In this document: positions 1 to 64,000 of the stretch, piece by piece
Position numbering within the stretch: position 1 is the first letter of the stretch
Layout of the letters: each line of letters starts with the position of its first letter
From: Parvularcula lutaonensis
Lineage (GTDB): Bacteria; Pseudomonadota; Alphaproteobacteria; Caulobacterales; Parvularculaceae
Direction of reading: 5' to 3'
NCBI RefSeq assembly: GCF_014651915.1
Contig: NZ_BMXU01000001.1
Location: 248,001-312,000 of the forward strand
DNA length: 64,000 nucleotides
Made by a program: the position numbers and the translations under genes
Notes under the pieces: model-generated
The model's input: the letters and a program-made list of their open reading frames with translations, nothing else
Database searches by the model: none
Told to the model about the DNA's origin: nothing

Positions 1-651
1 ATCGGCATGAAGCTCCGAACCCTTGGCGAGGCGGTCGAGCGCGAAGAGAACGCCCTTGGCTTCGGTGCGCTCGACCTTCGTGATGGTACGGCCTTGCTTC
101 TCGCGCATGGCGATGACGACGCGGCGCTTGCCCGTCTGGTTTCGCTTCAGGCGTCGGTCGCGGCGGTTCTCTTTCAGGTTCGACGGGCGAACGTGGCCGC
201 CGTGGTACTGGCCGTCGATCTCGACTGCGCCGCTCAGGATCAGGCCGCGCGTCTCGCTGGTCATCGTTTCGCGGAGCTTATGAGCGAGGACGAAGGCCGT
301 CTTGTATTGAACATCCAGGTCCCGGCTGAGCTGCACGGCGGAAACGCCCTTCGCAGCGTTGGCAATGATCAGGATAGCGGCCAGCAGGTCCACGTAGTCG
401 AGCTTCCGAGCGTGGAAGATCGTGCCCGAAGTCACGCTGAACTGGTGGTGACAGTTCTTGCACTTGAACTTGCGGCGTGTGCTGATCGTGTAGGCTTCGT
501 CGTGGTCGCAACGCGGGCAAACCGCCTCGCCGCCCGTTTCCAGCCAACGGATTTTGCGGAACGTCTCGTACGCCTTGTCCTCGCCAGCCTTATAGATCGC
601 CTTCAGCGAAAGGGTGCGGGATGCTGCGGAGAGGAGATGATGTTGCGTCAC
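1..651 (-). CDS. IS1595-family (ISXO2-like) transposase, 3' end outside window
   Basis: Reading the minus strand from about 651 down to base 1 gives one open frame without a stop. It begins VTQHHLLSAASRTLSL, followed by a zinc ribbon with CPRCDH and, about 20 residues later, CKNCHHQF. Then comes the ISXO2-like catalytic domain, including AVEIDGQYHGGHVRPS, whose first Asp would be a DDE-type catalytic residue. This layout is the IS1595 family, which moves by cut-and-paste or copy mechanisms using that domain. The chosen start is GTG at 651, because an in-frame TAG lies just upstream near 675 and family members start at the same point (MTQHxLLS...). GTG at 660 is an alternative. The C-terminal part lies left of the window, so I cannot tell whether the element is intact. 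The next gene (DUF6471, from 780) is divergent and may be its passenger. Confidence 0.85.
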   Translation of the reverse strand, partial: MTQHHLLSAASRTLSLKAIYKAGEDKAYETFRKIRWLETGGEAVCPRCDHDEAYTISTRRKFKCKNCHHQFSVTSGTIFHARKLDYVDLLAAILIIANAAKGVSAVQLSRDLDVQYKTAFVLAHKLRETMTSETRGLILSGAVEIDGQYHGGHVRPSNLKENRRDRRLKRNQTGKRRVVIAMREKQGRTITKVERTEAKGVLFALDRLAKGSELHAD

Positions 652-779
652 GTTTGTCACTATTTCCAATGCCTATGCACTGTATATAGTGGCATGATGC
701 ATCGCTATCAAGGGCGAATGTCATCGTTTATGCGATATTCGCACTTGCAGACGGTTTAGAACCTGCCTACCTCAAGGGC

Positions 780-1001
780 ATGGAACAGTCTGACTGGGAA
801 GCGAAGGTCAAGAACCTTCTAAAGGCCGAGCTGAAGCGCAAAGGGATCACCTATGCGCAACTTGCTGAGAAGCTGGCTGAGATTGGGGTCTCGGAATCAG
901 AGCCCAATATCCGTAACAAGCTAGCTCGGGGTAAGTTTACGGCGGTGTTCTTAGTTCAATGCTTGGAAGCTATTGGAACAACCGACCTGCGTATATCCTA
1001 G
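780..1001 (+). CDS. DUF6471 domain protein (small HTH-like)
   Basis: This is a 73-residue protein with the pattern WEAKVKNLLKAEL...TYAQLAEKLAEIG...NIRNKLARGKFTAVFLVQCLEA, which I recognise as the DUF6471 family. The helix pattern (TYAQLAEKL, then NIRNKLARG) resembles a lambda-repressor-type helix-turn-helix, so DNA binding is plausible but not shown. It lies about 130 bp from the divergent IS1595 transposase start, and the gap would hold both promoters. My inference is that it is a passenger or accessory gene of that element. The start at ATG 780 gives the family's usual N-terminus. Confidence 0.75.
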   Translation: MEQSDWEAKVKNLLKAELKRKGITYAQLAEKLAEIGVSESEPNIRNKLARGKFTAVFLVQCLEAIGTTDLRIS

Positions 1002-1219
1002 CGGCTCTAGCGGCTGTTTGGTTGGCAGCGGCGCTGTCAGCCGGGGAACAGGATCGAGACCGCGCTCAATCCAAAACACGCGCCGAATACCCCGCCGATC
1101 ACGAAGGCAGGAAAGGCGAACTTGCCACGGCCCTGTCGCCTCAAACCCCAACGCACGGCGAACAAGTAGCTCAGCAAGCCCAGTGGTGGGAGGAGCGCGA
1201 TCTTCAGGCCCAAGAGCGC

Positions 1220-1849
1220 ATGGCGCGATGGACCGTTTGGATCGGTGTTGCGACTTGGGTAGGCATAGCCTTGCTCTCCTGGACGCTCTGGGAAACGCGG
1301 AGAGTGACGGTCGAGACCAAACGAATTGGCGAGGCGCAGACCCGCGCCTACCTCTCGATCATAAAACCCAAAATCATCATCCATGATTACATGGTGTGGG
1401 GCGTCGTCGCCGACGTGGTGAACTCCGGCAATTCTCCGGCCAAAAATGTCGAGGTTAAGACTGGGCCGATGATGTTCGATGTGCACGGCAATCCGCTTTG
1501 CCGCATGGCCGGAGTTGGCCCGCCCGCTCTCCCCGATTTTGAAACTGACACCTCTAGACTTGGCAGCATCGCCGCCGGGACCAAGGGCCGAGGGGTGTGG
1601 TTCACCGGTGACTATGAAGGGCATCCGTTCGCCGAGGTCCCCGATTGGGCCAAAATGTACGTTGCCGCGAGCGTCCGCTATCAGACCGTATTCCAGCGCG
1701 GCGAAGAGGCAGAGCGCGAAGACTACCTTTTTGTATTCGAGGTTTCCGAAGGCCTGCCGGACATCGGGAAGGATGTTGTCGAGATCGAGGGCGTGGCGCT
1801 TCCCTACCTCAACGCAGACGGTTCGTTTCGTGAAGCTTCTACTCACTGA
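1220..1849 (+). CDS. Hypothetical membrane-anchored protein, start uncertain
   Basis: The frame is open from 959 to 1849, but only the part from about 1170 onward looks coding: GC at third positions rises and the protein pattern becomes recognisable. It has a short amphipathic DLQAQERMARW segment, one transmembrane helix (VWIGVATWVGIALLSWTLW), a short linker of coiled-coil type (RRVTVETKRIGEAQTRAYLSI) and a beta-rich domain of about 150 residues. This architecture is common in prophage- and island-encoded hypothetical proteins of unknown function. ATG 1220 is the only ATG, GTG or TTG between 1022 and the helix, but it cuts into a conserved-looking DLxAQ segment. The native 5' end may therefore have been replaced when the neighbouring IS material inserted. 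The stop codon lies inside a hairpin. Confidence 0.5.
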   Translation: MARWTVWIGVATWVGIALLSWTLWETRRVTVETKRIGEAQTRAYLSIIKPKIIIHDYMVWGVVADVVNSGNSPAKNVEVKTGPMMFDVHGNPLCRMAGVGPPALPDFETDTSRLGSIAAGTKGRGVWFTGDYEGHPFAEVPDWAKMYVAASVRYQTVFQRGEEAEREDYLFVFEVSEGLPDIGKDVVEIEGVALPYLNADGSFREASTH

Positions 1850-1906
1850 CACCCCCTAAAAGTGGGGCTGTCAGACTCGCAATGCGAGCGATTGCTAACG
1901 CAATCG
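1847..1906. terminator. Three tandem hairpins, possible terminator
   Basis: There are three consecutive inverted repeats. TGACACCCC (1847-1855) pairs with GGGGCTGTCA (1864-1873) with one bulge. CTCGC (1876-1880) pairs with GCGAG (1884-1888). CGATTGC (1889-1895) pairs perfectly with GCAATCG (1900-1906), followed by a short T-containing tract. The first contains the stop codon of the upstream gene. They separate that gene from the defence operon starting at 2019, so termination or mRNA end protection is the likely role. Confidence 0.5.
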
Positions 1907-2018
1907 TTTGTGGTGCTTTTGCTACATAAGGCCGGGCAAAATGCGAAACGGTCGAGCAGATGCGGCTGTGAATATGGTATGCGCCCTCCCAAGACTGCTC
2001 TTGAAACGGTAGCTGCCA

Positions 2019-5000
2019 ATGCATTTCGACCCCAAGGATATTGTCGAACACCTGCGCCACAACCTCGAGCGCTATCCCTACGGCAACGGCATCTCGGTTT
2101 TTCGCGAGCTTTTGCAGAACGCAGATGACGCGAAGGCGCATCAAGTTTCTTTGCACCTGCGACCCGGCTGGCCAGAGGCCTCGAACCCGCTCCTTCGGGG
2201 GCCTGGCCTTCTTCTCGTCAACGATGGTGAGTTCGATGAACGCTCGGCCACGGGCATGCAGACCTTCGGCGGTAGTGTGAAGGCACTCGATGACGCCTCC
2301 GTGGGGCGTTTCGGGCTCGGGCAGAAGTCGGTGTTCCATCTGTGCGATGCATTCGCCGTTGTTCCCGACGGCTTCGGCGCCCACGACGAGCCTTTCGTTG
2401 TGAACCCCTTCGAGGCCCTCGGACGCGAAGGCGACGACTGCCTCCGTTGGCCCAGGATCAATGATGAAGATGCGCGTCGCATCGCCTCGGAGGGCAAGCA
2501 ACTCCTGGATGCGCGCCGCCGCCTGAACATGTGGTTTCCACTCAGGAGAGAGGGGCTTCGCCCAAAGCCGACGAGTAAGGGGATCATTGCTTCGGACATA
2601 GCCCCCGAAAGTCTCGCACCGCTCGCCGATGAGTGGCGGATTGCAGAGATGGTCGCTTCTCTGCGCCATGTGCGCCGCGTGGTGGTCGGGATTGGCCCGT
2701 CAAACGCCGAAATCGACCGTGGTACGGCACGCGCGATGATCGGTTACACCGCTCAACCGGGTGATCGCAGTTTCGGCGGTCCCTTGGGCAGGGGGATTGC
2801 CTGTCTTGGGCGCGAGCGTCGCGCCACGGACGACTTTCGCCGAGACCTTCGCGGGTCGCAAAACTGGCCGCGCAGCCGAAACCGTGATACCGACGAGGAA
2901 GCGCCACAGAAGGCGACCCCGCACGGCGCTGCGATCCTCGTCGTGGATCCCGAAGGCATGGGCCAACTTCTAGCCGACTGGGCAGTGCTGCTGCCGGTGA
3001 CCGAAGCCTTTCCACCACAGGCGCATGACGGAATGGGCCGTCTGAAGCTGCTCCTCCACGGATGTTTCTTCGTAGACAGCGGCCGCAAGGCAGTGATCGG
3101 GCTCGATGAAGCAGGCCCGGCACCCACTGACCAAGCCCCTTTGGACGAGACAACGCTGCGCGCCGAGTGGAACCGCAGCGTTCGCGACCGCCTCGTCCTG
3201 CCGCTGATCCCGGCCGTCCTCTACGATGCGCTGCAAGAAGCGAAGGTTTCAGGCGAGGCGCTGGGCGCCGCCGTTAGGGCCCTCGCCGCGAGCGACTTCG
3301 GCCGCACCCATCGCGCGGCCATCGCAGCCCAGCATGCGCTCGCCAGAATTGTCGAGACAAGCAATGGAAATCTGCGCGTGCGCTGGCAACTTGTGGCGAG
3401 CACTGGCACGTTTCGGCCAATTCCTGCCCCCGATGCGCGTGGGCGTGTGGGGCTGGCGGATATCCTGCCAAATCTGACCGACTGGGCCACAGAACGAGGC
3501 GTTACGCTGGTTTGTGGCAGGGATGCGGTTCTGACGACGAAGGACCTCGTCTGGGAGGCCGACGAGATTGCGAAACTTCTCGAAGGGCTCGCGGCGGATT
3601 GCTTTTTGAGTGACACCCAGGTCCGGGTGCTGCGGGGTTTTTTGGAAACGGCCTGCACGAACCACGATCTGCGAGTTGCCGCATCGGGGCCGGTGCTCAA
3701 GCGACTACGCCAGGCGATGGCTTCGCCGCGCGCACTTGCACCGCATGAGCGCATAGCCAAGGTGCTCGAGGTCACTGCTCCTGATGGTGTCCTGCCTCTG
3801 CCTCCTGGCGCTTCCGAACGGTTCGTTCTGCGGGCGCTTGCCAGCGCGAAAGGGGCCCCAATCTGTCTGCCCCAGGAATGGTTGCCCGACGAAGTAAAGG
3901 GGGCAACCATTGGAGCACATGCGGTCCATTCGCTGATCGCCGCTCTGCAACCGCTGCTTGAGACGGATGGGCAGGCGGATTCAGCCAGTGCAGCAGCCCT
4001 CGCCATTCTGCGCCGCATCGAAAGCATTGAAGCCGCCTTGGAGCATCCAGAGTTGCCCGCGCTGCCGGTCGTCAAGGCTCTGGACGGGATCCGCACGCGT
4101 CGGCTGAGCCTCGCAGAGCTCTATGGGGCATCACGCGAACAGCGGCTCTTCCGTGACCATCCCCAAGCCCGCCGGCTTCTTGGGGTCGCTGCGAATGCGC
4201 TGCCAGAATCCGAGACATTCCTTCTGCCGAGCGCTGCCGCCAGTGCACTGCTGGACGCAAACGGCAGTGCGCCGACAAACGCCGTATTCAGATTGCATGA
4301 TCTCGATGCCAGGGCCGTCTGCGCGCTCGTGCGCAAGGCCGAGGCGCTCGGTCCGCCGCAGGCCCGCGCCAACCTCCTGAATGCCATTTTCAGCAATGAA
4401 CTGGAAAGTCGCGATGCCCTCCTCATGCTTGCAGCCGGGGATCGGCGTGCGCACGAAAACCGTTTCAGGCTCAATGCGTTGGGACAGAGCGCTCCGGCGC
4501 TGGACGCGCTGATCGCTCGACTCACGGCAAATTCGGAGCCAGTCATTTTGGTGCCGAGCGAGGTCATGGACACGCTCGACCGTGCCAAGGTGCGCCATCT
4601 CTCGATTGACACGCTGGAGGGCGCCTGGCTTGGTGACTTGCTCGTTCGCCATGCCGATGAACTGGCCACGCAGGGGCTTGATCACGCGGCCGTGGAGGCA
4701 ATTCTTTGCGCTGGCATTCCCGACGAGCATCTGAAACAGCTGCCGATCTTCCCCACGCGGCAAGGCGGCTGGGCGCGACCGGACAGCGTTTACCGCCCGA
4801 ACCCGGACTGGGCCGTCGCGAGAGGCATGACAGCCATTGTGCCGCTGCTTGGCGAATTCGAGGAACCGAGAGCACGGGAGCGTGCCGAAGCACTTGTCGA
4901 GCGCTGGTCACCCGAGGCGCAGATTGCCGTTTGTCTCGGCCAATCGGAACCCATTCGTTTTTCCACCGAGATCCTGGACGCTCTGGCGAGTATCGAAGCG

Positions 5001-8000
5001 CCAGATGCCGATCGCCTGCGCCGCGCGAAATGGCTGAGAGATCGCTCCGGCAACGCTTGGGCGCCGGAGGACGTGGTCGATCTCTCCGAAGATGTTCTGG
5101 TAGCTGCGCGCCGCGTGCTCGGTGACGATCTTCCGTTTCTTCCGGTGAGTGACATAGATCCGAGGATCCGGGAACACCAGGGCTTCGCGGACCTGCGGGA
5201 AAAGGGCGTTCTGCCCGACGACATGGGTTCCCTCGACCGGCTGCTCCTCATCATTGAGGAGGCAAGACCCGTCGCCTTTGTCGGCGGCGCAACAGATGAA
5301 CTGGTGCAAGCGCTCGCCCAGCTGGCCGATGCCGGCGTCGACCTGCCGCTGCCTGGTTGGCCTCTGCTTGCCGCCGCGCTGCGGGTGCTTCCACCAGATG
5401 CCGGGGAAACCCCGGCGCGCATGCTCGAGGTTGTTACCCGTTTCAAGGCGGCAGACCGCGCACAGCATAGAGACGTTGCCAACTGGCTTAACGAGCTGGC
5501 TGAAATTGCAAAGCAACGCCACGGCACCAACGAGGCAGCCGCTGCTCGCGTTGCCTATAGTGCGGCATTCAAGATGGTGGCCTCGTGGCCCGTCTCCGAA
5601 TTCCGGGCGATCATCGGTGGAGTTTTCGTGCCAACCGATGCAGGCAATTGGCGGCGGGGTGCGGAGGTGACTGCGCCTTGCGAAGGAATATCACGTGATT
5701 TTCTTCTTGCCGCCGACCTGGCCAAAGACTTGCCGCCCAACTCGGAACCCGCCGGACCTGAAGCAGGGCAGAGCGAAGGTGGCGAGGTCGACAAAGGCAA
5801 CAATTCGAACAGGGAAGAGTGCGTCAAAAGCCTGGTGTCGCTTCTCAAGCGAATGCGGGCCCAGGTACCGGAGCCGGCCTTGGCTTTCTTTGCAGCCGTT
5901 GTTTCCGAGCGCGATCAGTTTGAGAGGATTGCAAGCGATTGCTTCGCCTTGCCGCATGCAACTATCCAATCGATTCTGAATCGTCTGGATGAAATCGCCG
6001 GCAGCCTCGCTGAAGGCGACAAGGGAACCTCCTACCGCTTCGCGTTGCTTCGGAAAAATGCTGGCCTGCACTTCACTCTCATCACTGGCGGCGAGGTGAA
6101 GATCATGGCGCTCGACGGAAATGTGCGCAGTGCCCCGAGCGAGATTGATCAACCGTTTCAGGTTCTGGGCACGGGGCATTTGGAGGCTGTCGCTGGGAAC
6201 CGAGGCACGGTGATCCATGAGATCACCATTGCCGACCGTGAAGGGCGGATCACACTCAAGACGCTGGAGGACTTGACCCGGAATGTTGGGCCGCTGGTCT
6301 TGTGGCATTTCAAGCGCTGCGAAGACGCCATCCTCGAGGAGCTTCGGCAAGCGTTTCAGGTTGGACAAGCGACGGTCGAAGATGCCCGCGCGCGTCTCGA
6401 GGATCGGCTGCCACAAATCCTGGCTGAATTGAAGCCAGCCCCTGGGTCGAGGCTGCGTGAAGCCCTTGACCGCTACGAGACGCAAGAGCAGTCGATCCCT
6501 CCCGACAAGCGCGCAAAAGAACTGCCTGACGCGAAACGCGCTCTCTGGGATGAAGTCGCGTCCGAAGACTCCGCGACAGAATTGCTTGGTTTGATCCGCC
6601 AAGGTATCGAAAGTTACGGCTATGGCCCAGGACGGGTCGCGTTTGAACTTTTCCAGAACGCAGATGATGCAACCCTTCAGCACCCACCCGAAGGGCTGAG
6701 GGCGTTCAGGGTTGCATTCGAGAATGAGCGGATGCGCATTCTTCATTGGGGGCGGCTCATCAATCACCTCGGGCCATCTTCTGCGGAGGGAGAGCGCAGG
6801 GGCTGGCAGCGTGACTTGTTCAACATGTTGCTGATGAACCTGTCCGAGAAGCGCGAGGATGTGACTGGAAGATTCGGATTGGGGTTCAAGAGTGTCCATC
6901 TTATTGCATGCGAGGTGGAGATTGCTTCGGGGTTCATTGCCTGCAGGATAAAGGGCGGCATGCTCCCAGAGGTATGGGAGGGCGGGCAACAACACTCCCT
7001 TGATGCTAGCCGGAATGATCGACGCGCCACGATAATCTCTCTGAAGATAGATCCCGACCCCGAAAGAGAGGCGCAGGAAGCGCATGGAGTTTTCGCTCGC
7101 TGTGCGCGCTGGCTTCCGGTGACAGCGCGGGCGATCCGGGAAGTTCACCTCGGCGGTCACCGCTACGCTGCGCGCCTCAAAGAGACGGGCATGCAGGGGA
7201 TCCGGCATGTCGTCTTCGAGGGTGTTGAGCCGGGCCAGGCGCTGGCACTGTCGCTGGACGACAATACGACGCTTTACCTGCCCCTCGATACTGATGGACC
7301 TCGATCGCTGCCCGAGGAAATGCCTAGGCTCTGGCTTCTCGCGCCGCTCGAAGAGGAAATTCGTGCCGGATGGCTTTTGAACTCGTACAGTTTCCGTGTC
7401 GATCCCGGGCGCGGCCGGCTTGCAGGAAGTGTTAAGGAGCGCGCAGAACTCTTCGAACGCCTGGGTAGAGCGCTCGGACATCGGCTGGTTGAACTTTTCG
7501 ATCTTCTGGATCGTGACTGGGCCGGCTTTGCAGAGCCTGCCGGACTTTCCGAACGAAACGCCGCATCGGGACGGAAGCTGTTTCTTGAACGCCTCGTCAG
7601 TCTTTTCAAGGAGGATGTATCCCATGGTGGTGGGGACGACCGGCTTGAGACGAAGCTTCACCACGAAGGCGGGCTCAGACATCTCTTCTGCGAGCGCGAG
7701 GCCTTTCCGACCAGGCTGCCGGCACCCTTTGAACCTTTCCTGCGGGCCGATCAGGTGCGCTGGAAGCTCGCCGGCGGCCTCGTCGAGCCGGGCCGTGTAG
7801 AACGGCTCATCGGCTGGCGGTCGGTTGCCGATATCGCACAATCGGCGGTCAGCTCGGAGATGGCGACCGTGTTCGAGCACCTAGGCTTTCCCGCTCCACA
7901 GCGATTTGACGCGGCAATGCTCGTCAGCATGGAGATAGGTGCGGACAAACGGGCGGATCCTGAGAGCGCCGCACGGCTTGGGTCCTTCCTTGATCAGCCA

Positions 8001-9407
8001 TTCGTCGAAGCCTTGGATTGGAAGGAGCGGCAGGAACTGCTCAAGGCGGCGGCTGGTGCGAAGTTCCTCATGGCGGATGGCCAATGGCGGGAGGCTCGTC
8101 TGGTGCCGCGGGATGCAGCGGATGCGGACGAAGAAGAGCGACGCATACTCGCCTTCGCTCCGAACGAGGACGTGGCCGACGATTCCTATTTCGGCGACGC
8201 CCTGTCCTTCTACCGTCTGGCTGCCCGTCAAAGCGGATATCAGCGCACCGCTGAAACCTTTGCCCGCTGGGCACATCAAGTCACGGAACCCGCTGCCCAG
8301 CGGGCGCTGCTCACCTATGTTGCCGAGGGCAGCCAAGGCGAACGACTCGGTAACCTATTGGCCACAAAGCGGCCGCACTGGCTGCCCGCCGAGGCGGAAG
8401 AATTCCGGCAAAGCGAGCTGGCAAAGGGGTTTGATGACGATGCACGAGGTCGCCTGATGCCCATCCTTTATCCATCTCTGAGGCGCATGATCGGTTCGGG
8501 CCGCTGGCTGTCGCCCGACCCGGGCTCCCCAGAGATCGGGAACACCCCGCCCGATCCGGCAGAAGAACTCGCCCGAATTCGCGACTGGTGGCTAAGAGAT
8601 CACGTTGACCAGCGAGAAGACTATGACAATCGCATCTGGCCAAACGGGTTCAGGCCAGGGAGCTTGCGCGACCTGGAAGCCGAAGACAACCGGGTCGGGT
8701 GGTTCACCTTCTTTGCTCTTGGGATTTTCCGGACTCTGCCTTGGAACAATGAGGGTGCCCACAAAAGCTTCGTGGAATCCGCCGCCCGAGCGGGCTGGTG
8801 GGACGAGATGGCGACCGCCCGCCTGCCGGAAGACCCGACGCCATGGCTGAAGCGCCTGGAAGACTTTGCATCTCCCGCCGCTTGGAAAATCGATTTTCCG
8901 CAATGGCGCAGAACGATAGCCGATCTCTATGCCCTTGCCCGCTGGCTGCCGGATTACGCCGATGCCTTCCGGCTCCTGCCCAGGGTGGTGGAGCGCGAGG
9001 GACAGGTGGCGCTAAGCGATATCTGGCGCCTCAGCTACGCGCCCATCTGGCAGAGGCGCGGCCTGGAAGGGGCACCGCTGACGCAAAGCCTTGGACTCGG
9101 CGCGAACTGGATGATCCGCGAGGCGATCCGGCACGGCTTGTGGGGCGAAGACGAGGCTGCCCGGATGCACACTTATGCCTGGGCGGCGACGGGGCGCGTG
9201 CGTCGGCTGTTTGCGGAACGGCTTGGACACCCCTTGGGCGAGCGGGGAAACATGGACCTTTCGAGAGACATCTACAGTTTCGTCTCCCAACATCTCGGCC
9301 CGGATGTCACATTCCTGGGCGATCTGGACCTCCCGCTTCAGCTTTGGGAGAGTGGAGAAGACGACGCTACCGGACAGCCCGTGTACAGCGACGAGGCAAG
9401 GGGATGA
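2019..9407 (+). CDS. Giant protein with two sacsin/HSP90-like (GHKL) ATPase modules, putative defence
   Basis: This 2462-residue protein carries a Bergerat-fold module twice. Module 1 lies at about residues 1-260: N-box FRELLQNADDAK with Asn34, then LLLVNDGEFDE, then lid motif GRFGLGQKS at 96-104. Module 2 starts at about 1530: ELFQNADDAT with Asn1547 and GRFGLGFKS at 1617-1625. Between and after them are long alpha-helical regions with no motif I recognise. Sacsin-type repeats are known from the ataxia protein sacsin and from large bacterial ATPases found in defence islands. In module 2 the usual D-x-G or N-G of the second motif reads HWGRLIN, so nucleotide binding there may be altered. The gene overlaps the SNF2 helicase by ATGA at 9404, so both are probably translated together. 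The role as an anti-phage protein is inference from context. Confidence 0.85.
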   Translation: MHFDPKDIVEHLRHNLERYPYGNGISVFRELLQNADDAKAHQVSLHLRPGWPEASNPLLRGPGLLLVNDGEFDERSATGMQTFGGSVKALDDASVGRFGLGQKSVFHLCDAFAVVPDGFGAHDEPFVVNPFEALGREGDDCLRWPRINDEDARRIASEGKQLLDARRRLNMWFPLRREGLRPKPTSKGIIASDIAPESLAPLADEWRIAEMVASLRHVRRVVVGIGPSNAEIDRGTARAMIGYTAQPGDRSFGGPLGRGIACLGRERRATDDFRRDLRGSQNWPRSRNRDTDEEAPQKATPHGAAILVVDPEGMGQLLADWAVLLPVTEAFPPQAHDGMGRLKLLLHGCFFVDSGRKAVIGLDEAGPAPTDQAPLDETTLRAEWNRSVRDRLVLPLIPAVLYDALQEAKVSGEALGAAVRALAASDFGRTHRAAIAAQHALARIVETSNGNLRVRWQLVASTGTFRPIPAPDARGRVGLADILPNLTDWATERGVTLVCGRDAVLTTKDLVWEADEIAKLLEGLAADCFLSDTQVRVLRGFLETACTNHDLRVAASGPVLKRLRQAMASPRALAPHERIAKVLEVTAPDGVLPLPPGASERFVLRALASAKGAPICLPQEWLPDEVKGATIGAHAVHSLIAALQPLLETDGQADSASAAALAILRRIESIEAALEHPELPALPVVKALDGIRTRRLSLAELYGASREQRLFRDHPQARRLLGVAANALPESETFLLPSAAASALLDANGSAPTNAVFRLHDLDARAVCALVRKAEALGPPQARANLLNAIFSNELESRDALLMLAAGDRRAHENRFRLNALGQSAPALDALIARLTANSEPVILVPSEVMDTLDRAKVRHLSIDTLEGAWLGDLLVRHADELATQGLDHAAVEAILCAGIPDEHLKQLPIFPTRQGGWARPDSVYRPNPDWAVARGMTAIVPLLGEFEEPRARERAEALVERWSPEAQIAVCLGQSEPIRFSTEILDALASIEAPDADRLRRAKWLRDRSGNAWAPEDVVDLSEDVLVAARRVLGDDLPFLPVSDIDPRIREHQGFADLREKGVLPDDMGSLDRLLLIIEEARPVAFVGGATDELVQALAQLADAGVDLPLPGWPLLAAALRVLPPDAGETPARMLEVVTRFKAADRAQHRDVANWLNELAEIAKQRHGTNEAAAARVAYSAAFKMVASWPVSEFRAIIGGVFVPTDAGNWRRGAEVTAPCEGISRDFLLAADLAKDLPPNSEPAGPEAGQSEGGEVDKGNNSNREECVKSLVSLLKRMRAQVPEPALAFFAAVVSERDQFERIASDCFALPHATIQSILNRLDEIAGSLAEGDKGTSYRFALLRKNAGLHFTLITGGEVKIMALDGNVRSAPSEIDQPFQVLGTGHLEAVAGNRGTVIHEITIADREGRITLKTLEDLTRNVGPLVLWHFKRCEDAILEELRQAFQVGQATVEDARARLEDRLPQILAELKPAPGSRLREALDRYETQEQSIPPDKRAKELPDAKRALWDEVASEDSATELLGLIRQGIESYGYGPGRVAFELFQNADDATLQHPPEGLRAFRVAFENERMRILHWGRLINHLGPSSAEGERRGWQRDLFNMLLMNLSEKREDVTGRFGLGFKSVHLIACEVEIASGFIACRIKGGMLPEVWEGGQQHSLDASRNDRRATIISLKIDPDPEREAQEAHGVFARCARWLPVTARAIREVHLGGHRYAARLKETGMQGIRHVVFEGVEPGQALALSLDDNTTLYLPLDTDGPRSLPEEMPRLWLLAPLEEEIRAGWLLNSYSFRVDPGRGRLAGSVKERAELFERLGRALGHRLVELFDLLDRDWAGFAEPAGLSERNAASGRKLFLERLVSLFKEDVSHGGGDDRLETKLHHEGGLRHLFCEREAFPTRLPAPFEPFLRADQVRWKLAGGLVEPGRVERLIGWRSVADIAQSAVSSEMATVFEHLGFPAPQRFDAAMLVSMEIGADKRADPESAARLGSFLDQPFVEALDWKERQELLKAAAGAKFLMADGQWREARLVPRDAADADEEERRILAFAPNEDVADDSYFGDALSFYRLAARQSGYQRTAETFARWAHQVTEPAAQRALLTYVAEGSQGERLGNLLATKRPHWLPAEAEEFRQSELAKGFDDDARGRLMPILYPSLRRMIGSGRWLSPDPGSPEIGNTPPDPAEELARIRDWWLRDHVDQREDYDNRIWPNGFRPGSLRDLEAEDNRVGWFTFFALGIFRTLPWNNEGAHKSFVESAARAGWWDEMATARLPEDPTPWLKRLEDFASPAAWKIDFPQWRRTIADLYALARWLPDYADAFRLLPRVVEREGQVALSDIWRLSYAPIWQRRGLEGAPLTQSLGLGANWMIREAIRHGLWGEDEAARMHTYAWAATGRVRRLFAERLGHPLGERGNMDLSRDIYSFVSQHLGPDVTFLGDLDLPLQLWESGEDDATGQPVYSDEARG

Positions 9408-12037
9408 CCGATTTGCACGAGGATCGCCCCGTTCGCCACCCCCGCCATGGGGAGGGCCGGGTCGTCGCTGACCTTGGCGAAACCGTCGTCGTCCGCTTCG
9501 GCGCCGACATTGAACAAGTCGAACGCGACGAGCTGGTGGTGGTTCGCTCGCTTGCCGAAGCCGTGGCCCAGGGCGTGCCCGATAATCCGCTCGAGGTTCT
9601 CACCCGTGCGCAAGCACTGCTCATCCGCTCGGTCAACGACCAATGGGGCGTATTCTCGCGCTCACGCGTGCAGCTCCTGCCGCATCAGCTTTGGGTTTGC
9701 CGGCAGGTCACCCAGCACTGGCCGACGCGTTGGCTGGTGGCTGACGATGTCGGTCTTGGCAAGACGATCGAGGCAGGACTGATCCTGCTGCCGCTGATGG
9801 CCACAGGACGCATTCGGCGGCTCTTGATCCTCGCTCCGGCCCGTTTGGTCCCGCAATGGCGGGCTCGGCTGAAGTCCATGTTTGACATTCGCCTGCAGGA
9901 ATACACGCGGGAGCAGGATCGCGGGAAGCTCTCCTTCTGGGACACGGCTTCGCAGGTCGTGGCCTCGTTTCATACGCTGCGTCAGCCCGCGGTCCGTGAA
10001 CGTCTGCTGCAAGCCGAATCCTGGGACATGGTGATGGTGGACGAGGCACATCATTTCCAGGCGCAAGAACGCATTTCCACGCAGACATACGACCTGCTTC
10101 GTGAACTCCAGGAAAGGGACCGAATACAGTCGCTCGTGATGTTTACCGGCACGCCGCATCGTGGAAAGGATTTTGGGTTTCTGGCGCTCATGCGTCTCGT
10201 GCGGCCTGATCTTTTCGATCCCAAGAAGCCCGTGCAGGATCAACTCCCCCAGCTCCGCGAGGCAATGATCCGCAACAACAAGGCGCTGGTGACCGACCTT
10301 GAGGGCCGAAAGCTCTTTCAGCCCGTGCGCACCAAGACCGTGGACTATGCCTACACGCCTGCTGAGGCCAGGTTTTATGAGACGATGAGCGATTTCATTC
10401 TCGATGGCCGAGCCTATGCGTTGAGCCTGACGGGGCGCGAGCAGTCGGCACGGATGCTGTTGCTCATTGCCCTGCAGAAGCTGGCGGCAAGCTCGATTGC
10501 GGCGATCCGGAGCGCATTGGAACGTCGAAGGGCGATGCTTGCCGATGCCGCTGATCGAGTGTCGGAAAAAATGCTGGAGGAAACCGAAACACTTGACGAA
10601 GCCGCCGAGCAGGAGGAGGCCGCGCCAAGTCAGATCGCCCTCACGCTCATCCAGGGCGAGGTCGAACGGCTCGACGAACTCATCGCGTTGGCGCGTGAAA
10701 TCAGAACGGAATCAAAGATTGAACGGCTCATCGAACTCATAGAGACTGAACTGCCGAAGAGCGAGCCGCTGCTACTGTTTACCGAGTACAAGGCGACGCA
10801 GGCTCTTGTGATCGCCGCGCTCGAAGCCCGTTTCGGACAGGGCTGCGCCGGTTTCATCAATGGTGATGAACGGTTGGCCATTCGCGAACCGGATGGCTCT
10901 GTCGACGTGCGCACACTTTCTCGCGAGGTCGCTGCTGACGAGTTCAATTGTGGTCGGACACGTTTTCTCGTTTCGACCGAAGCCGGAGGCGAGGGGATCG
11001 ACTTGCAGGAGCGCTGCGCCAGCCTGGTACATGTCGATCTTCCCTGGAATCCTATGCGCCTGCACCAGCGCGTGGGGCGGCTCAATCGGTATGGGCAAAA
11101 GCGGGCGGTAAGCGTGTTTCTGCTCCGCAACCCGGCAACTGTCGAGGCCCGCATCTGGGCACTGCTGGAGGAAAAACTCGCCCGCATCCAGGCCGCGCTT
11201 TCTGCTTCGATGGAAGAGACTGAAGACATCGCGCAGCTCGTGATCGGTATGCAGGGCGGGCGCTTCTTCGACGAGATCTTTGCTGAAGGCGTGAACGACG
11301 TTGCCCGAAACCGAGGGGAAAGACTGGAGGAATGGTTCGATGCACGCACGGCTACATTTGGAGGGCGCGACGCGATAGAAACCGTTCGCTCGATGCTTGG
11401 TCAGGTTGCCCGGTTCGATTTTGGTGCGGTCGGTGGCAGCATGCCACAGACTGACCTACCCGATCTTGAGCCGTTCTTTCGGAACGCCATGATGCTGATG
11501 GGTCGGCGCGTCAAGCAAGGCGAGGACGGGCTATCGGTTGTCACGCCGGAAGAATGGAAGCACAGCCTTGATCTGAAGCCGCGTTACGGTGGGCTGAGCT
11601 TTGATCGCGCGCTGCCAGGAAACGAACGCATGATCCGTCTTCTCGGGATTGGCCATCCCCTTCTTGACCATGCACTCGAAGAGGCAGCTCGGCGGCCCGC
11701 TCTGATCGGTCGCATCAGGGGTCTTGAACGGCCCATCTTGCTTGCGGGTGTCGAGGACGAGGTCACGGGAACGGGGGGTAATGTGCACCGTATCGTCGTC
11801 GGGTTGCAAAGGCCTGGATCCGCTGGGCGAACTTGTTTCGCCGACTGGGAAGTGCTTGTTCAACTGAACAAATGTCGTTTTAAGGACGACTGGGCTGCGC
11901 CACTTTCGACGATGGAAGTCGCTGAGACACGAGCGTTGTTCGAGATCCTGCCTGATGCGATATCCACTCTGGGCCTGCCGTTTCGTCGGCCAAAGGCGAT
12001 ACCGCTTCTGAGCCTGCTCCCAGAACCTGGAAAATGA
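9404..12037 (+). CDS. RapA-like SNF2 helicase/translocase, putative defence partner
   Basis: This is an 877-residue superfamily 2 ATPase. The N-terminus (VRHPRHGEGRVV...VVVRF) resembles the small Tudor-like barrel of RapA. Motif I is DDVGLGKTIEAG with Lys120, motif II is DEAH from Asp213, motif III is FTGTPHRG, motif V is GGEGIDLQ, and motif VI is QRVGRLNRYGQ from Gln555. The frame is open further upstream, but that stretch is the reading-frame shadow of the sacsin-like gene. ATG 9404 overlaps that gene's TGA and is preceded by AAGGGG, which fixes the start. SNF2 ATPases translocate on double-stranded DNA, and DISARM DrmD is a related defence helicase. Here the partner is the sacsin-like ATPase rather than DISARM genes. 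No nuclease domain is visible in either protein. Confidence 0.9.
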   Translation: MTDLHEDRPVRHPRHGEGRVVADLGETVVVRFGADIEQVERDELVVVRSLAEAVAQGVPDNPLEVLTRAQALLIRSVNDQWGVFSRSRVQLLPHQLWVCRQVTQHWPTRWLVADDVGLGKTIEAGLILLPLMATGRIRRLLILAPARLVPQWRARLKSMFDIRLQEYTREQDRGKLSFWDTASQVVASFHTLRQPAVRERLLQAESWDMVMVDEAHHFQAQERISTQTYDLLRELQERDRIQSLVMFTGTPHRGKDFGFLALMRLVRPDLFDPKKPVQDQLPQLREAMIRNNKALVTDLEGRKLFQPVRTKTVDYAYTPAEARFYETMSDFILDGRAYALSLTGREQSARMLLLIALQKLAASSIAAIRSALERRRAMLADAADRVSEKMLEETETLDEAAEQEEAAPSQIALTLIQGEVERLDELIALAREIRTESKIERLIELIETELPKSEPLLLFTEYKATQALVIAALEARFGQGCAGFINGDERLAIREPDGSVDVRTLSREVAADEFNCGRTRFLVSTEAGGEGIDLQERCASLVHVDLPWNPMRLHQRVGRLNRYGQKRAVSVFLLRNPATVEARIWALLEEKLARIQAALSASMEETEDIAQLVIGMQGGRFFDEIFAEGVNDVARNRGERLEEWFDARTATFGGRDAIETVRSMLGQVARFDFGAVGGSMPQTDLPDLEPFFRNAMMLMGRRVKQGEDGLSVVTPEEWKHSLDLKPRYGGLSFDRALPGNERMIRLLGIGHPLLDHALEEAARRPALIGRIRGLERPILLAGVEDEVTGTGGNVHRIVVGLQRPGSAGRTCFADWEVLVQLNKCRFKDDWAAPLSTMEVAETRALFEILPDAISTLGLPFRRPKAIPLLSLLPEPGK

Positions 12038-12388
12038 AATGTGTCTCGACTGCTGTTCGAGCAGACGATTTCCCCGATTAGCCACGGTGGAAAACGTTCG
12101 TCCCCAGTCCCGCCCCCTCCGCCACTGTGCTTTGCGGAATTTTTCTCTTTCCCGTCGCGCCCGAAATTTTCCCACTGTTTTCAAGGTTTACGCCGATGGG
12201 CTGTTCACTTTCGCCGGTGTAAAATTGTCAAAATCCGTCTCTCGGGGCCGATATTCTCTGAACCTGTTGACTGCGCGGATTTGGTGAATTTCCTGCAAGG
12301 CATTGAATGGCAACGAATAATGCGTAACGCAACCTGAACACTTCGATGCCGGTGGCGACTTCGGAGAAACGACTCGCATCGGACGTTC
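12038..12388. other. Convergent intergenic region, no gene seen
   Basis: These 351 bases lie between the 3' end of the plus-strand helicase gene and the 3' end of the minus-strand metallopeptidase gene. Open frames here are short and have no protein-like pattern or ribosome site. Base composition drops locally (T-rich runs near 12140-12180). I saw no strong hairpin followed by a T-run. Confidence 0.5.
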
Positions 12389-13105
12389 TCAGGCTAGGGC
12401 TCGCTCCAAACGGTTCTTCCTACGTTCCCAGTCTGGCATCACCTGATCGAGAAGCTCGAAAAACGCCGGGCCGTGATGCGGCTCCGCAATGTGGCAGAGT
12501 TCATGGGTGATCACGTAGTCGATGGCGTCGATCGGCGCTTGAATGAGGCGCAGGTTTAGCAGCAGCCGTCGGGCAGGTGACATGGAACCCCACCTCTGGC
12601 GGATTTGCCGAACGATCAGACCCCTTGGCCGAAACGCCTCGGGGTCTGGAAAAAACCCCAGGCAATGCTCGATCCGTTCCGGAAACTTGACGCGAGCGCG
12701 CTCACGATACCACGCTTCAACCAACGCCCGCGTCATATCGGGCCTGTCCGGTCGGTGCGTCTGCACGAGGATGAACCCCCGGATCAGCCTCACTCCGGCC
12801 TGAACATGCGGGACAACCCTCAGCCGATACTGGCGCCCGAGATAGAGATGCGTTTCACCGGAGACGAACCGGCGTTCGGGCGTGCGCGGCAGGAACTGCG
12901 CGAAATACCTCTGCTGCCGCAGCACCCAGGCCGCCCGCTTCCGCAGCCTTGCCTCGATCGCTTCCAGCGGCGCGTCCTCCGGGGCGGTTACTACCACAGA
13001 GGTATCGGGCTCCACGGCAATCTCCAGCGTCTTCCGCGGCCGCCGCACGATTTCATAGGCGATGTCGTGCGAGCCATAACGCAGACAGTAGCCTTGGCGT
13101 TTCAT
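12389..13105 (-). CDS. YgjP-like (DUF45) zinc metallopeptidase
   Basis: This 238-residue protein has the YgjP/DUF45 layout: an N-terminal beta-rich region (residues 1-110), the conserved RWGSMS at 171-176, and the zinc-binding HELCH at 201-205 followed by His210/His211 in AEPHHGPAFF. Glu202 would be the catalytic base. Members of this family are gluzincin-like (M48-type) proteins that often accompany type I restriction genes; their substrate is unknown. The start ATG overlaps the hsdR stop by four bases (13102-13105), so it is translationally coupled as the last gene of the restriction transcript. All zinc ligands appear intact. Confidence 0.88.
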   Translation of the reverse strand: MKRQGYCLRYGSHDIAYEIVRRPRKTLEIAVEPDTSVVVTAPEDAPLEAIEARLRKRAAWVLRQQRYFAQFLPRTPERRFVSGETHLYLGRQYRLRVVPHVQAGVRLIRGFILVQTHRPDRPDMTRALVEAWYRERARVKFPERIEHCLGFFPDPEAFRPRGLIVRQIRQRWGSMSPARRLLLNLRLIQAPIDAIDYVITHELCHIAEPHHGPAFFELLDQVMPDWERRKNRLERALA

Positions 13106-16100
13106 GCCGCGAACCTGGCCCTGGCGAGGTCCATGATCTTCAGCTCGATCTCGTCGAGCGTCTCGACCGGAAGTTCGATACCCTTCTCGTCGCGCAGGAC
13201 GTCGAAGAAGTAGTCGTCGATTGCGTTGCGCAGATTGTTCTGGGCGACGTCGTTTGACCAGATGCCGACGATCAGGTGCGACTTGATGATCTCGATGATC
13301 GCGAGTGTGATGATCGCGACCTCGCTTTCGGGCACCTGCTCCCCGCCCTTCGTCTGCAGTTGCCCCTCGAGAATGCCGAAAAACGCTTGGGCGTCCTCGT
13401 TGCTCCGAATACTTTCAGGGACGTTGCGGTTGCGCTCCTTGCGCGCCACCTTGCTTGCCAGATCGACAACGCTGTTGAGGTAGTCACGTTCCGACAAGCG
13501 CTTCTCGCGGTAGTCGCGGATGGTCTCTTCGAGGAGCTCCGAGAACTGTTTGTAGAAGGTTGGATCCTCCTCCATTCGTTCGCTGATGACCCGGCGGGTC
13601 GCGCTGGCAATACGGTCTGCCCGGGAGGCCTCTGAGACGCTAGTCTCCTCGATGATCGCCTGCAAGGCATCGGGGTCGTTGATGTTCACGACTTCGATGA
13701 TGGTTTCAGCCGGCATCGCCACGACGTGATCGTCGAGCAGTTTCTGGATCTTCGGCTCGAACTCGCGGACGTCAACGGTTTCCTGGTAGCGCAGCTGAAC
13801 CGAGCGCTTGAGTTCCGAGAACTGCTTCCAGTCCCGCTTCAGCGCATCGATCTTTGGCTCGTCGAACACGTCATAGAGCTTGTCGGATGAAAGCGAGATG
13901 TGGAGGCAGCGACTGAAAGCCTTCAGGCGGGCGTAGAAGTCCTGTCGCAGAGCCTCATCGGCCAGCAGCTGCTCGAATTGCTCCATGTCCTTCTTGTTGC
14001 GCACGGGCTTGAACAGATCCCAGAGCTGGTCGTGAAGCTGCGGCAGCTTGCGGATTTCCTCCCTGATGTCGTGCACCGAGCCGGCAAGATCGGCCGGGTC
14101 ATAGCCCTCGAAGGCGCTGTAAGTCGTCAGCGCCTTGTCGAGCTCTCCGAGGAGCCCCTCGTAGTCGATGATGAAGCCGAATTGCTTCTCCACGCCGTCC
14201 TCTTCATAGAGGCGGTTCACACGCGCGATGGCCTGCAGAAGATTGTGCTCCTTGAGAGACTTGCAGACGTAGAGAACGGTGTTGCGGGGCGCGTCGAAGC
14301 CGGTCAGCAGCTTTGAGACGACGATGAGGATTTCGGGGTCACCAGAACCCTTGAACGCCTCGATGATCTGCCGGTTGTATTCTTCCTCCGTTTTGTAGCG
14401 CTCCATCATTCGCGACCAGAATCGGCGGACGAGGTCCTTGGACTCCTGGTCGACCTCTTCGTTGCCTTCGTTTTCATCGGGCGGCGAGATGATGATTTCG
14501 CTCGTTACATGACCGATCTCGTCCAGAACCTCCTTGAACTTGACCGCCGCGGCCTTGGACGGAGCGACGAGTTGTGCCTTGAAGCCGGTGCCCTGCCAAT
14601 GCTGGCGGAAATGCTCGGAGATATCGAATGCCTTGGCGCGGATCGCCTGATCCGTCTTGGCCAGCGCATCCATGCGCGAATACTTGCGTTTGAGGTCGGC
14701 TTTCTGGCTGTCGGTCAACCCCTCACTGATCTTTTCGAACCATTTGTCGATCACGCCGCCGGTTACCTGCTGTTCGACCATGCGGCCTTCATAAAGTAGA
14801 GGGACAACCGCGCCGTCTGCGACGGCCTCATCAATCTTGTAGTGGTGGATCAACCGGCCGAAGGTCGAGAGCGTGTTCTTTTCCTTCTTGAGCAAGGGTG
14901 TGCCCGTGAAGCCGAGGTAGCAGGCCTTTGGCAGCAGGCGGCGCATCTTGGTGGCAAACTGGCTGTGCCCGCCGTAGCGCCCGGTCTGGCTGCGATGGCT
15001 TTCGTCAACCAGGACAAAGATGTTCGGGTCATCGTCCGCGAAGTCGCTGCTTCGCAGCGCGGTGTCGAACTTGTTGATGATCGTCGTGACCAGCGGCGTC
15101 CGGTTGCGGATCAGATCCAGCAGGTTTGCGCCGCTGGTCGCCCGCACCGGCTCCATGTCGCAGGACTTGAATGTCGCCTTGATCTGCTTGTCGAGATCGT
15201 CGCGGTCGGTGACGATCAGGATGCGCGGGTTCTCGATACTCGGCTCGAGAGCAAGGGCGCGGCCCAGCATGACCATGGTCAGCGACTTGCCCGAGCCTTG
15301 TGTGTGCCAGATCACGCCGCCCTTGCGCGACCCATCCGGGTTGAACTGGCGAACCGTCTCGATGGCACGGCGAATGCCGAAGAACTGCTGATGTCGCGCA
15401 ACCTTGCGCACGCCGCCGTCAAAGACCGTGAAGCGCCGGATGATGTCGAGCAGCCGTTCCGGCCGGCAAAGGGCATGGATGGTGCGATCCTGCGCGGTCA
15501 TCTCCCGGGCGCCCTCCGCCGCCATCTCATCGAAATAGCGGCGCGCGGGCGCGAAATCGCCCGAAAAGATCGCAGTCTTTTCCGCCTCGCTCAGAGGGCG
15601 GTTGGCGATGCGGGCGATATCCTCGTCGCTGTCCTCTTCATCGCGCCAGGTCTGCCAGAACTTGCGCGGCGTCCCAACCGTGGCATAGCGCGCCTCGTTG
15701 CGGTTCATCGACATGAGCAACTGCGCGAAGTGGAAAAGCTGCGGGATGTTGTCCTCGTTCTGGTAGCCGATCAGCTGGCTATCCGCCTTCTTCAGGCTCT
15801 CGGTCGGCCGCTTGTTCTCGATCACCAGGACGGGGATACCGTTGACGAAGGCGACGATGTCGCACCGCTTTGTCTTGCTCGAGCCGGTGCGCTCGACCGA
15901 AAACTCGGCGGTAACGTGGAAGACGTTGTTCTCCGGGGTCTCCCAGTCGATGTAGCGGAAGGAATAGCTCTTGGAATCGCCGTCGATCGTCTTGGTGATC
16001 GTGGTGCCGAGGATCAGGGCGTCATAGATGTCCTGATTGGTGCCACGCAGACCCTTGAGCCGGTCCGGCGTGGGCTTGAGACGCCGCATCGCCTCGTGCG

Positions 16101-16317
16101 CGTCCTCGAGGTCGAAGGCGTATTCGCGGCCGCGATGGGTGAAGCGATTGATCTTCATCAGCTGCTCGGCCAGCACGTCGTCGAGCACCACGTTGCGCAG
16201 CCGCCCGCCGCGCAGGCGCAGCGCCTCTTCCTGGCTGAGCGGCGTGAATCCCAGCCCCACCAGCATCTGCATCGCGGGGATCTGCGACTGGTATTTCTCG
16301 GCGGCGTTGAAGGTCAT
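13102..16317 (-). CDS. hsdR: Type I restriction enzyme, R (motor/nuclease) subunit
   Basis: This 1071-residue HsdR is full length for the family. The N-terminal PD-(D/E)xK nuclease shows Asp153 (RCDIVAF) and Glu167-x-Lys169 (VIENKRP). The motor has Walker A THTQ-type sequence HTQGSGKS (338-345), motif II DESH (438-441) and motif III GFTGTPLL. The C-terminal helical region contacts the methylase core. HsdR pulls DNA through the complex and cuts when translocation stalls. It is separated from the other hsd genes by DUF3800 and a hairpin at 16406-16442, so it may have its own promoter. The start ATG 16317 gives MTFNAAEKYQSQIPA, a typical N-terminus. No truncation is seen. Confidence 0.95.
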   Translation of the reverse strand: MTFNAAEKYQSQIPAMQMLVGLGFTPLSQEEALRLRGGRLRNVVLDDVLAEQLMKINRFTHRGREYAFDLEDAHEAMRRLKPTPDRLKGLRGTNQDIYDALILGTTITKTIDGDSKSYSFRYIDWETPENNVFHVTAEFSVERTGSSKTKRCDIVAFVNGIPVLVIENKRPTESLKKADSQLIGYQNEDNIPQLFHFAQLLMSMNRNEARYATVGTPRKFWQTWRDEEDSDEDIARIANRPLSEAEKTAIFSGDFAPARRYFDEMAAEGAREMTAQDRTIHALCRPERLLDIIRRFTVFDGGVRKVARHQQFFGIRRAIETVRQFNPDGSRKGGVIWHTQGSGKSLTMVMLGRALALEPSIENPRILIVTDRDDLDKQIKATFKSCDMEPVRATSGANLLDLIRNRTPLVTTIINKFDTALRSSDFADDDPNIFVLVDESHRSQTGRYGGHSQFATKMRRLLPKACYLGFTGTPLLKKEKNTLSTFGRLIHHYKIDEAVADGAVVPLLYEGRMVEQQVTGGVIDKWFEKISEGLTDSQKADLKRKYSRMDALAKTDQAIRAKAFDISEHFRQHWQGTGFKAQLVAPSKAAAVKFKEVLDEIGHVTSEIIISPPDENEGNEEVDQESKDLVRRFWSRMMERYKTEEEYNRQIIEAFKGSGDPEILIVVSKLLTGFDAPRNTVLYVCKSLKEHNLLQAIARVNRLYEEDGVEKQFGFIIDYEGLLGELDKALTTYSAFEGYDPADLAGSVHDIREEIRKLPQLHDQLWDLFKPVRNKKDMEQFEQLLADEALRQDFYARLKAFSRCLHISLSSDKLYDVFDEPKIDALKRDWKQFSELKRSVQLRYQETVDVREFEPKIQKLLDDHVVAMPAETIIEVVNINDPDALQAIIEETSVSEASRADRIASATRRVISERMEEDPTFYKQFSELLEETIRDYREKRLSERDYLNSVVDLASKVARKERNRNVPESIRSNEDAQAFFGILEGQLQTKGGEQVPESEVAIITLAIIEIIKSHLIVGIWSNDVAQNNLRNAIDDYFFDVLRDEKGIELPVETLDEIELKIMDLARARFAA

Positions 16318-16405
16318 GGGCTGGCTCCCGAGGCTGCAATTAACTTGCGACTCACGCCTCCTGTGCCTATATAGGGCTCAAAGGATTGGGCATTTCCCGG
16401 TCGAC

Positions 16406-16442
16406 AAAGGGGTCCTGGAGCTTCCGGGCCCCTTTTGTTTTT
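16406..16442 (+). terminator. Rho-independent-type terminator
   Basis: AAAGGGG (16406-16412) pairs with CCCCTTT (16429-16435), with further pairing inside, and is followed on the plus strand by a T-rich tail to 16442. The T-run suits plus-strand transcription, although the flanking genes are on the minus strand. Read the other way, the hairpin could still slow polymerase between DUF3800 and hsdR. Confidence 0.6.
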
Positions 16443-16459
16443 CGTTGCTTCGCATGGGC

Positions 16460-17191
16460 TTAGGGGAAGCATTTGAGTCCTCCCAACTTTGGGCGGATGA
16501 TTTCGAAGGCGCGGTTGGGCTGGCCGGGGCGCAACCGCGACAGTGCAATCGGCCGCGCCGTCAGATCGGCCAGCTGAAGCCCCGAGGAGTTCGCGGCCTT
16601 CGACACGAAGACTCGCTGGAAGTCGAAGCGGCTGAAGTCATGTCGGCGGTAACCCCAGTGGCTGTTGTTGGAAGCGATGCGGCGAAATTCGAGCTCGAGT
16701 TCCCGGTCCTCCTTCGCGCCCCGGCTCTCGAAGACGATGTGCACGGTCTTTCCATGCTGCCGTTCCCGGGTGAGCATCTCGTGCAGCCGTTCCATGCAGA
16801 AATGCATGGCGATCTCGTAGGGGTTCCAGGGATTGACGTATTTCGCCCGATGCGCCTCTTTGTCGATGACCGAAGCGAAGATCGTCATAGGCGCGGCCTC
16901 GATCAGGCCGTTGAGCCCGTCGAAGAACCGCTCCCGCAGCGCCCGATCGGTGCGCAAGATGCCAAAGGGGCCGAGGCTCTTGCGGATTTCGTGCTCGTGC
17001 AGCACGACCGAGTCGTGCCCCCAGATGTCGAACTTGAACTGCTGCATCGCGGGCACGATGGCGCCGTGATAATCGTCCTTGCGCATGACGCAAAAGACCA
17101 GCGCGAAGACGGGATACTGCGGGTCGATGCTGACCATCCCGTGATCGCCGCTTTCGTCGGCATAGACGATGAAATCGCAGTAGTCAGGCAA
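16460..17191 (-). CDS. DUF3800 domain protein
   Basis: This 243-residue protein begins MPDYCDFIVYADESGDHG, the YxDESG signature of DUF3800, and has a later GLQLADLTA segment typical of the family's C-terminal part. DUF3800 is thought to adopt an RNase H-like fold, which suggests nuclease or nucleic-acid handling, but no activity is established. The gene overlaps the full-length hsdS by eight bases (17184-17191), so it belongs to the hsdM-hsdS transcript. A role accessory to restriction is inference from this coupling. Confidence 0.85.
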   Translation of the reverse strand: MPDYCDFIVYADESGDHGMVSIDPQYPVFALVFCVMRKDDYHGAIVPAMQQFKFDIWGHDSVVLHEHEIRKSLGPFGILRTDRALRERFFDGLNGLIEAAPMTIFASVIDKEAHRAKYVNPWNPYEIAMHFCMERLHEMLTRERQHGKTVHIVFESRGAKEDRELELEFRRIASNNSHWGYRRHDFSRFDFQRVFVSKAANSSGLQLADLTARPIALSRLRPGQPNRAFEIIRPKLGGLKCFP

Positions 17192-18392
17192 CCGGCGCCT
17201 CCGTCCTGACCCGCCATTCCCCCGTCAGGAGCTTCTGCATCAGCCCGCGTTTCTGGCGGGTGAGGGCTTCGATTTCGGCGTCGATGAGGGTGAGTTCGGC
17301 GTTTGAGGTGTTTACAACCTCCGCGATGGCCGCCTGTTCATCCGGGTCCATCGGAAGACGCAACTTGCCTTCAAGGAACTGGCTGTTGGTCACGGCGATG
17401 GTGTTCTTTGCGCCTTTCTGAACGAGGGGGCGCAGGTAGTTCTTGGTGGCCACGGGCGACTCGAACAACGCGTCAAGGATCACGCCGAGCGCCTGGGTCC
17501 TGGGGGTGAACACGCCGTAGAGCGGCGAGACGATCACCTCACGGTCGATCTTGCTTTGCTTGATGATCCCGAGGGGGAAATCCCCCGTCGGGCTCTTCGT
17601 GTAAACGATGTCGCCGGGCAGGACGCGGTTGTAATGGTCCGTGCTGGCAGCCGAGAAGGACCGGCCGAGATGCTCGATCTGGTTCACCAGCCCCTTGTGG
17701 ACGGAAACCGAATAGACCTCCTCCTTGCCGGTGGACTTGAGGCCGTGTTCATGCAGCACCTCGCTGAGCCGCACTTCGCGCCATTCGCCGGAAAAACCGG
17801 GCAGCCGCGCCTTGCCGGTAAACAGATGCGTGCGGAACCAGGTGCGCAGGCGCGCCTTGGCGGTGCGCAGCGTGGTGAGGGCCTCCAGCGCGGCGTCCCA
17901 GGTCCGCAGGATCTCGGCGATCTTGCGCTGTTCGGGGAGCGGGGGGAGAGGGATGGGCGTGGACTTCAATAACTCGGTATCAAGCCGCCCAGTCCCGTGT
18001 CCTGCACTATCGACGTGACGGAGAATGTCTTCTTTCCGTGCCGTCAACGCTATGGCTAGGAAATCTGGCTCGACGTTCGGTTTCGGGACCAGTGCTTTGA
18101 TGTCCTGATTGAAGGCCACCGACCTATCGCAAATCGTAACTGGTAGGTCCTTGAATAACCCCATGCCCCGGACGAGCACCAAGACCGATCCCGGCGGAAC
18201 GACGCGAACCGTCGCGGCCCCTTTTCCGGTAAGCGACAGCCCAACGCCGTTCAGGCGGATGCCCTTCATATCCTTGACCGTGACCCAAGGGATCGTGCCG
18301 CCCCAATAATCCTCTCGTGCCTTATTTGGCGTTCCACCGGAATGGATCGCCGCCACGTCTGAAATCGGCGCCGTTGTCCACCCCTCACGCAT
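17184..18392 (-). CDS. hsdS: Type I restriction enzyme, S (specificity) subunit, full length
   Basis: This is a 402-residue HsdS with two target-recognition domains. The first starts TTAPISDVAAIHSGGTPNKA and ends at the central helix LPEQRKIAEILRTWD. The second runs from about REVRLSEVLHEHGLKS to PDEQAAIAEVVN and a final helix. HsdS sets the bipartite DNA target for HsdM and HsdR. The frame is open far upstream inside hsdM, but the protein pattern begins at ATG 18392 (MREGWTTAP), which overlaps the hsdM stop at 18385-18387. A half-length S gene precedes hsdM, so this locus encodes two S polypeptides. Confidence 0.92.
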   Translation of the reverse strand: MREGWTTAPISDVAAIHSGGTPNKAREDYWGGTIPWVTVKDMKGIRLNGVGLSLTGKGAATVRVVPPGSVLVLVRGMGLFKDLPVTICDRSVAFNQDIKALVPKPNVEPDFLAIALTARKEDILRHVDSAGHGTGRLDTELLKSTPIPLPPLPEQRKIAEILRTWDAALEALTTLRTAKARLRTWFRTHLFTGKARLPGFSGEWREVRLSEVLHEHGLKSTGKEEVYSVSVHKGLVNQIEHLGRSFSAASTDHYNRVLPGDIVYTKSPTGDFPLGIIKQSKIDREVIVSPLYGVFTPRTQALGVILDALFESPVATKNYLRPLVQKGAKNTIAVTNSQFLEGKLRLPMDPDEQAAIAEVVNTSNAELTLIDAEIEALTRQKRGLMQKLLTGEWRVRTEAPVA

Positions 18393-19902
18393 CAACACCC
18401 AGCTCCCGCAGATAGCCCGCCATCTTCGCCCGCACCTCCGCAAGCTCGGCCTCGATCCGGTCGATCTCTTTCTGCACCGCGGCCACGTCGATTTCCTCTT
18501 CCGGCTCGAAGGTGTCCACATAGCGGGGGATGTTGAGGTTGAAGCCGTTCTCGGCAATCTCCTCGGGGCTGGCGCGGTGCGAATAGCGCTCGACCTCGGC
18601 GCGCTCGCGATACGTCCGCACGATCTTCTCGATATGCGCGTCCTCCAGCAGGTTCTGCTTCTTGCCGGGGGTGAACTCGCGGCTGGCGTCGATGAAGAGC
18701 ACGTCGCGCTCGCCCTCGCGCGCGCCGCCTTCCTCGCGCGCCCGGTCAAAGACCAGGATGGCGACGGGAATGCCGGTGGTGGTGAAGAGGTTGGCGGGCA
18801 GGCCGATGACGGCATCGAGCAGGTTTTCCTCGATGAGCTGCTGCCGGATGCGCCCCTCGGCCCCGCCGCGGAACAGCACGCCGTGCGGCACGATCACCGC
18901 CACCCGGCCCGACTGGCGCTTGGCGGTCTCGATCATGTGGGTGATGAAGGCATAATCGCCCTTGGATTTCGGCGGGATGCCGCGCCAGAACCGGCCCCAG
19001 GGGTCGGCCTCGGCATTCTCGTGCCCCCATTTGTCAAGGCTGAAGGGCGGGTTGGCCAGCACCACGTCGAAGCGCATCAGGTGATCGCCCTCGACCAGCG
19101 CGGGGCTATTGAGCGTGTCGCACCATTCGATGCGGGCGGCGTCGCGGGCGTGCAGGAACATGTTCATCCGCGCCAGCGCCCATGTGGCGCCGTTCACTTC
19201 CTGCCCGAAGAGGGCGTAGTTGTCCGAGCCGACCTCCTGGCTGGCCCAGATCAGGAGCGAGCCCGAGCCGCAGGCCGGGTCGCAGATGGTGTTGCCGGGC
19301 TTGGGCGCGGCGAGCTTGGCCAAGAGGCGCGAGACCGGCGCGGGGGTGTAGAACTCGCCCGCCTTCTTGCCGGCGTCGGAGGCGAATTTCGAGATCAGGT
19401 AGATGTAGCATTCGCCGATGATGTCCTCATTGACCCGGCTGGGGCGCAGGTCAAGCTCGGGCTTGGCGAAGTCCTCGAGCAGGTTCTTGAGGCGGCGGTT
19501 GCGGTCTTTCGGGCGGCCGAGATTGGCCTCGGAGTTGAAGTCGATATTGCGGAAGACGCCTTCGAGCTTGGCGCGGTTGGCGTCCTCGATCTTTTCCAGC
19601 GCGATGTTGATGAGCTCGCCGATATTGGGCTCGTTCCGCTGGTTGTAGAGGTCGTAGAAGCTGGCGCCCTCGGGCAGGATGAAACGTTCGCGTTCCAGCC
19701 GGCGGCGGATGCGGATTTCGTCCTCGCCATATTGCTTGCGGTAGGCTTCGGCGTGGTCGTTCCAGAGGTCCGAGATGTACTTCAGGAACAACATCACCAG
19801 GATGTAGTCCTTGTACTGTGCCGGATCGACGGCGCCGCGGAAGGTGTCGCAGGCGGCCCATGCGGCGTTGTTCACCTGGTCCTGGGTGATCTGGTCGGTC
19901 AT
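18385..19902 (-). CDS. hsdM: Type I restriction enzyme, M (N6-adenine methylase) subunit
   Basis: This 505-residue HsdM has the N-terminal helical domain (LFLKYISDLW near residue 40), the SAM-binding motif I DPACGSGS at 208-215 and the catalytic motif IV NPPF at 284-287, as expected for an N6-adenine methylase. It methylates host sites and forms the M2S1 core with HsdS. Its start overlaps the half-HsdS gene by four bases (19899-19902) and its end overlaps the full hsdS by eight, so all three are translationally linked. All motifs appear intact. Confidence 0.95.
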   Translation of the reverse strand: MTDQITQDQVNNAAWAACDTFRGAVDPAQYKDYILVMLFLKYISDLWNDHAEAYRKQYGEDEIRIRRRLERERFILPEGASFYDLYNQRNEPNIGELINIALEKIEDANRAKLEGVFRNIDFNSEANLGRPKDRNRRLKNLLEDFAKPELDLRPSRVNEDIIGECYIYLISKFASDAGKKAGEFYTPAPVSRLLAKLAAPKPGNTICDPACGSGSLLIWASQEVGSDNYALFGQEVNGATWALARMNMFLHARDAARIEWCDTLNSPALVEGDHLMRFDVVLANPPFSLDKWGHENAEADPWGRFWRGIPPKSKGDYAFITHMIETAKRQSGRVAVIVPHGVLFRGGAEGRIRQQLIEENLLDAVIGLPANLFTTTGIPVAILVFDRAREEGGAREGERDVLFIDASREFTPGKKQNLLEDAHIEKIVRTYRERAEVERYSHRASPEEIAENGFNLNIPRYVDTFEPEEEIDVAAVQKEIDRIEAELAEVRAKMAGYLRELGVDA

Positions 19903-20492
19903 CGGGCAATGTCCTTGTGTTCGGCGGTACAGGCGGCCTGCTGAAGAATGGCGCTCATGTATTGGGTGCGTCTTTCGGCGAGGTCCTGCAAGAGTTGCAT
20001 TTCACGCGCCGCGAGTGCGCTGAGCGTGACGATCCGCCGTTGCGCGTGGAGATCCGGCACCGGGATGTCGAGGCGTTCCAGCGCACGCATTGGGATCATT
20101 CTGAGGCTCGTTCCCTGGGCCTCGGCCGCAAGTGCGCGTTGCGCGACTGGTTGATTGATGGCCCAGGCGAGGAATTCCGGCAAGATGCGCGCGCGGTCGG
20201 GGCGGATGACGACCAGCGGTACGATGACGGCGATGGGCTCGGGAAGGTCGTAGGGAATTGCGACCGCGGTGTTCGGCTCGCCGCGCGAACGAAACACCAC
20301 CTCACCTCCGCTCACGAGGTATCGGTCGGGAAGCTCGCCCAAGTCGTATCGCTGCAGGTCCGCCGCCGGGATATCGCCACTGGCGCCCACGTCGCGCAAC
20401 TGCAGCGCGGGAGTGCCGCCATCAGCCCGCGGCACGAGCCTGCCGCGCGCGGTGTATCCAGAGTGAATGTCAGATAGCTCGGAGAGCCGCAT
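19899..20492 (-). CDS. Half-length type I specificity (S) subunit
   Basis: This 197-residue protein has one target-recognition domain (MRLSELSDIHSGYTARGR...) and one conserved helix (IPVPDLHAQRRIVTLSALAARE), so it is half the normal HsdS length. Half-S proteins can dimerise and recognise a symmetric target, or mix with another S subunit. It is the first gene of the hsd transcript, with AGAGG as ribosome site inside a hairpin. No sign of a second domain is seen in the DNA upstream, so it looks like a natural half subunit rather than a broken gene. Confidence 0.82.
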   Translation of the reverse strand: MRLSELSDIHSGYTARGRLVPRADGGTPALQLRDVGASGDIPAADLQRYDLGELPDRYLVSGGEVVFRSRGEPNTAVAIPYDLPEPIAVIVPLVVIRPDRARILPEFLAWAINQPVAQRALAAEAQGTSLRMIPMRALERLDIPVPDLHAQRRIVTLSALAAREMQLLQDLAERRTQYMSAILQQAACTAEHKDIAR

Positions 20493-20499
20493 GCGGGAT

Positions 20500-20523
20500 C
20501 CTCTGTTAAGTGATTTACAGAGG
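20500..20523. promoter_or_regulatory. Dyad over the ribosome site of the hsd operon
   Basis: CCTCTGT (20500-20506) and ACAGAGG (20517-20523) form an inverted repeat whose pairing extends to nine of ten positions. It ends eight bases before the half-hsdS start at 20492 and contains its AGAGG ribosome site. It could be an operator or a hairpin hiding the ribosome site. A related dyad lies at 20563-20579. Confidence 0.5.
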
Positions 20524-20550
20524 AATAGACGGGAATCTAGATTGAGTCAA
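20522..20550 (-). promoter_or_regulatory. Candidate promoter of the hsd operon
   Basis: On the minus strand TTGACT (20550-20545) is followed after 17 bases by TATTCC (20527-20522). The -35 matches consensus at five of six positions; the -10 is weak. It is placed correctly for the half-hsdS gene and sits between the two related dyads. Confidence 0.4.
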
Positions 20551-20562
20551 CTAAGATTAGTG

Positions 20563-20579
20563 CTGTAATGGAGTTACAG
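20563..20579. promoter_or_regulatory. Second CTGTAA/TTACAG dyad upstream of the hsd promoter
   Basis: CTGTAA (20563-20568) and TTACAG (20574-20579) are separated by five bases. Read on the minus strand the site starts CTCTGTAA, the same eight bases that open the dyad at 20500-20523. Paired sites flanking a promoter suggest binding by a dimeric repressor, but no regulator gene was identified nearby. Confidence 0.4.
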
Positions 20580-20955
20580 AGAAAATCGCAAGCGCTGCCT
20601 TTCCCACTCCACCGGAAACGGCTCCAGCAACCTCTCCAGCGTCACCTCCGGCCCCTGCCGCCCGTCCAAGATCGTCTCGGCGATATCCGGCGCGAGCAGC
20701 GTGAGGCGCAACGCGGGTCATGTAGGAGGGCGCGATTCCCTCGCACTCGGTCAGTTCAGAAATCGACGCGAAGTGGCCCGACTCGAGCATGCGCTTCCAG
20801 CGGAAGGCGCGGGCGAGCGCCTTGACGAGGGTGTTGTCGGTCCGGCGCTGAAGCGGCGCACCGTCGGGCAGCGGTACCTCCTTCCGCCCGCCGCGTTTGA
20901 CCACGCGGAACGGAACATACAGCGTGATGGTGTCGGGTGTGGCTCTGGTGGTCAT
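20574..20955 (-). pseudogene. Frameshifted recombinase-associated hypothetical gene
   Basis: The gene starts MTTRATPDTITLYVPFR and reads sensibly through RTDNTLVKALARAFRWKRML and IAPSYMTRV near 20715. There the frame breaks. Continuing in the next frame gives RLTLLAPDIAETILDGRQ, GPEVTLERLLEPFPVEWERQ and a TAA at 20574-20576, a natural continuation with the same helix pattern. The break looks like loss of two bases. Intact relatives, as I recall them, sit directly behind serine recombinase genes in alphaproteobacteria, as this one does behind the relic at 20952. In the unshifted frame the tail becomes low-complexity (GRAAGAGGDAGEVAG), which supports a real frameshift. Confidence 0.7.
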
Positions 20956-21110
20956 GCGACTTTCTCCCCGCCGCCGGCCAGCATCTCGCGCGCGAGGCCA
21001 TGGAGCCCATCGACCCGCAGCCGGATGTCGAGCCCCTCGGTACTAATCCCAAGCGCGTCAATAGAAGCCAAGCCTGACGCATCAGCCGGGCCACTTTTCG
21101 GGGGCAGACC
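20952..21110 (-). pseudogene. 3' relic of a site-specific (serine) recombinase
   Basis: The minus-strand frame ending TGA at 20954-20952 reads LGISTEGLDIRLRV, DGLHGLAREMLAGG, EKVA and stop. This matches the C-terminal end of large serine recombinases that precede the gene at 20574-20955 in other alphaproteobacteria, and the relic overlaps that gene's ATG. No catalytic domain or zinc-binding part is found upstream, so only the last 40-50 codons seem to survive. The left boundary is approximate. Confidence 0.45.
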
Positions 21111-21497
21111 ATGTCCACTACCGCAAGATCGAGGTCCAAATCATTTCTCCGGATCAGTCCTTAGACTGATATCAAGGGGGCGATGTCACAGTCACCCGGC
21201 AGTCTGCAGCGCTTCGCTGCCACCTTGTCCGCCCTCCACAACCACGTTCATGCTCCCGCCCGAAACCGAACCAACCTCAGCCGCCACATCGCCAGATCGC
21301 GAGCTTTTGCCGAACTCAGCACCGTCCATGGGGCGAAGTTCGCGTGAGAGTACTGAAGACCGGCCTTATAAGGCGTACGCTGACGACCTTCGCCCGTTGA
21401 TGTGCCACTGCCATAAACTCTCAACAGGCCACCGCCCCAGCAGTGCAAAATACACATCCCGAACCTAGGCTCATCGCCCAACAGTTCGCCATTCTTT
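21110..21497. other. Non-coding boundary region, no gene seen
   Basis: About 390 bases between the recombinase relic and the end of the metal-efflux operon. Open frames exist on both strands but lack protein-like composition or ribosome sites. It probably marks the edge of the island. No clear repeat or attachment site could be read. Confidence 0.45.
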
Positions 21498-22733
21498 TCA
21501 GTCTTCCGGTGATGAAAAAGCTGTCCCGAAGCGCCCTAGCAAGATGTCGAGTTGCAACCGTGCCTTTTCCGCCTCTGCTCGATTGGTGATGAGCGATTGT
21601 TCGGTATCCAGAAGGTTTCGCCTGGTCTGGACCAACTCACGCAAGGTGACTGCGTGCTCTTGATGCCCGCTCTCGAGCCTGATCAAAGATTGCCTGATCG
21701 CGCCGGACCCGTCTCTGGCGAGTTTTTCTTGTAACGTAGCGTTCTCCGCCGCCGCGCGCAGCATGGCCACGCGCTGTTCACCGTCGAGCACCACGCGGCG
21801 GAGAGCAGCTTCCGCTGAGGCCGCGCGGGCTGATGCGGCGGCGGAGGTGGCTGCTCTTGCTCGTCCTCCGATGGGTATGGACACAGACGCCACAACCGCG
21901 GTTTCCCTGCCGCCGAACTCGTTGCTGAAACCAACGCTCAAAGTGGGATCAGGCAGGGTTTCGTATCGCTGACGTCGACGGAGCACCCTTCCGTATTCGG
22001 CTGTGACCCGAGCCAGTTCCGTGTCAATCAGGCGAACGCTCTCAGAAGCCGTGGCGGTGTGGCTGGTCAGATCGTCATCGACGTCTTCCAGATCACTGAC
22101 GATCAGTGTCGGGAACGTACTGAAGAGCATTTTTTTCTGGCGCTCCGCGTTGAGCGCCATACGCAGGGCATCGGAACGAAGCTGGCTGGCGTAGGCCAGG
22201 GCGATCTCGGCGTCGACCTGCCGGCTGCCGCCGATTTCTGCTCCCGACAATTCCATACTAGCGAGCTGTTCGGCTTCCTCAGCGGCTTGCTGGAGGAGCT
22301 CCGCAAGTTGCTGATCGCGACGCCAGGCGGTCCAGAGGTCAACGAACCTCAGGGCCAGGTCCTGATATGCTTTTTCGTATTCCAGTCGGGCGCGGTCATA
22401 TTCAAGACTGGCCAGCTGACGGTCGAGGCCCCTCTTGCCGGGGAGGCGAACCGTTCGACTGACATCCATTCGCCATTCGGAATATGTCGCGTCGGGCGCC
22501 ATGCCGTTTTCAACGGTCCGTTCACCAACGCTTCCACTCAGGGCTACTTCATAGGGCCCCACTCTCCGGACCCGGGCGAGAGCCTCGGCTTCTTCCCGTT
22601 GGGCCTTGGCCTCCTCCAGGGCTGGGGACGTCACAATTGCCTCGGTAACAACGTCGCGAGAGGGGAATGCCGTTGCATTGGACGTCAGTGAAACGATCAG
22701 TGACGTCATCGCAATCCAGAATGGGGTTTTCAT
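21498..22733 (-). CDS. CusC/CzcC-like outer-membrane efflux protein (TolC family)
   Basis: This 411-residue protein has an N-terminal signal peptide (MKTPFWIAMTSLIVSLTSNATAF) and the long alternating helices of TolC-family proteins: a heptad-rich stretch at about 35-60 (EEAKAQREEAEALARV), RLPGKRGLDRQ, and a second helical hairpin near the C-terminus (RDGSGAIRQSLIRLESGHQEH). A trimer would form the outer-membrane exit duct of a tripartite metal pump. Its start overlaps the DUF3240 stop by four bases (22730-22733). It is the last gene of the operon. Confidence 0.85.
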   Translation of the reverse strand: MKTPFWIAMTSLIVSLTSNATAFPSRDVVTEAIVTSPALEEAKAQREEAEALARVRRVGPYEVALSGSVGERTVENGMAPDATYSEWRMDVSRTVRLPGKRGLDRQLASLEYDRARLEYEKAYQDLALRFVDLWTAWRRDQQLAELLQQAAEEAEQLASMELSGAEIGGSRQVDAEIALAYASQLRSDALRMALNAERQKKMLFSTFPTLIVSDLEDVDDDLTSHTATASESVRLIDTELARVTAEYGRVLRRRQRYETLPDPTLSVGFSNEFGGRETAVVASVSIPIGGRARAATSAAASARAASAEAALRRVVLDGEQRVAMLRAAAENATLQEKLARDGSGAIRQSLIRLESGHQEHAVTLRELVQTRRNLLDTEQSLITNRAEAEKARLQLDILLGRFGTAFSSPED

Positions 22734-23041
22734 GACAAGATCCCGAATTCAAGCACGGGCTCGGTCCAGTAGGACAGGCCAGGTCTGTTGAGCTTCGCCT
22801 GCACCTCATCGAGGATCTGTGCCACGTTCCCTTCGTTCAGGACCAGCTGGAACATGCTGTTTTCTGCCATGCCCGAGACCTTTTCAGATGCGGATGTGAG
22901 GGCTGAGGGTTGGCCGTGACCAAGGATCGATATTTCCGAAAAACCACTTCCGCCTGCAGGACCTTCAAGAAGGATGTCCCGAACGTGCCGGCGAATGGAT
23001 CGTGGACAGACGATCGTCAGCTTGCATAGGGATTTTGCCAT
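22730..23041 (-). CDS. DUF3240 family protein
   Basis: This 103-residue protein starts MAKSLCKLTIVCPRSIRRHVRD and ends in a PII-like beta-alpha pattern (FQLVLNEGNVAQILDEVQ). DUF3240 proteins are regularly found inside Cus/Czc-type RND operons and are thought to have a ferredoxin-like, PII-related fold. A role in metal sensing or pump modulation is inference. It overlaps the pump gene by 25 bases and the next gene by four. Confidence 0.78.
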   Translation of the reverse strand: MAKSLCKLTIVCPRSIRRHVRDILLEGPAGGSGFSEISILGHGQPSALTSASEKVSGMAENSMFQLVLNEGNVAQILDEVQAKLNRPGLSYWTEPVLEFGILS

Positions 23042-26000
23042 TGGAGTTCCCTTTCCAGCTCGTCTGGAGCGGTTGAACCCAAGCCGAAACGCTTGAAGAG
23101 AGCGGGCAGGAGGAAGAGCGTGAGGAAGGTCGAGGAGGTCAGGCCACCGATGACCACGATGGCCAGTGGCTTTTGAATCTCCGCTCCCGGTCCGGTGGCG
23201 AACAACAAGGGCAGCAGGCCGAATGCACCTGTGGTGGCGGTCATCAGTACAGGGCGCAAACGCCTACGAGCCCCTATTTTCACGGTTTCCGCGATTCCAT
23301 GCCCGCTAGCGAGCAGGTCGTTGAAGCACGACACCAGAACCAGTCCGTTCAAAACCGCGATGCCGAGCAGGGCTATGAACCCCATCGAGGCGGGTACGGA
23401 AAGATATTGGCCCGAAATCCACAGCGCGAGGATTCCTCCGACAAGGGCAAAGGGGATATTGAACAAGATGAGCATCGCCTGGCGCAAAGAGCGCAGGGTG
23501 ATGAAAAGCACCGCGAAGATCAGGAGCAGAGCTACCGGAACCATCAACCCTAGTCGCCGGCTTGCGCGCTGCTGGTTCTCAAACTCCCCGCCCCATTCCA
23601 GCCTATAACCAGGTGGAAGCTCGAGAGAAGCGGTAATGGCCTGCCGAGCATCGCTCACAAAGCCGACTAGGTCGCGTCCGGAGACAAAGGCCTGGATGGC
23701 GGCGTAACGCGAAGCATTCTCGCGAATAGTGCTCGCCAGTCCTTCCTCGTACCCGATACTGGCCACGTCCTCGAGGGGGACGGAGCGACCGTCAGGCAGC
23801 GTAATCCGGATGGCTTTCAGGGCGTCGGCGGTCCCATCGAGGCCGGTTCGGAGGATCACTGGGGTCCGACGACCCGGTTCGATCACCTCGTCAAGGCGCG
23901 ACCCCTCGATGGTGGCGCGCAGCTTGTCCTGGATAAGGCGCGTGTCGAGGCCCAGTTGTCCGGCCTTTGCATGATCCACTGTGACGGTCACATATTCGGC
24001 CAGGTCATCGGATGTGGTGAAGACCTCCGCGGCTCCCCGGACACCTGCCAGCAGCTGTTCAGCGCGGGTTGCCAGCGCGGCGAGTTGGTCGGGGTCAGCG
24101 CCGAAGATTTTGAGAGTGACGTCGCCGCGGGACCCGGTGAGCATTTCCGAGACCCGCATCTCGATCGGTTGGGTGAACGATGTTTCGATGCCAGGGTAAT
24201 TGCTCATTACACTGCGCATTTCACCGACAAGCCAATCCGTATCCGGACCCCTCCAGCTACCCCGAGGAGCGAGCTTGAAGAACATATCGCTCTCGTTCAG
24301 GCCCATGGGGTCGAGGCCTATCTCATCCGATCCCACTCGGGAGATAATCTGCTCAACCTCGGGCACAGCTTCCAACAAGGCACGCTGCAGCATCAGGTCG
24401 TCATCTTCGCTTTGTTCGAGTGAGATGGAAGGAAGCGACGCCGCCTGCATCACGATGGTGCCTTCGTTCATGGTGGGCATGAAAGTCTTGCCTACTCCGA
24501 GATAGGCGAGTGCAGCGAGCACGGTGGAAACGCCAGCGATCCCGTAAATCATCACGGGGCGCTCCAGCACGCGTTCGAGCAGCATTCCGTAGCGCGGGGT
24601 CAACCATTGCATGAGGGCCGCTTCCCGCCCCTTTCCCGGCTGCAACACAAAGGAGGCCAGGACCGGAATGACGATTATCGCCAAGAGTACCGCCGATCCC
24701 AGTGCAAAGATGATGGTCGCCGCCACCGGCGCAAACAGCTTTCCTTCAAGCCCCTCGAGGGTCAAAAGCGGTGAGAAGACGAGACAGATAATCAGCGTTC
24801 CAGCGAGCGTCGGGGCAGCCACATCAGAGGCTGCATTGAAGATGGCATGGAGCCGGGTCACGGAACCCTGTTTCAGCCGTTCGACTGCATTCTCGGTGAC
24901 GACAATGGCGCTATCGACGATCATCCCGATGGCGATGGCCAAACCACCGAGACTCATGAGGTTGGCTGACATCCCAAAGACCTGCATCAGGAGGAAAGTG
25001 GCAAAGGCCGACAGCGGCATGACCAACGTCACGACCAGCGATGCCCGCAAATCGTTGAGGAACAGTCCCAGCAGGGCGATCACCAGTACCGATGCAATGA
25101 CTAGCGCGACAAGTACCGTGCCCGTTGCTTTTTCGATCAGGTCTGACCGGTTGTAGAAGACATTGATGGAGACACCCTCCGGAAGGGAAGGTGCCAGCTC
25201 CGCCAAGCGTTCTTCCACACCGGAGACTACCCTTCGCGCATCGGCGCCGCGCAGGGCCACCACGATACCTTCGACGGTCTCACCCTCGCCATTGTGGGTC
25301 ACGGAACCGTAGCGTGTCAGGGAAGAATGGGAGACCCTTGCGACATCTCCCAGACGCACCGGACCCTGGTCCGTGTTGCGGACGACCAGACGCTCAAATG
25401 TCGCTGGCGATTGGAGCGCCCCGACGCTTCGGACAATGAGCGATTCCTCCCCGGACGATACGCGTCCTGCGCCGTCATTGCTGTTGTTGCTGGTCACGGC
25501 ATTGCGAAGGTCTTCCAGACTGACTCCCGCGGCCATCATGGCCGCATCGTCCGGCCTGATTTCCACCGCCCTGACGCGCCCACCGAGGGCATTGACATCG
25601 GCTACGCCGGGCACGGTCCGGAGCGCCGGGCGGATCACCCAGTCCAGCAGAGAGCGCCGTTCTTCTAGGCTCGCACCATCACCATCGATGGTGAACATGA
25701 AGAGCTCAGACAAGGCGGTTGATATCGGAGCCATCCCGCCTTCGACCGTGGTCGGGAGTTGTGGCGTGACGGCGTTCACGCGCTCAGCCACTTGTTGCCT
25801 GGCCCAATAGATATCAGTGCCGGGACGGAAATCGATGGTGATATCCGCGATGGCGTATTTGGTCCGCGCTCGCATAACGTCTTGGCCTGGGATTCCGAGC
25901 AGTTCCCGTTCAAGCGCGCGTACCACCCGGGCCTCCACCTCGGCGGGGGTCATGCCTGGCGCCTTCATGATAATCTTGACCTGGGGAGGCGCAATTTCCG

Positions 26001-26118
26001 GGAAGGCGTCAATCGGCAGGCGGAGGGCAGCCCAGGTTCCTGCGACGGCAAGGCCAAGGGCCATGGCCACCACAAAAGCACGCTGCGCTAGTGAAAAGGC
26101 GATCAGGCGCTGCAACAC
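23017..26118 (-). CDS. CusA/CzcA-type heavy-metal RND pump
   Basis: This is a pump of about 1033 residues with the HME-RND layout: transmembrane helix 1 near the start (FVVAMALGLAVAGTWAAL), a large periplasmic loop, a TM2-TM6 block containing GLAIAIGMIVDSAIVVTEN, a second periplasmic loop and TM8-TM12. The conserved acidic residue in the IVDSAIV segment is part of the proton relay. It exports monovalent (Cu/Ag) or divalent (Co/Zn/Cd) metals; I cannot decide which from sequence alone. The frame is open to 26220, but that part overlaps the adaptor gene. GTG 26118 (VLQRLIAFSLAQR) follows GAGAGG at suitable spacing and is the likely start. Confidence 0.9.
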   Translation of the reverse strand: MLQRLIAFSLAQRAFVVAMALGLAVAGTWAALRLPIDAFPEIAPPQVKIIMKAPGMTPAEVEARVVRALERELLGIPGQDVMRARTKYAIADITIDFRPGTDIYWARQQVAERVNAVTPQLPTTVEGGMAPISTALSELFMFTIDGDGASLEERRSLLDWVIRPALRTVPGVADVNALGGRVRAVEIRPDDAAMMAAGVSLEDLRNAVTSNNSNDGAGRVSSGEESLIVRSVGALQSPATFERLVVRNTDQGPVRLGDVARVSHSSLTRYGSVTHNGEGETVEGIVVALRGADARRVVSGVEERLAELAPSLPEGVSINVFYNRSDLIEKATGTVLVALVIASVLVIALLGLFLNDLRASLVVTLVMPLSAFATFLLMQVFGMSANLMSLGGLAIAIGMIVDSAIVVTENAVERLKQGSVTRLHAIFNAASDVAAPTLAGTLIICLVFSPLLTLEGLEGKLFAPVAATIIFALGSAVLLAIIVIPVLASFVLQPGKGREAALMQWLTPRYGMLLERVLERPVMIYGIAGVSTVLAALAYLGVGKTFMPTMNEGTIVMQAASLPSISLEQSEDDDLMLQRALLEAVPEVEQIISRVGSDEIGLDPMGLNESDMFFKLAPRGSWRGPDTDWLVGEMRSVMSNYPGIETSFTQPIEMRVSEMLTGSRGDVTLKIFGADPDQLAALATRAEQLLAGVRGAAEVFTTSDDLAEYVTVTVDHAKAGQLGLDTRLIQDKLRATIEGSRLDEVIEPGRRTPVILRTGLDGTADALKAIRITLPDGRSVPLEDVASIGYEEGLASTIRENASRYAAIQAFVSGRDLVGFVSDARQAITASLELPPGYRLEWGGEFENQQRASRRLGLMVPVALLLIFAVLFITLRSLRQAMLILFNIPFALVGGILALWISGQYLSVPASMGFIALLGIAVLNGLVLVSCFNDLLASGHGIAETVKIGARRRLRPVLMTATTGAFGLLPLLFATGPGAEIQKPLAIVVIGGLTSSTFLTLFLLPALFKRFGLGSTAPDELERELQWQNPYAS

Positions 26119-26122
26119 AGGC

Positions 26123-27175
26123 TCAGGACCTCTCAGCCAGATTCTTGAGGGCGGCCGTCCCTGACGCGGCCACCTGGGCGCCCGCGGGTATGTCGCCGGA
26201 AATGACGACGGTGTCTGCATTGCGCGCGACGATGTGGACCGGCTTCACATCGAAGCCGTCGTCGGACCGGATGAAGATGGATGGTCGGCCATCGATCCGG
26301 GTCACAGCGCGGGCGGGGACCTTCATCGCAGCGTCCGGCGCGGGAATGGCGATCCGAACCTTGATGAGGCTGCCCACGGGAGACGAGCTTTCTTCGGGCA
26401 AGCTGATCCAGACTTCACGCGAACGGGTTTCGCCACCGACGACAGGGCTGACGGCTTCGACGTGGCCAACCAAAAGGTTCTCGCCCAACTCGGCATCGCT
26501 TCCGATGGGGATCTCCGCCAGTGTCGAGGCTGGGACCGGAACCTTCACCAGGCGACGATTGTTTTTCGCGATCAGGGCCACGGCGTCGTCAGCGGCGACG
26601 GCCTGACCGGGTACGAAGGGGAACGCCGTGACCACGCCTGCATGGGGAGCCAAGAGAATGACCTGCCGTGCGCCGGAGCCTCGCTTTGTCTGGCGAAGCT
26701 GGCGGCGAAGCGCTTCGCGCCGTTGGGACGCTTCCTCGGCATCGTGGTGCGCCTCTTCGGCTTGGGCGAGGGAGACCAGGCCCAGCTTGAGGAGTTTGTC
26801 CGATCGTTCTGCCAGCGAAGCGCGGTGTTCCGCCATGAGGGTCGCGGCCTCCAGCTCAGCCACAGCCGCGGGGTAGGCGCTGCTCTCCAAGGCCAAGATT
26901 GGCTCGCCCGTCTTGATCGGCTTCCCAGGGGCAGTGAGAAGCTCGGTGACGACTCCGGCGAACGGTGTGGCTACAGCCGCGACCGCGTCCGGGGCCGCGT
27001 CCACCATACCGATGGCCTCGATCTGAGCCTGTTCAGCGGGTTCAGCAGTGACCGTCGCCACACCGTGGGCGCGGGCTGCCTGCTCGGAAATCATGACCTT
27101 ATACGTCCCGGATGCGGTGTCGCCCGAGGCCGCGAGGGCCATAGACAGCGACAGCACTATGAACAGACCAGCCAT
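26123..27175 (-). CDS. CusB/CzcB-type periplasmic adaptor
   Basis: This adaptor has about 350 residues, with a signal peptide (MAGLFIVLSLSMALAASG), a lipoyl-like half motif (VATPFAGVVTELLTAPGKPI), a helical hairpin (ELEAATLMAEHRASLAERSDK) and a second lipoyl half (LLAPHAGVVTAFPFVPGQAV). It bridges the RND pump and outer-membrane duct. The frame opens at 27259, but ATG 27175 has GAGGGAG upstream and gives the secretion signal, so it is preferred. The gene ends five bases before the pump's GTG, consistent with coupling. Confidence 0.88.
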   Translation of the reverse strand: MAGLFIVLSLSMALAASGDTASGTYKVMISEQAARAHGVATVTAEPAEQAQIEAIGMVDAAPDAVAAVATPFAGVVTELLTAPGKPIKTGEPILALESSAYPAAVAELEAATLMAEHRASLAERSDKLLKLGLVSLAQAEEAHHDAEEASQRREALRRQLRQTKRGSGARQVILLAPHAGVVTAFPFVPGQAVAADDAVALIAKNNRRLVKVPVPASTLAEIPIGSDAELGENLLVGHVEAVSPVVGGETRSREVWISLPEESSSPVGSLIKVRIAIPAPDAAMKVPARAVTRIDGRPSIFIRSDDGFDVKPVHIVARNADTVVISGDIPAGAQVAASGTAALKNLAERS

Positions 27176-27262
27176 TTGAAGTGCTCCCTCGGAAAGGACG
27201 CGCCTAGCATGGAATTCTGACCTTATCCTGACGTCCCGCAGGCGGGGGCAACGGGCCACACC

Positions 27263-28258
27263 CTAGCCGGAGAAGATGATTTCGATCGCTGATCGCTGGG
27301 GGAAGACACTCTGGATCTCGCCGCCGTGGGCCTCGACGATGCGGCTGGCGATGGCGAGTCCCAGGCCGGTGCCGCTTTTCGTTGACTCGTCCATGCGCTT
27401 GCCGCGCGCAAGCAGGCTACTCAAGCGGTCCGGCGGAATGCCGGGGCCGTCGTCATAGATGACAATACGCCTTCCGGGGCCCGCTTCAATCGTGACGCTC
27501 CCGCCTTCGGGGGTGGCCTCGAGGGCATTGATGGTGAGCGTACGGATAGCGGTGGAGAGCGCTTCTTCCAGACCCGTCATGGACCCAGCACCCAGATCCC
27601 GAAGCGCCACATCCTTCCCGCGATGCACGGCATAGGGCGCAAGATCGCCGACAACTGACGCGGCGATCTCTCCCAGATCGACCCACTGCGCGGTGTCAGC
27701 AGCTTGGGCGGACTGGCTGCGGGAGAGCAGAAGAAGCTGGTCGATCAATCCCGCGAGGGATTGAATATTCGCTTTCATCCGGCTGCCCCAAGGCTCGTCG
27801 ACCTGATCGAGTTCCAGCTCCATGATCGCAAGTGGGGTCTTGAGTTCATGGGCAGCGTCTTGGGCGAACTCCTCCTGAAGCTCCGCGTGACGTTTCAGAC
27901 GGATCGAAAGGTCGGACAGGGACTGGGCGAATGGAGCGATTTCGCTCGGCAACCCATCGGCTTGGGGAAGATAGACATCAAGGCGCTGGGCAGAGGCGGT
28001 GGCCTTCTCTGTTTCCTTGCGCAGGTGGTTGGTGACGCTCCTCAGCACGATGGCGGCGCAGAGACCGAATGTCGTTGTAAAGATCAGTATAGGGACAATA
28101 ACGTGATCGGAGATCTCCCGCCAAGCGACCATGAGGGGAGGGGGTGAAGCCGACAACAGGCCATAATGATGGGCCACGAAGACCGCCATCACCACGCCGC
28201 TGATCAGACCTGCAAGCAGGAGTCCAATGGTCAGCTGCAGTTGGATCGAGCGTCTCAC
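27263..28258 (-). CDS. Sensor histidine kinase of the metal-efflux operon
   Basis: This 331-residue membrane kinase has TM1 (LTIGLLLAGLISGVVMAVFV), a short periplasmic loop, TM2 (VIVPILIFTTTFGLCAAIV), a phospho-acceptor motif AAHELKTPL, an N-box (TLTINALEATPEGG), a G1 box (IYDDGPGIP) and a G2 box (GTGLGLAIA). The start GTG 28258 overlaps the regulator's TGA, which explains why the longer open frame upstream should be discarded. By position it senses metal stress and phosphorylates the adjacent OmpR-type regulator; the signal is inference. Confidence 0.88.
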   Translation of the reverse strand: MRRSIQLQLTIGLLLAGLISGVVMAVFVAHHYGLLSASPPPLMVAWREISDHVIVPILIFTTTFGLCAAIVLRSVTNHLRKETEKATASAQRLDVYLPQADGLPSEIAPFAQSLSDLSIRLKRHAELQEEFAQDAAHELKTPLAIMELELDQVDEPWGSRMKANIQSLAGLIDQLLLLSRSQSAQAADTAQWVDLGEIAASVVGDLAPYAVHRGKDVALRDLGAGSMTGLEEALSTAIRTLTINALEATPEGGSVTIEAGPGRRIVIYDDGPGIPPDRLSSLLARGKRMDESTKSGTGLGLAIASRIVEAHGGEIQSVFPQRSAIEIIFSG

Positions 28259-28926
28259 GGCGCTTCCACGGTGAGCATGTAGCCGACGCCTCGCACCGTG
28301 TGTATGCGATGCGGCGCACCGCCTGCCTGAAGCCGTCGGCGGAGCCGTGACGCGACAGCCTCGAGCGCATTGGGCGTGACCGGCTCGGCCAGCCCGTAGA
28401 GCCGATCCTCCAATTGTTTGCGGCTGCAAACGCGACCGGGACGCTTCAGTAGCGGTTCGAGAAAGTCCGCTTCCTTGATGCCTATGGAAAGCGGCGTGCC
28501 CTGATAGAGGACCTCCCGACTGTTGAGGTCAAGCACCAGATCCTCATGTTCCACCCTGGGTTCCTGACGGGTTCCCGGTCGGCGCGCCAGAGCGCGTAAC
28601 CGTGCGGCAATCTCGTCGGGGTCGGCAGGCTTGCCCAGATAGTCATCCGCCCCGGCATCGAGACCCAGGACGCGATCCTGAAGGGTGCTCCGCGCGGTCA
28701 ACATCAGCACGGGCGGGCGTGTTGCGGGCAAGCTTTTGATCCATTCGGCCCCATCCCCGTCGGGCATTCCGAGGTCCAGGATCAGGGCTTCATACGTGCA
28801 GGTCTCGAGCATGGTGCTGGCTTCGGCAAGGGTTGTGGCGATCTCCGCGCTGATTCCCCGCCGACCGATGGCATCCTTCAACAGGACTGCAAACTTCGGG
28901 TTGTCCTCAATGATGAGCGTTCTCAA
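28255..28926 (-). CDS. OmpR-family response regulator
   Basis: The protein has a receiver domain (LIIEDN with acidic pocket, phosphorylation site LDLGMPDGDG, conserved Lys in GADDYLGKPAD) and a C-terminal winged helix (SRKQLEDRLYGL...VRGVGYML). It is about 223 residues from TTG 28926, which has GGAAGG about ten bases upstream and gives the usual MRTLIIEDN start; an upstream GTG at 28956 is an alternative. It is the first gene of the metal-efflux transcript and probably activates it. Confidence 0.88.
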   Translation of the reverse strand: MRTLIIEDNPKFAVLLKDAIGRRGISAEIATTLAEASTMLETCTYEALILDLGMPDGDGAEWIKSLPATRPPVLMLTARSTLQDRVLGLDAGADDYLGKPADPDEIAARLRALARRPGTRQEPRVEHEDLVLDLNSREVLYQGTPLSIGIKEADFLEPLLKRPGRVCSRKQLEDRLYGLAEPVTPNALEAVASRLRRRLQAGGAPHRIHTVRGVGYMLTVEAP

Positions 28927-28956
28927 GGCCCAGTATCCTTCCAAGCCTAATATCAC

Positions 28957-29158
28957 CGATCAGGCTGACGCCATGCTGACAGACCCGTCCATCGTAACTT
29001 TCTGGAGGTGTCGCGCCGGAAAAGCAAAGGAGCAATGTCACATGAACGGGGTCAGGCCACCTGAGGTGACCCCAGATTTGTACGGGTCTGCCCCCAGTTT
29101 CTGATCCGGTTGGATCGCAGTTTTTTCGGGCATCTTGGACCTTGGAATGCAGGATCAG
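28957..29158. other. Non-coding region with operon promoter and IS fragment edge
   Basis: This stretch upstream of the response regulator should contain the promoter of the metal-efflux operon, though no clear -35/-10 pair was identified. From about 29067 the sequence GTGACCCCAGATTTG looks like the outer end of an IS3-type element. A similar GTGACCCCAG occurs near 29595. Confidence 0.35.
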
Positions 29159-29210
29159 ATGCCGAGGAAAAGATACACCGAGGAGCAAATCGCGTTTGCT
29201 CTGAGCACCG
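29159..29210 (+). mobile_element. IS3-family orfA stub
   Basis: ATG 29159 starts MPRKRYTEEQIAFAL, the exact N-terminal pattern of IS3-family (IS407-type) OrfA proteins, whose next residues are normally RQAESGTPVAEVCRK. Here the match stops after about 15 residues and the frame continues with unrelated sequence. Only the 5' end of the transposase survives, so the element is dead. Confidence 0.65.
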
Positions 29211-29616
29211 GCGCTTCCTGGTCCAACCCTGGGCAGCGAAAGCGGCCCTGTCCCCGCGGCGTGGCTGCCGACACTTCGGATCCTGGTCTTGAAAGGCATC
29301 AGACCTTGCGGCACCGGCTATGCGGCTAAGGCGCTCCGTATCGGGAGGAAAGTCGATAGGGGAAGCGAGCGCCCGGTCTTCTTCTTGAGCCTTGGGTCAT
29401 GGAGAAATCATTATCCCGATTGGGGCGCGTGCTGACTATCGAAGAGCAGCGGGAGGTTTACCGCAACACCCATCAGCCGAGGAAGGTCGACTGGCCCGAT
29501 TGGTAGACCGAGTATGGAGAGGGGCCGCTCTCTTATGTCGCTACGTCTGGATGTTTCCAGCAGGAGACTTTGGAGCAGTAAGAGATGCCAGGTGACGTGA
29601 CCCCAGCTGGCGGTAG
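29211..29616. other. Unassigned debris between IS stub and CIA30 pseudogene
   Basis: About 400 bases with short interrupted frames. One plus-strand frame (from 29399, EKSLSRLGRVLTIEEQREVYR) looks protein-like but stops within 40 codons. The segment ends near a second GTGACCCCAG at about 29595, so it may be the deleted interior of the IS element or older recombined DNA. I cannot name a family. Confidence 0.35.
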
Positions 29617-29866
29617 AGTTTTCCGGGTCGTGGGCTTGAGCTTGAGGTGCGCGGCAACGGCCAGACCTACCATGTCCATCTGCACGCGCGCGGGGCACCC
29701 TGCCGTGGCAGTTCTATCAGGCGCCGATCGAGGCTGTCGCCGACTGGCGCGTCGTGCGCATACCCTTCGACGCCTTCTGCCCGCGCGGATCCGTAGAATC
29801 GCGGTGGTGGCCTATGGCCGCGATCACGAGGCCGATCTGGCCATGCGCCGACTGGGGTGGTACTGA
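29617..29866 (+). pseudogene. CIA30-domain protein, 5'-truncated and frameshifted
   Basis: Three pieces in different frames make one CIA30-like C-terminus. The first reads FPGRGLELEVRGNGQTYHVH. After a shift near 29700 comes LPWQFYQAPIEAVADWRVV and RIPFDAF. After another shift near 29790 comes ARIRRIAVVAYGRDHEADLA and MRRLGWY, with stop at 29864-29866. The WRxVRIPFxAF and GRDHEAD patterns are those of CIA30-family proteins that sit in front of MacA/MacB-like ABC operons. At least two indels and the loss of the 5' end (next to IS debris) make it nonfunctional. Confidence 0.72.
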
Positions 29867-29965
29867 CCGCGCGGCCCGATCGTCGCGGCGCCCGCGCCGC
29901 AACCTACCCACTTCGAGCGCGCCCCTCGCACCGCATTCGGCTAGCGCAACAACAAGCAGGACGCC

Positions 29966-31132
29966 ATGACCGAGCCGACCCGGAAATCCGTTGCCCCCGG
30001 CATCGTCGGCACCGGCGCGGCGGTGAAGACCGCGCAGGTGCCGCTGCCCGAGCGCGAGGACACGCCCGCACGCCGGGCGCGCCGGTGGCCGTGGCTTATA
30101 GGGCTGGTCGTGATTCTCGCCGGTGCGGGGGTGGCCTTCATGCGCAGCGGCGGTGGAGGGCCGGCCGTGCCGGTCGAGGTTCTTGTGCCGGCGCTGGCTG
30201 AGCGGGTGCTGATCGTCTCGGGCCGGACCGAAAGCGCGCTCACCGCGGATCTGACCAGCCCCGTGGCGGGCACCGTTCTCGCGGTCCTCGCCGAGGAGGG
30301 TCAAAAGGTTGCCCAGAGCGCCGAGCTGGTTCGCTTCGATGACGGCAGACCGCGCGCCGCACTCCGGCAGGCGGTGGCGGCGTTGGATGCCGCGATCCTG
30401 CGCCGACAGCAGGCAGAGGACGACGCCCGGCGCGCCGAGGAACTGGGTGCGGTCCTGCCGAAGGTCGAACGCGACCGCGCCGAGAAGGCGCTGGCTCAGG
30501 CCCGTGCCGAGGAGGAGCGCCTTGCGGCCACGGTCGAACAGGCGCGCCTTGCGCTGGCCGACTACAGCATTCGCGCCCCCTTTGCCGGCACTGTCCTGAG
30601 CCGCGCCGTTGATCCGGGTGAGACGGTCCAGCCCGGCCGGCTTCTCCTGCGGCTCGCCGATCTCGGCAAGCTGCGCGTGAGTGTCGAGGTGGATGAAGCT
30701 CTCGCCGCCGCCGTCAGCCCCGGCCAGCGAGCGGTTGTCGAGCTTGCGGGGAGGGATGCACCGCTACGGGGACGCGTTGCCTGGGTCGCGCCCGAAGCCG
30801 ATGCCGTCACCGGAACGGTGCCGGTGCGTATCGCCTTCGAGACGATGCCCGAGGACGCGCAGGTGGGCCTGACGGCAGTGGTGAACATCACCGTTGCACA
30901 AAGCGCGGCGGCACTGACAGTGCCGCGCTCGGCGCTCGTCGAGGGGCCAGCGGTCTTCGTGCTGCGCGACGGGCGGGCGGTGAAAACCCCGGTCAAGATC
31001 ATCGACTGGCCGGCGGAGCGGGTGGAGATCACGGGCGGGCTGGCAGCGGGCGATATGGTCATCCTGAACCCCGAGGGCCTCGCCGACGGGCAGGAGGTGC
31101 GCACCGCGCCGATGCCGGGCGGGGCGGGCTGA
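29966..31132 (+). CDS. MacA/HlyD-like periplasmic adaptor
   Basis: This 388-residue adaptor has an N-terminal membrane anchor (WPWLIGLVVILAGAGVAFM), a split lipoyl domain (TSPVAGTVLAVLAEEGQ and APFAGTVLSRAVDPGE) around a coiled-coil hairpin (QQAEDDARRAEEL...RAEEERLAATVEQ), a beta-barrel and a membrane-proximal domain. It should link the ABC permease to an outer-membrane duct, which is not encoded here. The permease starts four bases after its stop, and the operon order adaptor-permease-ATPase is standard. Substrate is unknown. Confidence 0.87.
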   Translation: MTEPTRKSVAPGIVGTGAAVKTAQVPLPEREDTPARRARRWPWLIGLVVILAGAGVAFMRSGGGGPAVPVEVLVPALAERVLIVSGRTESALTADLTSPVAGTVLAVLAEEGQKVAQSAELVRFDDGRPRAALRQAVAALDAAILRRQQAEDDARRAEELGAVLPKVERDRAEKALAQARAEEERLAATVEQARLALADYSIRAPFAGTVLSRAVDPGETVQPGRLLLRLADLGKLRVSVEVDEALAAAVSPGQRAVVELAGRDAPLRGRVAWVAPEADAVTGTVPVRIAFETMPEDAQVGLTAVVNITVAQSAAALTVPRSALVEGPAVFVLRDGRAVKTPVKIIDWPAERVEITGGLAAGDMVILNPEGLADGQEVRTAPMPGGAG

Positions 31133-31135
31133 GCC

Positions 31136-32344
31136 ATGCTCTACGGGGCCAAGATGGCGTGGCGGCATCTGGGGTCCGCGCCGGGGCAGACCGCGCTTCT
31201 GGTCGCGGGTGTAGCCGCGGCGGTGTTCATCTTCATTTTCATGAGCGCGCTGATCGGCGGGCTGGCGGAGCTTCTGGTCATGCGCACGCTCGGCAATCAG
31301 GCCGATGTCACCGTCGCGGCCCCGGACCCGCCGCTCCCCGTGCTCGTGCCCGTACAGGGGCGCCACGTCCTCGCCGCAAGGCAGGCCTCGACTAGCCCCA
31401 GCCTCGGACTCGCGGCGCCGCGCGCCTGGGAGGCAACACTTGCCGCCTTTCCCGGAGTGCAAGTGGTGGCGCCGAAGCTCCTGGGCAGCGGTGTGCTGAT
31501 CCGGGGCGAGGTCACGCGGCCGGTGACGCTGAGCGGGCTGGAGCCGGGGCGCGAGAGCGCGATCATTCGCTTCGATCGTGCCATGTTGGCGGGCACAGCG
31601 GCGCTTGCGGCAGGCGAGGTGCTGATCGGCGAGAAGCTAGCGCGCGATCTGGGGCTTTCGGTGGGCCGGGCGGTCACCTTCCGCGCCGACAACGGCAACA
31701 GCGTGACACTGACGGTAAGCGGCATCTTCCGCCTCGGCCTCGGCCAGCTCGACGAGGCGGCCGCCTTCGTGCCCATGAGCACCGCGCAGGCGGTGCTGGA
31801 GCGGCCGGGCCGTGTCTCGGTGATCGAACTGAAGCTTGACGACCTGTATGCCGCGCCCGCGGTGGCCGCGCGCATTGCCGCCTCCACCGGGCTGGACGTG
31901 ACGCCCTGGACCGAGACCAACGCCCAGCTTTTCGAGGCGCTGCGCGCGCAGGGCAACACCGGACTGATCCTCAAGGTCTTTGCCATGATCACCGTGGTCA
32001 TCGGCATCGCCTCGGCGCTGATGCTGACCACCTTCCGCCGGCGCGGCGAGATCGGCATCATGCGGGCCTTCGGCGCCACCCGGCGCTTCATCCTCTATGT
32101 CTTCGTGCTGGAGGGCGCGCTGATCGGGCTGGCTGGCGGGCTCGCCGGGGCGCTTCTGGCGGCAGCGGCCCTGTCGCCCTTCCCGCCAATCGAGGAGGTG
32201 CAGACCGGCCAGCTTCCGGTCGATCTCGGGCAGGGCTCGATCGGGCTCGCCATCTGGCTGACCACGCTGGGTGCGACGCTGGCCGCGCTGTTGCCCGCGC
32301 GTGCGGCGGCGCGGCTCGATCCCGTCGAGGCGATCCAGCAATGA
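31136..32344 (+). CDS. MacB/FtsX-type ABC transporter permease
   Basis: This 402-residue permease has the FtsX/LolCE topology: TM1 (TALLVAGVAAAVFIFIFM), a periplasmic domain of about 220 residues, then three helices (LKVFAMITVVIGIASALML, FVLEGALIGLAGGLAGALLAA and IGLAIWLTTLGATLAALL). RRRGEIGIMRAFGAT is the coupling segment that contacts the ATPase. Such proteins work by mechanotransmission rather than classic import. Its stop overlaps the ATPase ATG by four bases. Confidence 0.88.
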   Translation: MLYGAKMAWRHLGSAPGQTALLVAGVAAAVFIFIFMSALIGGLAELLVMRTLGNQADVTVAAPDPPLPVLVPVQGRHVLAARQASTSPSLGLAAPRAWEATLAAFPGVQVVAPKLLGSGVLIRGEVTRPVTLSGLEPGRESAIIRFDRAMLAGTAALAAGEVLIGEKLARDLGLSVGRAVTFRADNGNSVTLTVSGIFRLGLGQLDEAAAFVPMSTAQAVLERPGRVSVIELKLDDLYAAPAVAARIAASTGLDVTPWTETNAQLFEALRAQGNTGLILKVFAMITVVIGIASALMLTTFRRRGEIGIMRAFGATRRFILYVFVLEGALIGLAGGLAGALLAAAALSPFPPIEEVQTGQLPVDLGQGSIGLAIWLTTLGATLAALLPARAAARLDPVEAIQQ

Positions 32345-33039
32345 GCGGGCTGCTTCTCGAGGTGCGCGAGGTGCACAAGGTTTATGGCGAGGGCGCCACG
32401 GCCACCCATGTGCTGAAGGGCGTGAGCTTTGCCATCGACCGGGGCGAGATGGTGGCGCTGATCGGGGCATCGGGCTCGGGCAAGAGCACGCTTCTCAACA
32501 TCCTCGGCACGCTGTCGCGGCCCACCTCGGGCGAGGTGGCGATGCTGGGCGAGGATCTCACCCGAGCCGACGACGTCACGTTGACCGAGTTTCGCAACCG
32601 CCATATTGGCTTTGTCTTCCAGTTCCACCACCTGCTGCCCGACTTCACCGCACTTGAAAACGTGATGTTCCCCTCGGCCGTGCGCGCGGGGCGCGAGCGG
32701 GCGCAGGCGCGGGCACGCGCGGCAACGCTCCTCGCGCAGGTGGGGCTGTCGGAGCGGGCGGATTTTCGCGCCACGCAGCTTTCGGGCGGGCAGAAGCAGC
32801 GGGTGGCGATCGCGCGGGCGCTGATGAACGAACCCGAACTCATCCTCGCCGACGAGCCGACCGGCAACCTCGACCGCCAAAACGCCATGCAGGTCATGGA
32901 CCTGCTGGAGCGCATCAACCGCGAGAGCGGCACGGGCTTTCTGATCTCGACCCATGACGAGCAGATCGCCGCGCGCTGCAGCCGCCGCATCGTGATCAGC
33001 GACGGGGTGATCGCGGCGGACAGACACTCCGACCGCTGA
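32341..33039 (+). CDS. LolD/MacB-type ABC transporter ATPase
   Basis: This 232-residue nucleotide-binding protein has Walker A GASGSGKST, Q-loop FVFQFHHLL, signature LSGGQKQR, Walker B LILADEPTGNLD and H-loop STHD. These features place it in the o228/LolD group that powers FtsX-like permeases. It overlaps the permease by ATGA and is the last gene of the operon. Confidence 0.9.
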   Translation: MSGLLLEVREVHKVYGEGATATHVLKGVSFAIDRGEMVALIGASGSGKSTLLNILGTLSRPTSGEVAMLGEDLTRADDVTLTEFRNRHIGFVFQFHHLLPDFTALENVMFPSAVRAGRERAQARARAATLLAQVGLSERADFRATQLSGGQKQRVAIARALMNEPELILADEPTGNLDRQNAMQVMDLLERINRESGTGFLISTHDEQIAARCSRRIVISDGVIAADRHSDR

Positions 33040-33322
33040 AATGCTTCGCGGGAGTCTTCGACGAAGAGTGACCCGCCCGCCGGCGCGGGCCCTGTCAGCG
33101 GAACTCGGCTTGCCGCGGAGGCAGGCGTCGCGTCCAGCGATGGCCAAAAGATCTCCCTTCAAGGACTTCGAGACAAGCCCCGAAGCATGCTCCCGCGCGG
33201 CCGCGCTCCCGGCGCCCCGATGGCATCTGGTGCCGCGCGGGAGGCCCATGCATCAACCAATGCGTGGGTCTCGGTCGGAAAGTGACTCGTTGAGGCTGGC
33301 CATGGTGCCCGACCGGCCTGTT
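33040..33322. other. Intergenic region, no gene seen
   Basis: This is a 283-base gap between the 3' ends of the ABC operon and of the convergent symporter gene. An open plus-strand frame runs through it but continues as the antisense shadow of the symporter. A GC-rich dyad near 33070-33090 could be part of a terminator but has no T-run. Confidence 0.4.
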
Positions 33323-34819
33323 CTATTCTGCCGGTGTGGGCGCGACACGGCTTTCGCCAAGGCGCAGCGAGGCGGACTTGCCGAATACGATCCGGTTCAC
33401 GCCCAAGGCGAAAGCCACTGTCGAGAAGAAAGTCACCGCCATGAAATGGATGTAGTGCATCGTGATGATCCCCGCATCGTTCAGCCAGAACGTGTACAGA
33501 GCGTAGAGTCCGACACCGAAGACGACACCGGCCATCGCCGCGCGGTAGTCGACATTGTTGAAGAGCAGCGCCAGTGCGAAGGCGGAGAGCACCGGCATCG
33601 AGCCGAGGCCGTAGAGTTCCTGCAGCAGATTGATGAGGCTTTCCGCATTCTGATAAACGGGGACGAGAGCGAGCGCCGCGACCGTCATGACAAGCGAGAA
33701 AATGGTTGAAACACGCGGCACGTTCACGTCCGGGTTGATGTAGCGCTGGTGGATATCGACCACATAGAGCGCCGCCACGGAATTGAGCAGCGAGTTGAAT
33801 GTCGTCAGGACCGCGGCGGCCATCATGGCTGCGAAGGCACCTGAAAGATAGGGCGGGAGGATATCGCCGACGAGCGTCCCGAACGCGGCGTCGTTGATGT
33901 CGCCATAGAGCTTGAAGGCAACGACACCGGGCACGACCACGATCACAGGTACGATCAGCAGGCGGATCGCCGCCGCGGCCATGATGCCTTTCTGTGCTTC
34001 CCTGATGCTCGGTGCCGCCATCGCCCGCTGGGTGATCGTCTGGTTGGTCGACCAGTAATAGACCTGAATGAGGATCATTCCCGTGAGGAGCGTCGGCCAG
34101 GGAATGGGCGAATCTGGCCCGCCGACCATCGAAAGCCGCTCGACCGGGACGCCTGTCACGATGTCGAAGTCAACGGCCTTGAGCGCCAGGTAAACGACGA
34201 CGAGTGCAAGGCTCAGCAATCCGATGCCGCTGAACGTATCCGAAACGGCCACGGCCCGGAGGCCACCGAGGATCGCATAAGCCGCGCCCACGACTGCGAA
34301 GAAGAGCGCGATGAGCATCAGCGGCACATCGGTGTTGAACATCGTCTTCATGAAAAGCGACCCGCCATAAAGCGCAGCAGGCAGGAAGATCAAAGCAGAG
34401 CCCAGCATGAAGATGATGGAGATCAGTGCACGGATGTGGGGATTGTTGTAGCGCCGCTCCAGCAGTTCTGTCGTCGTTGTGCAGTTGTTCCGGTAGTAGA
34501 CCGGTATGAAAACGAAGGCGAGGATGAAGAGCCCTGCGACAGCCGCAAGCTCCCACCAGGCCAGCAGCAACATCTGGTTACCGTTCATTCCGACGAGTTG
34601 GTCGGTCGAGAGATTGGTCAGCGTGATCGACCCGGCGACGAAGAACCAGGGAAGGCCGTTGCCTGCGAGGAAGTAGTCATGGGCGGAATTCTCCTCGATC
34701 GCAGAACCCCGCGCCCTGCCGCCGCTGCACTGCCACCAGGTCAAAAGGCCGATAAGGGCGGTCAGCCCGAAAAAAACGCCGATCTGTATCGGATCGAGTG
34801 CCAAGCCCTGCTCTTGCAA
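33323..34819 (-). CDS. Sodium:solute symporter (SSS/SLC5 family), probable galactoside or galactose transporter
   Basis: This 498-residue membrane protein has about 13-14 helices and the SSS signatures: an N-terminal FGLTALIGLLTWW helix, DYFLAGNGLPWFFVAGSITLTN, the GGLRAVAVSDTFSG core motif, and YYWSTNQTITQRAMAA. Relatives import sugars with Na+. It is divergent from the GH36-GalT-GalK operon, so galactose or an alpha-galactoside is the likely substrate (inference). C-terminal residues beyond the last helix are short and polar. Confidence 0.88.
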   Translation of the reverse strand: MQEQGLALDPIQIGVFFGLTALIGLLTWWQCSGGRARGSAIEENSAHDYFLAGNGLPWFFVAGSITLTNLSTDQLVGMNGNQMLLLAWWELAAVAGLFILAFVFIPVYYRNNCTTTTELLERRYNNPHIRALISIIFMLGSALIFLPAALYGGSLFMKTMFNTDVPLMLIALFFAVVGAAYAILGGLRAVAVSDTFSGIGLLSLALVVVYLALKAVDFDIVTGVPVERLSMVGGPDSPIPWPTLLTGMILIQVYYWSTNQTITQRAMAAPSIREAQKGIMAAAAIRLLIVPVIVVVPGVVAFKLYGDINDAAFGTLVGDILPPYLSGAFAAMMAAAVLTTFNSLLNSVAALYVVDIHQRYINPDVNVPRVSTIFSLVMTVAALALVPVYQNAESLINLLQELYGLGSMPVLSAFALALLFNNVDYRAAMAGVVFGVGLYALYTFWLNDAGIITMHYIHFMAVTFFSTVAFALGVNRIVFGKSASLRLGESRVAPTPAE

Positions 34820-34850
34820 TGTATCCTCCGTCGGCGCTCTCGGATCGGCA

Positions 34851-34863
34851 CCTGATCGTCAGG
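34851..34863. promoter_or_regulatory. Dyad in the divergent symporter/alpha-galactosidase promoter region
   Basis: CCTGATCGTCAGG is a dyad with five-base arms between two divergent carbohydrate genes, 32 bases upstream of the symporter start. It could be an operator for a local regulator, but arms this short occur by chance and no regulator gene is adjacent. Confidence 0.25.
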
Positions 34864-34954
34864 ACCCTATTTTCGTTTTTCAACTGCGTATAGGAGAGAA
34901 TCGGCTGCCTCTCGTCTTGAGACCCGACGGCGACGATTGCCATGAGAAGATGCC

Positions 34955-37120
34955 ATGACCGAAGCGTCCTACTTCACGCTCGCCTCCGAAACCACGCAGT
35001 TCAGCCTGTTGGCGACGAAGGGCGAGCGCCCGCGGATCATTCATTGGGGCGCGGCGATGCCGGGTGTCGAGCCGTCGGAACTCGACCTGCTTGGAACGCG
35101 GCAATGGGTGTTCGGCGGTCCGAATGTGGACCTCCAGCCTTCCTTGATGAACGAGCTCGGCGCCGCGCTCGGCAGCCCCTCCGGTTTTCTGGCCCATAGG
35201 GCGAGCGAGGCTTGGGCCAGCGTCTTCAGGACGTCGGAAGTCGTGCAGGTCTCGCCGCGGGAGCTGCGCATCCGGACGCTTGACGAGGCCACCTCGATCA
35301 GCGCGGTCCATGACATCGTTCTTCATGAGGAAAGCGATGTCCTTGCAATCCGCTGCACGGTGACGAATGAAGGCGATACCAAGCTTACCGTCGATTGGAG
35401 CGCGGTTTGTGTGCTTCCCATCGAACAGTCGATGACTCGCCTCATGGGCTTCACTGGTCGCTGGGCGAACGAGTTCCAGACCGAGCGTATCGAACGCTTC
35501 ACCGGCAGCTATCTCCGCGAGAACCGTGCGGGCCGGACGAGCCATGACTGCTTTCCCGGTATCATCGCCCTCGAACCCGGCGCGGGTGAGCAAGGGGGGC
35601 GCTGCAAGGGCTTTCACCTGGCATGGAGCGGGAACAGCAGGCTGCGTGTCGATCAGCATTCCGATGGTAGGGCTTCGGTGCAGATGGGCGAGCTTTTCCT
35701 GCCCGGCGAAATGACACTGAAGCCGGGCGAGTCCTACGAGTCACCGCAGCTTCTCGCATCTTGTTCGGACGCGGGACTCAACGGGTTGTCCCAGCGGTTC
35801 CACCGCCATGTTGACCGGGTGGTTCTCGACCGGCGGACCAAGGCCCGTCCGCGCCCGGTGCATTTCAACACTTGGGAGGCGGTCTACTTCGACCACAACG
35901 AAGAGAAGCTTCTCGCGCTTGCCGAGAAAGCCGCAGCGGTGGGGGCCGAACGCTTCGTGCTGGATGATGGCTGGTTCGGTGCCCGGCGGAATGACCGCGC
36001 GGGGCTTGGGGACTGGACGGTGGCGAGCGAAGTCTATCCCCGCGGGTTGCACCGGTTGGCCGATCGCGTGCGTGAGCTTGGAATGGAATTCGGGATCTGG
36101 TTCGAGCCGGAGATGGTCAACCCAGATAGCGATCTTTACCGTCAGCACCCGGATTGGGTCCTGCACGCCAGCGGCGTGGACCAGGTCCCGGAGCGGAACC
36201 AGCTCGCCCTCGACCTGACCAAGGCCGAGGTCTGCGACTATCTCTTCGGTGCAATTTCTTCCATCGTGGAGAACTATGGTGTCGCGTATATCAAGTGGGA
36301 CATGAACCGCGACCTTCATCATCCGGGAACGGATGGAGGGCGAGCCGTCGCCCATCAGCAGACGAGGGACCTCTATAGCCTCCTCGCAAGACTGCGAAAG
36401 GCGTATCCCGAGTTGGAGATCGAGACCTGTTCTTCTGGCGGGGGCAGGGCAGACTTCGGTATTTTGAGGTATACTGATCGTGTATGGTCGTCAGACAACA
36501 ATGATGCGCGGGAAAGACAGGCCATCCAGCGCGGGGCGAGCTATTTCTTCCCGCTCAAAGTCCTGGGCAGCCATGTCGGGCCGAAGGTCTGCCACATCAC
36601 GGGCCGCGCCCTGGATATGCGTTTGCGGGTTGCCAGCGCCATCTTCGGCCATATGGGCATGGAGGTCGATCTTTCCGAAGAGAGCGAAGAGGACCTCGAG
36701 ATCCTGAAGAAAGGTGTTGCTCTTTACAAGGAGCACCGGCTGCTGCTGCATGACGGCGTGTTCCATCGGCTTGAAACCCCTTCCACCTATAATGCTCTCT
36801 CGGTCGTTTCCTGCGACAGGCTGGAAGCGCTTGTTTCCTGCGCCAAGCTGGACAGCCAGGTAGCGACCCATCCGAGCCGGTTGCGGTTTGCCGGGCTCGC
36901 GGATGAGTATCGTTATAGGGTGAGGCTGGTTTGGCCAGCTGGCCTTGTCAGCGCGACGGTACCTTCGATCATCGAAACTGCAGGCCTGCAAGCGGGCGGA
37001 TCAGTCTTTTCGGGACGGGCGCTGATGACCCATGGGATGCAATTGCCCGTGACGCATCCAGATGTGTGCCTTGTCTTTCATCTGCAGGCGGATAATCAAG
37101 AGGGAGCGGCCGAGAGATGA
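34955..37120 (+). CDS. GH36 alpha-galactosidase
   Basis: This 721-residue enzyme has no signal peptide, so it is cytoplasmic. It has the N-terminal beta-supersandwich, a (beta/alpha)8 barrel with FVLDDGWFGARR, the nucleophile Asp449 in KWDMNRDLHHPG, CSSGGGRADFG, and acid/base Asp514 in SSDNNDARER, then a C-terminal beta domain. It removes alpha-1,6-linked galactose from melibiose, raffinose or galactomannan fragments. The galT start overlaps its stop by four bases, so released galactose feeds directly into GalK and GalT made from the same message. Confidence 0.95.
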   Translation: MTEASYFTLASETTQFSLLATKGERPRIIHWGAAMPGVEPSELDLLGTRQWVFGGPNVDLQPSLMNELGAALGSPSGFLAHRASEAWASVFRTSEVVQVSPRELRIRTLDEATSISAVHDIVLHEESDVLAIRCTVTNEGDTKLTVDWSAVCVLPIEQSMTRLMGFTGRWANEFQTERIERFTGSYLRENRAGRTSHDCFPGIIALEPGAGEQGGRCKGFHLAWSGNSRLRVDQHSDGRASVQMGELFLPGEMTLKPGESYESPQLLASCSDAGLNGLSQRFHRHVDRVVLDRRTKARPRPVHFNTWEAVYFDHNEEKLLALAEKAAAVGAERFVLDDGWFGARRNDRAGLGDWTVASEVYPRGLHRLADRVRELGMEFGIWFEPEMVNPDSDLYRQHPDWVLHASGVDQVPERNQLALDLTKAEVCDYLFGAISSIVENYGVAYIKWDMNRDLHHPGTDGGRAVAHQQTRDLYSLLARLRKAYPELEIETCSSGGGRADFGILRYTDRVWSSDNNDARERQAIQRGASYFFPLKVLGSHVGPKVCHITGRALDMRLRVASAIFGHMGMEVDLSEESEEDLEILKKGVALYKEHRLLLHDGVFHRLETPSTYNALSVVSCDRLEALVSCAKLDSQVATHPSRLRFAGLADEYRYRVRLVWPAGLVSATVPSIIETAGLQAGGSVFSGRALMTHGMQLPVTHPDVCLVFHLQADNQEGAAER

Positions 37121-38190
37121 ACGCTGTCACCAGGATCGGACAGGTTGGCGAGAAGGCAGTCTTTCGCCGGCATCATCGCAAGCCCGATGGAAGATCGTTG
37201 TTCCTCTACGGCTTCGCCAAGCCCGACGGAGTCTCTCTTCCTGAAGGGAATGATCCGGTGGCGAAGGGCGGGGAGCTGCGCTGGCATCCGTTCCGCCGCG
37301 AATGGAACGTCTACGCCGCGCACCGGCAGAATCGGACCTTCAAGCCAAGCTCTGCCGAGGACCCGCTCGCCCCGAGCAAACCCGGCGGCGCCGTGACCGA
37401 GATACCTTTCGAGACCTTCGAAGTCGCGGTCTTCGGCAACAAGTTCACGAGCCTTCACCCCGAAGCACCGGATCCGCCGGAGATCCCTGGCGTGTCCAGC
37501 CAGCCGGCTGTCGGGGCGTGCGAGGTCGTCGTCTACACCCCGGAACAGACAGGCAGTCTTTACACGGTGGGCCAAGAGCGCCGGAGACTGCTCCTTTCAG
37601 CATGGAACGATCGGTATGAAGCGCTTTTCCAGCAGGGCTGTGCCTTTGTGATGCCGTTCGAGAGCAGGGGAGAGGAAGTGGGCGTCACGCTCCATCATCC
37701 CCACGGTCAGATCTATGGCTTCGGAGAGGTCCCACAGGTCCAGAGACAGATGGCGAGCGCTTTCGACGACGGCTTCTCGCTCGAGAGACTTCTTCCGCAG
37801 TGGTCTGAGTATAGTGTCGATGAGGCAGGGGGCGTTTCGGCATTCTGTCCGCCCTTTGCCCGCTTTCCCTTCGAAGTCTGGCTCACGCCAAGGCGGCGCG
37901 TGCCCGGTCCGTGGGACTTCAGCGAGGAGGAGTCCGATGGCTTCGCCCATCTCCTCGGCGAGGTCACGAGGCGGTATGACCGCTTCTTCGGCAGGGACAC
38001 TGCCTACATGCTGACGCTTCACGCCGCGCCGAAGGGATGCGAGCAGACCTTCCACTTCACCGCGCAGTTCTATCCGATCTTGCGGGCACCGGGGCGGGTG
38101 AAATTCCTCGCTTCGGTCGAGCAGGGAACGGGGGTCTTCACTGTCGATGTGATGCCCGAAGAGGCCGCCAGAACGTTGAGGGCGCAATGA
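37117..38190 (+). CDS. galT: Galactose-1-phosphate uridylyltransferase
   Basis: This 357-residue GalT has the HIT-like catalytic motif HHPHGQIYGFGEVP with His194-Pro-His196, where the second His forms the uridylyl intermediate. The N-terminal half includes RRHHRKPDGR and the FVMPFESRGEEVGVT strand. It transfers UMP from UDP-glucose to galactose-1-phosphate in the Leloir pathway. It overlaps the GH36 gene upstream and galK downstream, both by four bases. No galE (epimerase) lies in the window. Confidence 0.93.
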   Translation: MNAVTRIGQVGEKAVFRRHHRKPDGRSLFLYGFAKPDGVSLPEGNDPVAKGGELRWHPFRREWNVYAAHRQNRTFKPSSAEDPLAPSKPGGAVTEIPFETFEVAVFGNKFTSLHPEAPDPPEIPGVSSQPAVGACEVVVYTPEQTGSLYTVGQERRRLLLSAWNDRYEALFQQGCAFVMPFESRGEEVGVTLHHPHGQIYGFGEVPQVQRQMASAFDDGFSLERLLPQWSEYSVDEAGGVSAFCPPFARFPFEVWLTPRRRVPGPWDFSEEESDGFAHLLGEVTRRYDRFFGRDTAYMLTLHAAPKGCEQTFHFTAQFYPILRAPGRVKFLASVEQGTGVFTVDVMPEEAARTLRAQ

Positions 38191-39257
38191 CGATCGAGGA
38201 ACTCTTCCGTAAACGGTTCGGAGCAGAGCCGGAGGCTGTTGCCCGAGCGCCGGGCAGGGTGAACCTCATCGGTGAGCATATCGATTACAACGGCGGTGCT
38301 GTCCTGCCTTTCCCGATCAGCCGTGGTGTGACCGTGGGGATTCAGCTCACGGAGGAACCGGTTGCGTCGATCGCTTCGGACCGGTTTCCGGATATGGTCA
38401 CCGCGCGGCTCGAAGGCGAGATGCGGGAGGGTTGGGCACGGTATGCGTTCTACGCGATCAGGCTCGCAAAGGACCTCGGCTGGTTTTCCGGCGGAGCCCG
38501 GCTCGCGATTACGTCCGATCTCAGCGATGGGGCGGGGCTGTCCAGCTCCGCCGCGCTGTGTGTCGCTGTCCTCAAGGCCCTGCGTTCTCTATCCCAAGTC
38601 GGCGTCACCGATGTCGAGATCGCGAAGCTCGCCCGGCGTGTCGAGAACGAGTTCATCGGGATGCCCTGCGGGATCATGGACCAGATGGCAGTGGCAATCG
38701 TACGGCCTGGCGAGGCGCTGTTCCTTGATACGGTTACACTCGAGTTCGAGACCATTCCGCTTCCGGATGGATACGACTTCATAGCCCTTCACTCCGGCGT
38801 GCACCGGGAGCTGGCCGATGGCCGATACCGAGCGCGGAAGGAGGAGTGCGACGTCGCCAAGGAAGTGTTGGGAACGGATAATCTTTGCACTCTTGACCTG
38901 GCCGAGATCGAAAAGGCGAGCCTTCCTGATAGTGTTCGCCGTCGTGTACGGCACTGCATCACGGAGCATCGGCGCGTGGGTTTGGCCGCCGAGGCTCTCA
39001 GGAAGGGAGACGCTGCGAGATTGGGCCGGTTGATGAACGAAAGTCACGCGTCGATGCGGGATGATTTCGAGATGTCCCTTCCGGCCATCGACGCGCTTGT
39101 GGCGACTGCCTTGGCTGAGGGCGCGGCCGGGGCACGCCTGACTGGCGGCGGCTTTGGCGGGTGTATCGTGGCCTGCGTCGAAGCCGCTGCTTCGGATGCC
39201 TGGCAGCAGCGCGTGCTCCGTCAGCATCCGGAGGCTTTCGCCATCGAGGACCGGTAG
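38187..39257 (+). CDS. galK: Galactokinase
   Basis: This 356-residue GHMP kinase has the galactokinase signature GRVNLIGEHIDYNGG near the N-terminus, the ATP-binding LSDGAGLSSSAAL, and the C-terminal LTGGGFGGCIVA. It phosphorylates galactose at C1. The frame is open upstream, but ATG 38187 overlaps the galT stop and gives the canonical N-terminus. It is the last gene of the galactoside operon, eight bases from the convergent thiolase-like gene. Confidence 0.95.
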   Translation: MTIEELFRKRFGAEPEAVARAPGRVNLIGEHIDYNGGAVLPFPISRGVTVGIQLTEEPVASIASDRFPDMVTARLEGEMREGWARYAFYAIRLAKDLGWFSGGARLAITSDLSDGAGLSSSAALCVAVLKALRSLSQVGVTDVEIAKLARRVENEFIGMPCGIMDQMAVAIVRPGEALFLDTVTLEFETIPLPDGYDFIALHSGVHRELADGRYRARKEECDVAKEVLGTDNLCTLDLAEIEKASLPDSVRRRVRHCITEHRRVGLAAEALRKGDAARLGRLMNESHASMRDDFEMSLPAIDALVATALAEGAAGARLTGGGFGGCIVACVEAAASDAWQQRVLRQHPEAFAIEDR

Positions 39258-39265
39258 GCCCGGAC

Positions 39266-40498
39266 CTATCCAGCAGCAACGATGAAGCAGCAGTTTGTCG
39301 TTCCCGATCCGCCGACGTTGTAAGTCGCTGCGCGCCGGGCGCCTTCGACCTGATAGTCGCCAGCCTGACCGCTGACTTGTCTCGAAGCGTCGAGGACCAT
39401 CCGCACACCGGTTGCACCGACCGGGTGGCCAAGGCCTATGAGGCCGCCTGACGGGTTCACAGGCAGGCTGCCTCCGAACGCAATCCTGCCATCCTCGACG
39501 GCCTTCCAGCCCTCGCCGGGTAAGGTCAGGCCGAAATGCTCGATCGCCATATATTCAGTGATGGTGAAGCAGTCATGGGTCTCGATGAGATCAAGATCGT
39601 CTGGTCCCTGAAGGCCAGCGCGGTCATAGGCATCGGTGATGGCCTTGCGGACCCATGGGAAGACGTAAGGGCTCCCAGCGCTATCCTTGAGCTTCTGCTC
39701 CAGCATCATAGGCGCAGTGGTATGACCCCAGCCGTCGATCCGCGGCAGATTCTCAAGAGACAATCCGTGCTGGTCGCAATAAGCTTTGGCGCGCTCTGGT
39801 GAAGCGAGAAAAAGAACGGCAGCGCCGTCGGTGACTTGCGCGCAGTCCTGCCTGCGCATCCAGCCCTCGATGACGGGGTTCGCCTCGTCATCGGCGGTGA
39901 AGCTTTGCGACGTGAAGCCCCAGCCCCTTGTCTGGGCGAGAGGATTTCTCTTGGCGTTTGCGAAGTTGATCTCGGCGATGCCCATCAGGTGACGATAGTC
40001 GAGCCCGTATCGCCGATCATATTCCTCCGCGAGGTCCGAGAACATCGCTGGCCAGACATAGGTCGCGCCCTGCGCTTCCTTCCCGCGCCAAGCCGCAGCG
40101 CCCAGATGGTCCGCAGCCAGATGGCCTGCCACATTGCGCATCAGTTCGATGCCGACGACACAGGCAAGATCATACCGGCCGCTCTCGATATCGGCCATCG
40201 CGGCCATGAGGGCGAGGGATCCCGATGCGCAGGCGCCTTCGTGCCGCGAGGCAGGCATCCCGGCAAAACCCGGATCAGCGTGGGCAAAGAAACCACCGAG
40301 CATCCCCTGTCCGGTGAAAAGTTCGGCGACGAAGTTGCCCACATGGCCCACCTCGACCTCGTCAGCGTCGATCCGGGTGCCGTCGAGCGCATCCAGCAGG
40401 CAGGATTGGAAAAGGTCAAACAGCTCGGAGCCTTCGCGCGTCCAGTTGCGTGCAAAATCGGTTTGCGCACCGCCAAGAATATAGACCGGTCCAGCCAT
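39266..40498 (-). CDS. Thiolase-family protein (acetyl-CoA acetyltransferase-like)
   Basis: This protein of about 410 residues has a thiolase fold: SRHEGACASGSLAL carries the nucleophilic Cys, GGSLPVNPSGGLIGLGHPVGATG the C-terminal His motif, and the end GSGTTNCCFIVA lies near the second Cys region. The pattern is closest to SCP-x/thiolase-like acetyltransferases rather than classic AtoB. ATG 40498 has GGAGGAAG just upstream and gives MAGPVYILGGAQTDF, so the longer frame is rejected. Its reaction is not clear from context; neighbours are a galactokinase and a carotenoid oxygenase. Confidence 0.85.
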   Translation of the reverse strand: MAGPVYILGGAQTDFARNWTREGSELFDLFQSCLLDALDGTRIDADEVEVGHVGNFVAELFTGQGMLGGFFAHADPGFAGMPASRHEGACASGSLALMAAMADIESGRYDLACVVGIELMRNVAGHLAADHLGAAAWRGKEAQGATYVWPAMFSDLAEEYDRRYGLDYRHLMGIAEINFANAKRNPLAQTRGWGFTSQSFTADDEANPVIEGWMRRQDCAQVTDGAAVLFLASPERAKAYCDQHGLSLENLPRIDGWGHTTAPMMLEQKLKDSAGSPYVFPWVRKAITDAYDRAGLQGPDDLDLIETHDCFTITEYMAIEHFGLTLPGEGWKAVEDGRIAFGGSLPVNPSGGLIGLGHPVGATGVRMVLDASRQVSGQAGDYQVEGARRAATYNVGGSGTTNCCFIVAAG

Positions 40499-40681
40499 TA
40501 TAGCGCTTCCTCCGCATGGATGGGGACGCGTCCTCACCCTTGCTTGCGAGGGTAGGCCCGGCATCACCACCAACACAAGCTATGCCTGATGGGCTGACTT
40601 AATTCTTGCTGCTTTCTACCCCGCTCCATAGGCTTCGGTCGAGGAAAGAGCGCCGCGAAAGGCACCGCCCGGGAGGACAGG

Positions 40682-42163
40682 ATGAGCATCAACATCGTCA
40701 ACCGCTTCCAGTCGGGGATCCGGCCGTCTGCACACCCTTACCTCAACGGTGCATGGACGCCGTGTACGGAGGAGGTTGACGCGGACGAGCTTGAGGTGAT
40801 CGGGGAAATCCCGAAGGACCTCAGCGGTGTCTATATTCGCAACACCGAGAATCCGCTTCACGAGGCCATCGGCGTCTATCATCCCTTCGATGGCGACGGA
40901 ATGCTGCACATGATGTCGTTCGAGGGCGGAAGGGCAAGCTATCGCAACCGCTTCGTGCGAACGGAAGGTTTCCGCGCCGAGCAGGAAGCAGGCCGCGCCC
41001 TCTGGACGGGGATTGCCGGGAATCCAAGCAAGTCCGAACGTGAAGGGTGGGGTGCGCGTGGCCGGATGAAGGATTCATCGTCCACGGATGTCGTGGTCTT
41101 CGGCGGGGAGGCCCTGTCGACCTTTTACATGTGCGGGGAAGGCTATCGCCTCGATCCGTATACGCTTGAGGATCATGGGCGCGCGGCCTGGGTGCCGCCG
41201 GAGGGCATTTCGGCCCACCCGAAAGTCGATCCGAGGACTGGCGAGCTCCTGTTTTTCAACTACGGCAAGAAAGCTCCCTACATGCATTATGGTGTGGTGG
41301 GGCCTGACCGGAAGCTCAGGCACATGACGCCGATCCCCCTGCCGGGACCACGCCTGCCACACGATATGGCGTTTACGGAGAATTATTCCATCCTGATCGA
41401 CCTGCCGCTGTTCTGGAAGGAAGAGCTTCTCGAGGCGGGCATCCACTCGGCGGCCTATCACGAGGACCTGCCGACGCGTTTCGCTGTCGTTCCGCGCTAC
41501 GGATCAGAGAACGAGATCCGCCGGTTCGAAGCGGCTCCGACCTACGTCCTGCACTGGACGAATGCTTGGGAGGAGGGGAACGAGATCGTCATAGACGGCT
41601 ATTTTCAGGAGGACCCAGACCCCGCGCCGATCCGGATGCCGGGCATCGACCCGCGCTTCGGAAAGCTGCTCGCGAACATCGACTACCACTCCTTCAAGCC
41701 GAAGCTTCATCGCTGGCGCCTCAATCTCGATACCGGAGGCGTCCGGGAGGAGAGGCTGCACGACGAACTGGTCGAGTTCGGAACGATCAACCAGCATTAT
41801 GCCTGCCGGCCCAACCGTTACGTATACAGCGCAACCGCCGTGCCGGGCATGTTCCTTTTTGCGGGCTTGAAGAAGCACGACCTCGAAACCGGAGAGACCA
41901 CGTCGCTGTCTTTCGGTGAAGGCAGGGTCGGCAGCGAGGCACCCTTCGCACCGCGTGTCGGTGGTGAACGGGAGGACGATGGCTATATCGTGTCTTTCGT
42001 GACCGACACGAATGAGGATCGCTCCGAGTGCATCATCGTTGACGCCCGCGATATTGCGGCGGGTCCCGTGGCGCGGGTCATTCTCCCTCACAGGATTTCC
42101 AGCGGGACCCATGTCGTCTGGGCATCACATGACGAGATCCGCCAGCAACGAGCGATGGCCTGA
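40682..42163 (+). CDS. Carotenoid cleavage oxygenase (RPE65 family)
   Basis: This 493-residue beta-propeller enzyme contains the conserved iron-binding His segments: SAHPKVDPRTG, PHDMAFTENYSIL, a His in DYHSFKPKLHRW and the last in HRISSGTHVVW. It has EIPKDLSGVYIRNTENP near the N-terminus, typical of the family. It splits a double bond in a carotenoid, apocarotenoid or stilbene-like substrate with O2. A strong GGGAGGA ribosome site precedes ATG 40682. It is followed after six bases by a DUF1295 protein, suggesting joint action on an isoprenoid or lipid. Confidence 0.88.
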   Translation: MSINIVNRFQSGIRPSAHPYLNGAWTPCTEEVDADELEVIGEIPKDLSGVYIRNTENPLHEAIGVYHPFDGDGMLHMMSFEGGRASYRNRFVRTEGFRAEQEAGRALWTGIAGNPSKSEREGWGARGRMKDSSSTDVVVFGGEALSTFYMCGEGYRLDPYTLEDHGRAAWVPPEGISAHPKVDPRTGELLFFNYGKKAPYMHYGVVGPDRKLRHMTPIPLPGPRLPHDMAFTENYSILIDLPLFWKEELLEAGIHSAAYHEDLPTRFAVVPRYGSENEIRRFEAAPTYVLHWTNAWEEGNEIVIDGYFQEDPDPAPIRMPGIDPRFGKLLANIDYHSFKPKLHRWRLNLDTGGVREERLHDELVEFGTINQHYACRPNRYVYSATAVPGMFLFAGLKKHDLETGETTSLSFGEGRVGSEAPFAPRVGGEREDDGYIVSFVTDTNEDRSECIIVDARDIAAGPVARVILPHRISSGTHVVWASHDEIRQQRAMA

Positions 42164-42169
42164 GGTCCC

Positions 42170-42973
42170 ATGAGCGGCATCATTCTCTCCAACCTCGCCA
42201 TCATGCTCGGGATCTTCACAGTCGTCTGGGTACTGAGCATTGCAATCCGGAATGCCAGCATTGTCGATATCCTCTGGGGACCGGCCTGCGCCCTTCCGGC
42301 ATTCCTCACTTGGGTGCGGACCGACGGCTATGAGCCAAGAGCGCTCATCCTGACCTTTCTTGTGGCGCTATGGGGACTGCGCCTCGGCTTCTATCTTGCC
42401 CGGCGGAACATCGGTCACGGGGAGGACTACCGCTATGTGGCCATGCGGAAGAAGGCAGGCGGCGACGGACCGTTCAGAATGATCAGTCTCGTGAGGGTGT
42501 TCTGGTTGCAGTGCCTGATCTCCTTCTTCGTCTCCCTGCCCACACAGGTTGGCCAGTTCGGGGTATCGCCGTTCCTGCTTTGGGGAAGCGAGCCGCTCGG
42601 CGTCCTTGCATGGCTCGGCATCGCGGTGTTCGCCGTCGGGTTCCTGTTCGAGACAGTGGGCGATGCGCAGCTCCGCGCCTTCAAGTCGAAGCCTGAAAAC
42701 AAGGGCCGATTGATGACCGAAGGGCTTTGGGCATGGACGCGGCATCCGAACTATTTCGGCGACGCAGCGGTCTGGACCGGCCTGACGCTGATAGCCCTCG
42801 AGAGCCAATGGGGCTTCGTGACGGTACTGAGCCCGGCACTGATGATTTTCTTCCTTTACGCGGTGTCCGGGAAGGCGCTGCTCGAGCGCGCGATGGTTCG
42901 GAAGTATCCTGAGTACGAGAGCTACAAGAAGCGAACGAGCGGCTTCTTCCCGAGGCCTCCCAAAAGGCTGTAA
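42170..42973 (+). CDS. DUF1295 membrane protein (steroid 5-alpha-reductase-like)
   Basis: This 267-residue protein has six to seven predicted helices (LAIMLGIFTVVWVLSIAI; ALILTFLVALWGLRLGFYL; VFWLQCLISFFVSL) and the C-terminal signature of the DUF1295/steroid reductase family: GLWAWTRHPNYFGDA and FPR at the end. Family members are integral-membrane reductases or methyltransferase-like proteins acting on lipids. It sits six bases behind the carotenoid oxygenase, so a linked substrate is possible. Confidence 0.85.
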   Translation: MSGIILSNLAIMLGIFTVVWVLSIAIRNASIVDILWGPACALPAFLTWVRTDGYEPRALILTFLVALWGLRLGFYLARRNIGHGEDYRYVAMRKKAGGDGPFRMISLVRVFWLQCLISFFVSLPTQVGQFGVSPFLLWGSEPLGVLAWLGIAVFAVGFLFETVGDAQLRAFKSKPENKGRLMTEGLWAWTRHPNYFGDAAVWTGLTLIALESQWGFVTVLSPALMIFFLYAVSGKALLERAMVRKYPEYESYKKRTSGFFPRPPKRL

Positions 42974-43018
42974 GCCTTCCCGCGGTGACTCCGGAACTGC
43001 CGGGAGCTCACCGTGGGC

Positions 43019-44221
43019 TCAAGCGGTGGGCGCGGGTTCCCTCCGTTTCGTTCCGGCGACGGGGCTCAGGGGCCGACCATCAATCCCGATGGCGGGCACC
43101 GAAATCTGCACCTCAAGCCCTCTCGGCTCGAGCGGTACAAGCTCCAACCGGAAATCGTCTTGGAAGGCCGACCGCAGTCTCTGTTCGACATTGCGCAGGC
43201 CGATTCCCGTGGAAGAGGGCGCGTTGCGTTCTTGCCGTCTTTCTTCGTCGCTGCCGCTGTCGCGAACCCGGATTTCAAGCCGTCCCTCGTCGAGCCATGC
43301 GGCAAGCGTGAGGGTGGAAGGGCTTAGGCTCCGGCCGACCGCATATTTCATCGCATTCTCGAAAAGCGGCTGGAGGAGGAAGCTCGGCACCGTGGCCTTG
43401 ATGGCTTCGGGTTGGACGTCGAATTCGGTCTGCAGCCGGTCGCGGAATCGGATTTTCTCTATGCTGAGATAAAGGCCGAGGAGATCGATTTCCTGGTCGA
43501 GGGTGTGTTCGAGTTCGTCGTCGTGTTCGAGGGTGGCGCGCAGGAACTCGGCAATTCGGGCCAGCATCGATGTTGCGCCCTCGGCTTCGCCCTTGCGGAC
43601 CAGCCCGCTCACCGAGTTCAGGGCGTTGAAGAGGAAGTGCGGGTTGAGCTGGTACTTCAGCATTCGGAGCCGGGCCTCCTGGTAGAGGCTCTCAGCGGTG
43701 AGGCGTTTGACGCTTTCCTCGTGGGCGCGTGCCGTGGCCTGCAGCGCGGCACGTTCTACCGCCGCGATCCGGTCTTTCTGCTCGAGGGACTGCCGGTAAT
43801 ACTTCGCGGCATGGTAACAGAAGACCCAGCTGCCGAAGACAATGACCGAGGCGAAGAGCCAACCGCCATAGTCGACCGGGCTGACCCATTCGCCTGTGAG
43901 CCATCCGAAAGTCAGGAGACGGAGGGCTGTCCAGATGACAGAGGCTGCGATCACTGCAGCGGTCACGATGGCGATCCGTACGAAGATCGGAGCGTTCCAG
44001 GCCCACCTCGAAACATAGCGGAGAGGGTGGCTGACGATGAGGCCGAGCACCGATTGCACCAGGGTGTGGAGCGCGTAATCCCATTGGCCGGGGTTGTACC
44101 AGAGCGTCAGACTGAGATAGCTCAACATCGTCAGGGCCAGCCAGCCTGCGATTTGTAGCGTCCAGTAACGCCTGTTGTCGGAGGACAGCCACATTTGCGT
44201 TCGCTGCTCGATGCTGGTCAT
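43019..44221 (-). CDS. LytS/AlgZ-type sensor histidine kinase
   Basis: This 400-residue kinase has four N-terminal helices (WTLQIAGWLALTMLSYLSL through YGGWLFASVIVFGSWVF), a coiled linker (SLEQKDRIAAVERAALQATA), the His_kinase phospho-acceptor motif YQLNPHFLFNALNSV, and the HATPase motifs PLFENAMKYAV and GIGLRNVEQRL. The start ATG 44221 has GAAGGGG upstream; the open frame beyond it is the shadow of the regulator gene. It is divergent from the LytTR regulator and surely pairs with it. Confidence 0.88.
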   Translation of the reverse strand: MTSIEQRTQMWLSSDNRRYWTLQIAGWLALTMLSYLSLTLWYNPGQWDYALHTLVQSVLGLIVSHPLRYVSRWAWNAPIFVRIAIVTAAVIAASVIWTALRLLTFGWLTGEWVSPVDYGGWLFASVIVFGSWVFCYHAAKYYRQSLEQKDRIAAVERAALQATARAHEESVKRLTAESLYQEARLRMLKYQLNPHFLFNALNSVSGLVRKGEAEGATSMLARIAEFLRATLEHDDELEHTLDQEIDLLGLYLSIEKIRFRDRLQTEFDVQPEAIKATVPSFLLQPLFENAMKYAVGRSLSPSTLTLAAWLDEGRLEIRVRDSGSDEERRQERNAPSSTGIGLRNVEQRLRSAFQDDFRLELVPLEPRGLEVQISVPAIGIDGRPLSPVAGTKRREPAPTA

Positions 44222-44321
44222 ATGCCCCTTCAACTCCACGTCTGTAAGCGACGTGCCGACATGGTAAGACCCCTCCACAGCGGATGGCAAATCTGCGCAA
44301 CCAATTGTTCTTGGGCTGAGC

Positions 44322-45065
44322 ATGACACTTCGTACCGTTGTCTGCGATGACGAGCCGCCAGCACTCGAGCTGCTATGCGATCTTCTTCGCGCAACGGGCG
44401 ACGTCGAGATTGATGAGGCTTGCCAGTCGGTTGATGCGGCGATCGAGCGGATCAACCGCGGCGGCATCGATCTGGCCGTCTTCGATATCGAAATGCCGGG
44501 CAGCAGCGGGGTCGAGGCATGGTCGCAGATCTCGGTCGAGCCGAAACCGCTGCTCGTCTTCGCCACGGCCCATCCGGAATACGCGCTCGAGGCTTTCGAC
44601 ATCGACGCGATCGACTATCTTGTGAAGCCGCTGGAGCAAGACCGCGTGAACAAGGCGGTGGAAAAAGCACAGCGCATGCACCGGCTCATTGCTTCGGTCC
44701 AGCCGGAGGTGCCAGCGGAGTCCTCGGCCCTCGAACAGGGCGAAACCATCAAGGTCCGCGATGGCGGAAGGGTTCATTTTATCCCTTATGAAGAGGTGAC
44801 TTGGATCGAGGCCGCTGGCGATTACTCGCTTGTCCACACCGCGGACAAGGAGTTTGCGATGCGAACGACCATCTCCGCGCTCGAGAAGCAGTTGCCCGAT
44901 GATCGTTTCGTGCGGATCCATCGCTCGACGATCATCGCGCGGGGCCATGTCCGTGAAGCCCGGCTGCTGGCCAAAGGGGAGGCGATGATCACCCTCGACA
45001 CTGGAATCAAGGTCCGGGCGAGCCGCAGCTACCGCAAGGTGATCCGCGAGCTGACTGGCGGCTGA
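44322..45065 (+). CDS. LytTR-family response regulator
   Basis: This 247-residue regulator has a receiver domain (VVCDDEPPA pocket, phosphorylation site VFDIEMPG, Lys in DYLVKPLE) and a C-terminal LytTR DNA-binding domain (VTWIEAAGDYSLVHT, RFVRIHRSTI). LytTR proteins bind pairs of 9-bp direct repeats about 21 bp apart. Such repeats, sharing an identical 12-mer, lie in front of the next two glycosidase genes, so these are its likely targets. The cognate kinase is divergent. Confidence 0.9.
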   Translation: MTLRTVVCDDEPPALELLCDLLRATGDVEIDEACQSVDAAIERINRGGIDLAVFDIEMPGSSGVEAWSQISVEPKPLLVFATAHPEYALEAFDIDAIDYLVKPLEQDRVNKAVEKAQRMHRLIASVQPEVPAESSALEQGETIKVRDGGRVHFIPYEEVTWIEAAGDYSLVHTADKEFAMRTTISALEKQLPDDRFVRIHRSTIIARGHVREARLLAKGEAMITLDTGIKVRASRSYRKVIRELTGG

Positions 45066-45084
45066 CTTCGTTGCGCTGCAACAT

Positions 45085-45117
45085 CCCGTTCGTCGCGTGA
45101 GCAGGGCGCTTCACCGC
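45085..45117 (+). promoter_or_regulatory. Candidate LytTR direct repeats upstream of the GH3 gene
   Basis: CCCGTTCGTCGC (45085-45096) is followed 21 bases later by the weaker GCGCTTCACCGC (45106-45117). The first contains a good match to the LytTR half-site pattern around GTT and is identical in 12 of 12 bases to a site before the GH16 gene. Confidence 0.45.
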
Positions 45118-45250
45118 AATATGCGCAGACGGTAGTTGAAACGGTGGTGCCGTTCGCAACAATACGAGTGCTTGCGAGCCGGCCGGCTCGCCATGATGGC
45201 GGCTGGGTCGAGGGCGGCAGTTTGAGAACGACAAAGTTCGAGGAAGCCTC

Positions 45251-47500
45251 ATGAAAGCTATTCTCGCCGCAGGGACGGCACTTCTTTCCAGCAGCCTGCT
45301 TGCCGGAGCCTTGGCCCAGGATACCGCAGCCGAGAAGGCAGAGGCTTTGCTCCAGCAGATGACCCTCGAAGAGAAAGTCGGCCAGCTGACCCAGTACAGC
45401 GAGGCCTGGGACGTCACGGGCCCTGCGCCGACCGGCGATGTCGCGCGCGAGAAGTTCGAGCACGTCGAGACCGGCATGGTCGGGTCCATGCTGAATGTCA
45501 TCGGTGCGGAGCGTGTACGGAAGATCCAGGACTATGCTGTCGAGAATTCGCGGCTCGGTATCCCGATGATCTTCGCCTACGATGTTATCCACGGTCACAA
45601 GACGGCTTTCCCGATTCCCCTCGCAGAAGCTGCGAGCTGGGACCTCGAGATGATCGAGCTCAGCGCGCGCATCGCCGCGCGTGAAGCGGCAGCGCAGGGC
45701 CTCAATTGGACCTTTGCCCCGATGGTCGACATCTCACGCGATCCGCGCTGGGGCCGGGTCATGGAGGGGGCTGGCGAAGACCCCTATCTCGGCTCTAAAA
45801 TCGCGGTTGCAAGGGTTCGCGGCTTCCAGGGCGAGGATCTCTCCGACCCGCTGACGATTGCAGCCACGGCCAAGCACTTCGCGGCCTACGGCTTCGCAGA
45901 GGCAGGCAAGGACTACAATGCTGCCGATATCGGCACGGTGACACTCTGGAACGTCGTCTTCCCGCCGTTCAAGGCCGCTATCGATGACGCTAATGTCCGT
46001 ACAGTGATGAATGCCTTCAACACTTTGAACGGCATTCCGGCGACGGCTGACGAATGGCTCCAACGCGATGTTTTGAAAGGCAAATGGGATTTTGACGGCT
46101 TCGTTATTTCGGACTGGGGTTCGGCCGTGGAAATGATCGACCACGGCGTTGCCGCAGACCGCGAAGACGCTGCATTCCTCGCCATGAAGGCCGGATCGGA
46201 CATGGACATGGAGTCGTATGTCTACCGCGATCATCTCAAAGATCTCGTCGAGGCGGGAAAGATCGACGAGGAGCTGGTTGATGATGCTGTCCGCCGTGTC
46301 CTGACGGTCAAATACGAGCTCGGTCTTTTCGATGACCCTTATCGTTATATCGACGAGGGTCGCGAGGCTAGCCTTCTGTTCACGGACGAACATCGTGAAG
46401 CTTCTCTGAAGATGGCCGAGCGCTCGGTGGTCCTTCTCAAGAATGAGGGGTCCTTGCTCCCCCTGAAGGAAGGCGAATCGATCGCCCTGATCGGCGCTCT
46501 GGCAGCGGACAAGGACAGCCCCCTCGGCAACTGGCGTGGTCAGGCCGAGAAGGGCTCCGCAGTCTCGCTCATGGAAGGGTTTGAAGCTGCCGGTATCGAT
46601 TTCACCTATGCCGAGGGTGCGGCCGTCGAAACCGGCGATGCCGGCTTCGCGACCGAGGTCGAGGTCAATCTCGACGACCGCTCCGGGTTCGCCGAAGCGG
46701 TGGAGGCTGCTCAGTCTGCGGACAAGGTTGTCATCGTCCTCGGCGAGGACGCGCTCCAGTCCGGCGAAGGGCGGAGCAGGGCCGATCTCGGATTTCCGGG
46801 CGTACAGCAGGAGCTGCTGGAGGCCGTTCACGCGGCCAACCCGAACACGATCCTCGTCGTGATGAGCGGGCGCCCGCTTATCCTCACCTGGGCGGACGAA
46901 AATGTTCCGGCGATCGTGCAGGCGTGGCATCTCGGCCACGAGGGTGGGCACGCTCTGACCAACGTCCTGACCGGCGCCTACAACCCGAGCGGCAAGCTTC
47001 CCATGACCTTCCCGCGATCGGTCGGGCAGATCCCGATCTACTACAACCACCTCAACACCGGGCGCCCCGGACCCAGGGACGTCGTGTTCTGGCAGCACTA
47101 CATCGACGAGAGCAACGACCCGCTCTATCCGTTCGGCCATGGCCTCAGCTACACCGAGTTCGACTATTCGCGTCTTCGCGTGCGAAACCGTGGCGATCAG
47201 GTCGAAGTGTCCGTTCGGGTGCGAAACACCGGGGACGTCGAGGGAGAAGAAGTCGTCCAGCTCTACATCCGGGATCGCGTCGCCAGCATTGCCCGGCCTG
47301 TGAGAGAGCTCAAAGGCTTCGAGAAAGTCAGCCTGAAGCCGGGCGAGGCGCGCCGTGTCAGCTTCACCCTGACCGACGAGGAGCTCGGCTTCTACGGTCC
47401 GCGCGGTGATTACCGGGTCGAGCCAGGCGCGTTCGATGTGTTTGTCGGTGGGTCGTCCGAAGCGGACCTGACGGCGACTTTCGAGCTTTCTCGCGACTGA
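45251..47500 (+). CDS. bglX: Secreted GH3 beta-glucosidase (BglX-like)
   Basis: This 749-residue enzyme begins with a signal peptide (MKAILAAGTALLSSSLLAGALA, cleavage before QDTAAEKA). The GH3 N-terminal barrel carries nucleophile Asp288 in FVISDWGSAV. The second alpha/beta domain includes VIVLGEDALQSGEGRSRADL, and the end is a fibronectin-III-like domain (VRNTGDVEGEEVVQLYI). It should release glucose from beta-glucan oligosaccharides in the periplasm. It follows the LytTR regulator, with paired direct repeats in its upstream region, and precedes a GH16 endo-glucanase. Confidence 0.92.
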   Translation: MKAILAAGTALLSSSLLAGALAQDTAAEKAEALLQQMTLEEKVGQLTQYSEAWDVTGPAPTGDVAREKFEHVETGMVGSMLNVIGAERVRKIQDYAVENSRLGIPMIFAYDVIHGHKTAFPIPLAEAASWDLEMIELSARIAAREAAAQGLNWTFAPMVDISRDPRWGRVMEGAGEDPYLGSKIAVARVRGFQGEDLSDPLTIAATAKHFAAYGFAEAGKDYNAADIGTVTLWNVVFPPFKAAIDDANVRTVMNAFNTLNGIPATADEWLQRDVLKGKWDFDGFVISDWGSAVEMIDHGVAADREDAAFLAMKAGSDMDMESYVYRDHLKDLVEAGKIDEELVDDAVRRVLTVKYELGLFDDPYRYIDEGREASLLFTDEHREASLKMAERSVVLLKNEGSLLPLKEGESIALIGALAADKDSPLGNWRGQAEKGSAVSLMEGFEAAGIDFTYAEGAAVETGDAGFATEVEVNLDDRSGFAEAVEAAQSADKVVIVLGEDALQSGEGRSRADLGFPGVQQELLEAVHAANPNTILVVMSGRPLILTWADENVPAIVQAWHLGHEGGHALTNVLTGAYNPSGKLPMTFPRSVGQIPIYYNHLNTGRPGPRDVVFWQHYIDESNDPLYPFGHGLSYTEFDYSRLRVRNRGDQVEVSVRVRNTGDVEGEEVVQLYIRDRVASIARPVRELKGFEKVSLKPGEARRVSFTLTDEELGFYGPRGDYRVEPGAFDVFVGGSSEADLTATFELSRD

Positions 47501-47565
47501 ATCGCAGAAACAACCAAATGGGAGGTGTGCGGCGCAGCAATTGCTCCAAATCGTCGCACAACCGT

Positions 47566-47598
47566 CCCGTTCACCGCTGCACGCGACCCGTTCGTCGC
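47566..47598 (+). promoter_or_regulatory. Candidate LytTR direct repeats upstream of the GH16 gene
   Basis: CCCGTTCACCGC begins at 47566 and CCCGTTCGTCGC at 47587, a start-to-start distance of 21 bases that leaves 12 between 9-base half-sites. They agree at 10 of 12 positions. The second is identical to the site at 45085. Confidence 0.5.
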
Positions 47599-47637
47599 AA
47601 ACCGATTGAGCGAATAAGGCGACCCCATCACCCTGTT

Positions 47638-47670
47638 CCTAACGCCAATGCAAGATTGGCGATCGTTAGG
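47638..47670 (+). promoter_or_regulatory. Hairpin covering the GH16 leader
   Basis: Two nested inverted repeats form one stem: CCTAAC (47638-47643) with GTTAGG (47665-47670), and GCCAAT (47644-47649) with ATTGGC (47655-47660), with GATC bulged on one side. The stem ends six bases before ATG 47677 and covers its purine-rich ribosome site. Confidence 0.5.
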
Positions 47671-47676
47671 GTGGAC

Positions 47677-48708
47677 ATGCAGAAGCACGTGAAGATCACG
47701 GCTGCCAGGGGTATCGTCGGAGGGGTTCTCATCTCCGCGGGGCTTGTCGGTTGCACGGCGTCCGGCGGCGTTGCGGAGAGCAGCAGCGCCCGCTGGGAAG
47801 TGGTTTGGTCCGACGAATTTTCCGGCAACGCGCTCGATCGGTCCAAGTGGCTCCCTGAAGAAAGCTGCTGGGGCGGCGGTAACAATGAGCGCCAATGCTA
47901 CACGGACCGGCCGGTCAACGTGTCCGTTGCGGATGGCAAGCTCAAGTTGACGGCGATCCCCGAGGAGTTCACCGGCCCGATGTATCCGGAGGGCCTGGGT
48001 ATGGATGGTCCCGAAACGGGGACGCAGGCCTACACGTCGGGGAAGGTTCGCACCCGCGGTCTTCACGCTTGGAAATACGGCCGTTTTTCCGCCCGGATGA
48101 AGCTTCCCAAAGGGCAGGGTACCTGGCCCGCCTTCTGGATGATGCCCGAGGCCGACCATTACGGCACTTGGCCGCTGTCGGGCGAAATCGACATCATGGA
48201 GGCGACCAACCTCGGAACGCCCTGCGACGAATGTCAGGGCGGGTTCGAGAGTCGCACCTCCGCAGCGCTTCATTTCGGCGACCACGCGCCGGACAACACC
48301 TACCTGTTTCACAAGACTGAAGCTCGCCCGGTCGATGGTCCTGGCGACGGATGGCATACCTATACGGTCGAGTGGGCCGATGGGGTCATCCAATGGTTCG
48401 TGGACGATGAGATCCTCATGCGCGTGCACGAGGACCAGTGGTTCACGGGGTCGAACGAGGCGCGCGAGGGCAGCGCCGCGCCCTTCGACCAACCTTTCTA
48501 CATGATGATCAATCTAGCCGTGGGCGGAAGGCTCGCTGAAGAAAGCAACGGCCGCGGCTTTGATCCACAAGCTTTCCCGGCGGAAGTGCTGGTCGACTGG
48601 GTCCGGGTCGAACAGTGCGTCGGGGATGAGGAGACGGGCCGGGCCTGTCTCTCCGATCAGGCCTGGAACGGCCAACCACGCGGGCCCTGGGAACCAGAAA
48701 AACAGTAG
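47677..48708 (+). CDS. GH16 family lipoprotein (laminarinase-type beta-glucanase)
   Basis: This 343-residue protein has a lipoprotein signal (GVLISAGLVGC, lipobox Cys about residue 22) and a GH16 jelly-roll with catalytic Glu170, Asp172 and Glu175 in GEIDIMEA. WPAFWMMP precedes the active site and PFYMMINLAVGG follows it, as in bacterial laminarinases. ATG 47677 gives this signal peptide, while the upstream frame to 47518 does not. Cell-surface cleavage of beta-1,3-glucan would supply oligosaccharides to the GH3 enzyme and the TonB receptor downstream. Confidence 0.9.
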   Translation: MQKHVKITAARGIVGGVLISAGLVGCTASGGVAESSSARWEVVWSDEFSGNALDRSKWLPEESCWGGGNNERQCYTDRPVNVSVADGKLKLTAIPEEFTGPMYPEGLGMDGPETGTQAYTSGKVRTRGLHAWKYGRFSARMKLPKGQGTWPAFWMMPEADHYGTWPLSGEIDIMEATNLGTPCDECQGGFESRTSAALHFGDHAPDNTYLFHKTEARPVDGPGDGWHTYTVEWADGVIQWFVDDEILMRVHEDQWFTGSNEAREGSAAPFDQPFYMMINLAVGGRLAEESNGRGFDPQAFPAEVLVDWVRVEQCVGDEETGRACLSDQAWNGQPRGPWEPEKQ

Positions 48709-48764
48709 GGCTCGAAGGCGAAATCGCGCCGTACACGTCGTCAAAGCTTCAGGGAGGGTACTCA

Positions 48765-51700
48765 ATGCAAGATGACAAGAAACTGAAGGGGCTGAAAATG
48801 TCCCTCGCGCTGCTCGGGAGCGTCTCCGCGCTTTCGATCGCGCAACATGCCTCGGCGCAAATCGCCGTCGATACATCGGATGAATTCACTGAGGATGATG
48901 TCATCATCGTCCGCGGTATCCGCAGCTCGTTGGAAGCGTCCTCTGATGTGAAGCGGAACGAGCAGGGCGTCGTCGATGCTCTGACCGCGGAAGACATGGG
49001 CAAGTTCCCCGACACCAACCTCGCTGAATCGCTTCAGCGTATCACCGGTGTGGCAATTGACCGTTCGAACGGTGAAGGATCGCGCGTCACGGTTCGCGGC
49101 TTCGGTCCGGACTTCAACCTCGTCCTCCTCAATGGCCGCCAGATGCCGACTGCCTTCCTCGAAGGCGGTGCGCCCGCATCGCGGAGCTTCGATTTCGGTA
49201 ACCTCGCATCCGAGGGCATTGCTGGCGTCCGCGTCTACAAGACGGGTCGCGCAGCGCTTCCGACCGGTGGTATCGGCTCTACGCTGAACATCCTGACCGC
49301 GCGTCCGCTCGACGCTCCGGGTATGCGTGCTTCGTTTGGTGCGAAGGCGGTTATCGATGACTCGGTCACCACGCTCGGTGACGGTACGAGCATCACCCCC
49401 GAATTCTCGGGCTTTTATTCGAACACCTTCGCCGACGACACGTTCGGCGTGACGCTGGTTGGCTCCTACCAGGACCGCGAGTCCGGTGTTGCACAGTTCG
49501 GGACCACCAGCGGCTGGCGCGGCGCCTATCTCGGCTCCGAAAACAACTGGGGCACGCTGCCGCAACCGCCGGCTGACACCCAGGTCACCAACCGTCCGGG
49601 CCCGAACGACATCTATTCGGTCCCGCAGAACGGCAACTACTCGCTCACCAACATCAATCGTGAGCGGATCAACGGTCAGCTGGCGCTGCAGTGGGAGCCG
49701 GTCGAAACCGTCCGCGCGACGCTCGACTACTTCTACTCGCAGAACAAGGTCGACACCGAGCGCTCGGATCTTTCGGTCTGGTTCAACCACGGCAATACGA
49801 CCAGCGCATGGGGCGATGGCCCGATTGCCGACATTCTCTTCTACAACGAGAACTTTGCTCCGGGTACGACCGACCTCTCGATGGGTGCGGCGAAGTTCGC
49901 TACGGTCGCAGAGAACAACTCGCTGGGCGGCAATATCGTCTGGGAAGCCACCGACAACCTGACCCTGACCCTCGACGCCCATTCGTCGAGCGCCGAGTCG
50001 GGTAATGATAGCCCCTACGGTACCGCTGGCGTCGTCTCGACGGCAGACTTCTCGCTCGACTTCCAGGGCCTGGATTTCCGGACAGAGCTTCCGAGCCTCT
50101 CGCTCGGCTGGGTTGATCCGATCAACGACATCGACCCGAGCCGCATGGTCGGTACCGGCTCGACGTTCCAGGACAGCTTCATCCGTACCGAGATCGACCA
50201 GATCCAGCTCATCGCGACCTATGAGTTCGACAATTCGATCGTGAACAGCATCGATTTCGGTGTGTCGTCGACGACCAACAACTATCGTTCGACCTTCTCG
50301 AACAACCAGCGTGACAGCTGGGGTGGTGTCGGTACGCCTGCGGACTACCCGGACACGATCTGGCGGCGTCTCGACCTGGCTTCGAACTTCGATCAGTTCG
50401 ATGGCTCGTCGCAGACCTTCCAGGACTTCCTCGTCATCGATTTCGATGCGCTGATTGCAGTCATGGACACCGATTTCGGTGGCTTTACCGCGGTCTGTGG
50501 TGGTGACGGCATCTGTACGGCCGACTCGGTTGCCGTTGATCGTCGCTCGGAAGAAGAGAGCCTTGCTGCATTCTTCGAGTTCGACACGGACTTCGAGATC
50601 GGAAGCATGCCTGCTTCGCTCATCGGTGGTGTCCGTTACGAGAAAACCGACGTTACCTCGCGCGCGCTCGTTCCGATCCCCACCGGTTCGCAGTGGGTTG
50701 CCGCAAACGAGTTCGGTCTGCTCGGCCTGAACGACCCGAACAACCGCGACTTCACCGAACTTCAGGGTGAGTACGAGTTCTGGTTGCCGGCCATCGACTT
50801 CGAAATCGAGCCGTTCGAGAACTTCGTGTTCCGTGCTTCCTACAGCCACACCATGACCCGTCCGTCCTATGCGGATATTCAGGGTGGCCAGACCGTGGAC
50901 CAGCTGTTCCGTGTGGACGGCGGCACCGGTTCAGCGGGTAACCCGGACCTCGATCCGTTCCTTTCGAAGAACATCGATTTCTCGGCTGAGTACTACTACG
51001 CTGAAGGCAGCTATGTTTCGGCGGGCTACTTCACCAAGGAGGTCGAGAACTTCATCGGTATCGACACCACCTTCGGTGTGCAGCCGTTCCCGAACATCTA
51101 CACCCCGGTTGGTGGCCAGCGCTACAACGACGCTGTCGCCGCTCTCGGCACGACGGACGCCGAGGCCATCCGTCAGTGGATCTTCGCGAACGCCGATCCG
51201 TCGACCTTCGAGATCACCGGCGGCGTGCCGGGAGCCTATACCGGTAACATCTTCGCTGTTCCGGGCGAGGATCCCGTCCTTGAGTTCCGGATCACCCAAC
51301 CGGTCAATGATGACGAGACCAAGTCGGTCGATGGTTGGGAATTCGCCTGGCAGCACCTGCTCGGCGAGACCGGCTTCGGCTGGATCCTGAACTACACGAT
51401 CGTCGATGGCGATGTTGAATTCGACAACCTCTCGGTTCCGTCGAGTGGCGATGTCCAAACCCCGCTTCTGGGTCTGTCGGACAGCTACAACATCATTGGC
51501 TTCTACGACAAAGAAGGCCTCCAGGTCCGTGTCGCGTACAACTATCGCGACCAGTTCCTGGCTTCGGCTATCGGTGTCAGCGGTCAGCCGAACAACCCGC
51601 TGTATCGCGAACCGTTCGGTCAGCTCGACTTCTTCGCGTCGTATGACATCAAGGAAGGCGTGACGGCCTTTGTCGAAGGCATCAACGTCACGAACGAGAC

Positions 51701-51791
51701 GAGCCGGACGATCGGCCGTAGCGACGCCTACGTCAATTTCGCGACCCAGACAGGTCCGCGTTACGGCGTTGGCCTGCGTCTCAACTTCTAA
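48765..51791 (+). CDS. TonB-dependent outer-membrane receptor
   Basis: This 1008-residue receptor has a signal peptide (LALLGSVSALSIAQHASAQ), a plug domain (NLAESLQRITGVAIDRSNGEG, then RGFGPDFNLVLLNGRQMPT) and a C-terminal 22-strand barrel ending in GVGLRLNF, with the terminal Phe. It belongs to the large Caulobacter/Sphingomonas-type receptors for oligosaccharides. It follows the GH16 gene by 56 bases and precedes the halogenase-SapC-cupin block. Codon choice is strongly biased, suggesting high expression. A terminator-like hairpin follows. Confidence 0.93.
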   Translation: MQDDKKLKGLKMSLALLGSVSALSIAQHASAQIAVDTSDEFTEDDVIIVRGIRSSLEASSDVKRNEQGVVDALTAEDMGKFPDTNLAESLQRITGVAIDRSNGEGSRVTVRGFGPDFNLVLLNGRQMPTAFLEGGAPASRSFDFGNLASEGIAGVRVYKTGRAALPTGGIGSTLNILTARPLDAPGMRASFGAKAVIDDSVTTLGDGTSITPEFSGFYSNTFADDTFGVTLVGSYQDRESGVAQFGTTSGWRGAYLGSENNWGTLPQPPADTQVTNRPGPNDIYSVPQNGNYSLTNINRERINGQLALQWEPVETVRATLDYFYSQNKVDTERSDLSVWFNHGNTTSAWGDGPIADILFYNENFAPGTTDLSMGAAKFATVAENNSLGGNIVWEATDNLTLTLDAHSSSAESGNDSPYGTAGVVSTADFSLDFQGLDFRTELPSLSLGWVDPINDIDPSRMVGTGSTFQDSFIRTEIDQIQLIATYEFDNSIVNSIDFGVSSTTNNYRSTFSNNQRDSWGGVGTPADYPDTIWRRLDLASNFDQFDGSSQTFQDFLVIDFDALIAVMDTDFGGFTAVCGGDGICTADSVAVDRRSEEESLAAFFEFDTDFEIGSMPASLIGGVRYEKTDVTSRALVPIPTGSQWVAANEFGLLGLNDPNNRDFTELQGEYEFWLPAIDFEIEPFENFVFRASYSHTMTRPSYADIQGGQTVDQLFRVDGGTGSAGNPDLDPFLSKNIDFSAEYYYAEGSYVSAGYFTKEVENFIGIDTTFGVQPFPNIYTPVGGQRYNDAVAALGTTDAEAIRQWIFANADPSTFEITGGVPGAYTGNIFAVPGEDPVLEFRITQPVNDDETKSVDGWEFAWQHLLGETGFGWILNYTIVDGDVEFDNLSVPSSGDVQTPLLGLSDSYNIIGFYDKEGLQVRVAYNYRDQFLASAIGVSGQPNNPLYREPFGQLDFFASYDIKEGVTAFVEGINVTNETSRTIGRSDAYVNFATQTGPRYGVGLRLNF

Positions 51792-51802
51792 ACACACTCC
51801 CT

Positions 51803-51831
51803 AGGTGGCGGCTCCCAAATGGCCGCCTCCT
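51803..51831 (+). terminator. Hairpin after the TonB receptor gene
   Basis: AGGTGGCGGC (51803-51812) pairs with GCCGCCTCCT (51822-51831) with a single T-T mismatch and a nine-base loop. Only a weak T tract follows (AACTTT). It may stop or attenuate transcription into the halogenase block, or stabilise the receptor mRNA end. Confidence 0.55.
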
Positions 51832-51943
51832 AACTTTGCCGGGTCCTCCACCTGCGCGGTGATGCCTCTCTCGAACTCTGCGCGTTCGTGGTATCATCTG
51901 AGGAGGGCCCGGCTTTTTTCTTTTCGGGCCGGGGAAGGGTTGC

Positions 51944-53500
51944 GTGACGGACACGGTTGAACGTGTGGTGATTGTTGGAGGCGGAACGGCCGGCTGGCTC
52001 ACCGCCGGTATCCTCGCAGCCGATCATTGCGCGCACGAGCCAGACGGGTTGAAGGTCACGCTGATCGAGGCTCCCGGAATTCCCATCCTCGGCGTGGGCG
52101 AGGGAACATGGCCGACGATCCGTGACACGCTGCGGCGTATCGGGATCAGCGAAACCGAATTCATCCGGCGCTGCAATGCAAGCTTCAAGCAGGGCTCGCG
52201 CTTCGACGGATGGCGCGACGGTTCCTCTTCTGACAGCTACTTCCATCCCTTCGGAGCCCCTCCGAACCCTGACGATTGTGACCCGCTCGCCCTGTGGCGA
52301 GCGGCTCCGCAGGGTGAGGCCTTCGCGCGCGCCGTCAATGTGCAGGCTGATCTCTGCCTTGCAGGGAAGGCGCCGAAACAGGCAGGGACGCCCGAATACG
52401 CAGCCGTGGCGAACTACGCCTACCACCTCGATGCAGGTGCATTTTCGGAATTGCTGAAAGAGCATTGCACGGACCGTCTGGGGGTCGAGCATATCGAGGC
52501 CGAGGTGGTCGGTGTCGATCTCGACGACCATGGCTGGGTCCGGGCAGTGGAGACCAAAGAACGCGGCAGTGTATCTGGCGACCTCTTTATCGATTGCTCG
52601 GGAATGCGTTCCCTTCTGGTCGGGCAAGCTCTGGGCGCGGCGCTGACCGATGTCTCGGATATCCTGTTCAATGACCGCGCCCTCGCGCTTCATGTTCCTT
52701 ACGCAGACGAGAATGCACCGATCCAGTCGCAGACGAACGGCACGGCCTTGCCTGCTGGCTGGGTCTGGGACATCGGCCTTCAGACTCGCCGCGGGGTCGG
52801 GCATGTCTTTTCTTCATCGCACAGCACCGAAGACGATGCGCGGGCAGCGTTGCAGCAGTATCTCGACCGCCATGCGCCCGGTGCCGGTGTGTCCAGTGCC
52901 GATGCCCGGCTGATAAAATTCCGCTCGGCCTACAGGGAGACGCCCTGGGTCAAGAACTGCGTTGCCGTGGGCATGGCGCAGGGTTTTGTCGAGCCGCTGG
53001 AAGCGTCCGCGATCGTCATGGCCGAGCTTTCCGCGGGAATGGTCTCGGACAGCCTTCCGGCGCACCGCGTGCTCATGGAGAGCACGGCAAGAAGGTTCAA
53101 CGAACGCTTCGCCTACCGCTGGACGCGCATCGTCGATTTCCTGAAGCTTCATTACATTTTCAGTGAGCGGCGCGAGCCCTACTGGCAAGACCATCGCAAC
53201 CCCGAAAGCTGGACGCCCCGTCTTGTCGAGCTGGTCGAGCGGTGGCGCTTCACGCCTCCCTCCCGTGAGGATTTCGTCCAGATCCAGGAGATATTCCCCG
53301 CGGCCAGCTACGCCTATGTCCTTTATGGGATGGGGTTCGAGACCGCACCGTTGCGCACGAGGAGACGGAAGGATGCCCCTGAAATCGCGGCGCGATTCCT
53401 GCAGGATATTCACGCAACCAAGCGCAAGTTCCTCCAGGGCCTGCCCACGAACCGGGAACTGCTCAATCACATCATGGCCCACGGATTGTCCCGGGTCTGA
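51944..53500 (+). CDS. Tryptophan-halogenase-family flavoprotein, paralogue 1
   Basis: This 518-residue protein starts VVIVGGGTAGW (FAD motif GGGTAGW at 12-18) and keeps the halogenase Lys (Lys82, NASFKQG). The second family motif WxWxIP is altered to WVWDIG (273-278), and PLEASAI replaces the PLES segment that carries the catalytic Glu and Ser of PrnA. True halogenation is therefore doubtful. Similar proteins sit beside TonB receptors in sugar loci of alphaproteobacteria; substrate unknown. The start is GTG 51944. A small hairpin (51906-51930) lies just upstream. Confidence 0.85.
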   Translation: MTDTVERVVIVGGGTAGWLTAGILAADHCAHEPDGLKVTLIEAPGIPILGVGEGTWPTIRDTLRRIGISETEFIRRCNASFKQGSRFDGWRDGSSSDSYFHPFGAPPNPDDCDPLALWRAAPQGEAFARAVNVQADLCLAGKAPKQAGTPEYAAVANYAYHLDAGAFSELLKEHCTDRLGVEHIEAEVVGVDLDDHGWVRAVETKERGSVSGDLFIDCSGMRSLLVGQALGAALTDVSDILFNDRALALHVPYADENAPIQSQTNGTALPAGWVWDIGLQTRRGVGHVFSSSHSTEDDARAALQQYLDRHAPGAGVSSADARLIKFRSAYRETPWVKNCVAVGMAQGFVEPLEASAIVMAELSAGMVSDSLPAHRVLMESTARRFNERFAYRWTRIVDFLKLHYIFSERREPYWQDHRNPESWTPRLVELVERWRFTPPSREDFVQIQEIFPAASYAYVLYGMGFETAPLRTRRRKDAPEIAARFLQDIHATKRKFLQGLPTNRELLNHIMAHGLSRV

Positions 53501-53511
53501 GGAAACAACTG

Positions 53512-54234
53512 ATGCCTAATTTTACCCAGCTCAACAACGTCGAACACGCAGATCTCCGAGTCCGTACGGAGCGCGGCACCGAGTTCGGCGATAACGTCAT
53601 GTCTGCCCCCGTCTTCCCGCACGAGTTCCGCAATCTCCAGGGGCACTATCCCATCGTGTTCATGAAGGAGCCGGAGTCCGGGAAGTTCCGCCCGATTGCG
53701 CTCTTCTCCTTTGAGGAAGGCCAGAACCTTTTCCTCACGGAAGACGGATGGGACGCGCGCTACATTCCGCTGTCCATGCGCATGCAGCCTTTCGTCATCG
53801 GTCTGAACAATCGGGACGGCGGTGCCCCCAGCCTCGAGGTTCACGTCGATCTCGATCATCCGCGCGTCAAACAGGAAGGTGGCGAACCGGTTTTCCTGGC
53901 GCAGGGCGGGCATACGGACTTTCTCAAGGAGAAAACCGAGCTGCTGGGGGAGATCCATTCTGCCGAGCAGGCGCTTCCTCAGTTCATGGCGCTCCTCGAC
54001 GAGTTCGAGCTCATCGAGCCTTTCACCCTTGATGTAACGCTCAAGGACGGATCGCAGGGCCGACTGGCTGGCCTCTACGTCATTGCCGAGGAGAAGCTTT
54101 ATAACCTGGGCGACGAAGCGGTTAGCAAGCTTCACAAAGCCAATGCGCTGCTGCCGATCTTCATGGCGGTGGCATCGTTCTCCCAGTTCGGCAGCTTGGT
54201 CGAGCGCCGGAACCGGCAGCTGGAAAGTTCCTGA
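53512..54234 (+). CDS. SapC family protein
   Basis: This 240-residue protein shows the SapC (PF07277) pattern: FPHEFRNLQGHYPIVFMKEP near residues 35-55, FLTEDGWDARYIPLSMRMQPF, and a final segment with ADLxxYVI-like structure (LAGLYVIAEEKLYNL). No signal peptide is present. The family name comes from an old S-layer/antimicrobial link, but its activity is unknown. It lies eleven bases behind the first halogenase and overlaps the cupin gene start by one base. Confidence 0.85.
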   Translation: MPNFTQLNNVEHADLRVRTERGTEFGDNVMSAPVFPHEFRNLQGHYPIVFMKEPESGKFRPIALFSFEEGQNLFLTEDGWDARYIPLSMRMQPFVIGLNNRDGGAPSLEVHVDLDHPRVKQEGGEPVFLAQGGHTDFLKEKTELLGEIHSAEQALPQFMALLDEFELIEPFTLDVTLKDGSQGRLAGLYVIAEEKLYNLGDEAVSKLHKANALLPIFMAVASFSQFGSLVERRNRQLESS

Positions 54235-55277
54235 TGAGCGTTCTTGCCGGTTTTCCTTCGCGCGGACTGCCGAGCGGCACGCCGGTTGAGGAGATTGGCG
54301 CACGCCCCGGTGCTCCGGTTCCTGAAGAACTCATCGACCGCCAGACGCCTGCCATCCTGCGCGGCTTCGTTGAAGACTGGCCTGTTGTGAAAGCGGGACG
54401 CGACGGCGCCGATGCGCTGCGGGACTACCTGCTCCGGTTCGAGAACGGGGCGGTGGTGCCTGTCTCCGTTGGTTCATCGGGGCTGAAGGGGCGGCTTTTC
54501 TACCGGGAGGACTTCTCCGGTCCGAATGCGGACAGGGGAAACACGAAGATCGGTGAAGCGCTTCGGAGGATCGCGCTGCATGGCCAGGAAACCGATCCGC
54601 CGCTGATCTACCTGGCGTCCGCGACCATCGACCAGGTCCTGCCTGGGTTCAGGCGGGAGAATGATGTCGATTTCGCGGGGTACGAACCTCTTGCGAGCAT
54701 CTGGATTGGTACACGGACGAGAATAGCGGCCCATAACGACCTTCCGCTCAATCTCGCATGCGTTGCTGCGGGCCGTCGTACGTTCACGCTGTTCCCGCCA
54801 GACCAACTCCCGAATCTGTATATCGGCCCGATCGAGAATACCCCTGCCGGGCGGCCAATCAGCCTTGTTGATTTTGCCGACCCCGATCTCGAGCGATTTC
54901 CGAGATTTGCGGAAGCCATGAAGCACGCTCAGGTCGCCGAACTCGAGCCGGGTGACGCGCTCTTCATTCCTTCGATGTGGTGGCACCATGTCGAGGCGAC
55001 CGAGGGGTTCAACGTGCTCGTCAATTATTGGTGGCGCACCGTGCCGCGCTTTCTGGGGACACCTCAGGACGTGCTGAATCACGCCATGTTGACGATCCGC
55101 GACCTTCCGCAGGCAGAGAAAGACGTCTGGCGCGGGATCTTCGATCACTACGTTTTCGGTAACAGCGACGAGACCGCGGCACACATCCCTGAACACGCCA
55201 GAGGTATGCTCGCTCCGATCGATGAAGCATCCGCGCGGCGGATTCGTGCCTTTCTCCTCAATCAACTCAATCGGTGA
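54234..55277 (+). CDS. Cupin-like (JmjC/FIH-type) Fe(II)/2-oxoglutarate hydroxylase-like protein
   Basis: This 347-residue protein has the JmjC-type iron site: His167-Asn-Asp169 (AAHNDLPLN) and the distal His251/His252 (MWWHHVEATEG). The family hydroxylates protein side chains (FIH) or other targets. It overlaps SapC by one base (TGATG) and is followed by a second halogenase-like gene, so these four proteins are made together. The target is unknown. Confidence 0.85.
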   Translation: MSVLAGFPSRGLPSGTPVEEIGARPGAPVPEELIDRQTPAILRGFVEDWPVVKAGRDGADALRDYLLRFENGAVVPVSVGSSGLKGRLFYREDFSGPNADRGNTKIGEALRRIALHGQETDPPLIYLASATIDQVLPGFRRENDVDFAGYEPLASIWIGTRTRIAAHNDLPLNLACVAAGRRTFTLFPPDQLPNLYIGPIENTPAGRPISLVDFADPDLERFPRFAEAMKHAQVAELEPGDALFIPSMWWHHVEATEGFNVLVNYWWRTVPRFLGTPQDVLNHAMLTIRDLPQAEKDVWRGIFDHYVFGNSDETAAHIPEHARGMLAPIDEASARRIRAFLLNQLNR

Positions 55278-55281
55278 AGCT

Positions 55282-56769
55282 ATGAGTACCGTCCGCAAAC
55301 AGAGAGTCGTGATCGCAGGCGGGGGGACCGCAGGCTGGATGGCGGCGGCCGCTATTGGCAAGGCCGTGGGCAAGGTTTCCGATATCACGCTTGTCGAATC
55401 CGACGCGATCGGAACAGTCGGCGTGGGGGAGGCTACGATCCCGCCGCTTCTCAACTTCAACCGGCTCTGCGGTATCGAGGAGCCGGAGTTCATGAAGGCG
55501 GTTCGCGGCACCTTCAAGCTCGGTATCGCTTTCGAGAACTGGACCGATGTCGGCCACCGCTACATTCACTCCTTCGGCATCACCGGAAAGGATCACTGGA
55601 CCGCCGGGTTCCAGCATTTCTGGCGTCGCGGCAAGGAAATGGGCATTGCTGACGAGTTTGGGAACTATTGCCTCGAGCTTGTCGCCGCCGAGGAAGAGAA
55701 GTTCGCCCATCTTCCGGACCTCGGCCTCAACTACGCATACCATATTGACTCCTCCGCTTACGCAGCGCTGTTGCGCAAACATGCAGAGAGCCACGGCGTC
55801 GTCCGGAAGGAAGGCAAGATCCAATCGATCGAGCGGGATGGCGAGAGCGGCGAACTGCGTTCGATCACGCTTGAGGATGGCACTGTCCTGGAGGGTGATC
55901 TTTTCATCGACTGCACGGGGTTCCGTGCACTGTTGATTGGCGGTGCCCTTGGGGCCGGTTACCATGACTGGACGCACTGGTTGCCTTGCGACAGGGCAAT
56001 TGCCGTGCAGACGAAGTCTATCCGAGAGCCTCTTCCGTACACGCGATCAATTGCGCACGAAGCAGGCTGGCGCTGGCAGATTCCACTTCAGCACAGGACA
56101 GGCAACGGGACGGTCTTCTGCAGCCGGTTCATGTCCGAGGACGAGGCGCGAGCGAAACTGCTGGAGGACGTCGAGGGAGAAACCCTGACAGAGCCGCGCG
56201 TGATCCACTTCCGCACTGGAATGCGTCGCGAGCATTGGAAGAAGAACTGCGTCGCGTTGGGGCTTGCCAGCGGTTTCATCGAGCCGCTGGAATCGACGAG
56301 CATCCACCTGATCCAGCGCTCGATCATCCGCCTCCTGCAAATGTGGCCCCACGGCCGGGTCAGTGATGAAGATATCGCGGAATTCAATGCGCAGACTGAC
56401 TATGAAGTCGAGCATATCCGGGACTTCATCATCCTTCACTACAACCTGACCAACAGGACGGACACCGAATTCTGGCGTCACGTCAGGAGCATGGACATCC
56501 CGGAGAACCTCAAGCACCGGATGGACCTGTTCCGCGAGACCGGTCGGGTGTTCAAAGCCAATGACCAGCTCTTCGCCGAGAACTCATGGGTGCAGGTCAT
56601 GCTGGGGCAGGGCATCATGCCGGAGACCTATCATCCGACGGCTGATGTCATGGACGAGCAGGAAATTACACGATTCCTCGATCATGTGAAAACCAATGTG
56701 TCCCGCACCGTGGCGGGGCTTCCCCGGCATAAGGCCTATATCGAGAGCTATTGCCCGGCCGACGTATGA
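55282..56769 (+). CDS. Tryptophan-halogenase-family flavoprotein, paralogue 2
   Basis: This 495-residue protein has GGGTAGW at 13-19, Lys79 in GTFKLG, the intact WxWxIP motif as WRWQIP (263-268) and PLESTSI with the Glu-Ser pair. These are the features needed for flavin-dependent halogenation in PrnA-type enzymes. The open frame extends upstream, but ATG 55282 gives the family N-terminus (MSTVRKQRVVIAGGG), four bases after the cupin stop. A reduced-flavin supplier is not encoded nearby. Confidence 0.88.
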   Translation: MSTVRKQRVVIAGGGTAGWMAAAAIGKAVGKVSDITLVESDAIGTVGVGEATIPPLLNFNRLCGIEEPEFMKAVRGTFKLGIAFENWTDVGHRYIHSFGITGKDHWTAGFQHFWRRGKEMGIADEFGNYCLELVAAEEEKFAHLPDLGLNYAYHIDSSAYAALLRKHAESHGVVRKEGKIQSIERDGESGELRSITLEDGTVLEGDLFIDCTGFRALLIGGALGAGYHDWTHWLPCDRAIAVQTKSIREPLPYTRSIAHEAGWRWQIPLQHRTGNGTVFCSRFMSEDEARAKLLEDVEGETLTEPRVIHFRTGMRREHWKKNCVALGLASGFIEPLESTSIHLIQRSIIRLLQMWPHGRVSDEDIAEFNAQTDYEVEHIRDFIILHYNLTNRTDTEFWRHVRSMDIPENLKHRMDLFRETGRVFKANDQLFAENSWVQVMLGQGIMPETYHPTADVMDEQEITRFLDHVKTNVSRTVAGLPRHKAYIESYCPADV

Positions 56770-56999
56770 CCTGATTCCGGCAGGGATCCTTTTCTGCAAC
56801 GAAACGGGAGCAACCTGCCTGCTGGAGCGTTTCATCGTCTCCTATTCCTGAGCAACTCGAGCCGGAAGAGGTGTTGCTCATTGGGATCGGCGGACGGGCG
56901 TGAAAGCGGTGTGGCCACCGGGCGCGTCGATATCGGTCGGTGTTGATCGAACGAAGATCAGCCCGGCGAAGGACCTGCTTCCGGTTTCCCTTTCTCCGA

Positions 57000-57587
57000 C
57001 TAAGGGTCGAGATAGAGCGCGAGGTAGGCTTCCAGCGCTTTCTCGCCTTCTTCGAAAGCTGTCCCCCGCTGGTCCGGAGGCAGGCTTTCGTAGCGGCGTT
57101 CGACTGCCTCGACGATGGTGATCACCATCCCGGCGATGTTCGCCGCGGCCTCCTCGTCAAGATTCTCCGCCACCTTGAGGATCCGGTCGCTCAGCACACT
57201 GTTGATCGCGCTGCTTTCGTCTTCCAGCCGACCGACATGCCCCATCAGGGCACCATAGGCGGGGTGCTCGTCGTGGGCGTCTTTGACGATCGCGAGGATG
57301 CGTCTGAGGTCGTGCCGCCAATTGGAAGGCGTGACAGGGAGGGCTCTGACGGCCTCGACAGTGCGCTCATTGAAGCTTTCGAACAATGAATGAAGCAGGC
57401 CTTCGACATTGGCAAAGTAACGATAGACAGAACCGATTGGGATGCCCGCCCGCTCCGCCACCATGCGGGTCGTCACCTCCGACGGTGGAACCTCAGACAG
57501 GAGATCCTCGGTCGCGGCCAGGATTTGCTCGCGTTTCTTGGCGGCGCGGGCCTGCTTGATCGGGGGGCGGGTCACACTGTCATTCAC
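57000..57587 (-). CDS. TetR-family transcriptional regulator
   Basis: This 195-residue regulator has an N-terminal TetR HTH (REQILAATEDLLSEVP, then TTRMVAERAGIPIGSVYRYF) and a helical ligand domain. It is divergent from the beta-helix/cytochrome operon, and the 88-base gap to that operon's start holds the palindrome TGAACATTGTTCA. Repression of itself and of the operon is the likely role; the ligand is unknown. Confidence 0.88.
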   Translation of the reverse strand: MNDSVTRPPIKQARAAKKREQILAATEDLLSEVPPSEVTTRMVAERAGIPIGSVYRYFANVEGLLHSLFESFNERTVEAVRALPVTPSNWRHDLRRILAIVKDAHDEHPAYGALMGHVGRLEDESSAINSVLSDRILKVAENLDEEAAANIAGMVITIVEAVERRYESLPPDQRGTAFEEGEKALEAYLALYLDP

Positions 57588-57637
57588 TGGACTTCGTTAG
57601 CAGCGCTCGGAACCGCAGGCGAGGGTTGCAAATAAAA

Positions 57638-57650
57638 TGAACATTGTTCA
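57638..57650. promoter_or_regulatory. TetR-type operator palindrome
   Basis: TGAACA-T-TGTTCA is a perfect 13-base palindrome between the TetR gene (start 57587) and the operon start at 57676. It is of the type bound by TetR dimers and would block transcription of at least one side. Confidence 0.6.
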
Positions 57651-57675
57651 CCTTATCGATCCCGGAGGATTTCCC

Positions 57676-58875
57676 ATGCGCCTAGCTGCTGTTTCGATTG
57701 TCGTCCTGTCCCTTGTCGCTTGTGGACAGGAGGCCACCGCTCCTCCCGAGACGGATGTGAGCTTCCAGGACCAGCTGCAGGCCCAGCTTCTTGATGCGCA
57801 GCCCGGTGACGTGATCACCATTCCAGCGGGAACCTATGCGCTCGACCGGGGCCTCAGCCTTGCGCAGGACGGTGTCACCATCCGCGGCGCCGGCATGGAC
57901 GAAACCGTGCTGAGTTTCAAAGGCCAGCTCGCGGGCGCCGAAGGGCTCCTTGTCACTGGCGACGATTTCGTCATCGAAGACCTCGCTCTCGAAGACGCCA
58001 AGGGCGATGCCCTGAAAGTGACGGAGGCGGACGGCGTCACGATCCGGCGGGTGCGGGTGGAGTGGACGGGCGGTCCCAAGACCGAAAACGGGGCCTATGG
58101 ATTCTATCCGGTGCAGACGACGAATGTCCTGATCGAAGATACGGTGGCAATCGGTGCCTCCGATGCGGGCATCTATGTCGGCCAATCGAAAAACGTCATT
58201 GTCAGGAACAATCTCGCAGAAGAGAACGTCGCAGGCATTGAGATCGAGAACACGCAAGATGCGGATGTTTACGGAAACACGGCGCGCGGGAACACGGGCG
58301 GCATTCTCGTCTTCAACATGCCGAACCTGTCCCAGGAGGGTGGGCGTGTCAGGGTCTACCAAAACGTCGTGACTGGGAACAACCTTGGCAATTTCGGACA
58401 TCCGGGGACGCCAGTCGCTTCCATCCCGGCCGGCTCGGGCGTCGTGATCAACAGCCATGATGACGTCGAAGTCTTTGAAAACCAGATCAGCGACAATCGC
58501 ACTGCGAATGTCATCATTTCATCAGTCTACAGCTCGAACTATGCCGAGGACAGCTGGTCTGAGAGCTTCGATCCTTACCCAGAGCGCATTTATGTCCACT
58601 CCAACACACTCTCCGGAGGCGGGAACCGGCCTGACGGCATGGAGCTCAAGGCGGCGAAGCTCGTCCTGTTCGGTCCCAACGGGCGCTTCCCGCATGTCCT
58701 GTGGGACGGTTTTGCGCCGGAAGACCGAGATCCAAAGATCTGCATCTCCGACGAGGGGGCGGAAGTCCTGAACGCTGATGTCCCCGGTGGGTCGAAGAAT
58801 GCGCGGGTGGAGAACGAACCCTTCGATTGCTCGCTTCCGCGGCTTCAACCTGTCCGGCTGGCGCGCGCTGGCTGA
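57676..58875 (+). CDS. Parallel beta-helix lipoprotein
   Basis: This 399-residue protein has a lipoprotein signal (MRLAAVSIVVLSLVAC, Cys16) and then right-handed beta-helix repeats (GVTIRGAGMDETVLSF, NVLIEDTVAIGASDAGIYVG, NVIVRNNLAEENVAGIEIEN, DADVYGNTARGNTGGILVF). ATG 57676 has GGAGG at 57664 upstream. An earlier in-frame ATG at 57637 falls at the TetR operator and is rejected. In Shewanella and others, this protein precedes the SO2930-type diheme cytochrome; the substrate is unknown, though polysaccharide binding fits the fold. Confidence 0.85.
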   Translation: MRLAAVSIVVLSLVACGQEATAPPETDVSFQDQLQAQLLDAQPGDVITIPAGTYALDRGLSLAQDGVTIRGAGMDETVLSFKGQLAGAEGLLVTGDDFVIEDLALEDAKGDALKVTEADGVTIRRVRVEWTGGPKTENGAYGFYPVQTTNVLIEDTVAIGASDAGIYVGQSKNVIVRNNLAEENVAGIEIENTQDADVYGNTARGNTGGILVFNMPNLSQEGGRVRVYQNVVTGNNLGNFGHPGTPVASIPAGSGVVINSHDDVEVFENQISDNRTANVIISSVYSSNYAEDSWSESFDPYPERIYVHSNTLSGGGNRPDGMELKAAKLVLFGPNGRFPHVLWDGFAPEDRDPKICISDEGAEVLNADVPGGSKNARVENEPFDCSLPRLQPVRLARAG

Positions 58876-58880
58876 AAACC

Positions 58881-59981
58881 ATGCTCCGTCTTCTGATAAT
58901 TGCCGTCCTCGTCTTCGCAGCGGCGTGTTCGGACCGGCAGGTCACACCGCGCTTCCATGCGTCTCAGAACCCCCAGCTCCTGTCGGAGTGGGGCGCCATC
59001 GCCGTCGAGGGAGAGATCCTTGCGCTTGGAAGGGGGGTCACGCCTTATGCCCTCAACACGCCGCTGTTCACCGACTACGCGCACAAGCTCCGCACTGTCT
59101 GGACGATGGGCGACGCCTCGCCTTACCAGGAACAGGATGTCTTCGCACTTCCGGTCGGAACCGTCATCACGAAGACCTTTTATTACCCGACATCGGGCGA
59201 CAGCGTCCTTCAGGCAGAGGACCTCGAAAGCGTCAATGGAGCGAACCCGCTCGATCTGTCCAGACACCGCCTCATTGAAACGAGGCTGCTCGTCCGGCGA
59301 GACGATGGCTGGCACCCGCTCTCCTATATCTGGAACGAGGCACAGACGGATGCGGTGCTGAAGCGGACCGGCGCAGTGATCCCCCTGACCCTCGTCGCCG
59401 AGGACGGAGGCGAGCGATCATTCGCTTATGTCGTCCCCAACAAAAACCAGTGCGCTGCCTGCCACGCAACGAATGCTACGACGAAGGAAATAAGCCCGAT
59501 CGGCCCTTCTGCGGGGCAGCTGAACCGATTTTATTGGTATGCTGAAGGCGAAAGAAATCAGCTGCTGGCTTGGGCGGAGCGCGGTCTGATCGAGCGGCCG
59601 GTCAGTGTCCCTATCCGTCAGGTTTCCTGGATGGACCCGGAAGCATCGCTCGATGCACGTGCGCGCAGCTATCTCGCGGCCAATTGTGCGCACTGTCACA
59701 ATCCGAAGGGACCGGCTGATACGTCAGGTCTCGACCTCACCCTTTCTGCGACGCCATTGGCACTGGGTCGTTGCAAGCTCCCGATCGCCGCCGGTTCTGG
59801 CACGGGCGGGCACCGCTATGACATCGTGCCGGGCGCACCCCAAGAGTCGATCCTTGTCTATCGCACCGCTTCCAGCGATCCGGGTGCCATGATGCCAGAA
59901 CTGGGGCGCAGCCTTGTGCATGACGAGGGGGTTGCGCTCCTCTCCGAGTGGATCAGCGCGATGGAAGGGAGCTGTTCCTGA
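58881..59981 (+). CDS. SO2930-family diheme c-type cytochrome
   Basis: This 366-residue lipoprotein-like protein begins MLRLLIIAVLVFAAACSD. It has two c-type heme sites, CAACH at 191-195 and CAHCH at 269-273, and a candidate axial Met in GAMMPELGR. The N-terminal 170 residues form a beta-rich domain (TFYYPTSGD, RRDDGWHPLSYIWNE). It starts six bases after the beta-helix gene's stop, so both act together, probably in oxidative periplasmic chemistry at the outer membrane. Heme maturation requires a Ccm system elsewhere. Confidence 0.87.
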   Translation: MLRLLIIAVLVFAAACSDRQVTPRFHASQNPQLLSEWGAIAVEGEILALGRGVTPYALNTPLFTDYAHKLRTVWTMGDASPYQEQDVFALPVGTVITKTFYYPTSGDSVLQAEDLESVNGANPLDLSRHRLIETRLLVRRDDGWHPLSYIWNEAQTDAVLKRTGAVIPLTLVAEDGGERSFAYVVPNKNQCAACHATNATTKEISPIGPSAGQLNRFYWYAEGERNQLLAWAERGLIERPVSVPIRQVSWMDPEASLDARARSYLAANCAHCHNPKGPADTSGLDLTLSATPLALGRCKLPIAAGSGTGGHRYDIVPGAPQESILVYRTASSDPGAMMPELGRSLVHDEGVALLSEWISAMEGSCS

Positions 59982-59985
59982 TATA

Positions 59986-60013
59986 AACCCCCGGACCGCA
60001 AGGCCCGGGGGTT
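59986..60013. terminator. Terminator between convergent genes
   Basis: AACCCCCGG (59986-59994) pairs perfectly with CCGGGGGTT (60005-60013), with further CC/GG pairing inside the loop. It lies between the cytochrome stop and the end of the convergent kinase gene and can serve both. Confidence 0.7.
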
Positions 60014-60047
60014 GCCAAGGGAGGCTCTCGATGAGGGAAAGCGAGAG

Positions 60048-63000
60048 CTATTCTCCCTGTGCCGAATGAAAAACTGCCACGGCCGCCTGATGCCGCTGGA
60101 CTTGGCCGGGTGGCACGCCTTCCAGTGCTTGCAGAATGGTCGAGCGAAGCAGGTCGAAATCGATTGGCTTGCTGAGGACTGAGTCCATTCCCGCTTCTTC
60201 GGCCCGGTAGAGCTCGGCATCAGAGGTCGATGCTGTCAGGCCGATGATGGTCGTCCGGGCGTTCCGGCTGTCACTTTGCCGGAGGCGACGGGTGGCGTCG
60301 AAGCCGCCCATGACCGGCATGAAGACATCCATCAGGATCGCACCGAATTCTTCCTCGGCTGCCAGCTCGAGCGCTTGTGCACCGTTCTCCGCGGAAACAG
60401 TCTCCATACCCATTTTCTTGAGCACCGCTTCGACCAGCAGCCGGTTGGCAGGAACGTCATCGACGATCAGCACCCGGCGCTCGTTCTTGAATGGCTTGAG
60501 GGTGACGATGTTGTCTTCTTTCACCGAGGCAGGACGTTCGTCACGTTGGCCTTTCTCGCTCTCGCCCCGGAGCGTGAATTCCAGGGCTTGCGAAATCGTC
60601 CCGTCAAAGATCGGCTGGTTGACGACGAAGCTTTTGCCGTCCTCGGAGATGCCAGCCTTATCAACGGATCCACCGTAGAACACCAAGGCTGCTTCATCCA
60701 CCAAGCGTTTCCGGCGCAGCTTGTCGCCAACATTCAGGGCGGCGTCGATGTCGTGACTGATGAAGACCGCATCTATGACATCGCCTTCGGAACCCATCCT
60801 TGAGAGACTGACGAAGGCTTCTTCGGCGTCACAGAAAGCAACAACGTCTACGTTCTGGCTGCGGAGCATCGCGGATACAATCTCCGCATTGATCCCCACG
60901 CTGTCGACAAGCGCGACGCGCAGCGCGGTACCCGTCTTGGCGGGGGCCGGCTTGTCGAGCACGACGGCGTCCACGTCGGCGCAGAGGGGGACTTCGAAGC
61001 TGAAGCAGCTCCCGGTGCCGATTTGGCTTTCGCAGCGGATGTCCCCGCCCATTGCGGTGACCAGCTCGTGGCAGATGGCAAGGCCGAGGCCTGAGCCTTC
61101 GAAGCGGCGGGTGTCGCCGTCGTCGACCTGGCTGAAGCGTTGGAACAGGACGCGCTGCTTGTCGGCGGGGATGCCGATCCCGGTGTCGCGGACCTCGAAA
61201 CGGATCTCGCCGTTCTCGCCAGCAGGCTTGATGGTCACAGCGACAGCGCCAGTCTCGGTGAACTTGATCGAGTTACCGACAAGGTTGAGCAGGATCTGGC
61301 GGATGCGATCTTCGTCGCCATTCACATGGCTCGGCACCCGCGGGTCGATGTGCAGGGCGAGGCTCAGGCCTTTCTCCTGCGCTTTCGCACGGAGGAGCTT
61401 GACCGCGTTCTCGGCCGTCACGCGGAGGTTGAACATCGAGCTGCGGAGCTTCAGCTTGCCTGCCTCGATCTGTGAAAGGTCGAGGATGTCATTGATCAAA
61501 GTCAGGAGCGCCTTGCCCGAGTTGTCGATGATCTCGACCTGCTCGCGCTGGTCTTCGCTCAGGTCGCTGTGGAGCAACACCTCTGTGAATCCTAGAATGC
61601 CGTTCATCGGAGTACGGAGTTCATGGCTCATCGTCGCCAGGAAGGTCGACTTGGTACGGTCGGCCTGCTCGGCCTCTTCCTTCGCCTTGATAAGGTCGCG
61701 TTCGATGACTTCGCGCTGCGCGATTTCGTCATTGAGCTGGTCGACAGTCGAGCTGAGTTCGTCATTGATGCGGGCAACATGGCGCTTGTTCGAATAGGCG
61801 CCGACGGCTGCAAGGAAGGCAAAGAGGAGCACGACGCCGCCAGCGGCAATGACGACACGCTGCACGTGCTGTTGGCGCTCACCTTCGGAAAGCTCCTGCG
61901 CCTGTTGCAATCGCTCGTTCTTGAGGCGTTCGATGTTGAGCTGTTGCTCTGCAAACTGAAAACGGGCGCCGATGATTGCCAGGTTCGACGACGAAGCGAT
62001 TTTCTTGGCCTCGTCCGAGAGGCGTTTATGGTTGCGCTGGTGCGCGAACGCAGTCTCAAAGTCGCCGAGGCTCGAATAGACTTCGCTCGCGACGCTGTGC
62101 ATCCCTTCAAATGACAGGGACGTGGTGTCGAGATCGATCCCCGCGAAACCTGATTCGATGCTTTTCCGGGCCTGCTCGATATTACCTTCAGCCATGGCGA
62201 TCTCGGCTTCAACGCCGTGTACGAACCGATCCCAGGGCGCGCCTTCGTCGGTAGCGAGCGCCTTGTGCGCACGAAGGGCGGTCATGCGAGCCGATTCGAG
62301 CAGGCCCGTAGCAACCTCGAGGCGCGCAATGTTCGTCAGGATACGTCCGACCAGGATATCGCTTCCCATCTCTTCGGCAAGCCCGAGCGCTGCTTCGAAA
62401 TTCTCGCGAGCACTTTCGTGTTCGCCCATTTCGAAGAGGATATTGCCGCGATTGTTCGCCATCGACAGGGCCACGACCGTGTCCGCGTCGTAAACATCAC
62501 CAGCACGGCGGTAGTAATCGAGTGCCTTGGCGTAGCTTTCGGCATCCTTGTAGATCGACCCGATCGCCTGCAGCGCGATCGATTCCTTTCGCTCGTCGCC
62601 CAGTTCCACGAACTTGGTATGCGCATCAAAGAAACTGCGGGCCGCCAGTTCGGTCTGTGACAGGCGGCTGGCCAGCCGGCCACGCGCGAGGAGGAGGTCA
62701 GCTTCGAGCTGTCCATGGTCCTCGATCCGTTCCAGAATCGTCAGTGCACTCTCGACCGCCGGTGCACCCTGTTCGGGGATACCTGCGCGCAGAGCCGCTT
62801 CGCCTTTCAGCCAGAGGGCTGTGGCACGCGCAATTTCGCGCTTTCCGTCTTCAAGGCTCGTGGCGAGGTGCTCGGCCTGCTCCGCCGCGGTGAACGAGCC
62901 CTTCGGGTCGTTCATCATCATGTCCTTCGAGGCCGCGATCAATTCGTCATACGCGCTTTCGAGATTCGCACGGTGGGACATATTGGTGTCGAGAGCGAAG

Positions 63001-63095
63001 GCGGACGAAGCCATCACCGTGCCGGAGAGAGCGGCAGCGAGGACGGACTTGCGCTGCACCCTGCGCGCAAGACGCTGAAGCGAGATCATGCTCAT
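60048..63095 (-). CDS. TPR-containing hybrid histidine kinase
   Basis: This 1015-residue protein has a signal or anchor segment (VLAAALSGTVMASSAFA), TPR-type repeats (about 40-390), a transmembrane helix (VVIAAGGVVLLFAFLAAVGAY), a coiled linker, HisKA motif MSHELRTPMNGILGF, HATPase motifs (LLNLVGNSIKFTE, DTGIGIP, GSGLGLAI), a degenerate receiver, and an intact receiver (VLIVDDVPANRLL, phosphorylation site MDVFMPVMGG, Lys in LSKPID). The first receiver reads VALVDSVGINAE and AVFISHDID, so it lacks a normal phospho-Asp. The sensory input is probably periplasmic, through the repeats. No separate DNA-binding regulator is adjacent. Confidence 0.9.
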   Translation of the reverse strand: MSMISLQRLARRVQRKSVLAAALSGTVMASSAFALDTNMSHRANLESAYDELIAASKDMMMNDPKGSFTAAEQAEHLATSLEDGKREIARATALWLKGEAALRAGIPEQGAPAVESALTILERIEDHGQLEADLLLARGRLASRLSQTELAARSFFDAHTKFVELGDERKESIALQAIGSIYKDAESYAKALDYYRRAGDVYDADTVVALSMANNRGNILFEMGEHESARENFEAALGLAEEMGSDILVGRILTNIARLEVATGLLESARMTALRAHKALATDEGAPWDRFVHGVEAEIAMAEGNIEQARKSIESGFAGIDLDTTSLSFEGMHSVASEVYSSLGDFETAFAHQRNHKRLSDEAKKIASSSNLAIIGARFQFAEQQLNIERLKNERLQQAQELSEGERQQHVQRVVIAAGGVVLLFAFLAAVGAYSNKRHVARINDELSSTVDQLNDEIAQREVIERDLIKAKEEAEQADRTKSTFLATMSHELRTPMNGILGFTEVLLHSDLSEDQREQVEIIDNSGKALLTLINDILDLSQIEAGKLKLRSSMFNLRVTAENAVKLLRAKAQEKGLSLALHIDPRVPSHVNGDEDRIRQILLNLVGNSIKFTETGAVAVTIKPAGENGEIRFEVRDTGIGIPADKQRVLFQRFSQVDDGDTRRFEGSGLGLAICHELVTAMGGDIRCESQIGTGSCFSFEVPLCADVDAVVLDKPAPAKTGTALRVALVDSVGINAEIVSAMLRSQNVDVVAFCDAEEAFVSLSRMGSEGDVIDAVFISHDIDAALNVGDKLRRKRLVDEAALVFYGGSVDKAGISEDGKSFVVNQPIFDGTISQALEFTLRGESEKGQRDERPASVKEDNIVTLKPFKNERRVLIVDDVPANRLLVEAVLKKMGMETVSAENGAQALELAAEEEFGAILMDVFMPVMGGFDATRRLRQSDSRNARTTIIGLTASTSDAELYRAEEAGMDSVLSKPIDFDLLRSTILQALEGVPPGQVQRHQAAVAVFHSAQGE

Positions 63096-63120
63096 TGGAC
63101 AGATCCTCTCCAGATTTTTC

Positions 63121-64000
63121 TCAATAGCTGATCGTCAGCTTGCTGCCGAACGACAGGGCGTCGTATCGACCGAAGCTGTCGACCACGTTCTGGTCGTAGC
63201 GGGTGAAGGCGCTCATCCGAACGGCGTCGCCGGCGAGGCCGAAGCCATATTCCGCCTCTGCCGCCAGGTGCCGAGCGCTGCTGCCCAGGGCCCAGTGGTC
63301 CGTGACCTTCCCGGTCGTGCCCGACAGGCGGTCCGTGACCTGAACGGAGGTGTAGGCGACATCGCCGGCTTCCACATGCATCGGCTGCATTACGCTGGCG
63401 CGCAGACGGTCGCGCTTGCCAAAGATCTGGTCCTTGGTGATCGTGAATTGCATGGCGCTGGAGAGGAGGCCATCCTTGGCGATCGCCAGTGCACGCTGGT
63501 CATCGAGCGACGTCGTTCGCGCGCCCGTGGCCGATGCCGTAAGCGACAGGGTCGGGGCAAGCTCATAGCGCCCTGTCAGGGTCAGTGCTCCCGTGGCTGC
63601 ACCGTTCTCCATGCTGAGTATCCCCGCGCCCTGGGCGCCAAGGACAGCGTTTTCCTCCACGAGACCGGTGAAGCCGACGCCGATCGAAAGGCGCTCGCTC
63701 GGGGCCCACGCGATTTCGGCATAGGTCGCAGCAGCATCGCGAGAGCCGAAGAGCGGATTCTCGGCCAGGAAGTCCCCGGTTGCCGGGTCGGCGACACGCT
63801 GGTCAAAAGCCGTTGCCGACATCCCCAAGGAAAGGGTCAGGTCACCAGGCGTCTTGACGGTGAGGCGCCCGAAGCTGCCGCCGGAGGCAAGGCCGAGAAG
63901 GGGGTTCGTGCCGCCCGTCTCGGCGTGATAATCCGTGCTCGAAGCAGTCGGGTTGATCGCGCTGAGGTGGTGGCTGCCGAGACCTTGGCCGCTCAGGACC
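63121..64000 (-). CDS. C-terminal beta-barrel of an outer-membrane/autotransporter-type protein, 5' end outside window
   Basis: The frame is open from the right edge (…VLSGQGLGSHHLSAIN) through GRLTVKTPGDLTLSLGMSAT to the stop at 63121-63123. The roughly 290 residues alternate hydrophobic and polar positions, as in membrane beta-strands (TLTGRYELAPTLSLTASAT, SKLTISY). The final Tyr is the outer-membrane insertion signal. The pattern resembles the barrels attached to S8 peptidases of alphaproteobacteria, but the passenger part is beyond the window, so the family is not certain. An internal Met at 63828 is probably not a start. Confidence 0.7.
   Translation of the reverse strand, partial: VLSGQGLGSHHLSAINPTASSTDYHAETGGTNPLLGLASGGSFGRLTVKTPGDLTLSLGMSATAFDQRVADPATGDFLAENPLFGSRDAAATYAEIAWAPSERLSIGVGFTGLVEENAVLGAQGAGILSMENGAATGALTLTGRYELAPTLSLTASATGARTTSLDDQRALAIAKDGLLSSAMQFTITKDQIFGKRDRLRASVMQPMHVEAGDVAYTSVQVTDRLSGTTGKVTDHWALGSSARHLAAEAEYGFGLAGDAVRMSAFTRYDQNVVDSFGRYDALSFGSKLTISY

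Follow-up and report, generated by a model that had tools for sequence, protein, structure and literature searches.

The 64,000-nucleotide stretch of Parvularcula lutaonensis DNA analysed here (the window) carries near its start two genes, the first encoding a giant 2462-aa protein with two ATPase modules and the second an 877-aa helicase (Table 1). The ATG of the second gene, at 9404, forms a 4-base ATGA overlap with the stop of the first. Called mechanically, the helicase ORF opens earlier, at a GTG at 8798 (1079 aa); we set the start at the 9404 ATG because four aligned homologues begin about there. The initial annotation had read the two frames as an ATGA-coupled pair and this is borne out, both frames and their order being conserved across phyla, which excludes chance. 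The opposite strand carries type I restriction-modification genes (HsdR, HsdM and HsdS) at about 13.1-20.5 kb of the window, also as first described. The claim that the pair sits between mobile-element remnants was not confirmed by a search for tRNAs, tyrosine integrases and Pfam families: the window has no tRNA, no tyrosine-integrase match was found within 100 kb on the contig, and the ORFs at 7-759 and 20557-20955 matched no Pfam family.

Table 1. Features at the locus, in window coordinates
Feature	Coordinates	Strand	Basis
Relic, 3' end of a lost RNase_H_2 + SF1-helicase (TM0106-type) nuclease gene	1936..1997	+	blastn, tblastn
Gene 1, double-sacsin (GHKL/Hsp90-type) protein, 2462 aa	2019..9407	+	ORF, profile matches, relatives
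ATPase module 1, sacsin SR1-like GHKL domain, residues ~4-235	2028..2723	+	SACS match 7-115; AlphaFold model
S5-like transducer behind ATPase 1, residues ~236-425	2724..3293	+	MORC3, topo VI-B, GyrB and Hsp90 matches over model residues ~4-425
ATPase module 2 and middle domain, residues ~1521-1893	6579..7697	+	Model mc3e4881c0505 vs. Hsp90, TRAP1
Nearly all-helical C-terminal region, residues ~2040-2462	8136..9404	+	DSSP of AlphaFold model; conserved columns
Gene 2, SNF2/RapA-type helicase, DrmD-like family, 877 aa	9404..12037	+	ORF, Pfam, PADLOC, NCBIfam
SF2 helicase core of gene 2, residues ~87-600	9662..11203	+	SNF2-rel_dom 111-276, Helicase_C 438-564

Protein 1 belongs to the Pfam SACS family (80.9 bits vs. 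a curated cut-off of 32.8), and the NCBIfam profile P_loop_sacsin matched two stretches of it. Two parts of the pair were folded with AlphaFold, residues 1-1150 (mean pLDDT 88.6, pTM 0.65) and 1480-2462 (mean pLDDT 89.6, pTM 0.65) of protein 1. A GHKL domain and an S5-like transducer are present in both models, and the two sacsin/HSP90-like ATPase modules originally proposed are thus confirmed by profile and by model. In structure searches, human sacsin SR1 aligned with model residues 5-234 (Z 15.7, 196 residues aligned, rmsd 3.0) and MORC3 with residues 4-413 (Z 15.0, 296 aligned), a tie for module 1 by the rule of the search tool; MORC2/MORC3 and topo VI-B resemble this module about as closely as sacsin does. 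Module 2 was matched by Hsp90 and TRAP1 (Z 15.5), with ParE and GyrB less than 1 Z away.

In an alignment of 51 full-length rows, E30, N34, D37, G96, G99 and G101 of module 1 are kept in 50, with one gap, and K103 in all 51; position 69 is Asp in 41 and Asn in 9. H347 and R356 of the transducer behind ATPase 1 are kept in 51/51 rows, as are E1543 and N1547 of module 2, so that the catalytic Glu and Asn are intact in both modules. Motif II of Hsp90 is the site of the nucleotide-binding Asp. In module 2, HWGR stands where the Asp of motif II is usual, its Arg being present in 51 of 51 rows; because the usual nucleotide-binding Asp is absent, ATPase 2 may cycle differently from Hsp90. Other conserved residues are R1798 in the middle domain of the module 2 region (51/51 rows) and R2367, E2368 and R2371 in the helical C-terminal region.

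Protein 2 contains an SNF2-related domain and a Helicase_C domain, both above the Pfam cut-off, and its best solved-structure relative is RapA, in agreement with its earlier description as a RapA-like SNF2 helicase. The cores of motif I (GxGKT), motif II (DEAH) and motif VI (HQRVGR) are kept in all 60 helicase rows aligned. The PADLOC model of DrmD (PDLC02634) scored 788 bits and covers residues 8-824 of 877; the NCBI DrmD equivalogs were both missed (251 bits vs. 610 needed for NF038317, and 163 vs. 950 for NF038318).

A nuclease hidden within the pair was considered and rejected by an argument from conservation alone: no D..D/ExK or HNH pattern appears in the conserved columns (at least 90% in 51 sacsin rows, at least 95% in 60 helicase rows). 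W, P, G, L, F, R and Y predominate in these columns outside the ATPase and helicase motifs, and the acidic columns are few and scattered (for instance E2040, E2368 and D2437 in protein 1; E607, D608 and D684 in protein 2). Most of what the structure searches aligned belongs to the GHKL modules (model ranges 12-488 and 4-425), and they barely covered the middle or the helical C-terminal region.

A genome scan with five sacsin sequences, giving a sample biased towards relatives of the window protein, found at least 74 loci. With plasmid and viral loci, 80 loci (L005-L084) have a sacsin match, and 67 of these have at least 1500 bases after the sacsin gene. Among the matches listed, a helicase of the family follows on the same strand within 1 kb in 60 of the 67 loci; the repeated co-occurrence that had been named at the outset as part of the support to look for is thus found. 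The distance is at most 250 bases in 56 of the 60 paired loci, with a 4-base overlap in 22 (again among the matches listed). The seven unpaired loci comprise two with a shortened sacsin (L005, L031), three DarT fusions (L059, L060, L072), one protein with another C-terminal extension (L063) and a 193-aa sacsin fragment that lies 7.8 kb from a helicase and was left out of the 60 (L082). The paired loci, many of them metagenome bins, span at least 11 named phyla, nine loci being unassigned or from other collections; Deinococcota on plasmids bring the number to 12.

Viewed from the helicase side, all six places matched at E<=1e-60 in five plasmid records are paired with a sacsin. So are 27 of 27 strong helicase matches in 25 genomes that were chosen for holding a pair; only one of these (L116/L128) is a new copy. 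Scanning 398 genomes from the phylum, and 292 from cyanobacteria, gave strong helicase matches only in the window, in the known L079 genome and in two new genomes (L126, L127), all paired, with the sacsin in pieces in L127 and L128. Two weaker relatives (G512 and G665, 385 and 375 bits; L130, L131) have no sacsin nearby and are placed outside the family because of a gap in helicase scores (1082 vs. 382 bits in the 25 pair-holding genomes). The identity matrices of the two proteins are correlated (r = 0.892 over 49 loci; 0/2000 permutations), and the nearest neighbour is common to both in 32 of the 49. As far as sequence comparison goes, adjacency and shared trees show coupling, short of physical contact. 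A sacsin was found in 2 of 299 genomes of the order, the window genome included. Protein 1 had no match in 50,697 phage records; viral_contigs yielded one intact pair (L084 and L150, on the same contig) and two short sacsin matches, and its other six helicase loci gave neither a sacsin match nor a strong family helicase.

The surroundings of the pair are rich in known defence genes, as the initial annotation had expected. At 25 loci, 86 (of 124) neighbouring proteins matched 299 PADLOC models at 1e-10, vs. 7 models for 84 (of 105) control proteins from 11 other stretches of those genomes. Both figures count models, many of them redundant, rather than proteins, and the commonest model matched four proteins, which therefore points to a variety of defence genes with no one fixed partner. 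Phage integrases account for 4 of the 86 neighbours. PDC-S68-like genes recur (L006, L014, L030, L064, L067, L075), as does McrBC (L018, L021, L027), and DISARM genes are found as drmA/drmB in L026 and L081 and as drmB/drmC in L009. The excess of models over the controls makes a defence function likely.

Immediately upstream of the sacsin gene, the window retains part of a third gene. Homology to L023, L031, L034 and L055 starts abruptly at 1935 and continues into the sacsin gene (73-78%, blastn). Positions 1936-1968 read AKCETVEQMRL, the same as the end of the nuclease in L023, L031 and L005, and the relic runs on at 1968-1997 in another frame (VNMVCALPRL; tblastn of nuclease C-termini). A nuclease gene of about 1100 aa, combining RNase_H_2 with an SF1 helicase, stands upstream of the sacsin in six near relatives (L010, L013, L023, L031, L034, L055), its end overlapping the sacsin start or lying at most about 11 bases away; the copy in L031 is in pieces. 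A Haematobacter relative of this nuclease is annotated as a TM0106 family RecB-like nuclease. No homologue was found in the window's own genome, in a single search with no positive control, or in the 20 kb upstream. L011, from the window's own clade, has none in its 2.4 kb upstream, and 53 of the 60 paired loci (among the matches listed) have none in the available sequence, their flanks often being short. The earlier statement that no nuclease is visible thus stands for the window as it is, but overlooked the surviving 3' end of a nuclease-helicase gene. Because of this relic, the window pair is most likely the remainder of a three-gene operon, nuclease-sacsin-helicase; the relic is also compatible with decay of the window copy.

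The nuclease was considered as a dedicated partner because its gene overlaps or abuts the sacsin in the six relatives. As an obligate one it was rejected because 60 plasmid records contain it at E<=1e-80, vs. 5 for the helicase. The nucleases of L005, L010, L013 and L018 are 76-80% identical to one another, and the sacsins of the same four 30-46%. Seven of the 60 plasmid regions were inspected, and other payloads follow the nuclease in four: an AAA ATPase and a restriction endonuclease directly after it in L165 and L168 (McrBC-like when set against L018), an exonuclease and an AAA ATPase in L170 (which can be read as SbcCD), and a DUF3883 protein in L166, with one small gene between. L167, L169 and L171 have no clear payload, and WYL is annotated beside or near the nuclease in six of the seven. 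Our reading is that the nuclease would be a generic head module, usually accompanied by a WYL regulator and placed before exchangeable payloads, a general accessory.

In L059, L060 and L072, all cyanobacterial, the double-sacsin chain is divided between two genes, an arrangement also seen in several other cyanobacteria, and the family helicase is absent from the available sequence. The C-terminal part carries a DarT domain (PF14487; E 3.2e-23, 4.5e-25 and 3.4e-23), and the next gene encodes a DarG-like macrodomain protein. DarTG is an anti-phage toxin-antitoxin pair. In a FastTree tree of module 2 (local support, midpoint root), the sacsin-DarT loci form one clade (support 100), sister to four helicase-paired cyanobacterial rows, and the seven-row cyanobacterial clade (support 100) is placed among other helicase-paired rows. 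A change from helicase to DarT is therefore the simpler reading. A further genome (G830) matches sacsin-DarT over its whole length, and since all the fusions, three loci and one genome, form one clade, the fusion may have been one event. L063 has a different C-terminal extension, whose match to the NOV_C/DUF3883 nuclease (18.2 bits, E 0.011) is below the cut-off of 22.1. The DarT fusions suggest that the sacsin part is a sensor or switch with exchangeable DNA-acting outputs; where a DNA-modifying toxin can take the partner's place, the simplest role for the remaining protein is that of controller.

Neither PADLOC-DB 2.0 nor the literature searched offered a named system to which we could assign the pair. 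To this extent the initial annotation was right, but the helicase itself does score as a DISARM protein, DrmD, nearly over its full length. In DISARM terms, drmA or drmB adjoins the pair in 3 of 60 loci at E<=1e-20 (among the matches listed), and none of drmA, drmB and drmC was found by PADLOC among the 10 window ORFs scanned (0-22.7 kb); unlike DrmD, the helicase misses the NCBI equivalog and has the double-sacsin protein as its standing partner. The ATPase part of protein 1 resembles TmtA, which we take to be the Tiamat defence protein (Millman 2022). The likeness is that of a sacsin-type GHKL ATPase (74.7 bits, best stretch 21-111) and falls short of a full-length match: the TmtA models span 1302-1782 positions, and their best listed stretches on protein 1 are confined to the ATPase modules. 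In Haematobacter, where a full TmtA (794 bits over about 1120 aa) is present, its gene is distinct from that of the sacsin relative next to it.

RapA-type SNF2 helicases like that of gene 2 also occur in BREX (BrxHI/BrxHII) and ARMADA (ArmA, called BrxHII-like in excerpts of PMC12458937); the BrxHII model scored 254 bits, and no BREX partner (pglZ, brxC or a methyltransferase) was seen among the 10 window ORFs scanned. Eukaryotic sacsin has the SACS domain and the SR1 fold (Z 15.7) in common with protein 1, but carries DnaJ and HEPN towards its C-terminus, neither of which was found by Pfam in protein 1 (only SACS). In MORC/paraMORC systems, according to excerpts of Iyer et al. 2008 (PMC2292703), one GHKL + S5 module is encoded with a superfamily II helicase, of the SWI2/SNF2 type in one group, and often with nucleases or methylases in the operon. 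A GHKL domain followed by S5 is likewise found here (MORC3, Z 15.0), an arrangement common to other GHKL families too; the window protein differs in that a single chain of about 2500 aa contains two such GHKL modules. GHKL-plus-SF2 defence operons are a known theme, and the double-sacsin core is undescribed in the literature searched: the literature matches listed, from a search that most subscription papers and bioRxiv lay outside, held no description of a bacterial double-sacsin with an SNF2 helicase.

We propose that the pair is, with high probability, a two-gene defence system so far without a name. The giant protein would be an ATP-driven sensor or switch, in which two GHKL clamps, clamp 1 (ATPase 1) like sacsin SR1 and MORC and clamp 2 (ATPase 2) like Hsp90, are joined by a long, mostly helical middle. 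Upon an infection cue it would close and engage or license the SNF2/DrmD-like motor, which would load on and translocate along foreign DNA, blocking its replication or expression. Some lineages add a nuclease gene, of the TM0106 type upstream or, in one Deinococcus locus, with a NucS domain downstream, and one cyanobacterial clade has, in place of the motor, the DNA ADP-ribosyltransferase DarT and a DarG-like antidote. From the genes and their arrangement we infer the defence function, the physical contact, the direction from sensor to motor and the action on DNA. The division of labour, with the sacsin as sensor or switch and SNF2 as the DNA-acting output, follows from taking the sacsin as the controller; we favour it tentatively, with slightly less than even confidence. 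An effector under GHKL control has a precedent in VcSduA, whose defence requires the catalytic Glu and is abolished in a Glu mutant (excerpts of PMC12137116). More speculatively, and with more doubt than conviction on our part, the double-sacsin protein could be a general infection-sensing platform, a two-headed bacterial Hsp90/sacsin with an exchangeable DNA-acting output; in 12 phyla this would be an SNF2 motor, in cyanobacteria a fused DarT with antidote, and in a relative from the Thiotrichaceae perhaps a nuclease-like domain, also fused.

The main rival to the sacsin acting as sensor or switch is a MORC-like clamp acting as the effector. The SNF2 motor would then be the sensor, patrolling DNA and stalling where phage DNA is replicating or unprotected, and the double-GHKL protein a MORC/SMC-like clamp that silences this DNA by looping or compacting it. 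Such a reversal of roles would be consistent with the likeness of module 1 to MORC2/MORC3 and topo VI-B, about as good as to sacsin, with the DNA looping proposed for MORCs that accompany SF-II helicases in restriction-modification operons (excerpts of PMC2292703), and with the Hachiman helicase having been called a sensor (abstract of PMC12278908). The presence of a toxin where the helicase is missing suggests, on the other hand, that the sacsin part controls an output, and we regard the reversal as unlikely. It is less probable again that the unit works only with the nuclease and that a nuclease-sacsin-helicase operon has been disabled in the window, leaving the present copy as a remnant. 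The relic at 1936-1997, the overlapping or abutting nucleases of the six relatives and the lack of a homologue in the window's own genome (one search, no positive control) would all fit, but both window frames are intact over 10 kb, L011 and 53 of the 60 paired loci do without the nuclease in their often short flanks, and the nuclease is both far more frequent on plasmids than the helicase and followed there by other payloads.

Two further readings are very improbable. The pair might have no part in defence and be a chaperone-motor pair for proteostasis or for a RapA-like recycling of RNA polymerase, RapA being the closest solved relative of the helicase, Hsp90 a chaperone and sacsin described as one (excerpts of PMC3710099); this sits poorly with a pair of such low frequency (2 of 299 genomes of the order) and patchy distribution, found also on plasmids and near integrases, and set in defence-rich neighbourhoods. 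Least probable is a branch of DISARM, in which a DrmD variant would have acquired a giant partner and act with DrmA/DrmB. The DrmD score and the drm genes beside the pair in L026, L081 and L009 point in this direction; against it, of 60 paired loci only three have DrmA or DrmB at E<=1e-20, with L007 perhaps having a 136-aa piece of DrmB, no DISARM core gene is among the 10 window ORFs scanned, and the NCBI DrmD cut-off is missed.

The pair is a testable candidate system spread over 12 phyla, of which PADLOC-DB 2.0 picks up nothing but the helicase, labelled DrmD, and the TmtA-like ATPase part of the giant protein. Since toxicity is simple to score, the DarT fusions would offer a direct way to probe the signal sensed by a giant GHKL protein. 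The pair also bears on the role of bacterial sacsin-type proteins; if the double-sacsin protein is indeed a general platform, it would represent a class of innate sensor in which chaperone-type clamps control the attack on DNA.

In three cyanobacterial loci the double-sacsin chain is fused to DarT, and a DarG-like macrodomain gene adjoins the fusion; the family SNF2 partner, related to the window helicase P0002, was not found in the DNA of these loci. At locus L063, the helicase is replaced by a C-terminal extension of the sacsin protein (residues about 2120-2299) containing the pattern GENVE..GGDLE..MEVKF, which, judged by sequence, looks like PD-(D/E)xK. The NOV_C match of this extension fell under the cut-off.

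Where the sacsin-SNF2 pair is present, a gene resembling PDC-S68, a PADLOC candidate, adjoins it in six loci (L006, L014, L030, L064, L067 and L075), encoding a RecD-like protein of about 1250 aa that is split in L006. A Deinococcus wulumuqiensis plasmid carries a second pair (L172:6813-17918), with a NucS-domain endonuclease gene 7 bases downstream.

The window's own genome encodes a further SNF2 helicase of 1170 aa about 88 kb upstream (L132:9151-12663), 27% identical to P0002. In the type I restriction-modification locus of the window (16460-20492, minus strand), hsdM is flanked by two S-like genes of 543 and 197 aa, the former probably starting more internally than called, and an ORF (16460-17191) lies between hsdR and hsdS. 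Beyond this locus are RND efflux genes (21498-26220, minus strand) for AcrB-type and DUF3240 proteins and an outer-membrane efflux protein.

A WYL regulator recurs together with a TM0106-type nuclease, and often a HEPN gene, as a head unit. What lies behind this head differs between loci: the sacsin pair, McrBC-like genes, TmtA, an exonuclease with an ATPase, a DUF3883 protein, or no payload.

Sacsin-DarT fusions and WYL/TM0106 heads, in coordinates local to each locus
Feature	Locus	Coordinates
Sacsin-DarT + DarG-like gene	L059	12537-19074
Sacsin-DarT + DarG-like gene	L060	12540-18708
Sacsin-DarT + DarG-like gene	L072	4906-11440
WYL/TM0106 head	L010	1164-6255
WYL/TM0106 head	L018	356-9999
WYL/TM0106 head	L005	1-9758
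WYL/TM0106 head	L165-L171
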